From: a virus
Strand: one strand, 5' to 3'
DNA length: 29,440 nucleotides
IMG/VR virus record: IMGVR_UViG_3300042317_000661
Location: 1-29,440 of that record
Below the pieces are notes generated by a model. That model worked only from the letters and a program-made list of their open reading frames with translations, ran no database searches and was not told the DNA's origin. Numbering within the stretch: the stretch's first letter is position 1; each line of letters opens with the position of its first letter. This document shows, piece after piece, positions 1-29,440 of the stretch. The position numbers were made by a program, and so were the translations under genes.

Positions 1-699
1 CTCAGTGATGTCTTTGAGTAGACGCTTTACGCCGGCAGGCAAGTTACCTGCACCTGCAGCCTGTGCAGCACTAATCACCGCACCTTTAATTTCATCACGG
101 ATCTGTTGTGCTTCTTCTTTACTAAGCTTTGGCTTACCGTTGCCGTCCTGATCATCACCATCGCCGTCTTCTTCAAGGTGATCGTCTAGCAGCATCTTCT
201 CCAATTGGCTAATGTCTATCTTGTCTGAATTCTCGTACAAGTAATCGTACACTTCTTCGTAGCTCCAACCGCGAAACTTGTTATCAAACAAGATTGGTAC
301 TACACTAATCTTCTCACCAATTCGCTGTTCTACTAGGTCTTGGTTAACGCAGTAGTCGGCAGCAATGTTGCTTAGACGCGGCATGCGGTCACCTCTACGA
401 CCCATGTGATCATAAACCGCATGCAGGATCTCGTGTCCGACCAGGAACTCGAGCTGTTTTAGTGGCATCTTGTTTACAAACTCACTATTGTAATAGAACT
501 TGCGGCCGTCAGTTGCAGCGGTTCCGCACCATTCATCCGCATTAGTCAGCGTCATACGGGTAGCTAGCTGTCCGAAGAACGGAGCCTTTAGTAGCAAGCC
601 AATACGAGCAGTAGTCAGTTTTTCACGAGCCGCTGCATCTGTGCGCGGATCCGTTACTGTAACTACTTTTTGCTTATCAATCGCTGTAGATTCTGCCAT
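1..699 (-). CDS. VWA-type metallopeptidase-like protein (DUF2201-like), C-terminus outside window
   Basis: Reading down from an ATG at 699 gives 233 open codons that leave the window, so the C-terminal part is missing. The start has a clear AAGGAG site 7 bases upstream. Residues 89-93 form HEILH, a zinc HExxH signature, followed by Asp97, as in the metallopeptidase-like N-terminal domain of VWA-like proteins that pair with MoxR ATPases. An acidic, Asp/Glu/Gly-rich linker lies around residues 172-190. The VWA domain itself would be in the missing part, so its presence is inferred. The gene follows the MoxR gene but has its own strong promoter and a likely terminator in front of it, so the two are probably expressed at different levels. 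A MoxR/VWA pair usually acts as a chaperone-like remodelling machine; the phage target is unknown. Confidence 0.72.
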   Translation of the reverse strand, partial: MAESTAIDKQKVVTVTDPRTDAAAREKLTTARIGLLLKAPFFGQLATRMTLTNADEWCGTAATDGRKFYYNSEFVNKMPLKQLEFLVGHEILHAVYDHMGRRGDRMPRLSNIAADYCVNQDLVEQRIGEKISVVPILFDNKFRGWSYEEVYDYLYENSDKIDISQLEKMLLDDHLEEDGDGDDQDGNGKPKLSKEEAQQIRDEIKGAVISAAQAAGAGNLPAGVKRLLKDITE

Positions 700-722
700 A
701 GCTACTCCTTATTCTGTAATAC

Positions 723-751
723 ATTATAGCAAATTCTGTATTTACAGTCAA
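723..751 (-). promoter_or_regulatory. Sigma70-type promoter for the VWA-like gene
   Basis: On the minus strand TTGACT (751-746) is followed by exactly 17 bases and then TATAAT (728-723), a near-perfect host sigma70 promoter. It lies 24 bases upstream of the ATG at 699. The spacer contains a small perfect palindrome, CTGTAAATACAG (747-736), which could be an operator, though nothing proves it. Confidence 0.75.
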
Positions 752-754
752 TGT

Positions 755-790
755 AAAAAAGGAGGACTTACGGACCAAAATCCTGCCTCC
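755..790 (-). terminator. Putative rho-independent terminator after the MoxR gene
   Basis: On the minus strand GGAGG (790-786) and CCTCC (765-761) can pair around a 20-base loop that itself holds a short GGA/TCC pairing, and the second arm runs directly into six T residues (760-755). It lies just after the MoxR stop and immediately before the TTGACT of the next promoter. The stem is short, so termination may be partial. Confidence 0.5.
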
Positions 791-808
791 ACCTCACACG
801 CGACTCAA

Positions 809-1912
809 TTATTTAGACGAACCGGCTGCGGCTAACACATACTTGCCGTAACGCTGATGGAACTCATCAAAGCTTGGCATCTTGCCTGGAACCATTGGCA
901 GGTTGTATGTAGTCAACGCAACTCGCGCACCCATAACAGTAACCTCGGTTGTAAAGTTATCCATCATGAACCGCAAGAAGTTGTCGGCCATTTTATGGAA
1001 CTCGGTTACCTTGTCTTTGTTCTTGGTATAAAAGTCTTGTAATTCGTAGCACATACTTGTGGTCAACGAATACATAGCCGAAACTTCTTTGGTTTTGAGT
1101 TCTTTAACTTTGCCTGACAGGATGTCTTCAGGCTTGGGCAGCGAACCGGCCACTTTACGGTGAGCCATAAACTTGTGTGCAATACCCTCGCCCACACAGC
1201 CTGCAATAAGATCCGTTAGTTCAGCAGCACTGACACCTTCATCGTGACAGAATTCACTTGCAAAGGTCCAAGTACGAGGTGTAGCAAACGAACGACTATT
1301 GCTACGCGGATCAAAGTCAAACATATCCGACTTGGCAAAGCTCAAGTAACCTACAACATCCGCATGAATCTTGTTCTTAACGGCCCATGTCTGCCAAGAT
1401 TCAAAGTCAGGACGAACCTCCAAGTGTACAAAGCGGTTTGCTAGAGGACTAGGCATACGATATGTAACACCCTTGTCCGAATCACGGTTACCCGCCGCCA
1501 CCATTACTACATTGTCTGGTAGTGTGTATTTGCCGATTCGTCGATTCAAAATCAGCTGATATGCAGCCGCTTGCACTGCGGGCGCAGCCGAGTTCATCTC
1601 GTCTAATAGCAATACTACAATAGGATATTGTGCTGCAAGTTCTTCGTCCGGCAATTCAATTGGAGGTGCCCAATCCATCTTGCCGTTATCTTTATTAAAG
1701 AACGGAATGCCGCGAATGTCAGTGGGTTCCATCTGACTTAGGCGCAAGTCGATCATGTAGCCGCCTAGCTCGCTTGTGATGTCAGCAACCACTTCACTCT
1801 TACCAACACCTGGTGGTCCCCATAGGAACATGGGTCGTTTGTGTTTAAACGACCTTAGGATACGACTACGAGCCTCTTCGGGCGTAACCGTACGAGTTTC
1901 TGTAACAGCCAT
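809..1912 (-). CDS. MoxR-family AAA+ ATPase
   Basis: This 367-aa protein has a complete AAA+ core: Walker A GPPGVGKS at residues 32-39, Walker B VVLLLDEMN at about 99-107, and a sensor-1 region VVMVAAGNRDSD near 135-147. The DEMN followed by an Ala-rich helix is typical of MoxR/RavA-type ATPases, which remodel or activate partner proteins together with VWA-domain proteins. The next gene downstream encodes such a VWA-type candidate. The start ATG is preceded by an AGGGAGAT ribosome site. The C-terminal ~100 residues are less conserved and probably form the lid and a helical tail. Phage MoxR homologues occur in large T4-like genomes, but their role in infection has not been settled as far as I know. 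Confidence 0.85.
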   Translation of the reverse strand: MAVTETRTVTPEEARSRILRSFKHKRPMFLWGPPGVGKSEVVADITSELGGYMIDLRLSQMEPTDIRGIPFFNKDNGKMDWAPPIELPDEELAAQYPIVVLLLDEMNSAAPAVQAAAYQLILNRRIGKYTLPDNVVMVAAGNRDSDKGVTYRMPSPLANRFVHLEVRPDFESWQTWAVKNKIHADVVGYLSFAKSDMFDFDPRSNSRSFATPRTWTFASEFCHDEGVSAAELTDLIAGCVGEGIAHKFMAHRKVAGSLPKPEDILSGKVKELKTKEVSAMYSLTTSMCYELQDFYTKNKDKVTEFHKMADNFLRFMMDNFTTEVTVMGARVALTTYNLPMVPGKMPSFDEFHQRYGKYVLAAAGSSK

Positions 1913-1943
1913 CTATATCTCCCTTGTCAACGTGTGAAACACT

Positions 1944-1956
1944 ATTATAGTATAAT
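1944..1956 (-). promoter_or_regulatory. Possible -10 palindrome upstream of the MoxR gene
   Basis: The 13-base stretch reads ATTATACTATAAT on the minus strand, a perfect inverted repeat with one central base that includes both a TATACT and a TATAAT. It lies about 32 bases upstream of the MoxR ATG. No good -35 is found at 17 bases, so this is a weak promoter call. Confidence 0.35.
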
Positions 1957-1999
1957 GCAGAATTAAGGTCTGTAGCATTTCTGCCACACACCCTCATTC

Positions 2000-2395
2000 T
2001 TAGGCGCCGTTCTTGTCGCGCCATGCATCAGCCTTGACAGCAGCATCAGCCATCCAAGTGTCAAAGAACTTGGCAGCATCCATGCCTTCTTTGTACTCTT
2101 TAGGCACTCGCTTGGTTTTGGTTGCAACCACTTTAGTAGTCTTAGCAGCCTTGACTTTGACAACCGCAGGCTTTGCAGCCTTGGCAGCACGAGCCGCCTT
2201 AGTAGCAGTTATGCCTTGTCCATTAAGCCAATCTACTGCTTCTTCTTTGCCCATTGCAAACGGCAATTGAATCATGTTAATGTCAGTGCAACCAAACCGC
2301 TCAAGTGCTTTAGCACGGTTAGCGTCGTTGGCAAATTTGTAAACAACAGCACCGTTCTCAGTGCAAGTGCCCGCAAAAGTAAAAGTCTTAGACAT
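2000..2395 (-). CDS. Hypothetical protein with Ala/Lys-rich linker
   Basis: This 131-aa protein is not recognised. Residues 1-60 look like a small folded domain with alternating hydrophobics. Residues 65-95 are a low-complexity stretch of Ala, Lys, Val and Thr, reminiscent of histone-H1-like tails, and the last 35 residues are mixed-charge helical. The basic tail could bind DNA or RNA, but this is inference from composition only. The ATG at 2395 has a TAGGAGAG ribosome site, and a promoter-like pair lies upstream, so the gene may be transcribed independently and also read through into MoxR. Confidence 0.6.
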   Translation of the reverse strand: MSKTFTFAGTCTENGAVVYKFANDANRAKALERFGCTDINMIQLPFAMGKEEAVDWLNGQGITATKAARAAKAAKPAVVKVKAAKTTKVVATKTKRVPKEYKEGMDAAKFFDTWMADAAVKADAWRDKNGA

Positions 2396-2441
2396 ATACT
2401 CTCCTAAAAGTTACAGTTAAAATTAACTACCCAACAAACAT

Positions 2442-2470
2442 AGTATAACAAAATGGGTCTTTTTAGTCTA
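2442..2470 (-). promoter_or_regulatory. Probable sigma70 promoter for the 2000-2395 gene
   Basis: On the minus strand TAGACT (2470-2465) and TATACT (2447-2442) are separated by 17 bases. The -35 overlaps the stop codon of the upstream gene. A small hairpin AGTTAA-TT-TTAACT lies in the untranslated leader. The matches are good but not perfect. Confidence 0.5.
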
Positions 2471-2803
2471 CCGTTTTTTATGTTGCTTTTTAGCAACTTT
2501 TTTGGGTGTTGCTAAAGGTGCAACTTTTGTTGCATTTTTGAGCCGATGAAACAAATCTGTTGCTTTTTTAAACTCAAAATTTGGATGCTTATACATATAG
2601 TCTATTTTGCGCTCTAAAACTTGCAAAACTTCTAACAAGTCCATTTTTGTTGCAAAATCGCTATCCATTAGTATTTTGTTAACATCATGCTTGTCTAGCA
2701 TGTATTCTACCCATTTTGTTGTTGCGGGTATTTTGTAATATTGAACTATTGCTTTTTTGTTATTGCGTGTTGCATATTTTGTAATATATGTACGGGCAAA
2801 CAT
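2468..2803 (-). CDS. Hypothetical basic protein with Lys-rich tail
   Basis: This 111-aa protein is strongly basic and Tyr-rich near the N-terminus, with a predicted helical middle (about residues 37-85) and a C-terminal tail of Lys, Ala, Thr and Arg ending in a basic cluster. I do not recognise a family. The ATG at 2803 has an AAGGAGG ribosome site 5 bases upstream. The high charge suggests nucleic-acid binding, which is inference only. It shares the basic-tail character of the next gene downstream. Confidence 0.6.
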   Translation of the reverse strand: MFARTYITKYATRNNKKAIVQYYKIPATTKWVEYMLDKHDVNKILMDSDFATKMDLLEVLQVLERKIDYMYKHPNFEFKKATDLFHRLKNATKVAPLATPKKVAKKQHKKR

Positions 2804-2829
2804 AAAGCCTCCTTTTACAAAGACTATAC

Positions 2830-2858
2830 AGTATATGCAAATTACGAATTATGTGCAA
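2830..2858 (-). promoter_or_regulatory. Possible sigma70 promoter for the 2468-2803 gene
   Basis: On the minus strand TTGCAC (2858-2853) and TATACT (2835-2830) are 17 bases apart. The -10 is part of TATACTGTATA, a perfect inverted repeat around one base. A related ATACTGTAT lies upstream of the FkbM-like gene near 21866-21875. Confidence 0.4.
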
Positions 2859-2864
2859 CCGCCG

Positions 2865-3230
2865 CTAAAGTTGGAGATTGTCAAGATATTGCTGTAGATT
2901 ATCGGCGTGCAATCGTAGCATTACAGTTTCTTGTTCGCCTAACAAAGTAATCCTTGTATGTTTATTGATGTAGTACGGACAAGTTAAAAGTCTGCTCATT
3001 TGCAACAGAGTGCGATTTAGCAAAGGCTCGGGCAAGTCAACTTCGTATGTGGGAATTTGAGTGAACTTGGTTATAAACTTTAGTCCAGACTGACTTAGTC
3101 TCAGACTAGTAGGATCAGTATGATTCCACCACCAAACTTTTATATACTGCGAATATTCTGCGGCATCCCGGCCTGCAGCCCTAAGGATGCTGGCGGTGTA
3201 GTCGTGCTGATTACGGGTAGATTTGGTCAC
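2865..3230 (-). CDS. Hypothetical protein
   Basis: This 121-aa protein begins with GTG at 3230, inside the end of the upstream gene (20-base overlap). No family is recognised. It resembles the small globular proteins common in T4-like genomes: a Trp-rich segment (KVWWWNHTDP, about residues 31-40), then a helical C-terminal half containing LLTCPYYINKHTRITLLGEQE. Start choice is uncertain because no well-spaced ribosome site precedes the GTG. Translational coupling to the upstream gene is likely. Confidence 0.55.
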   Translation of the reverse strand: MTKSTRNQHDYTASILRAAGRDAAEYSQYIKVWWWNHTDPTSLRLSQSGLKFITKFTQIPTYEVDLPEPLLNRTLLQMSRLLTCPYYINKHTRITLLGEQETVMLRLHADNLQQYLDNLQL

Positions 3231-3498
3231 CTTGTTTCATTAGGACCACAGTAAATTTGTCGGTCTTGAACAATGTGTTGAGTTTTTTGGCTAGATTAAT
3301 AGCATGCCCACTGTTACTAAAACTTACCTTTTTGTATTTTGGACCTGGATAAGCTACCAACATATTTGAGCTTTTAAGGTTAATGGGTTTGTTGTCGTAG
3401 AATACCGCCCAAATTCCTTCGCTGCTAAGAACTTGATCACTTTTGTAGTTAGATTTGTTAACATGTTCTAACAGTACTGTAGGTTTAGGTCTGGACAT
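3211..3498 (-). CDS. Hypothetical protein
   Basis: This 95-aa protein has mixed charge, is basic overall and has no recognised domain. The segment around residues 60-85 (SFSNSGHAINLAKKLNTLFKT) suggests a beta strand followed by an amphipathic helix. The ATG at 3498 has an AAGGA ribosome site. An ATAAATAC octamer resembling a T4 late promoter lies 20 bases upstream. The 3' end overlaps the next gene. Confidence 0.6.
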   Translation of the reverse strand: MSRPKPTVLLEHVNKSNYKSDQVLSSEGIWAVFYDNKPINLKSSNMLVAYPGPKYKKVSFSNSGHAINLAKKLNTLFKTDKFTVVLMKQGDQIYP

Positions 3499-3517
3499 CT
3501 ATTATTCCTTGAACTAT

Positions 3518-3525
3518 GTATTTAT
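3518..3525 (-). promoter_or_regulatory. T4 late-promoter-like octamer
   Basis: The minus strand reads ATAAATAC, close to the T4 late promoter core TATAAATA shifted by one base, in the gap before the gene starting at 3498. The same octamer occurs in the gap upstream of queD (10391-10384). In AT-rich DNA this can arise by chance. Confidence 0.25.
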
Positions 3526-3547
3526 CCTGTTATCTGGGCAGTTTAAG

Positions 3548-3757
3548 TTAAAAACCGCCTCCGTCTAGCCCGGCTGGTGCTTGAACTACCTGCTGAGGTA
3601 CTACCTGTAATTCAGCAATGTTAGCTAACAAATTAAATATATCCGCATGTAAATTTCTAGCTTCCTCTGCAGATAACGCCAATTGTTTACTGCCAGTTTG
3701 ATTCATCACTTTTACTCGTTCGTTAAAATTCTTTATTGATAAACTTAATTTTTGCAT
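3548..3757 (-). CDS. Small hypothetical phage protein
   Basis: This 69-aa protein has a helical, coiled-coil-like middle (residues 1-52) and a flexible end rich in Gln, Val, Pro and Gly that finishes GGGF. Short helical proteins of this kind recur in T4-like phages of aquatic bacteria, but no function is known to me. The ATG at 3757 has an AAGGTG ribosome site and lies inside the end of the upstream gene (13-base overlap). Confidence 0.6.
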   Translation of the reverse strand: MQKLSLSIKNFNERVKVMNQTGSKQLALSAEEARNLHADIFNLLANIAELQVVPQQVVQAPAGLDGGGF

Positions 3758-4215
3758 ATATGCACCTTATGTTTTTGCATTTCTTCTTTAGTTTTAAATG
3801 GTCCAACAAACTCATATCTGCTTAGTGTAATATTTTTTGGGCAATATTGCTCCACCCAAAAACCGTTTAGTTTAATCAAATAGTATCCAGCACAAAATAA
3901 ACTTTTACTTTTTGCTGTTTTACTATAGATAGGCAAACGCCTTTGTACATCCCATACTTCGTTATATGACTTACCACTAATTGGAAATTCATAAACTGTT
4001 TTTGTATTTTCTTTTTTCTGTTTGTTGGCAGTACCAAATTTAATTTGATATTTTTGTTTTAAAATTTTAACACTAGCGAAGAACTCTCTGTGTTCGTCAT
4101 GAACATAAACAAAACCACCATCTGCTTTGGCCTGTATGGTTGCAATTTTTTGGCCGCGATCTTCTACAACCCAAAATTTATTTTTAATTACCGGTTTGGC
4201 TACTCGTTCTGTCAT
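3745..4215 (-). CDS. Hypothetical protein
   Basis: This 156-aa, Lys- and aromatic-rich protein has no recognised domain. The N-terminal 60 residues read like a beta-rich fold (KFWVVEDRGQKIATIQ, GGFVYVHDEHREFFA). The C-terminal part ends with FVGPFKTKEEMQKH, a pattern that resembles the closing strand and helix of SPOR- or WGR-like small domains, though I cannot assign either. It overlaps its upstream neighbour by ATGA and sits in a tightly coupled run from 5468 to 3548. Confidence 0.6.
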   Translation of the reverse strand: MTERVAKPVIKNKFWVVEDRGQKIATIQAKADGGFVYVHDEHREFFASVKILKQKYQIKFGTANKQKKENTKTVYEFPISGKSYNEVWDVQRRLPIYSKTAKSKSLFCAGYYLIKLNGFWVEQYCPKNITLSRYEFVGPFKTKEEMQKHKVHICKN

Positions 4216-4487
4216 GTTTTTGCCAGTGTGTGATGTGTAACAATTTTTCCAAGTTCTTGTCCAAGATCTTGTGTATCACCAATTACATACATGTCGTCTT
4301 CGTTTCCATAGCCGTGTGATACTTTAACTACATATCCGCCATGAGCAGTATGTATATCAATTGAGATTTTTTTGTTAGGTAATAATTTCCCCCCGTCTAT
4401 AGCATATTTGCCAGTTAGGTCAAACTGAGAAATTTGTCCGACTGTAATAGGGGCAACACTTCCTGCCATGGTAGAATAATTGCTCAT
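4212..4487 (-). CDS. Hypothetical protein, paralogue of the adjacent 4484-4759 gene
   Basis: This 91-aa protein and the one encoded just upstream share a pattern: a TA-x-GG-hydrophobic segment, a divergent polar loop, a Y-x-I strand, a D/E-D pair and a final amphipathic helix. Here it is TAHGGYVVKV, MYVIGDTQDLG and then a helix ending in LAKT. I know of no function, though similar small proteins occur in marine T4-like phages. Start and stop overlap neighbours as ATGA, giving translational coupling. Confidence 0.65.
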   Translation of the reverse strand: MSNYSTMAGSVAPITVGQISQFDLTGKYAIDGGKLLPNKKISIDIHTAHGGYVVKVSHGYGNEDDMYVIGDTQDLGQELGKIVTHHTLAKT

Positions 4488-4759
4488 AGTTTCATTTGCT
4501 CCAACATAATTGCCTGTGCCACTTGCTTGGCAAAGTCTTCGTCTTCGTGAATCATGTATAGTGTGCCTTCGGTGCGATCAGTTTTTTGATTGTATACACG
4601 AGATTCAAGAATATGACCGCCCACTGCTGTATATAAACAAAAGTTCATACCGTTTTGTGATGGTGACGATCTATCTCGTTCGTGTACTACCTCGGGTCGC
4701 GACAATAGAATATCTTCCTCATTTAACCAACGGCGTAATTTTCTTCGTAACCAGTTCAT
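4484..4759 (-). CDS. Hypothetical protein, paralogue of the 4212-4487 gene
   Basis: The longest open frame begins at 4780, but the ATG at 4759 is better: it has GGAGGAAG 7-14 bases upstream and overlaps the previous stop as ATGA. From there the protein is 91 aa, beginning MNWLRRKLRRWLNEED, a basic amphipathic helix that could contact membrane or nucleic acid. Residues 38 onward match the TA-x-GG and LYMIHEDED pattern of the next gene, implying duplication and divergence. Function is unknown. Confidence 0.68.
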   Translation of the reverse strand: MNWLRRKLRRWLNEEDILLSRPEVVHERDRSSPSQNGMNFCLYTAVGGHILESRVYNQKTDRTEGTLYMIHEDEDFAKQVAQAIMLEQMKL

Positions 4760-5097
4760 TGTTTTTCTTCCTCCATGCACAATACCTTCATTATTTCAAA
4801 CTTGTCATTTAAATCTTTTAACCCAGGATGTCTCGCCATCAGATCATTTAGCCGTTTTTCTTCTTGCATTTTATTGTAGGCCCAAGTCAATGTTTCTTTA
4901 GCATTGGCACTCAAATCAATTTTGGCATTGGTGTCAATACCAAACCATGCTATGCCATTATAAACTTCGATTGAGTTGGTGTTAGAATTATATCTTAACA
5001 AGCCGGCGCTTTGTGCGCCCGGGCTGATAGGAGGCACTCCATGATAACTTTGTTGTACTTGAATCCATTGCGGATCTGAATTTATTTGTTTTATCAT
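4756..5097 (-). CDS. Hypothetical phage protein with tail-fibre-like motif
   Basis: This 113-aa protein has two parts. The N-terminal half contains GLLRYNSNTNSIEVYNG, a motif type seen in fibre and head-decoration proteins of phages, where it forms a short beta repeat. The C-terminal half is helical and acidic (HPGLKDLNDKFEIMKVL). This combination is common in small structural proteins of aquatic T4-like phages. A virion role is inferred, not shown. Its stop overlaps the next gene by ATGA. Confidence 0.62.
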   Translation of the reverse strand: MIKQINSDPQWIQVQQSYHGVPPISPGAQSAGLLRYNSNTNSIEVYNGIAWFGIDTNAKIDLSANAKETLTWAYNKMQEEKRLNDLMARHPGLKDLNDKFEIMKVLCMEEEKQ

Positions 5098-5468
5098 ATG
5101 TAATCAGCAGTTAAAAAAGTCACTGTAAATCCAATGATCAAGTAAATCATTGCATGTAAGAATTGATCTAGGCCAGTCCATAGCCAAAAAGCGTTTGAAT
5201 CCACACTCAAACGCACAGTGGCTCTACGATGCATAAAGTCAAAAATATAATGCATTACACTATCAAATACCGCAATTATTACACAGGCCTGAATGTTTAA
5301 AAAGTGCATGAGAATCACATAAGTTAAAACGCCATGTAATCCTGCGTGTTGAAGGCCACCCAATCTACCCAGATGACCTTTGTCTTTGATCATTCTGTCA
5401 CTTTGCCAGCAGAAGTCTGCTAGAAAGTGTTTAAAAAATAACAAGGCTAGTATAAGCCAAGTAATCAT
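5094..5468 (-). CDS. DUF3307-family membrane protein
   Basis: This 124-aa protein matches the DUF3307 pattern: an N-terminal hydrophobic helix, then FLADFCWQSDRMIKDKG with the conserved D-x-x-x-Q, then HAGLHGVLTY, a further helix and a DSVMHYIFDF segment. Three or four membrane segments are expected, placing it in the host inner membrane. The family occurs in bacteria and phages with no established function. It overlaps the exonuclease gene at both the start and reading frame (ATGA), so it is co-translated with it. Confidence 0.75.
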   Translation of the reverse strand: MITWLILALLFFKHFLADFCWQSDRMIKDKGHLGRLGGLQHAGLHGVLTYVILMHFLNIQACVIIAVFDSVMHYIFDFMHRRATVRLSVDSNAFWLWTGLDQFLHAMIYLIIGFTVTFLTADYI

Positions 5469-6454
5469 GCCGGGTACTCCGCACCTAATAGCTCGGCATA
5501 GTTTGAACTATGCTCACTGAGCTTATTCAATTCATATTTGCCACAGAACTTCAAAAACTGAGCACCTACCATGGGACGACTTCGCTTGACTGCTCCTGTA
5601 GCAATAGTTTCTGCAATTTTATTTTTAATTTCCTCAGGCTGTGCAGTAAGATCCACTAGCACTCTATTGCGTTCATAGTCATCTAACACTCGATGTTCCA
5701 CGCCGTGATGGTCTGTCCATCTTTGAAGCATAAGGTTATTCCAAGCATATCCTTTTTTATGTTTGTCAGCAAAAGCTTCAGTGAGACCAATTTTGTTCTT
5801 GCTGCCCTTGGTCCTAACACCCGGGTATGCGGAAAAGATATTATCTGTCGGATCTCCACGCATACACTTCTCAAACAGGATCCATTGCGGATCAGGAATG
5901 ACTTTGGGTTCTTTTGTTTTTTTATCAATGACCAGTTTACCTTTTTTGTCCAGGATACCTGTTAGCGTATGGAGTTCATCGGCAACACCGTTATATTGCT
6001 GTACGTTTGGTGCCAGTAACTGGTAGAAATCTGTGTCGGAGGAAATGATAACATGATCGTCATTGGGGTGTGCGTGTATGAATCCTGCAATAAGATCATC
6101 TGCTTCAAGCTCTGGATGTTGAAGAACTGTGCAATTAGTCTTTTCCTGCAGGAACGTTTTAAGGTTATCAAACGCTTCCCAAAATAGTCGATCCTCTTCC
6201 TGTTCTGATTCGGTAAGGGCAGCACGAGCGACCGCACGATTCTTTTTGTACGGCTCGTAATAATCTTTTCGCCACGAGCGTCCTTCCAAACAGAATACCA
6301 CATGATCGGCTTTCTGATCCCGCCAAGCCTTATTAACCGAACCGAGGGTAACATGAATAGCGAACCCTAACCTATCCCAAGTATCCGATTGACGATGGGC
6401 CGAATGACGGGCACGGAAGAATGTATTTGCAGTGTCTACGATTAGATATCTCAT
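5465..6454 (-). CDS. rnh: T4 RNase H-like 5'-3' exonuclease / flap nuclease
   Basis: This 329-aa protein has the acidic metal-binding residues of the FEN/T4 RNase H family in order: Asp7 near the N-terminus, the FCLEGRSWRKDYY region (about 54-66), ELEADDLIAGF (about 115-125), SSDTDFYQLL (about 138-147) and GDPTDNI (about 200-206). After it comes the PGVRTKGSKNK turn typical of the helix-three-turn-helix DNA-binding element. The enzyme removes RNA primers and flaps from lagging-strand fragments and would work with the clamp and polymerase of this window. T4 RNase H is 305 aa, so the size fits. No good ribosome site precedes the ATG. Confidence 0.9.
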   Translation of the reverse strand: MRYLIVDTANTFFRARHSAHRQSDTWDRLGFAIHVTLGSVNKAWRDQKADHVVFCLEGRSWRKDYYEPYKKNRAVARAALTESEQEEDRLFWEAFDNLKTFLQEKTNCTVLQHPELEADDLIAGFIHAHPNDDHVIISSDTDFYQLLAPNVQQYNGVADELHTLTGILDKKGKLVIDKKTKEPKVIPDPQWILFEKCMRGDPTDNIFSAYPGVRTKGSKNKIGLTEAFADKHKKGYAWNNLMLQRWTDHHGVEHRVLDDYERNRVLVDLTAQPEEIKNKIAETIATGAVKRSRPMVGAQFLKFCGKYELNKLSEHSSNYAELLGAEYPA

Positions 6455-6470
6455 GCATTAATAGTAGCAT

Positions 6471-6498
6471 ATTATAACAACCTGGTCAAGTGCGACAA
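6471..6498 (-). promoter_or_regulatory. Extended -10 promoter for the exonuclease gene
   Basis: The minus strand reads TGTTATAAT (6479-6471), a perfect -10 with the TGn extension. A TTGTCG lies 16 bases further upstream as a weak -35. It overlaps the end of the SGNH-like gene and leaves a leader of only about 10 bases before the ATG at 6454. Confidence 0.5.
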
Positions 6499-7152
6499 AA
6501 GAAATTCTGCCCATTTTCTATGTGCATCTGCTCTAAAATGATAGGACGAATTGGATTGGAATCCTTGGTCCGTTAACCATTTCCAGTAAGTCATATTAGG
6601 ATCGTATGGGTCAACATATGAGTCGTGCCAATCGGTTGGTTGTTCAGTATGGAAGTCATTGTAAGTATTAAAGAACAAATGTGGTATACCAAAATCTAAT
6701 AATTCGCTATGGAAAGCATGAATTTGCTGATGCGCTAATTTGGTTCTTTCATTCCAATTTAAATTTACAACATAATCCTGATATTGCTGTTTAATTGGAT
6801 CAGGCCAATCATGTCCGACACCGCCCGCATTGATTTGCCAATATACACCATCATGCAACCATTCTTCGCGCTCCCAGGTGCTCCATCCTATAATAACAAA
6901 ATCTGGTGTAATAGTTTCTAAATATTTCTTAGTGGTTCTAATTATTCTTGAATTGGAACTAGCTGACTCTGCATCACAATGTAATATAGCAAACAATTCA
7001 TTTGCTATATTGCAACCATAACTTGCTTTTTCATTATCCGGATGTGGAATACGGCCTAGGGCATGATAGAATGGGTCATCTTCAGCAAAACAATAATCAT
7101 TTACCGCTTCTGCCCCGGCGCTATGACTATCTCCGTTTACATAAATTATCAT
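6472..7152 (-). CDS. SGNH/GDSL hydrolase-like protein 1
   Basis: This 226-aa protein starts MIIYVNGDSHSAG, with the GDS block that carries the nucleophilic Ser in SGNH hydrolases (Ser9). The C-terminal FRADAHRKWAEFL supplies a D-x-H pair of the expected type. A central WSTWEREEW segment follows a strand (DFVIIGWST), as in the family. Enzymes of this fold remove acyl or acetyl groups from sugars or lipids. The substrate here is unknown; capsule or LPS O-acetyl groups are plausible. It overlaps the next SGNH-like gene by a single base. Confidence 0.65.
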   Translation of the reverse strand: MIIYVNGDSHSAGAEAVNDYCFAEDDPFYHALGRIPHPDNEKASYGCNIANELFAILHCDAESASSNSRIIRTTKKYLETITPDFVIIGWSTWEREEWLHDGVYWQINAGGVGHDWPDPIKQQYQDYVVNLNWNERTKLAHQQIHAFHSELLDFGIPHLFFNTYNDFHTEQPTDWHDSYVDPYDPNMTYWKWLTDQGFQSNSSYHFRADAHRKWAEFLLSHLTRLL

Positions 7153-7820
7153 TATTTTCTTTTAAAGATTTGTTCAAATGTAGTAGTTGGCGCATCAAAA
7201 TCTGCATAGGTAGCAGTAAATGTTCCTGGTTGTAAAGAATTGTTTATTAGGCTGGCAAGTTTGGAATGTGTTTCATCTGTAAAATGCCCTGATCTCATAT
7301 CTATATAGTGATCGTATATAGAAGCCAAATCAGGATCGGTGAAATAATGAGATGTTTCTTGAACACAAAGATCAAAAAGATTAAAATCTTTGCCATAATA
7401 TCTTGTTGCAAATGTAGGAATTGTTAAAAGATTTGGTATTTTGTTTTTTAAATATTCCGTTATACAATATGCAGCAAATTCGGCATCATCAACATCTACA
7501 ACTAAGTTTAAAAATTTTTCTGTTATGTCAATTTTATTTTGCAAATCAAAATTGTTAACTTTACAATGGTGTCGACCTGTAATATGAATATTATTTGAAT
7601 TATGTCTAATAGTATATCTTTGTGGTTGAGTTAAACACCAAATATTTAGATCATAATTTTTGTAATGCTCATATAGTAGTTTTGCAGAAAAAAGCAGGCT
7701 TGAGCCTGCTTCGCCCCAACATTCAACTTGATGCAAATACTTTGTATTTAGATATTTCCACCAAATACTTTCATTTGTATCTTTGTTGGCATAACTATCG
7801 CCAAATACACCAATTTTCAA
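7152..7820 (-). CDS. SGNH/GDSL hydrolase-like protein 2
   Basis: This 222-aa protein starts with TTG at 7820, supported by an AGAGGA site about 8 bases upstream, giving MKIGVFGDSYAN with GDS at residues 7-9. A second family block, WGEAGSSL, lies near 34-41. Near the C-terminus GHFTDETHSKLASLI gives a D-x-x-H pair at the expected place. It is similar in length and layout to its neighbours at 6472 and 8247, so the three are probably paralogues. Enzymatic activity is inferred from motifs only, and some SGNH-fold proteins are inactive binders. Confidence 0.65.
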   Translation of the reverse strand: MKIGVFGDSYANKDTNESIWWKYLNTKYLHQVECWGEAGSSLLFSAKLLYEHYKNYDLNIWCLTQPQRYTIRHNSNNIHITGRHHCKVNNFDLQNKIDITEKFLNLVVDVDDAEFAAYCITEYLKNKIPNLLTIPTFATRYYGKDFNLFDLCVQETSHYFTDPDLASIYDHYIDMRSGHFTDETHSKLASLINNSLQPGTFTATYADFDAPTTTFEQIFKRK

Positions 7821-7841
7821 AAATATTCCTCTACAAAGTTA

Positions 7842-8234
7842 CTAACTAATTTCTGTCCTTCCGTTGCCTAAATCATTACGATCAATTCGTCTAGGTCTTG
7901 AATCAACAGGTTGATTGGCTTCCCACTGTTCATAGTTTTCGTTTAAAATATTGCGGCAAATAGTTTGAAACCATCTATCCACAATAATATCATCTGTATC
8001 TTCTTTACGCTGCATGTAGCCAGCCTTGACTAATCTAGCAACAAAAACTTCATTCCAATCTAATTCAAAACTACCATTACCGATATCATCAGGATCTAAT
8101 TCTACACTTAATATACTAATATAAGGTTCTCCAGCCTCGGTGGCCGATTCTTTTGCACTTTTCTTTTTAGACTTTGGCTCGGTTGATCGAGGTTCGGTCT
8201 TTGGTTCTGGTTTCTTTTTTAGCCAATCAAACAT
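7842..8234 (-). CDS. Hypothetical protein with basic tail-like N-terminus
   Basis: This 130-aa protein has a low-complexity N-terminal third rich in Lys, Pro, Glu, Thr and Ser (MFDWLKKKPEPKTEP onward), followed by an acidic domain from about residue 40 (SILSVELDPDDIGNGSFELDWNEVFVARL). Proteins with this second half are familiar from aquatic T4-like phages, but without a known role. It lies between SGNH-like genes 2 and 3. Confidence 0.62.
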   Translation of the reverse strand: MFDWLKKKPEPKTEPRSTEPKSKKKSAKESATEAGEPYISILSVELDPDDIGNGSFELDWNEVFVARLVKAGYMQRKEDTDDIIVDRWFQTICRNILNENYEQWEANQPVDSRPRRIDRNDLGNGRTEIS

Positions 8235-8246
8235 ATATTTTCCTTG

Positions 8247-8939
8247 TTAAAATCTTACTGGCGGTTTATTTGTACTATAATTATCACTATTTTCAACAGA
8301 TCGCGCCCACGATCTAGTTGCTTCTGAGATCGGAATGTCTGGTACTACCTTGTCCAAATATTCCAAATGCTCTATAGAAGTTGGATGCATATCTTGTTCT
8401 TGTGGTCTCCATTTGTAATTGAAGACTTTTTCATATACACTAGGTCGAATATTTTCTAAAGTATTTGCATAAAGATCAAATAAAGGTTGTGCTTCGTCTA
8501 ATTCGGCAATAGTGTATTGATCATAATTTTGTATAGGAACCATAGATAAAAATATAAATTTTACGCCTAAATTTTCTAAGTAATTCTTTGCGGCGTGTAT
8601 CACAGCAAGGTCTCTAACAAAACATCCTTTTATATCAAAATATCTATGCAAAAATTCTGGGCTGTAAAAATATGTTGTAAAAACATTGCCATGTGTTTCC
8701 CAATTATCTTTGATGTAACGATCTTCTCTTGTTACATTTGTCCACATTATTACTACAGTATCATCTGGGTTAAATTTATTTCTTAACGAACATTCAATCA
8801 AACTATTAAAAATAAATTGATTGCCGCCTCCAAGTTTGCCCCAATTTTCAAAATAATCAAATTCTTTGCCTAAAATGTCTGCCCATGTGGGCCAAAAGTA
8901 TTGCGTAAAACTACAACCAAAAGTAAAGAGTCTGCGCAC
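8247..8939 (-). CDS. SGNH/GDSL hydrolase-like protein 3
   Basis: This 230-aa protein starts with GTG at 8939. The N-terminus reads RLFTFGCSFTQY, where GCS replaces the usual GDS block but keeps the Ser. WGKLGGGNQFIFNSL (about residues 33-47) matches the family's Gly and Asn oxyanion blocks, and DMHPTSIEHLEYL near residue 185 supplies the D-x-H pair. A strand DTVVIMWTNVTRED is typical of the fold. Of the three SGNH-like proteins here it keeps the clearest Gly/Asn block. It begins just after queE (3-base gap). Confidence 0.68.
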   Translation of the reverse strand: MRRLFTFGCSFTQYFWPTWADILGKEFDYFENWGKLGGGNQFIFNSLIECSLRNKFNPDDTVVIMWTNVTREDRYIKDNWETHGNVFTTYFYSPEFLHRYFDIKGCFVRDLAVIHAAKNYLENLGVKFIFLSMVPIQNYDQYTIAELDEAQPLFDLYANTLENIRPSVYEKVFNYKWRPQEQDMHPTSIEHLEYLDKVVPDIPISEATRSWARSVENSDNYSTNKPPVRF

Positions 8940-8942
8940 TAC

Positions 8943-9797
8943 TCAAGTGCCCCATTCGTTCTTGAATAATGGCACTTGTAATCGATCACTATACCGTAAT
9001 CCATGTTTCATTGCTAATAGTGCAACTGCTCTATTGTTTAGAGAATATATACTTTCTACACCACCAACTGGCATTAGATATACCGAGCCCTTGAATCCTG
9101 CGTTGCGATATTGCTCTACGGCCTTTAGTGCATCTCGAACATCTTCTGCAGTAGACACAACCAATTTAAGATAAGTGTGTCCTAGATTTTGATACTGACA
9201 TACAATGTCGGGACGAATAGCCTCATCCCAATTTTCGCCACTGACAGGAAGCTTGGCACTGACACTAAATGTAAGTGCTTCGCGACAGCGTCCTTGTGCA
9301 CCGGTCCAGTCGGTCAAGTACTCTTGAAATTTAGTATCCAATTCTTGTGTGCCATTTGTTTCAAAAGTAATTTCTTTTAACTTTTGCATACGGGGATGAT
9401 TAAGCAAGTCGGCGTAAGCTCGTTGCCAACCTAGCAATGGTTCACCACCGGTGATTACAAGATGTTCATCTTTCCATTTACCATGCGGAAGAATTTCCAT
9501 AATGCGTTCTACAATGGCATTAGAGTCTAACATGGGACTTAGGTCTTTGAATCTTGGATCCCACGACGCATAACTGTCACACCCTGTGCTCACAAGAGGC
9601 AATTGTTCATATTTGCTAAAATAATGGACTCTGGCTGCAATATCTTCTATTTCTCTAGATAACTTTCCTTTAGGCATGCCAAATCCTTTGCAAGTAAAGT
9701 TACAACCAAAAGTGCGAAGGAACACACTAGGTACTCCCATGTATCTACCTTCACCTTGTATGCTATAAAATAATTCTGCTACTTTGATTTTACTCAT
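8943..9797 (-). CDS. queE: 7-carboxy-7-deazaguanine synthase (radical SAM)
   Basis: QueE rearranges 6-carboxy-tetrahydropterin to CDG. This 284-aa protein shows SIQGEG (12-17), which marks QueE, the first cluster cysteines Cys32 and Cys36, and VITGGEPLLGW (114-124), the SAM-binding GGEP element. The third cysteine of the usual C-x3-C-x2-C is not close by. The best candidate is Cys73 in TGCDSYASWD, after an insertion of about 35 residues. The downstream ETNG at about 146 is also typical. The start overlaps queD by ATGA, so the two are co-translated, and the unit has its own promoter upstream of queD. CDG would feed the DpdA-like enzyme at 22881-24428. Confidence 0.9.
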   Translation of the reverse strand: MSKIKVAELFYSIQGEGRYMGVPSVFLRTFGCNFTCKGFGMPKGKLSREIEDIAARVHYFSKYEQLPLVSTGCDSYASWDPRFKDLSPMLDSNAIVERIMEILPHGKWKDEHLVITGGEPLLGWQRAYADLLNHPRMQKLKEITFETNGTQELDTKFQEYLTDWTGAQGRCREALTFSVSAKLPVSGENWDEAIRPDIVCQYQNLGHTYLKLVVSTAEDVRDALKAVEQYRNAGFKGSVYLMPVGGVESIYSLNNRAVALLAMKHGLRYSDRLQVPLFKNEWGT

Positions 9798-10297
9798 GCA
9801 AATAGGTCCTCATTCCACTCTCTATGGCCTTCTCTGAAAGCCATGTTGGCTTGTGTTTCACGCACTTCTACTCTATAACACCAAAGTCTTTCGGCTTCCC
9901 CAGGCCCCCACATATCAGGAATATAAACACCGTTAACAAACTTGTACAGTTGATCGGCTAGACCTTCGCAGCCCAACTTAGGCAATACAACGATCTTGGC
10001 CATTTTCCGTTCTTGTAGCAGTTTGAATGTGGCCAATTCAGGATCGTCCTGTGCCACAATCAAGGTATGGTCAAACTGATCTTCAAGGATCCGCTTGAGG
10101 TCTTTAAGGCCGCCGTAGTCAGCTGCCCAGTTACGCACATCCAGATCGTCTGTGCCAAAGTAGAACTTCATGCTAAAGCTATAGCCATGAATTAGGTTGC
10201 AGTGACTATCGGCTCGCCATTGGCGATATGCACACGGAAATGCATCGTGATATTCTTTTGTGCTTGTATATTTGTAAACTCTTGTTGCTAAAGACAT
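9794..10297 (-). CDS. queD: 6-carboxy-tetrahydropterin synthase
   Basis: QueD converts dihydroneopterin triphosphate to 6-carboxy-tetrahydropterin. The 167-aa protein has the T-fold family layout: Cys33 as catalytic thiol followed by IHGYSF (36-41), FDHTLIV with Asp76-His77, and VEVRETQAN with Glu147, which anchors the pterin. The usual zinc motif is HGH. Here it is HGY, with Tyr39 in the third ligand position, while His32 sits directly before the catalytic Cys. Zinc may therefore be held by a rearranged set. It is the first gene of the queD-queE unit, has a CATAGGAG ribosome site and follows an extended -10 promoter. Confidence 0.85.
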   Translation of the reverse strand: MSLATRVYKYTSTKEYHDAFPCAYRQWRADSHCNLIHGYSFSMKFYFGTDDLDVRNWAADYGGLKDLKRILEDQFDHTLIVAQDDPELATFKLLQERKMAKIVVLPKLGCEGLADQLYKFVNGVYIPDMWGPGEAERLWCYRVEVRETQANMAFREGHREWNEDLFA

Positions 10298-10305
10298 TTT
10301 ATTCT

Positions 10306-10329
10306 CCTATGTTAAGATTTTAGCATAGG
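10306..10329 (-). repeat. Inverted repeat around the queD -10, downstream arm holding the ribosome site
   Basis: On the minus strand CCTATG (10329-10324) and CATAGG (10311-10306) are separated by 12 bases. The -10 element lies in the first arm and loop. The second arm is part of CATAGGAG, the ribosome site of queD. RNA begun upstream could fold and mask the site; RNA begun at the local promoter would lack the first arm. Confidence 0.45.
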
Positions 10330-10346
10330 CCTGCAGAATTTGTAAA
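10317..10346 (-). promoter_or_regulatory. Promoter for queD-queE
   Basis: On the minus strand TTTACA (10346-10341) is followed by 18 bases and TAAAAT (10322-10317), preceded by TGC, so this is an extended -10. The predicted start of RNA lies near 10310, just before the ribosome site. Confidence 0.55.
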
Positions 10347-10383
10347 GCGGGATGAAGAGCCAGGAAGGCCGCTGTGTAGATTT

Positions 10384-10391
10384 GTATTTAT
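10384..10391 (-). promoter_or_regulatory. T4 late-promoter-like octamer upstream of queD
   Basis: The minus strand reads ATAAATAC, the same octamer as at 3525-3518. It lies between the phosphoribosyltransferase stop and queD, about 85 bases before the queD ATG. RNA from here would include the inverted repeat at 10329-10306. This is a weak call in AT-rich DNA. Confidence 0.25.
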
Positions 10392-10395
10392 GCTT

Positions 10396-10944
10396 TTAAT
10401 TTTGCCACCAATTTTCCCAAGGGAATACAATCCAACAAGGATCGTCTAATTTATTAATACTACGACCGCTGTAATCAATACCTTGATAATTGCTGGCTTC
10501 GTTGTTGATGACAACAGCGAACCTTACATTACGATTCCATATGGCATCCCATGCAGCGTGATTTGGTAAACAACTACTAGCCCAATCTTGACGGATCCAT
10601 TCTAGTGTTGCACCAGAATCATTTATATCGTCAACGATTAAGATGTTTTTACGATATGCAGGATCTGTGTCTGCATCGCCGGATCCGCGCTCATCTTTTG
10701 GAACATAACCAAACGCATGTTCAGCCATCCAGAGATTGCTTTCTGACTCACCACCATCTCGCAGACTTACTTTTAATGTCTCGCATGGTACATCAAAATA
10801 GTGACTGATCATCAAGGCCGGCGTTAGTCCGCCTCTAGTGATACCTACCACATAATCAGGACGCCAATCACTGTTGGCAATGTCTCGGCAAAGTTCGTGA
10901 ACCAATCCTTTAAATTCGCGATTTGTGATGTGTAATTTTTTCAT
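10396..10944 (-). CDS. Phosphoribosyltransferase
   Basis: This 182-aa protein has a type I PRTase signature: ILIVDDINDSGATLEWI (about residues 91-107), the PRPP-binding loop, preceded by VVGITRGGLTPAL (about 32-44). Such enzymes transfer phosphoribose to purine, xanthine or pyrimidine bases. The C-terminal CWIVFPWENWW resembles xanthine/hypoxanthine PRTases. Its place beside queD suggests a link to purine or deazaguanine metabolism, but that is only suggested by position. No ribosome site precedes the ATG, which begins 1 base after the lipoprotein stop, so translation is likely coupled. Confidence 0.8.
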   Translation of the reverse strand: MKKLHITNREFKGLVHELCRDIANSDWRPDYVVGITRGGLTPALMISHYFDVPCETLKVSLRDGGESESNLWMAEHAFGYVPKDERGSGDADTDPAYRKNILIVDDINDSGATLEWIRQDWASSCLPNHAAWDAIWNRNVRFAVVINNEASNYQGIDYSGRSINKLDDPCWIVFPWENWWQN

Positions 10945-10945
10945 A

Positions 10946-13363
10946 TTAGTAAAAGTATTTCAGTTCAAGTTGAGTTCTATACTGTCCATTATCTACAAAC
11001 ATTCCTGATATTTTATATGCAATATTTTTTGTAATCGTATCTGTATAAACAGTTCTTAGATACATGTTTACAGGATTGTTTATCTTGAAATGCGTATTAG
11101 TATATTGTATATTACCTTGAGTGTCAATACCAGTTGGTAATTCTGCATTTACACTGCCATTTACAATCCAGGGTCTTACTCCGGTAAAAAAACCAAATCG
11201 TTTTGTGGCGTATCCTGTTTCTAACCATACAGCATGAAAGTTATCTACTTTAGTAATTAGTCCAGGGTTAATGTCACTAGTTGTCAGAATATAACCAATT
11301 TGATTTTGCCAATCAGATTTTTTATAAGTTACTGTAGATTCAAACATCGATGAATAATTTATACTGCCCCACATACCACTTAGCTGAATCCATGGATTGT
11401 AATTAAGTGTTGTAATTTGTGCGCTAACAGACAAAGATTCATTAATTGGCAACAATGATGTGCCTATGCTCCAGACGCTGTTATTACCTCCAAAGCGCAT
11501 ACTACTATATTCATAGTTACTGCCACCTATTAGGTATTCTGTTTGACTGCGTGGTGTAACTTGGTCTGGTACATAATTTCTTGACCAAAAGTTTGAATCA
11601 TTTATCACAGAAGGAGAAATGTTAATAGCAAAGTTTCTTCCTAAACTGTCTAAAGCCTGAACAGGCAATTGCACTGATTCTATTTTGATACCAGAGATAT
11701 AACCTGTAACTGGTAGGTGTTTAATTTGTAAACCACCAATTGGTGACAATGCTGCATCCAAATCAATTACATCACCGTTTAAATATGTTTTTGATGTTTG
11801 TGACAATACAGTGTTAGCTGTAGCATCGCTCATCCATGGCCATCTAGCTTGAACTGTGCTAATTGCTTGTGCTGCGTTAACAAAACTATCTCCAATGAGA
11901 CCAAGATAAACTGCCATTTGATTGTTACTTAATTTTACCGCTGTAATTAAATAAAGTTTGTCATCCGGGCCGCGCAGAACGTTTAAAGTATTACCCACAT
12001 TTGGATGATTGGCAATGGCATTTGTTTGTGCAGAAAAATCTGTTAAAACATTTTGATAAGCTGCCATGTACTTGCCATCGCTTGTTTTTAACAAAATCTG
12101 ACTACTATTGTTTTGGTAAAAATCCCCGGCAGTTGGTAAAAGTATATCAACTAAACCGTCCCCGTTAATATCTACAAACTTAGGATTATAGCTTACTACT
12201 GTATTTGTATTGTATCCGACTACCACGTTGTCAGTTTCGTCGGTAAAATTACCGTGACCGTCATTTTTTAAAAATTGTATTTCACTAAATTTAGGCCATC
12301 CATCGACTAGATTTCTAGTTGGTCGACTGAGTACAATGGCATCCATAACACCATTGTCGTTCCAATCATATGCTATCACTCTTACATTGTGTCCGGCACT
12401 GCCCGGTATTCCTCCGCTAAAATTATAAGATGCCCATTTAGGTAACTCAAATCTTGGTTTAGGACCTAAACTAATTAGAGAAAAATTCAGATTATCGGAA
12501 CCGTCAATATTCCAACTATAAAGTCCTGGTTCATTATAACTATTCCCCTGTGAGTTTCCTTGATCAACAGCTAGTATAGTTTTCGTTCCGTTATTTAGAA
12601 AATCAGCAACAGCCAAGCTACTCATGCCAGGCAAACTTCTATATTGCTGGGTATAGGTTACAAAAGTCCTATTACCTTGATTGAATGCAAGTGCAGTGTT
12701 CCATCCATAATCACCAATAATGATATCTTTGTGACCATCATTGTCTAAATCTGCAATTGCGATATCATGAGCTTCAACATGGTTTTTAGAGTCAGCCCGT
12801 GCCAATTCAGATGGCGCAATGTTTATATCTATTGTTGCTCTTGTGAAGGAATTATTAGGATTGTTAAAGTATGCATAAGCAGGATGTTTAATTGTTGTGA
12901 CACCATCCGTATAAGGAGCCACAACCATATCTAATCTACCGTTGTTGTCTAAATCTGCAAACTTAGCTGTGTGAGCTCCTACTATTTTATTTTCTTGAGC
13001 AGTGAACCAAGTGCTAGTTTGATCAACAAGTTTATTATTTTGCCAACCATAAATTGAAATATTAAAGTCTTTCCAATTAGATTCATTGGCAGGTTGGCTT
13101 TTAAAACCTGTAACAATTAGATTGTCTCCAGAACTAGTTAATTTTTCAGTGTGTAAATCAACAATTGCCCAGGAGTAATCCTCAGATGTTGTTGCTAGTG
13201 GGGTTATATATCCAGCTTTGGTTGGGGTATAATATGGTACAGGATACGAAGGCTGTATTGGAGGATTATAAGAAGGACGTACAATAGGACTACTACCTCC
13301 GCCACCGCACCCAAAAAGAACTAATACGATTGCTAAAATTGCAACACGCATAAGAAAATCCAT
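10946..13363 (-). CDS. Large FG-GAP/VCBS-repeat lipoprotein with beta-rich C-terminus
   Basis: This 805-aa protein begins with a hydrophobic signal (MRVAILAIVLVLFGC) ending in a lipobox with Cys19, followed by a Gly/Ser and Pro/Tyr-rich linker to about residue 60. At least four FG-GAP type calcium loops follow: DLDNNGRLD (137-145), DLDNDGHKD (205-213), DWNDNGVMD and DINGDGLVD. These form beta-propeller blades. The last ~200 residues are rich in alternating hydrophobic/polar strands and end in LELKYFY, a C-terminal aromatic typical of outer-membrane barrels. It would be exported by the infected cell, acylated and displayed in the envelope. It is very large for a phage lipoprotein. A role in surface masking or superinfection exclusion is conceivable but untested. 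It has no ribosome site at its start. Confidence 0.82.
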   Translation of the reverse strand: MDFLMRVAILAIVLVLFGCGGGGSSPIVRPSYNPPIQPSYPVPYYTPTKAGYITPLATTSEDYSWAIVDLHTEKLTSSGDNLIVTGFKSQPANESNWKDFNISIYGWQNNKLVDQTSTWFTAQENKIVGAHTAKFADLDNNGRLDMVVAPYTDGVTTIKHPAYAYFNNPNNSFTRATIDINIAPSELARADSKNHVEAHDIAIADLDNDGHKDIIIGDYGWNTALAFNQGNRTFVTYTQQYRSLPGMSSLAVADFLNNGTKTILAVDQGNSQGNSYNEPGLYSWNIDGSDNLNFSLISLGPKPRFELPKWASYNFSGGIPGSAGHNVRVIAYDWNDNGVMDAIVLSRPTRNLVDGWPKFSEIQFLKNDGHGNFTDETDNVVVGYNTNTVVSYNPKFVDINGDGLVDILLPTAGDFYQNNSSQILLKTSDGKYMAAYQNVLTDFSAQTNAIANHPNVGNTLNVLRGPDDKLYLITAVKLSNNQMAVYLGLIGDSFVNAAQAISTVQARWPWMSDATANTVLSQTSKTYLNGDVIDLDAALSPIGGLQIKHLPVTGYISGIKIESVQLPVQALDSLGRNFAINISPSVINDSNFWSRNYVPDQVTPRSQTEYLIGGSNYEYSSMRFGGNNSVWSIGTSLLPINESLSVSAQITTLNYNPWIQLSGMWGSINYSSMFESTVTYKKSDWQNQIGYILTTSDINPGLITKVDNFHAVWLETGYATKRFGFFTGVRPWIVNGSVNAELPTGIDTQGNIQYTNTHFKINNPVNMYLRTVYTDTITKNIAYKISGMFVDNGQYRTQLELKYFY

Positions 13364-13398
13364 TATGTAAACTATGAAACACTAGTTTAACATAATGG
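13360..13398 (-). repeat. Long inverted repeat overlapping the lipoprotein start codon and -10 box
   Basis: On the minus strand CCATTATGTTAAACT (13398-13384) pairs with AGTTTACATAATGG (13373-13360), 14 pairs with one bulged T and a 10-base loop. The first arm contains the -10 box of the local promoter and the second contains the ATG at 13363. It can act as an operator or as an RNA hairpin that hides the start. Confidence 0.75.
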
Positions 13399-13412
13399 AT
13401 ATAATTTGTCAA
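13384..13412 (-). promoter_or_regulatory. Sigma70-type promoter for the FG-GAP lipoprotein
   Basis: On the minus strand a perfect TTGACA (13412-13407) lies 17 bases before TAAACT (13389-13384). The -35 starts just after the stop codon of the upstream gene. RNA would start near 13377, giving a leader of about 14 bases without a ribosome site. Confidence 0.65.
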
Positions 13413-13413
13413 A

Positions 13414-13602
13414 TCAATCTCTTTCCATTGCGGCTGCTTCTTTGATCAAACCAATTAGCTCGTCCATGTTTTTACATAGTACTTTGGCTGTGGTCCAATC
13501 ACCACCATCGTCGCGCCCGCTAATTTCTAACATAAATCCATTATCATACATGTATACAGAAAAGTTGTCGTTTACCTTTTCTAGTTTTTCGTTGAGTGTC
13601 AT
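13414..13602 (-). CDS. Small hypothetical protein
   Basis: This 62-aa acidic protein (MTLNEKLEKVNDNFSVYMYDNG) looks like one small alpha-beta domain with a repeating strand pattern and a helical C-terminus (NMDELIGLIKEAAAMERD). No family is recognised. Its ATG overlaps the upstream stop as ATGA, so it is coupled to the 78-aa gene before it. Confidence 0.6.
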   Translation of the reverse strand: MTLNEKLEKVNDNFSVYMYDNGFMLEISGRDDGGDWTTAKVLCKNMDELIGLIKEAAAMERD

Positions 13603-13835
13603 TTTAATCCTTTCTTGAGTTTGGCTTCTTGAATTCCTGCCTGTATCATTTTTTTGAAAATTAATGTTACTCTTCCTTTTTCCTGTTCGGTAAGGTATTT
13701 TACTAACATTAGTTTATCGTCGTAACTGTTTGCCCCTTTTAAAAACTCTTCTGGAACTGCCAATTTTGGTTTTTTTGGTTTGAATTTTTTTAAATTGGCT
13801 TTTACATCGTCATTGTTATTATTGTTATCAGACAT
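13599..13835 (-). CDS. Small hypothetical Lys-rich protein
   Basis: This 78-aa protein starts with a run of Asn and Asp (MSDNNNNNDDVKA), then a Lys/Pro-rich segment (KKFKPKKPKLAVPEEF), then a helical C-terminal half. It is unrecognised. The ribosome site GGGAGGAGAG lies in the last codons of the BI-1 gene upstream, 12 bases before the ATG. Confidence 0.6.
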   Translation of the reverse strand: MSDNNNNNDDVKANLKKFKPKKPKLAVPEEFLKGANSYDDKLMLVKYLTEQEKGRVTLIFKKMIQAGIQEAKLKKGLK

Positions 13836-13841
13836 TGGTTG

Positions 13842-14519
13842 TTACTCTCTCCTCCCACCAAAAAGGTGTAATAAACTTAAGAATAAATTAATAAAGTCCA
13901 AGTACAAAGTAAGTGCGCCCATGACTTCTACTGCAGGCCCGTCTGACTCCATAATTTGTTCTCTAATCTTTTGAGTATCATAGGCAGTCAATCCCAAAAA
14001 GATTATCACTGCCGCTGCACTCACAAACATTTGTAATGCCGATGATCCTATGAAAATATTAATGATACTGACTATAATGATTGCAATTAAACCGATCATC
14101 AGATATTTTCCAACACTATCTAAACTTTTTTTGGTAAAATATCCATAAAAACTCATTACACCAAACAATACTGCTGCACCCAAAAAGGCATTTACAATAC
14201 TGGCTGTGGTATATATTACAAATATAGTAGCAAAACTCAAGCCCATTAGGGCTGCGAAACCATGTAGGCAAAGTTGAGCAGTAGATCGACTTGGATTATT
14301 TCCTAGCACATATCCAACACCAAAGATAGCCGCAAGTGGAGCAAAAATTACAATCCATTTTACAATACCTGTAAAAAAGAAAGTCATTAGTACTGCATTT
14401 GATGCTACAAACATACTCACAATCATGCTTGTTATTACTGCTAGTGCCATATTACCATACACACGACTCATAGCACTATTAACTTCTGTTGCTGTTCGAT
14501 AAGGCAATGCATATTCCAT
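13842..14519 (-). CDS. Bax inhibitor-1 (BI-1/YccA) family membrane protein
   Basis: This 225-aa protein has seven hydrophobic segments from about residue 24 to 215 and the family's closing signature: TAYDTQKIREQI (about 178-189) and GALTLYLDFINLFLSLLHLFGGRRE at the C-terminus. Bacterial members such as E. coli YccA lie in the inner membrane and restrain the FtsH protease. A phage copy could protect phage or host membrane proteins, or interfere with cell stress responses, but this is inference. The gene has GGAGAT 5 bases before its ATG. It is flanked by small phage genes with no sign of recent insertion. Confidence 0.88.
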   Translation of the reverse strand: MEYALPYRTATEVNSAMSRVYGNMALAVITSMIVSMFVASNAVLMTFFFTGIVKWIVIFAPLAAIFGVGYVLGNNPSRSTAQLCLHGFAALMGLSFATIFVIYTTASIVNAFLGAAVLFGVMSFYGYFTKKSLDSVGKYLMIGLIAIIIVSIINIFIGSSALQMFVSAAAVIIFLGLTAYDTQKIREQIMESDGPAVEVMGALTLYLDFINLFLSLLHLFGGRRE

Positions 14520-14543
14520 TTTGATCTCCTATTAATAATTATC

Positions 14544-14795
14544 TTATACTAGCTCTTCAATTACACCAAGTATTTCGGCTGCAATTAAAAATGCTCCAGC
14601 AAGCATTAAATTTTGTGGCCAAACCAACGCAATACCAGCAGCGATTCGTGTTGCACTTTTTACTAGACTTACATAAAAATGTCCCGGGCTAGTATCTCGA
14701 GGTTGAATATTCAGTAGCGGTGGGTGATGTGGACAACGACCCTGTTGCCAATCACAATCTGGTGAATATTCCTTATTACAAGTTGTACATTTCAT
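14544..14795 (-). CDS. Small membrane protein with N-terminal zinc-ribbon-like cysteines
   Basis: This 83-aa protein starts MKCTTCNKEYSPDCDWQQGR, with Cys3, Cys6, Cys14 and Cys21 followed by His23-His24, enough to bind one zinc. From about residue 45 it has two hydrophobic helices (SATRIAAGIALVW and LMLAGAFLIAAEILGV). I do not know a family. It overlaps folE by ATGA and lies next to the BI-1 gene, hinting at a membrane role. Confidence 0.65.
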   Translation of the reverse strand: MKCTTCNKEYSPDCDWQQGRCPHHPPLLNIQPRDTSPGHFYVSLVKSATRIAAGIALVWPQNLMLAGAFLIAAEILGVIEELV

Positions 14796-15487
14796 CGCGG
14801 AGCAAACTCCTGTTGTAATTTGATATTGTCGAAGAATTCTTTCTTGGTACTTTGATCCGTTTTAAACGCACCTTTTAGGACTGTGGTCTGGGTAAGACTA
14901 CTGTGTGCCATAACGCCGCGATTCTCGCAGCAACCGTGGGTGGCCTGTATGTATACAGCCACATCCCCACTTCCAGTCGCAAATTCAATTTCTCGTGCAA
15001 TGTCCATACAAAGTTCTTCCTGAAGAGTGCCTCTCCGGGCACACCACTGGGCGATTCTTGTGTACTTTGAAAGACCAATAAGCTTGGGACCAGCAATAAT
15101 GCCAATATAAGCAACGCCAGAAACAGGCTGGTGATGATGGCTGCAAACGCTCTTGAGCTCGCTTCGTACGACCAACATACCTTCGTATTTTCCATCAGTG
15201 TCATTCGGAAATGCAGTAGCGTTTGGAGTCGGGTCATATCTACCTGCCATTAATTCATTGTAATACATTTTGGCAAGACGCCGTGCTGTGCCCGTACTGT
15301 TAGGATCTGTTGCTCGATCAATTAGTAGTGTATCTAACACACCTTCAAATGCTTCGGTGGCTTCGTTGATTAATTGCTCACGATCATCGTCATTGATATA
15401 GCTGCTAATATTATCTCCGGCCCAATATCTTTTGCCGTCGGATAACATTTGTTCTCTAATGCGATCACTTACCTTTGTATATTTCAT
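14792..15487 (-). CDS. folE: GTP cyclohydrolase I
   Basis: FolE makes dihydroneopterin triphosphate from GTP, the first step towards both folate and 7-deazaguanines. The 231-aa protein has the family landmarks: TARRLAKMYYNEL (67-79), SVCSHHHQPVSG (113-124) with Cys115, His117 and His118 for zinc and catalysis, KLIGLSKYTRI (135-145), QEELCMDIA (156-164) and THGCCENRGV (183-192). The second residue of the usual CEHH is Ser here. The ribosome site GGAG lies inside the last codons of the upstream gene, giving close coupling. With queD and queE it supplies the CDG branch. Confidence 0.92.
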   Translation of the reverse strand: MKYTKVSDRIREQMLSDGKRYWAGDNISSYINDDDREQLINEATEAFEGVLDTLLIDRATDPNSTGTARRLAKMYYNELMAGRYDPTPNATAFPNDTDGKYEGMLVVRSELKSVCSHHHQPVSGVAYIGIIAGPKLIGLSKYTRIAQWCARRGTLQEELCMDIAREIEFATGSGDVAVYIQATHGCCENRGVMAHSSLTQTTVLKGAFKTDQSTKKEFFDNIKLQQEFAPR

Positions 15488-16102
15488 TTAATCTCCAATA
15501 ATTTCTATATCTCTTAGATCTGGATATTCGTGATATTTAGGCGGCTCATTTACAAAATATAATTTTTCTAGACCGATCCTTGCATCTTCAATAGTGGGAC
15601 GATAATGGTATCCCACCATGAACGAACGCTGCGCCTGCCACGGCGCAATTTGTAAGTCGCGGCCATCATATCTCTGCTGTAATAGAATGCCATATGCTTC
15701 CTTGTCATCCAACAGTATAGCACCACCGTGGCCTATTTGTAAAGGCTTGTTATGACCAAAGCTTACACATTGCATCTGGCCGGGTCTATACATTCCAGCT
15801 TCTAATCTTCTGGCACTATCCCAGATGTCTGTTCCATAGAAACGATATTCCCCAGTCCATTTTTCAGGTACCAGTTCATATTCTATACCCAGTTTGTGCA
15901 TGGTCATAGGAATAGATAGGTATGTGTATGCTGTAAATTGAACTCGTTTGACCTGTTTATATCGCAGGCATAATTCAATTGCATGCGTACAACAATCAGT
16001 CATGACGGCATAAGGTGCGCCAGTTTTCTTTGCTAACAGTCGTTCAAATTGAACAATTTCTTCAAATGCCACTAGTGTACCATTGATATGCTGAATCAAC
16101 AA
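15488..16102 (-). CDS. Short DegT/DnrJ/EryC1-like aminotransferase
   Basis: The protein has DegT-family landmarks in order: a helix ending in YAVMTDCCTHAIEL (the PLP phosphate-binding loop), DIWDSARRL with the Asp that holds the pyridine ring, and SFGHNKPLQIGHGGAIL with the Schiff-base Lys. Members transfer an amino group to a keto-sugar nucleotide. The family is usually 350-400 aa, but this gene has about 200, ending soon after the Lys block, so the C-terminal domain is missing or reduced. It may be a degenerate, dimer-dependent or regulatory form. The start is uncertain: the TTG at 16102 overlaps galE by 41 bases, and a GTG at 16072 would fit better. Neither has a ribosome site. Confidence 0.65.
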   Translation of the reverse strand: MLIQHINGTLVAFEEIVQFERLLAKKTGAPYAVMTDCCTHAIELCLRYKQVKRVQFTAYTYLSIPMTMHKLGIEYELVPEKWTGEYRFYGTDIWDSARRLEAGMYRPGQMQCVSFGHNKPLQIGHGGAILLDDKEAYGILLQQRYDGRDLQIAPWQAQRSFMVGYHYRPTIEDARIGLEKLYFVNEPPKYHEYPDLRDIEIIGD

Positions 16103-17027
16103 TTTGATTCAAGGTTGAATAATTTGGTTGCCAGCCAAGAACTCGCCTTGCCAGTGAGGCATCTGCAATTAATTGACCTGGATCACCGGGTCTACGAGGG
16201 CCAACTTGAATTTGTAACGGGCCATAATTAGCGACGATATAATCAATTATTTCTTGATTGCTTATTCCGCTGTTTGTGCCCAAATTAAATACCGCCCATC
16301 TATTAACTGTATTCCATTTAATTGCACGACAGTGGGCATCTGCTAGATCCCAAACATGGATGTAATCTCTTATACAAGTCCGATCTGGAGTATCAAAATC
16401 TACTCCATTGAGCGTAAAAATTTCATCTTGAATTTTTGATTCTAACAGTCTAGCAATAATATGCCCTGCACCTGGTGCTTGTCCTAGATCTGAATTCTCC
16501 GGTTCGGCGCCTGCTGCATTGAAGTATCTAAAGCATACACTAGGCAATCCATATGCTTGATTATAGTTCTGCAAAATTTGCTCAACTATGTCTTTGGTGT
16601 TTCCATACGGACTAATTGGTCTTACCCGGTCTGTTTCAACCAGTGGAACATGATCAGGATTACCGTACACACTAGCACTAGAACTGAAAAGAACAAGCGG
16701 TTTCTTTTTATAATCCTTAACATGATTTAAAAATTTAATAGTCTTTGCCACATTGTTGTCATAATATTTTGCAGGATCTTCTACACTTTCTCTGACACTA
16801 AGATCTCCGGCACAATGTACAATAACATCAGGTTGCAATTCATCTAACCATAACAAACTCTGTTTAGAAACAAAATCAGTATGCAAAAAACCATCTACAT
16901 TTTTAAGTGTATGATCTCTTCGTTCTCTGTCAATTATATAAATTTCGCTATCATCTAAATTTTGTTTTAAGTAGCGAGAGATGTGACTACCAATGTAGCC
17001 ACATCCTCCGGTAATTACTATTTTCAT
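16062..17027 (-). CDS. galE: UDP-glucose 4-epimerase-like NAD-dependent epimerase
   Basis: This 321-aa extended short-chain dehydrogenase starts MKIVITGGCGYIGSH, the NAD-binding TGGxGYIGSH motif of GalE. It continues with the IVHCAG motif, FSSSASVYGNP with the catalytic Ser, and SPYGNTK, the Y-x-x-x-K catalytic pair near residue 141. RYFNAAGA and the DYIHVWDLADAH region are also characteristic. It is close to GalE in sequence, but the exact sugar cannot be told. It overlaps the glycosyltransferase gene by ATGA and precedes a DegT-like gene, suggesting a small nucleotide-sugar pathway. Confidence 0.88.
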   Translation of the reverse strand: MKIVITGGCGYIGSHISRYLKQNLDDSEIYIIDRERRDHTLKNVDGFLHTDFVSKQSLLWLDELQPDVIVHCAGDLSVRESVEDPAKYYDNNVAKTIKFLNHVKDYKKKPLVLFSSSASVYGNPDHVPLVETDRVRPISPYGNTKDIVEQILQNYNQAYGLPSVCFRYFNAAGAEPENSDLGQAPGAGHIIARLLESKIQDEIFTLNGVDFDTPDRTCIRDYIHVWDLADAHCRAIKWNTVNRWAVFNLGTNSGISNQEIIDYIVANYGPLQIQVGPRRPGDPGQLIADASLARRVLGWQPNYSTLNQIVDSAYQWYTSGI

Positions 17028-18220
17028 TGGTACTTGCTTTCGTGAGTATGTTTTCTATAATCAGTACTCATACGCAACCATTGTTCCCCGTTGCCTTGGA
17101 GAATATCGCAGATGCGATCAACTGTTGCGTCGTTCCACGCACTAAATTTACCCATGTTGTTGTGCGGATGTTGTAAGAGGGGTACAAGTTTTTGTATTGC
17201 ATCTCTAAGCGACCACGGGACATAAAGTCTTTCGCTATCATTTGCAAAAGCTTCTGGGAAACTTCTGTATGCGGGGTATAGTATATTAGCCCCAAGAGTG
17301 TCCGCTTCGCTAGCAGTATTTGAAACCCAATCCTGAAGAGCACAATTAAATAACACTCGCGTATCGTTGAGTAAAGCATAGTAATCATTCTTTTCAAGAT
17401 CTTCGTATACGGTTAGCTTACCTTCTGCTTGTAGTCTGCGTGTACGCTCCATATAAGAACTATTGTTTGAACGCAATTCGCTGCCGCTAAACACACAGAA
17501 CTCGACCTGAGGCCAATCATTATAAGGTAATGCTTGTAGTCTATGATACTCCTCAATCAAGTCCATATAGAAGTCAGGCTGCTTTTCTTGATCCCATCTA
17601 GCAGCAAAACCTACACGGAAAGCTCTATCCTCAAATTTCTTAAGCTCATCTGGCACACGACTGCGTACTTCCTCTTTACCAAACGCAAGACCACTAATGT
17701 TGTACACTGGTGCCCGCCAACCTGCCACCTTCATGTGCATGACCATTTCTTCGTTGGTAGCAAGAACAATGTCTGCAAAACTATCTACCATCTTTTCATA
17801 ATGCCCCATCCATTCTTGCATGCCCCAGACATGAACAAAGTCATCGGGGTCAATAGTTTGTGCAAGACAACGAACGGCAATGCGAGGACGCATATTGCTA
17901 GGCACTTGATCAAGAATGTAAGGTAGGCTCTCGATGCCAGGTTGAAACATGTCTTCAAAGTAGATAACATCTTCACTAGTAACCTCTCCTGCTTTCATTT
18001 TACGAACTAGATTCATAAGTTGGCTCATGCCAAAGTATGTACGACCGTGTGCGTCTAGCACTTGTCCAGTAACAATAGCTTGATCGTTGCTTAGTGTTTC
18101 ACCTTCAACAATTTCATAGTCAATGCCGCGGCGTTCAAATACAGCTCTATTCCACTCTTGCAGTTGTAGTGTGTATCTTGCTTTGTAAGGCTCCAGGCCC
18201 ATATACCATAATTTACGCAT
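17024..18220 (-). CDS. GT-B type glycosyltransferase
   Basis: This 398-aa protein looks like a two-domain GT-B glycosyltransferase. An N-terminal acceptor domain of about 180 residues (LWYMGLEPYKARYTLQ) is followed by VGFAARWDQEKQPDFYMDLIEEY near residue 205, the start of the nucleotide-sugar domain. DYYALLNDTRVLFNCALQDWVSNTASEA (about 300-325) resembles the E-x-x-x-x-x-x-E sugar-nucleotide region. The acceptor could be a virion protein, a host surface glycan or modified DNA. The nearby epimerase implies the donor is made locally. It is translationally coupled to galE. Confidence 0.75.
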   Translation of the reverse strand: MRKLWYMGLEPYKARYTLQLQEWNRAVFERRGIDYEIVEGETLSNDQAIVTGQVLDAHGRTYFGMSQLMNLVRKMKAGEVTSEDVIYFEDMFQPGIESLPYILDQVPSNMRPRIAVRCLAQTIDPDDFVHVWGMQEWMGHYEKMVDSFADIVLATNEEMVMHMKVAGWRAPVYNISGLAFGKEEVRSRVPDELKKFEDRAFRVGFAARWDQEKQPDFYMDLIEEYHRLQALPYNDWPQVEFCVFSGSELRSNNSSYMERTRRLQAEGKLTVYEDLEKNDYYALLNDTRVLFNCALQDWVSNTASEADTLGANILYPAYRSFPEAFANDSERLYVPWSLRDAIQKLVPLLQHPHNNMGKFSAWNDATVDRICDILQGNGEQWLRMSTDYRKHTHESKYQ

Positions 18221-18696
18221 TATTTTCCTCCAGGTAATACACCACTGTTGATTTTGATATTTAGATCGCGAAGATCAGTGGCAGAAATATTTCTAGCTAC
18301 TGCATTATTTGCATGATATTCTTTTTCCCAATATTCCTTGGCCGTTTGAGCCTGGGCATGAACATCTTGTGATCGGAAACCACCGCTTTCGCCTAGGCTT
18401 TGTCGGCTGCGAAGCAATTCTAATGTATTTTTCATTGAATGTAATTCTTCGTTTAATCGCTTAGTTGATATGGCTAGATTGTTTAAATCCTGTTGCATTC
18501 TACGCAACGGACCTTTGTGTCTATGATCATAGCTTTCGTCTTCGTGCTCGTTACTGGTTAAAATCACCATCATCATTAGTTGACGAAGTGCATTCTTGAC
18601 ACGCACGTCATCAGTTGTGAGTGCATGGTCAAACATTTCGATAAAGCGTTCTAGTTCGTAATCCGAACTATCTTTTTCTCGCACCGCATCGCTCAC
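18220..18696 (-). CDS. Hypothetical coiled-coil protein
   Basis: From the GTG at 18696, which overlaps the upstream stop as GTGA, the protein is 158 aa. A longer frame from 18723 is possible. Residues around 60-110 form a coiled coil with heptad spacing (NNLAISTKRLNEELHSMKNTLELLR). The N-terminal half is acidic and helical, with a poly-Met/Leu strip (LRQLMMMVILT). The C-terminus carries NAVARNISATDLRDLNIKINSG. No family is recognised. A scaffold or adaptor role is possible from the coiled coil alone. It abuts the glycosyltransferase start (1-base overlap). Confidence 0.6.
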   Translation of the reverse strand: MSDAVREKDSSDYELERFIEMFDHALTTDDVRVKNALRQLMMMVILTSNEHEDESYDHRHKGPLRRMQQDLNNLAISTKRLNEELHSMKNTLELLRSRQSLGESGGFRSQDVHAQAQTAKEYWEKEYHANNAVARNISATDLRDLNIKINSGVLPGGK

Positions 18697-18914
18697 TGTG
18701 TACGCTCTTTCTTGACATACCACATGTTACGAGGCTCACGACCTCGTAGACTGCGTTGAAAATCACCCCAGGGTGTTTTTTCGTTGTACAAATGTCGTTC
18801 ATCAAATGGATGCCCGTACTTTACACAGAATTCGCGATAACGATCTAGATCGTCAAAGATGGTTGATACTTCTGGTTTCATTACCAGATATTTTTTGAGC
18901 CATTTCGCAGCCAT
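18693..18914 (-). CDS. Small hypothetical phage protein
   Basis: This 73-aa basic protein (MAAKWLKKYLVMKPEVSTIF) has an Arg/Trp/Tyr-rich C-terminal half (GDFQRSLRGREPRNMWYVKK) that could bind nucleic acid. Similar small proteins with a KPEV-x-x-IFDDL start seem common in aquatic T4-like phages, without assigned role. The start has GGAGAATAAA upstream, the same leader as queD. Confidence 0.6.
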   Translation of the reverse strand: MAAKWLKKYLVMKPEVSTIFDDLDRYREFCVKYGHPFDERHLYNEKTPWGDFQRSLRGREPRNMWYVKKERTQ

Positions 18915-18924
18915 TTTATTCTCC

Positions 18925-19374
18925 TTAGATTTTTATTGATAGAGAGGGTTGTTGAGTATTGTAAGTAATAGTACAACCATTTTCATTGTCTTCACTTACA
19001 CTAATTACGACATTGCGTCCGGGATATCTATTGGCAATTTGGATATATAAATCATCTGCAATCATTTCGCATGATTTGTAGTCCAATCGCAGACAATCTT
19101 GTTTCCTTGAATACAGTGATTCCAACCACCGTTTGAATTGGATGAACTCGATATCACGGTCATTGTGATAGACGTCGATCGACACCCTAAAATGAAAAAT
19201 GTGACGGTGAGGATTAGCGAGAAACGAGACATTGTATTCATCATTAGTATTTAACTGTGGGTCGGTTGCTGCTGCGGGATAGCAATGAATACCTTCTTTT
19301 TGAAAGGTTACCCAAATCTGTCTCTGGGCGTGATGCATAATTCTATCCGCTGTTTCGCGTTCTTCTAAATTCAT
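18925..19374 (-). CDS. QueD/PTPS-like T-fold protein
   Basis: From the ATG at 19374, overlapping the upstream stop as ATGA, the protein has 149 aa. It resembles the QueD/pyruvoyl-tetrahydropterin synthase fold: PHRHIFHFRVSIDV (55-68) matches the zinc-binding HGH-x-strand region with His56, His58 and His61, and YKSCEMIADDLYIQI (99-113) matches the block read as PT-x-ENLA in QueD. VISVSEDNENG (122-132) parallels the closing ET-x-x-x region, with Glu128. It lacks a clear catalytic Cys at the usual place before the His block. It may act on a pterin or deazaguanine, or only bind one. It is distinct from the queD at 9794-10297. Confidence 0.6.
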   Translation of the reverse strand: MNLEERETADRIMHHAQRQIWVTFQKEGIHCYPAAATDPQLNTNDEYNVSFLANPHRHIFHFRVSIDVYHNDRDIEFIQFKRWLESLYSRKQDCLRLDYKSCEMIADDLYIQIANRYPGRNVVISVSEDNENGCTITYNTQQPSLSIKI

Positions 19375-19901
19375 TTTATCCACTCATCCTTTGTATATTG
19401 GGACCAATCGGTAAAGGTTCGACGATCAGTTAGATCATGTAAACTATGGCACCACACTCCGGGATTGGTTGCTGCAAAATCTCGATCGTCTAATTTAATT
19501 GTAGCATTATATCCCAATTGTTGTAAATAGGGCAATTTAACCGATACCATTGGTATAAATTTGTGATGTTCGGTTAAGCCGGTTTCTAACAAACCTTCTA
19601 CTTCGCCGACATCTATATCTAAAGTACACCAATATCCTTGCATGATAAAAGGAAATATCATATTGGTCCAGCGATTCCAATCGGAACTATCGGCGCGGCC
19701 GTTTGGAAAACTTTGATTGGCACCAAAGTAGATATGGTCGATGTTAGTTCCAAATTTTGTAAATGGATCTTCTAGAATTTTTTCTATTTCTTCTGCGGGT
19801 TGAACACCCACAATAAAAAGAGTTTTTAATCCATAAGCCGGACTATGTTCTACTTCTTTCCCCAAAAACATTGAAATGTTGTTGTGCCCTGGTCTCTTCA
19901 T
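19371..19901 (-). CDS. Hypothetical protein next to the QueD-like gene
   Basis: This 176-aa protein has no recognised domain, but its pattern is orderly: KTLFIVGVQ near residue 26, then FGTNIDHIYFGANQSFPNG, then YWCTLDIDVGEVEGLLE, then IPMVSVKLPYLQQLGYNATIKLDD. These are alternating strands and helices, as in a Rossmann-like or SPASM-associated fold. Proteins of this kind recur in aquatic T4-like phages, often beside QueD-like genes in my recollection, but I cannot name a function. It overlaps the QueD-like gene by ATGA. Confidence 0.6.
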   Translation of the reverse strand: MKRPGHNNISMFLGKEVEHSPAYGLKTLFIVGVQPAEEIEKILEDPFTKFGTNIDHIYFGANQSFPNGRADSSDWNRWTNMIFPFIMQGYWCTLDIDVGEVEGLLETGLTEHHKFIPMVSVKLPYLQQLGYNATIKLDDRDFAATNPGVWCHSLHDLTDRRTFTDWSQYTKDEWIK

Positions 19902-19903
19902 TA

Positions 19904-20557
19904 TTAAGATTTGTTGAAAAAATTTATTGAGTTGATAAAATCGTAATCTGGTTGTAGATATTCATAAAGCTTTTGCTGTTTACTAAAATTTTTTCCATCT
20001 AAAAAATATTTAGAAATTTCATTGTATATGATGTCACTTGTATCTGTCAAATGAATTTTGTTATTTGTAAAATTGCCTTTATAACCTTCTAATTCCAAAA
20101 ATAAATTTAAATTATCACCAAGTTTGTCTGTCATTTTTATAAAGGTTATGTTTTGAATTCCTACCTCATGAACATAGTATTTTATAAAATTATATTGTAA
20201 CTCGGTGTGATCCTGTAATAAAAAAATTTTATGATTAAATAGAAAATCAAAAAACTTATTAAGAAGTGAGTTGTCAACTAAAGTTTGGAAAAACTTTTTC
20301 CCGCCTTCGTCCCGATTTATATATCTACAAATATCTTCATTTAATGCAGACAGATATCGCTCCATTGGATCTCGCAAAATAATGCATCTTGCAATATTCT
20401 GCTTATATGGTATAGTTGTCAAATTCCATTCTTGTTTATAAGCTTCTTTCTCAATATAAGTTGATGCATTTTTCATTATGGTTATAATTTGCAACTTGCC
20501 ATCAGGATGGGTAAAGCCTAATGTGCCGTCTTTTAATTTAGGCAATGTTTGCAACAT
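19904..20557 (-). CDS. Sulfotransferase-like protein 1
   Basis: This 217-aa protein has the two PAPS-binding signatures of sulfotransferases: IITIMKNASTYIEKEA (about residues 24-39, the 5'-phosphosulfate loop) and CIILRDPMERYLSAL (about 60-74, the 3'-phosphate site). A DHTELQYNF element follows at about 128. The enzyme would move sulfate from PAPS to a sugar or other acceptor. The second copy at 24415-25164 has the same elements in the same order. It lies among sugar-related genes, so a glycan acceptor is plausible. No good ribosome site precedes the ATG. Confidence 0.68.
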   Translation of the reverse strand: MLQTLPKLKDGTLGFTHPDGKLQIITIMKNASTYIEKEAYKQEWNLTTIPYKQNIARCIILRDPMERYLSALNEDICRYINRDEGGKKFFQTLVDNSLLNKFFDFLFNHKIFLLQDHTELQYNFIKYYVHEVGIQNITFIKMTDKLGDNLNLFLELEGYKGNFTNNKIHLTDTSDIIYNEISKYFLDGKNFSKQQKLYEYLQPDYDFINSINFFNKS

Positions 20558-20589
20558 GTTCTAACTTTTTTTTAACTTGTCATTGGTAA

Positions 20590-20796
20590 TTAATCTAGGT
20601 TAACCCGTTCGTGATCTTCGTCCCATTGTAATTTTGTAAGTCTACTAATTTCGTCTTTAATTTGCAATTTTTTCTTTTTTAGTTCTGCCAAATGTTCTAC
20701 ATCAACACCGGGATGATTAGTTTGCATTTCGTTGATTTGTTTGTCAAGTAGTTTATGCATTTCTTCCAAATGATTTATTTTACTTTTATAACTCAT
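20590..20796 (-). CDS. DUF465-like small coiled-coil protein
   Basis: The open frame reaches up to 20895, but the start is the ATG at 20796, with GGAGG 9 bases upstream, giving 68 aa. It reads as one antiparallel coiled coil: MSYKSKINHLEEMHKLLD, then a TNHPGVD turn, then HLAELKKKKLQIKDEISRL. This is the DUF465/YdcH layout of bacterial small proteins, including the K-K-x-K-L-x-x-K-D-E-I block. The family's role is not established. The longer version would overlap the FkbM-like gene by 98 bases, which is unlikely. Confidence 0.72.
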   Translation of the reverse strand: MSYKSKINHLEEMHKLLDKQINEMQTNHPGVDVEHLAELKKKKLQIKDEISRLTKLQWDEDHERVNLD

Positions 20797-20797
20797 G

Positions 20798-21847
20798 TTA
20801 ATTTTCCTCCAATTTAGATTTTTGACGTTTAGAAGTTGATTTAGAATTTTTAGGAATCGTGATATTATTTTCATTTGTATCAAAAATACTTGCAATGACT
20901 TTTTTATCTACTTTAGCTTTTTCCTTTTTGATTTTTTTCATTCCTGGGTGTACTTTTTTAGATTTAAATTCTGTAGTATCAAAAATTGCACGAGATACGA
21001 AAAATCTATCCATAACACCAGAAACTTTCTCGTATTTTTTACCAAGATCGTTACCGTTGAAATCGCACATAACATAATCACCTAGACTCATCATCAAGTC
21101 AATAATATCGTCACACTTGTAACCAAAACGTTTGCAGTGTGTATCTCGTAATTCTACTTGAACAACTGGTTGATATTTTAAAATAGTTTGTGTTGCTCCT
21201 TGTAGTACAAATAGTTCAGTGCCTTCAACATCAATTTTAATCAAGTCAACATCTTCAAAATTAAAACTATCTAGTGTACGCTGTTCTGCAGTCTGTGTAG
21301 GATTTTTAGTAGTTTTATTTTGTCTTAAAACTGCATCGCCTCGACTACATTCATTTGTCTTTTGTTCCATTACAATTGTGCCAGATTCGCGACCTAATGC
21401 GTATTCAAAAAATTCAATATTTCCTACTAGTTTAAGACTAGCAAATGTACCATCTTTTTGTTTGAACCAACCGTCATCATGATCAGGCTGATGCCTTACC
21501 TGTTTTAGTTTGTTATCCCAATAACGTCCTTTTAGCTTGGCATTCTTTGCTATGTTGACGTTCATTTTACACAATTCCATACTGCTTTGCATTGGCTCAA
21601 AACTTTTTATATTTTGACACCAAGTTGCATATTCTATAGTGTTCATACCAATGTTGCTGCCTACATCAATTACGGTTCTTGCATTTGGCAACAGTCTGCG
21701 ATTCATAACAAGATTACGTGCTTGATAAGGACCGTTCTCGCGGGCCATCCTTTGTTCGTAAAGTTTATCGTTGTTCCAAATCCAATATTCTCTACCTATG
21801 CGGTTAATTACTAATTTTCTATCGTTAATGTTAAAAAGTTTTGTCAT
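20798..21847 (-). CDS. FkbM-family SAM-dependent methyltransferase
   Basis: This 349-aa protein contains TVIDVGSNIGMNTIEYA (about residues 58-74), the SAM-binding loop, FEPMQSSMELCKMNV (about 83-97) and DLIKIDVEGTELFVLQGA (about 202-219), the three signatures of the FkbM family. These enzymes methylate sugars, lipids or small molecules. The last 80 residues are a basic Lys-rich extension outside the family fold (KKIKKEKAKVDKK, then KNSKSTSKRQKSKLEE), perhaps binding nucleic acid or a membrane. It fits the glycan-modification block. The ATG lacks a strong ribosome site, and the 70 bases upstream are very AT-rich, with possible but ambiguous promoter boxes. Confidence 0.82.
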   Translation of the reverse strand: MTKLFNINDRKLVINRIGREYWIWNNDKLYEQRMARENGPYQARNLVMNRRLLPNARTVIDVGSNIGMNTIEYATWCQNIKSFEPMQSSMELCKMNVNIAKNAKLKGRYWDNKLKQVRHQPDHDDGWFKQKDGTFASLKLVGNIEFFEYALGRESGTIVMEQKTNECSRGDAVLRQNKTTKNPTQTAEQRTLDSFNFEDVDLIKIDVEGTELFVLQGATQTILKYQPVVQVELRDTHCKRFGYKCDDIIDLMMSLGDYVMCDFNGNDLGKKYEKVSGVMDRFFVSRAIFDTTEFKSKKVHPGMKKIKKEKAKVDKKVIASIFDTNENNITIPKNSKSTSKRQKSKLEEN

Positions 21848-21916
21848 GGTGTCTTAAAAGTTTTTATACAGTATTTAAACTATATAATATATTTAGAAAA
21901 AACAAAATTAATAAAT

Positions 21917-22831
21917 TTATTTTTTCTTCCAGCGATCTTTAAATGCATCTGGGCACCATCTCTTTGCAATTTCCATAGGATCATTTTTTCCTAAAATGTC
22001 CAATGACTCGGATGTTAAAGAGATAAGTCTACGTTCAGTTGACCCAGGTGTTATATCATAAAATTTGTGTCTTACTTCTTCTTTAACGTTGTCAAAATCA
22101 GAATCTGGGAGATCTTCAAATAGTGTTATAAATTTTTTATAATAAGAATTACGATTCCATCTGTTATACGTTATTTCCTGAACGGTAGCATTGGTAACAT
22201 CAATCAGTTTGCCATCCACATACTGCAAAACTCCGTCGTTGTATCTTTCAAATGGACGTAGATTTTCGTTTCTAGTAGGACCGCCGTGTGTTCTTTCTGA
22301 GATATGAACTGTTGTAGCAAGAGCATGATTCATAACATATCTGGACATCTCTTTTGGACTTACCCTTCTACTTCGCTCAATGACATCTTTAATTAAATCA
22401 GTTTGAATTTGATCAATGGTAACTGTGTGTTCGCAGTGCCATTCGCTACTAAAGATATCGCCGGTTAGACCAGATAGCCCTAACTCAAGCATTCTTCCTT
22501 GAGCCTTACCACTGATAAGATCTGTTCCACTGTTGCCGGTACTGTGTTGCAATCCCATAACATTTGAATGTAGAGTCCTTACACCACCATTACTCCAGTG
22601 TACACTATCTCCTGTAATACTGGCTTGCTTATAGTCAGAACTGGCTGCAAATCCGCCATTAAAAAATCGTTGGTAATAACAATACGGTTTTAGATCATCA
22701 ATTGTACGAGCACCAACATGATTGGCAAATTTTCTTAAATCTCCAGCAAGAAATGCTAACTTTACACCGGCTTCTATTGCCTTTTTAACTGCTTTGTCTG
22801 GATCTTGGGCAAGTAATTTTTGGATGTTCAT
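21917..22831 (-). CDS. Unknown 304-aa protein downstream of dpdA, possibly HNH-like
   Basis: I cannot assign a family. The protein has a helical N-terminus, then NGGVRTLHSNVMGLQHSTGNSG, then a central block SEWHCEHTVTIDQIQTDLI (about residues 130-148) with two His and a Cys, and a downstream HISERTHGGPTRNENLRPFERY. The E-H-x-V spacing followed by a helix and a V-x-I-S-E strand is reminiscent of small HNH-type nucleases with an EHV-P motif, but the Pro is Thr and the match is weak. It lies directly after the DpdA-like gene and has its own strong promoter, so a role in the same modification or self-protection scheme is possible. Confidence 0.6.
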   Translation of the reverse strand: MNIQKLLAQDPDKAVKKAIEAGVKLAFLAGDLRKFANHVGARTIDDLKPYCYYQRFFNGGFAASSDYKQASITGDSVHWSNGGVRTLHSNVMGLQHSTGNSGTDLISGKAQGRMLELGLSGLTGDIFSSEWHCEHTVTIDQIQTDLIKDVIERSRRVSPKEMSRYVMNHALATTVHISERTHGGPTRNENLRPFERYNDGVLQYVDGKLIDVTNATVQEITYNRWNRNSYYKKFITLFEDLPDSDFDNVKEEVRHKFYDITPGSTERRLISLTSESLDILGKNDPMEIAKRWCPDAFKDRWKKK

Positions 22832-22837
22832 TAACGA

Positions 22838-22875
22838 CTCCTATATTGTGCTGTAACTACATAATAACATAGGAG
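22838..22875 (-). repeat. Inverted repeat around the promoter of the 304-aa gene
   Basis: On the minus strand CTCCTAT (22875-22869) is the complement of ATAGGAG (22844-22838), which is the ribosome site of the gene starting at 22831. The -10 box lies between the arms. The spacing is 24 bases. Read-through RNA could hide the ribosome site, while RNA from the local promoter could not. Confidence 0.45.
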
Positions 22876-22889
22876 AAAATTTAGGTCAA
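22861..22889 (-). promoter_or_regulatory. Sigma70-type promoter for the 304-aa gene
   Basis: On the minus strand TTGACC (22889-22884) and TATTAT (22866-22861) are exactly 17 bases apart, one mismatch from consensus in each box. The -35 adjoins the dpdA stop codon. RNA would start near 22854. Confidence 0.65.
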
Positions 22890-24428
22890 CTCAAAATTTA
22901 GATTGTGCAGTTTAGATTCGTCCAAATCCTCTGATTCAGTTTGGGATAATACAGTATGTTCTACTTCAAATAATGCGTTGAACTGGGTGTTGGAATTCAT
23001 GGTCTTCTTGCCTTTGAATCCACGAGTGCCCGGAATATTCATCCAATATTTGTTGTAATGCTCAATTATGGCTTCGGATTCTGCACGATCTGATGTTGCA
23101 AAAATTGCATCCACAATATCTCTAAATTTAGCATGATCCCCTTTGGAGTTCCACAGCATGTTAGGCCATGTACCAGAATCATACGCACGATTGGCTCGTT
23201 GCACAGCCTCTATATGCGTCCAAACATTATGACCCATTAGTAATGCATAGCTAAAACTGTCCCAACTAGTTTTACCTTCTTTACCGTTTTTATTTAAGTC
23301 GCCAGGTTTGTATATGCAAACATCTTTCATGCTCATATTGAGACTGATCGGACTTTCATCAAATACATCAATCAGGCCATCTGCTAGTACAGCCTGTCCA
23401 AAAGGTCGTGTGTCTGTGGCATATTTTTTATCATCCACAATAGGGCTCATACGATAACACCACTTGCCATCGTGTGGGAGATCAATATGATGGTAGACCT
23501 GGCCATTGGCCGTGGCAAGGAACGGACTTGCGCAATCAAAACTGATTGTAAAGTTAGGATTCACATACTTACGAACAGCACGTTGAATATCGGTAAGCAA
23601 TAGTGCCCACTCCAGTTTACTAGTACCCAAGAAGTGCATCCAATCATGTACACCTTCCTGTAACAGATTATCATGACGTAATGCAACCAAACGACGTAGT
23701 ACTAGATGTACATCACACATGTTTTGACCACCCATGGCCCAACCGTTAAAGTGACTATCTGGATACTGTGCAGGATCACAATATCCTTTCATCATCTCAT
23801 ACCAATCGTCGGCATGAGTATGGTTGCCACCTTGTAACACATTAAGAAACTTAGTGCCACCGTTGACAACACCTTTACGATGTTTAATAAAGTATTCGTT
23901 GTTATACTTGGTGGCATCTGCTGCTTCTTCAAGAGTGCGTATGCCAGACTTCCATCCGTTCTTTTCGTTGATTACAAAACTAGGAATGTCTAATACCATG
24001 GCATAGTCTGCGATACCATCTAACCAAGCTAGTGCCTGTTCACGCTTCTTTTGTGCTCGTGGACATCCAGAGCCTGCTCGCCAATCGCCGTCCCATACAC
24101 CTTTTGCGATCTGAAATCCACCAGAGTCACCTAACAGTACAGTACCTGGTTCACGCTTACGAATCATGTCTTCGCTGGCATCTTCTTTGTTGAGATCTAG
24201 ATTGGCATGTCCGCCGGAGTAGAGGCTCCACTTGTAGGGGAAGAGTCCTTGTTGGCTGTTAAGCCAATTGAATTGCTCCATGTCTTGTAGTGCCTTAGGC
24301 ATACGAGCAGGATCAACATAGTCGTTGTTAACACGTTGTTTTCCTATAAAAGTTGCATAGAAGCCAGATATAGCAGGAAGAAACACTGCATAGTCTGATT
24401 GTTTAGCTGTTAAATTATCTTGTGTCAT
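22881..24428 (-). CDS. dpdA: DpdA-like DNA guanine transglycosylase (TGT superfamily)
   Basis: This 515-aa protein carries the tRNA-guanine transglycosylase core: GDSGGFQ (100-106) with Asp101, MVLDIPS (144-150) with Asp147, VLQGG (197-201), WAMGG (230-234) for base recognition, and ISFDCASP (295-302), whose Asp298 matches the TGT nucleophile. TGT enzymes swap guanine for a 7-deazaguanine; phage DpdA does this in DNA. I favour DNA because the length exceeds the ~380 aa of bacterial TGT, the zinc C-x-C-x2-C motif is not evident, and the gene lies beside the sliding clamp and polymerase. The CDG supply genes (folE, queD, queE) are in this window. The start overlaps the sulfotransferase stop by 14 bases. 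Confidence 0.82.
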   Translation of the reverse strand: MTQDNLTAKQSDYAVFLPAISGFYATFIGKQRVNNDYVDPARMPKALQDMEQFNWLNSQQGLFPYKWSLYSGGHANLDLNKEDASEDMIRKREPGTVLLGDSGGFQIAKGVWDGDWRAGSGCPRAQKKREQALAWLDGIADYAMVLDIPSFVINEKNGWKSGIRTLEEAADATKYNNEYFIKHRKGVVNGGTKFLNVLQGGNHTHADDWYEMMKGYCDPAQYPDSHFNGWAMGGQNMCDVHLVLRRLVALRHDNLLQEGVHDWMHFLGTSKLEWALLLTDIQRAVRKYVNPNFTISFDCASPFLATANGQVYHHIDLPHDGKWCYRMSPIVDDKKYATDTRPFGQAVLADGLIDVFDESPISLNMSMKDVCIYKPGDLNKNGKEGKTSWDSFSYALLMGHNVWTHIEAVQRANRAYDSGTWPNMLWNSKGDHAKFRDIVDAIFATSDRAESEAIIEHYNKYWMNIPGTRGFKGKKTMNSNTQFNALFEVEHTVLSQTESEDLDESKLHNLNFELT

Positions 24429-25164
24429 AAAATTTTACTTGATTGTAGAGTTCAATATCACACCACATCCATTGTTCGATATTGTATTTTTTAAACTCAT
24501 CGTTCAACATGGCATATTTAATTAGTTCCTTAAGTTTACGCTTGAGACTAGGTACATAACTATTTGATTCGCTGCTGTTTATTTTTTCAGCGTTGAGTAA
24601 ACTATTTGTTTGTCCTTCAGAATCTAAAAAACTGGCCAAGTTTTTGTTTAGATTATTGTCAAATTTAAACCATATTGTATTATCAATATCAAGATTTTTT
24701 AAGAATGAGCATTGCCTATCTGTGTGATCATCAAATATGACTTTTTCAAAAAGCAATGCTAAACCTAGCTTCTCGCCTAATAATGGCAAATATTCATAAT
24801 TAAAAGGATCTGCTAAATTTCCTAACACATTTTCGTGATACAAAAACAAGTATTCAACTATACCACTTAGCCATCTATCAATTGGATCTCTTAAAATGGC
24901 AATTGTTTTTTCTGAAGGAAACTCGCCATAACTAGCATGTTCCCAATTTAATTTAGTTAAATTTTTTACAATGAATGTACTAGCATTTTTTGGTATTTTA
25001 AATATAAAAAATTTCCTGTCAGGACTAATTAACCCTTCGCCATAACTGTGTCCTTTTGATGCCCACAATCTAGTGTAATCAATATCAATTATGTTGTTGT
25101 TAAATTTTATTATATCTAATTCTTTGTAAGAAAAATCTAATTTATTTTCTGAATTTTCTAACAA
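24415..25164 (-). CDS. Sulfotransferase-like protein 2
   Basis: An open frame extends to 25257, but that part overlaps the clamp gene by 80 bases. The better start is TTG at 25164, with AGAGGA 6 bases upstream, just after the clamp stop, giving 249 aa. It has FIFKIPKNASTFIVKNL (5'-phosphosulfate loop) and IAILRDPIDRWLSGI (3'-phosphate site), then DDHTDRQCSFL, in the same order and spacing as the copy at 19904-20557. PAPS would be the donor. The gene sits oddly between the clamp and the DpdA-like gene, so modified DNA cannot be excluded as acceptor, though sugars are more usual. Confidence 0.68.
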   Translation of the reverse strand: MLENSENKLDFSYKELDIIKFNNNIIDIDYTRLWASKGHSYGEGLISPDRKFFIFKIPKNASTFIVKNLTKLNWEHASYGEFPSEKTIAILRDPIDRWLSGIVEYLFLYHENVLGNLADPFNYEYLPLLGEKLGLALLFEKVIFDDHTDRQCSFLKNLDIDNTIWFKFDNNLNKNLASFLDSEGQTNSLLNAEKINSSESNSYVPSLKRKLKELIKYAMLNDEFKKYNIEQWMWCDIELYNQVKFYDTR

Positions 25165-25177
25165 AACTGATCCTCTA

Positions 25178-25900
25178 TTATTTTTGTTGCGCTGGTAGAA
25201 TATAGTTATAGATAGCCAATCCAGAGTCAACTGTAATCTGTGCAGCGCCTTCATCACTAAAACGAATCATTTTATTACCAGATAAACTTAAAATGCTTAT
25301 AACAGCAGTTACTGGCCATGACCATGCTTTGGTTAAAGATCCAGCAACATCGTGTGCAAAAACAAAGTTACCAGCATGACTACTATGGTCACCAAAATAG
25401 AAAACTAAATTATTATTTTCTGTGCGAGCAATAAAGGTTGTCTCTTCGCTGTTGGCCTGTGCTTGAAATTTAAGTCTTTGAATAGCAGCTACGCTAGGTT
25501 CAATTTCAACACCCCATTTTACACCTTTAAACTTTACAGTTTTTAATTTATCATTGACAATTTCTGCGCTCATAAAACGATAGTCATTTTTAAAATCTCC
25601 TGCTTTGTTTTCAAAGTGAACACCATTTGGGGCACTATCATCTTTTTTAGTAATAGCTAACTCAGCATCTTCTTTATATTCCGGAATATTTAGAATTGTG
25701 TTTAGTTTACCTAAATTTGGCATTCCAAAAGTGCCAATAAATTCTGGAACAGGATTATGAAACTGTGCATGCATAATTACAGTTCTTTCCTCGCCAACTG
25801 CTTCAATTATAGTTGTATTTGAATCACCTACAATTTTAACTAGGTCAATTACACCTAAGCTATGTGTGTGCTGAACAATATCTTGCAAATAATCTTTCAT
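25178..25900 (-). CDS. 45: Sliding clamp, T4 gp45-like
   Basis: This 240-aa protein has the size (T4 gp45 is 228 aa) and pattern of the T4 trimeric clamp: a first domain ending FIGTFGMPNLGKLNTILNIPEY (about residues 53-74) and a second domain with VKFKGVKWGVEIEPSVAAIQRL, FVFAHDVAGSLTKAWSWP and a closing YNYILPAQQK. The clamp tethers DNA polymerase and, in T4, also activates late transcription. The gene has a strong promoter of its own and a TTGGAGAT ribosome site. The clamp-loader genes usually next to it (44, 62) are not in this window. Confidence 0.85.
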   Translation of the reverse strand: MKDYLQDIVQHTHSLGVIDLVKIVGDSNTTIIEAVGEERTVIMHAQFHNPVPEFIGTFGMPNLGKLNTILNIPEYKEDAELAITKKDDSAPNGVHFENKAGDFKNDYRFMSAEIVNDKLKTVKFKGVKWGVEIEPSVAAIQRLKFQAQANSEETTFIARTENNNLVFYFGDHSSHAGNFVFAHDVAGSLTKAWSWPVTAVISILSLSGNKMIRFSDEGAAQITVDSGLAIYNYILPAQQK

Positions 25901-25925
25901 GTATCAATCTCCAATTAATAATAAA

Positions 25926-25954
25926 ATAATAACGTTTTTTTGTACTAATGTCAA
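25926..25954 (-). promoter_or_regulatory. Sigma70-type promoter for the sliding clamp gene
   Basis: On the minus strand a perfect TTGACA (25954-25949) is followed by 17 bases and TATTAT (25931-25926). The -35 contains the stop codon of the methyltransferase gene. The layout matches the promoter at 22889-22861. Confidence 0.7.
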
Positions 25955-26883
25955 TTTACTTTTGATTTTATTTCACCAAGTGTTTGACTTGCCTTGATAG
26001 TTTTAAGTTCTCCTGGCTTTTTAAATTCAATCATACTAAAAGCAGGTTCGCTGTCAAAAGAAAAAATTGTTTCGTAACCTAAACTCTCGGCCATTGGTAC
26101 TAAAATACTTTTTGGCACATATGTCATAAAATAAGTTTCTGCATAAGATGCAGCAGCAGGAAGGTCGGCGTTATTGTATGTAAAAACAATCTTTCCACCA
26201 GGTCTTAACCAGTTTAGTGATTGTAAGAGATACTGTTTGATAGTATCTAGACTTAGGTAATTAAAAAAATTATAACTAAAAATAAATCCAAATTGATTAA
26301 CAGGCAAATTTTTTATTTCGTAGTAATTTTTAATTAGATATTTTCTTACTCTACTTTGATAAAGCGGTGGAAATTGTTCTAACGCCGAATTAAAGAATTC
26401 TGGAAAAAAATCTGCCACGTACAAAGGGTCACTGGCAACTAACAATTTAGTCCATTCTCCATTTCTGCAGCCTATTTCTAAGGCTGGATAGCGCCAGTCG
26501 CTATAAAGATTAATTCTTTGCTTAAGAACAGTTTCAAAATCTACATCCGGTCTTATTTGTCTGATACTCGTTATTGATTCAGGATCTATATATTCCAATT
26601 CAAATTGATAGTTTTCGGCAAAAAATTTTGTTGATAGTTCATCTATTTTGCTTTGCACATACTCAATGATAAATTGAATTTGATTAATATCACTTAAGAA
26701 GTGGTTAAAATTTTGTTTATGATTGTTTACTACTTCTAAAATACGAGAAGAAATGTCCTGATCAGTATCTTTTGTTAAATTTTCCATTCGCGCACAATTA
26801 CATTCAATCTCAGACTGAATTGTGGACATTTTCAGGGATTGTCTAAGTTGATTTCTTAAACTTACTAATTCGTTTAGTTTCAT
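25951..26883 (-). CDS. Class I SAM-dependent methyltransferase with N-terminal coiled coil
   Basis: This 310-aa protein has a helical N-terminal half (residues 1-90, with a heptad-like run) joined to a Rossmann methyltransferase domain: YPALEIGCRNGEWTKLL (about 132-148), LYVADFFPEFF (acidic end of strand 2), FGFIFSYNFFNYL and WLRPGGKIVFTYNNADL (about 225-241). The substrate is unknown. Because it lies between polymerase and clamp genes, DNA or modified base methylation is possible, though a glycan or protein target is equally open. No ribosome site precedes the ATG, which follows the polymerase stop by 26 bases. Confidence 0.75.
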   Translation of the reverse strand: MKLNELVSLRNQLRQSLKMSTIQSEIECNCARMENLTKDTDQDISSRILEVVNNHKQNFNHFLSDINQIQFIIEYVQSKIDELSTKFFAENYQFELEYIDPESITSIRQIRPDVDFETVLKQRINLYSDWRYPALEIGCRNGEWTKLLVASDPLYVADFFPEFFNSALEQFPPLYQSRVRKYLIKNYYEIKNLPVNQFGFIFSYNFFNYLSLDTIKQYLLQSLNWLRPGGKIVFTYNNADLPAAASYAETYFMTYVPKSILVPMAESLGYETIFSFDSEPAFSMIEFKKPGELKTIKASQTLGEIKSKVN

Positions 26884-26909
26884 TGAATGTCATTAAATGC
26901 ATAGTTTAT

Positions 26910-29440
26910 TTATTCAAAGGTGAATAATGCATCAAAGGTTGTTTTTATATCAGTATGAGACGGAATATCCCAGTCTAGTACACCTAATAGATTTTCTACT
27001 TTCTGGTCCACAATAGTAGCTTCCATTAACCCGTCATCAAATGGTAAGTCTTTAAACCATTGTGGAATATGGCTTTCGTCTGTAGGATAACCAACTGATG
27101 TGTAACCTAGTGCATTGTCTTTTAGTTTACACACAATAGTTTTCATACCGTCCACAATAGACATGCTATAATTATCACCGTGCATTCTACGTAAATTGTT
27201 CCAATTGAGTGCTGCACGTACATGTCCTGGCATGTTTGCACGACCTAGCCGTTCTTCTTCTTTGCCATACTTGGTCAGATTGTTAACACGCTTGGGTGTA
27301 CCTTTTTCCCATGCAGGTCTATCTTGGAACGCAATCTTAAACTGACGCACACGATCATATATTTCTTCTCGTTCTGCGCCAGTTAGTACAGCCGTTAATA
27401 GTTCACTCAAGAAGTCTTGTACAATCTTAGGAGTATCCGATCGCTTCAAGTCAAGACCCATTGCCTTGACCTTGCCTGGTTTGCCGTGAGTGTCTAGCCG
27501 GTTGCCTTCCAAGTCATAGATAAGAACCGCATAGCGTTTCTTTTTTATGAATAATCCCTTTGACGCAACAAGCTCACGTCCTCCCTTGATAAGTTCGCCC
27601 ATGGCTCTAGGCACGTGACAAGCTCGTTCCATAAAGGCTGGAAAGCTTGTGTTGACTTGATCGGCAATACTGTCGTAGAGTTGAGCACAGATGTCTTTGT
27701 TCCATTCCATTCTACCGGCTTCAACTTCTGATCTAACCGCAGGCCAAGCAGTAAAATAGCATGAATCAGTGTCTCCGTAGATGATACTTTCACCCGTATG
27801 GTCGTATTTTCCGAATATGCATTCATTGATGTATGCATCCATATGTCTGGCAATGATACGTCCAGTGAGCGTAGTACTTTGACCAATTCTTTTGTCAAAA
27901 AATCTACAACCTGGGTTGAGGATTGCTCCGTAGAGACTGTTAAGATTAATCTTTTTGACCAGCTGTCTTTTGTCCCAGAATGCTTTATCTTCATCAGTAA
28001 TTGCCTCTTTCTTCTTGGCCTGTAGTTCTTTGCGTTCAGCGTACCAACGTTCTAGTAAGCCAGGAACAACTGCTTTTTGTTCATAACTGAATATAGTTCC
28101 ATTGGCCGATAACATCCAAGGTTGATTACTGTCAAAGATCATTCTCCAGATGTCAGCGGCACTCATAACATCGGATCCGCCGGCTTCCCAATCAATAGTA
28201 ATTTCTGTTCCAGGTTCGGCATTCATTACAGCAGTGTATTCAAGACTACCAAACATATTTTCCCAGGCATCTGCAAAACTACTACCTGAACTTATTTTTT
28301 CTTGAATATACCTGTCAGTCATTATCGGTCTAAATTGGCCAATGATGGACTCTTGTGCCATGTTAAGAGCGCGGATTGCTGACGGGTAGAGACTGTTGAT
28401 GTCAATTGCACCGATCCAGTCGTGCATGCCCCTTTTGGGGTAAGCAACATAGGCACCTGCTGCTTGTGTGTCACCTTGATCATCTCTATTTTTCCTATTA
28501 GGTACTACCATTCCACGTTGATGTGCTTCGTTAATAATTGCCTGTTCTGTGACTGCTACCGCACCCATTGTTGTTTGTAGCAACACAGTATTATCGTGTG
28601 CAAGTTCATTGGCTAGATCTAGGAAACGCAGTTTCTTGTCTAGTTTGGCAACAAGCATGGTGTCTTGCCTGTTGTAGTCAATGAACTTGGGAAAGTCTTT
28701 GTTATACAATTGATCTAGTGTGCCTTCGTACTGTGTCTTGCGTTCTTCCAGTTCATATTCACCAATGGCATCCAGACTGTAACTGTGGCGTTCTTCGTAT
28801 GTGTATTTGCGATACAGTTGCATATAGTCCATATGCACACGACCAATCAAGTCAAATGTGAGATTCTCTGCCCCAAAGCGTTCAAATGTTCTTTGTTTAG
28901 GCAGTTGCCCCCACAGGCAAAATCTACGTGTGTCGTCTTTGTTTAGCACTCGAGTCACACGCATGACCATGTAGGGAATATCAAAGCCTTCTGAGTTCCA
29001 ACCACTCAAGATGTCAGCATCATCGATGATATCTAAAAAAGTATTGAGTAAATCTTCTTCGCGTTCGAACAAGAAACAGTTATCGTACCTGGCACAAATT
29101 TCTTCGGCAGTGGCCCATGAATAACTTTTAGGAGGAACAACCAAGGTGACCAGTCGATCCATCCAGTCTAGATAAACACTGATAGCAGTTATCGGATTAA
29201 ACGGATCTTCGGGTTTACTGAAACCTCGTTCCGGGTCAAAATCAACCTCAATGTCGAAAAACGCAGTATGTAGCTTGGGAGATTGAGCCCCCAAATAGTT
29301 TTCTTCGAGACAACGGAATACTGGATTAATATCTGATTCCCAAACACGTTTGTTGCTGTTAATACGTATCTCTTTCTGAAATTCCTTATTCGACCTGGTT
29401 GAAAACCTGCTAACAGGAGTACCGTAAACAGTACGAAATT
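26910..29440 (-). CDS. 43: Family-B DNA polymerase, T4 gp43-like, N-terminus outside window
   Basis: The frame stays open to the right edge, giving about 843 residues; T4 gp43 has 898, so only some 50-60 N-terminal residues are missing. A TTG at 29294 could look like a start, but upstream codons still read as polymerase (WESDINPVFRCLEENYLG). Counting from that Leu, the exonuclease motifs are FFDIEVD (12-18), GWNSEGFD (98-105) and YNRQD (207-211). Motif A is DINSLYPS (298-305). Motif B has KKINLNSLYGAILNP and motif C is YGDTDS, followed by KKKRYAVL. All catalytic acids are present, so it is an active replicative polymerase with proofreading. It would work with the clamp and the exonuclease of this window. 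Confidence 0.93.
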   Translation of the reverse strand, partial: FRTVYGTPVSRFSTRSNKEFQKEIRINSNKRVWESDINPVFRCLEENYLGAQSPKLHTAFFDIEVDFDPERGFSKPEDPFNPITAISVYLDWMDRLVTLVVPPKSYSWATAEEICARYDNCFLFEREEDLLNTFLDIIDDADILSGWNSEGFDIPYMVMRVTRVLNKDDTRRFCLWGQLPKQRTFERFGAENLTFDLIGRVHMDYMQLYRKYTYEERHSYSLDAIGEYELEERKTQYEGTLDQLYNKDFPKFIDYNRQDTMLVAKLDKKLRFLDLANELAHDNTVLLQTTMGAVAVTEQAIINEAHQRGMVVPNRKNRDDQGDTQAAGAYVAYPKRGMHDWIGAIDINSLYPSAIRALNMAQESIIGQFRPIMTDRYIQEKISSGSSFADAWENMFGSLEYTAVMNAEPGTEITIDWEAGGSDVMSAADIWRMIFDSNQPWMLSANGTIFSYEQKAVVPGLLERWYAERKELQAKKKEAITDEDKAFWDKRQLVKKINLNSLYGAILNPGCRFFDKRIGQSTTLTGRIIARHMDAYINECIFGKYDHTGESIIYGDTDSCYFTAWPAVRSEVEAGRMEWNKDICAQLYDSIADQVNTSFPAFMERACHVPRAMGELIKGGRELVASKGLFIKKKRYAVLIYDLEGNRLDTHGKPGKVKAMGLDLKRSDTPKIVQDFLSELLTAVLTGAEREEIYDRVRQFKIAFQDRPAWEKGTPKRVNNLTKYGKEEERLGRANMPGHVRAALNWNNLRRMHGDNYSMSIVDGMKTIVCKLKDNALGYTSVGYPTDESHIPQWFKDLPFDDGLMEATIVDQKVENLLGVLDWDIPSHTDIKTTFDALFTFE

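Follow-up and report, generated by a model that had tools for sequence, protein, structure and literature searches.

Background

Phages are known to alter the envelopes of their hosts by means of very small lipoproteins. In phage T5, the small lipoprotein Llp excludes superinfection and acts in the periplasm (PMC9586334). Among bacteria, lipidation is found in the subtilase autotransporters NalP and SphB1, which act by cutting proteins at the surface (PMC9977779), and barrels of type Va, the class to which both belong, are narrow 12-stranded pores (PMC3297439). A literature search recovered no paper on a "phage-encoded autotransporter" and no description of such a system.

Here we analyze a gene of a 29.4-kb virus record (IMG/VR IMGVR_UViG_3300042317_000661), the whole of which, 29,440 nucleotides in length, is hereafter termed the window, and which also encodes a T4-type family B DNA polymerase. 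We estimate at roughly two chances in three that its product is a lipo-autotransporter of phages, displayed on the infected cell, in which an FG-GAP β-propeller has taken the place of a protease passenger.

Results and discussion

Gene, start codon and lipoprotein signal

The open reading frame coincides exactly with the stretch singled out in an earlier reading of the same letters (the original prediction), and lies on the minus strand, which that reading had left unstated (Table 1). Its real start is probably Met5, because the N-termini of homologues begin at the equivalent position (MRVAILAIV...) and an upstream hairpin covers codons 1 and 2. A short signal peptide with the lipobox LFG-C19 and a GGGG stretch is followed by a Pro-rich linker, the FG-GAP repeats and a β-rich C-terminus ending in LELKYFY. 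The lipobox, the four calcium-type FG-GAP loops and the β-rich C-terminus ending in KYFY had all been noted in the original prediction, and each was recovered here.

Iterated searches of IMG/VR yielded a family of 42 members, the window protein included, which was used to build profiles. The Cys and the adjoining Gly-rich stretch are present in 39/39 homologues with an intact N-terminus (as TTTGG in one), and 35 of these 39 match a strict lipobox pattern, the remaining four having LQAC or LYGC. By sequence, the protein thus has the Cys-ending lipobox after a short signal peptide that marks a lipoprotein, and it is predicted to be lipidated. The C-terminal ends of many homologues are W-x-x or F-x, with no terminal aromatic residue. 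In one homologue (L083, positions 4000-6702) a long Thr/Pro-rich low-complexity stalk runs from the lipobox to the propeller, as would fit a surface spacer.

Table 1. Features of the lipoprotein locus and its conserved neighbors, with positions in the window
Feature	Position	Strand	Basis
Putative FG-GAP lipo-autotransporter gene	10946..13363	(-)	ORF of 805 aa; probable start Met5 at 13351 (801 aa)
Predicted type II signal peptide and lipobox, residues 5-19 (VLFG-C19), then GGGG	13307..13351	(-)	Sequence; Cys conservation
FG-GAP β-propeller passenger, about residues 61-490	11894..13183	(-)	PF13517; AlphaFold2 strands 64-490; Foldseek
Ca-type loop 1, DLDNNGRLD, residues 137-145	12929..12955	(-)	Sequence
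Ca-type loop 2, DLDNDGHKD, residues 205-213	12725..12751	(-)	Sequence
Ca-type loop 3, DWNDNGVMD, residues 333-341	12341..12367	(-)	Sequence
Ca-type loop 4, DINGDGLVD, residues 398-406	12146..12172	(-)	Sequence
Putative remnant of the subtilisin (S8) C-terminus with linker, residues 497-545 (within ISTVQARWPWMSDATANTVLSQTSKTYLNGDVIDLDAALSPIG...)	11729..11875	(-)	Profile match to L122, L183
Predicted outer-membrane β-barrel, about residues 601-805	10949..11563	(-)	AlphaFold2; Foldseek; BFVD match
Sigma70-like promoter, TTGACA (13412-13407), 17 nt, TAAACT (13389-13384)	13384..13412	(-)	Sequence
Hairpin overlapping the -10 box, ending just before Met5	13358..13400	(-)	-18.2 kcal/mol, z -4.4
FolE (GTP cyclohydrolase I), conserved upstream neighbor	14792..15487	(-)	PHROG 2197, 9e-43; synteny
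Bax inhibitor-1 family membrane protein, upstream neighbor in the window's clade only	13842..14519	(-)	PF01027, 1.4e-52
Phosphoribosyltransferase, immediate downstream neighbor	10396..10944	(-)	PHROG 8995, 3.6e-11
QueD, conserved downstream neighbor	9794..10297	(-)	PHROG 2389, 1.5e-35

Predicted propeller and C-terminal barrel

The window protein matches the Pfam FG-GAP_3 model (PF13517) with E 1.5e-17 (64.3 bits against a cut-off of 26.9); an FG-GAP match is present in 17 of the 18 family members scanned, and the four loops are of the DxDxDG type. The structure was modeled with AlphaFold2, as a whole protein with eight homologues and as a separate C-terminus with 16. The models contain a propeller fold up to about residue 490, for which Foldseek retrieved the ITFG2 propeller in KICSTOR (E 2.8e-7) and integrins; among solved structures the top profile match was to fungal FG-GAP lectins such as PVL. 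Thereafter follow helices at 497-507, 513-522 and 535-539, a poorly predicted region at 541-600, and then long strands spanning 616-804, with about 13 C-terminal strands in all. Mean pLDDT was 63 and 66 for the two models, and below 50 in the linker region (541-600).

With the whole model, Foldseek matched OmpT and porin barrels besides FG-GAP-type propellers; with the C-terminus model it retrieved pOmpT (E 2.2e-4) and porins, at TM-scores of about 0.3. When the latter model was searched against the viral library BFVD, the first match was a family member and the second a phage Peptidase S8/S53 domain protein (E 5.1e-7). The C-terminus is therefore predicted, with modest confidence, to be an outer-membrane barrel, and a closed 12-strand form with the linker helix of autotransporters would go beyond what the modest pLDDT and the TM-scores of about 0.3 to barrels can carry. 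A propeller and C-terminal barrel strands are both predicted, so that the outcome named in the original prediction as refuting it, the lack of a predicted barrel or propeller, did not occur; the original claim of a large phage-encoded envelope lipoprotein with a barrel-like end is supported. Signal, passenger and C-terminal barrel follow one another in a single chain, the barrel at modest prediction confidence.

Searches of curated families with the C-terminus (Pfam, NCBIfam and PDB sequences) were all empty. The Pfam autotransporter β-domain PF03797 had zero matches in the 13 records holding homologues and zero in an hmmscan of 16 members.

Relationship to viral subtilisin-like proteases

Before the test described below, the stretch WPWMSDATANTVLSQTSKTYLNGDVIDLDAALSPIG had been noted from the sequence as resembling the tail of the S8 domain and the linker of subtilase autotransporters. 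A weak match to PF00082 occurs at the same spot in the homologue L010 (positions 223-273, E 4.8e-4). A set of 122 viral ORFs, fetched by means of the S8 catalytic-Ser motif, was accordingly searched with a profile of the family's tail and barrel. Only two of the 122 matched: L122 (22.7 bits, E 3.2e-7, profile positions 7-293) and L183 (21.2 bits, E 8.9e-7); no other ORF exceeded 3.2 bits. The C-terminus of L122 scored 29.7 bits against no more than 6.1 in 1,000 shuffles; with a barrel-only profile the pair scored 17.3 and 15.6 bits against no more than 10.4 in 4,000 shuffles. When the family was aligned with both S8 proteins by hhalign, E was 3.3e-9 over 301 columns. The match starts within the S8 domain of L122 and L183 as delimited by Pfam. 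By the profile, shuffle and hhalign tests, the family thus shares with these two proteins an S8 tail followed by the same barrel. A generic S8-tail profile gave correctly placed matches in the family that did not rise above shuffles, and the claim is therefore based on tail and barrel jointly. The window family has no S8 protease domain with a catalytic triad; only the part that follows the catalytic Ser is retained.

The complete gene of L183 is L229 (record G048), a 910-codon frame with an S8 domain recognized by Pfam, GTSMAAPH at the catalytic Ser and a C-terminal end TYKLVF. L122 (L230/L122 of record G047) is a lipoprotein by sequence, with CGGGGGG in its N-terminus. L230 (positions 8758-12438), a viral S8 protein of 1227 codons, has a lipobox; a long repeat rich in Thr precedes the protease, and an extension follows the barrel region. 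PF00082 at E<=0.001 was found in one homologue-bearing record only, and no true S8 gene was found in the homologue records. A tblastn search with subtilisin against INPHARED retrieved mainly phages of Gram-positive hosts and no useful autotransporter.

The shared segment belongs intrinsically to the S8 fold, which makes the S8 form more likely the ancestral one and the propeller the replacement; the direction of the exchange is in this sense inferred. The original prediction was supported as to an envelope lipoprotein with propeller and barrel, but did not recognize the S8-protease tail or the autotransporter architecture, features that suggest display of a passenger rather than a plain lipoprotein. 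By tail and barrel homology to the viral S8 proteins, the protein probably works like a lipo-autotransporter, although the Pfam autotransporter model does not recognize it.

These comparisons also bear on a porin- or adhesin-like outer-membrane protein with a periplasmic, lipid-tethered propeller, which might, for example, jam a host receptor or transporter from the inside in the manner of T5 Llp. The top Foldseek matches of the C-terminus are OmpT and porins rather than autotransporters, and Llp, which excludes superinfection, works from the periplasm (PMC9586334). Yet the homologues of tail and barrel are S8-protease proteins organized like subtilase autotransporters, and a propeller of about 430 residues is far bigger than a small lipoprotein such as Llp, and we regard a periplasmic propeller as rather unlikely.

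A conserved slot with probably exchangeable modules

The usual gene order of the locus is GT398 - sugar epimerase - aminotransferase-like - FolE - lipoprotein, followed by HIT or phosphoribosyltransferase - QueD - glycosyltransferase, methyltransferase and sugar-nucleotide genes - QueE - exonuclease. In the window's clade the Bax inhibitor-1 family gene is placed between FolE and the lipoprotein gene. Record G048 has GT398, epimerase, FolE, phosphoribosyltransferase, the S8 gene L229, thymidine kinase, QueD, QueE and exonuclease, with identities to the window of 58% for GT398, 72% for QueD and 58% for the exonuclease. Since these neighbors correspond, the slot of the FG-GAP lipoprotein is filled, in a related phage contig, by an S8 protein that shares its tail and barrel. 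Within the family, identities of passenger and barrel are uncoupled: 64% and 28%, respectively, between L071 and L015, as against 42% and 64% between L071 and L079. By these sequence comparisons, passengers and barrels recombine and have separate histories.

The neighborhood has several further features. The putative glycosyltransferase of 398 aa at 17024-18220 (-) has 62.5% identity with a protein encoded by Synechococcus phage BUCT-ZZ01, in which a FolE-QueD-PRT-QueE cluster occurs without the lipoprotein slot. FolE, QueD, QueE, the phosphoribosyltransferase and two large ORFs without a Pfam match are distributed over 8943-10944, 14792-15487 and 21917-24428 (-), and likely constitute a 7-deazaguanine DNA-modification pathway; the ORF at 22881-24428 (-) appears by eye to be a TGT/DpdA-type transglycosylase-like protein. 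Three adjoining ORFs of 222-230 aa (6472-7152, 7152-7820 and 8247-8939, all (-)), starting with GDSHS, GDSYA and GCSFT motifs, recall SGNH hydrolases, the first two having no match in Pfam.

Two alternatives can be weighed against this setting. Under the first, the architecture would be as proposed, with a nutritional or adhesive role in which the propeller captures glycans or ions, or glues infected cells together, in place of a block on rival phages. It draws on the many sugar-nucleotide and queuosine-pathway genes nearby, and on the PVL-like lectins as best profile match among solved structures; the neighborhood equally fits glycan remodeling of the cell surface or of the capsid, and is thus non-discriminating. 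We consider such a role rather unlikely. Under the second, the protein would be a virion structural component or a tail-associated adhesin, with the FG-GAP domain as its receptor-binding part, as might befit a large β-rich phage protein and the ligand binding of FG-GAP propellers. However, a signal peptide and lipobox Cys are found in every complete member, the gene sits among nucleotide- and sugar-metabolism genes more than 100 kb from the gp23 capsid gene (G001, G035 and others), and a PHROGs search of the window protein returned no match, all of which makes a virion protein very improbable.

Putative promoter and hairpin

Homologues have a sigma70-type promoter-like sequence, TTGAC(A/C/T)-N17-TATAAT, some 60 nt ahead of the start codon, at the same distance as in the window. 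At most one mismatch to TTGACA-N17-TATAAT was found in 26 of 38 members, as against 31 of 3,000 random places; the copy in the window has two mismatches, and that of the S8 gene L229 in G048 is perfect. The -10 box is embedded in an inverted repeat in the window's clade and in some others, and this repeat stops just short of the real start codon; in the window, none of 200 shuffles was as stable. Although the arms of the hairpin vary in sequence among phages, their pairing is maintained in these groups. The hairpin would form in read-through transcripts from upstream but not in those started at the internal promoter, and hairpin and promoter might possibly constitute an early/read-through switch. 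The arrangement resembles the early/late control of T4 gene e. The T4 late-promoter motif TATAAATA was not found in the window.

Distribution and origin

Contigs with homologues reach 344 kb; the gene is single-copy in 13/13 records checked, and a T4 gp23-type capsid gene is present in 6/6 large records tested. The nearest cultured phages by DNA polymerase and capsid, all distant, are Sinorhizobium phage Phosso, Vibrio 2.275.O and the PA5oct group. When 84,980 bacterial and archaeal genomes were scanned twice, 51 and 44 pattern matches were obtained, of which zero were confirmed. INPHARED phages were searched by tblastn with the full-length protein and with several C-termini, and plasmids with one C-terminus; nothing significant was retrieved. 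Both codon use and GC of the gene are inside the range of its neighbors in the window. The gene is therefore a resident of gp23-type jumbo phages and not a recent host acquisition, being single-copy, syntenic within the phage group, without a match in the genome scans and of ordinary codon use. The original prediction had entertained a recently acquired host gene, and had proposed a search for bacterial versus phage homologues and a comparison of codon use as checks; neither lends it support. An origin as a bacterial adhesin or lipoprotein gene of recent arrival, carried as cargo without a dedicated role, would explain the bacterial style of the architecture, but is hardly credible in the face of 42 phage homologues in a conserved neighborhood, their absence from the genomes, plasmids and INPHARED phages searched, and unexceptional codon use.

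Proposed mechanism

The gene, lipobox, predicted propeller and barrel, S8 tail and barrel homology, slot, mosaicism and promoter-like sequence were observed or computed, and from these we infer the surface exposure and function of the propeller. The preferred reading, a displayed lipo-autotransporter with an exchanged passenger, would entail the following: 1) The ancestor would have been an S8 (subtilisin) autotransporter of phages, whose protease domain was replaced by a propeller, with the last S8 helices (WPWM... to ALSPIG) retained beside the barrel. 2) The protein would be exported by Sec and lipidated at C19. 3) The C-terminal barrel would be inserted into the host outer membrane via the BAM machinery. 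4) The calcium-loop propeller would thereby be displayed outside the infected cell, tethered at both ends. 5) There it would bind a surface glycan or protein and so mask or remodel the surface during infection, with such benefits as excluding rival phages or preventing renewed adsorption of progeny to the cell. The roles suggested in the original prediction, masking of a receptor or a change in adhesion, may apply. As a speculation fitting the anatomy, the step from protease to propeller would turn "cut the receptor" into "cover or bind it".

More broadly, it is an evenly poised question whether T4-like jumbo phages possess a surface-display locus, namely a single-copy autotransporter slot with its own promoter and a swappable passenger, by which the surface of the infected cell is remodeled. 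The passenger modules would be a subtilisin protease or an FG-GAP propeller, with differing combinations of propeller and barrel.

If true, such phages carry a type V-like secretion module of their own, and a single gene makes superinfection and surface remodeling by jumbo phages amenable to testing. It would also represent a natural exchange of passengers on an autotransporter scaffold, with the S8 tail as a molecular fossil at the joint. Many homologues could then be annotated together.

Comparison with known systems

Relatives of the window protein are already in public databases, uncharacterized. One family member, A0A6J5L9S5 of UniProt (uncultured Caudovirales phage, 831 aa, 32% identity over the C-terminus model, E 2.3e-19), is annotated by its repeat alone ("Repeat domain in Vibrio, Colwellia, Bradyrhizobium and Shewanella"), without function or architecture. 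What appears new, no description having been found, is a large display protein of modular make-up, with the build of a bacterial autotransporter and swapped cargo, in lytic-type jumbo phages.

The propellers of integrins, ITFG2 and PVL are alike in their FG-GAP repeats with DxDxDG loops, as seen in the Foldseek and profile matches, but belong to other contexts, none of those fungal and animal proteins being fused to an outer-membrane barrel. T5 Llp and T1-type Cor are likewise phage-encoded lipoproteins of the Gram-negative envelope. However, Llp is small and periplasmic, without barrel or propeller, and no homology was seen; with 805 residues and two more domains, the window protein departs from the small build without further domains expected of the Llp/Cor class.

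Among the nearest systems are the viral S8 autotransporter-like proteins L229 (G048), L230/L122 (G047) and A0A6J5TBB6 of BFVD, which share tail and barrel at E of about 1e-6 to 1e-9; L229 also occupies the FolE-QueD slot with the same type of promoter, and L122 has a Cys-Gly lipobox. They differ in that the S8 domain is intact, and L229 lacks a lipobox, its signal peptide being a plain one. NalP of Neisseria and SphB1 of Bordetella share the layout of lipidated N-terminus, passenger and C-terminal barrel, and viral S8-protease proteins of the same layout are homologous to the phage tail and barrel. The likeness to NalP and SphB1 is one of layout, and the phage barrel is too divergent for PF03797. 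The present protein is set apart by being phage-encoded, and by a passenger that is a calcium-loop FG-GAP propeller and not a protease.
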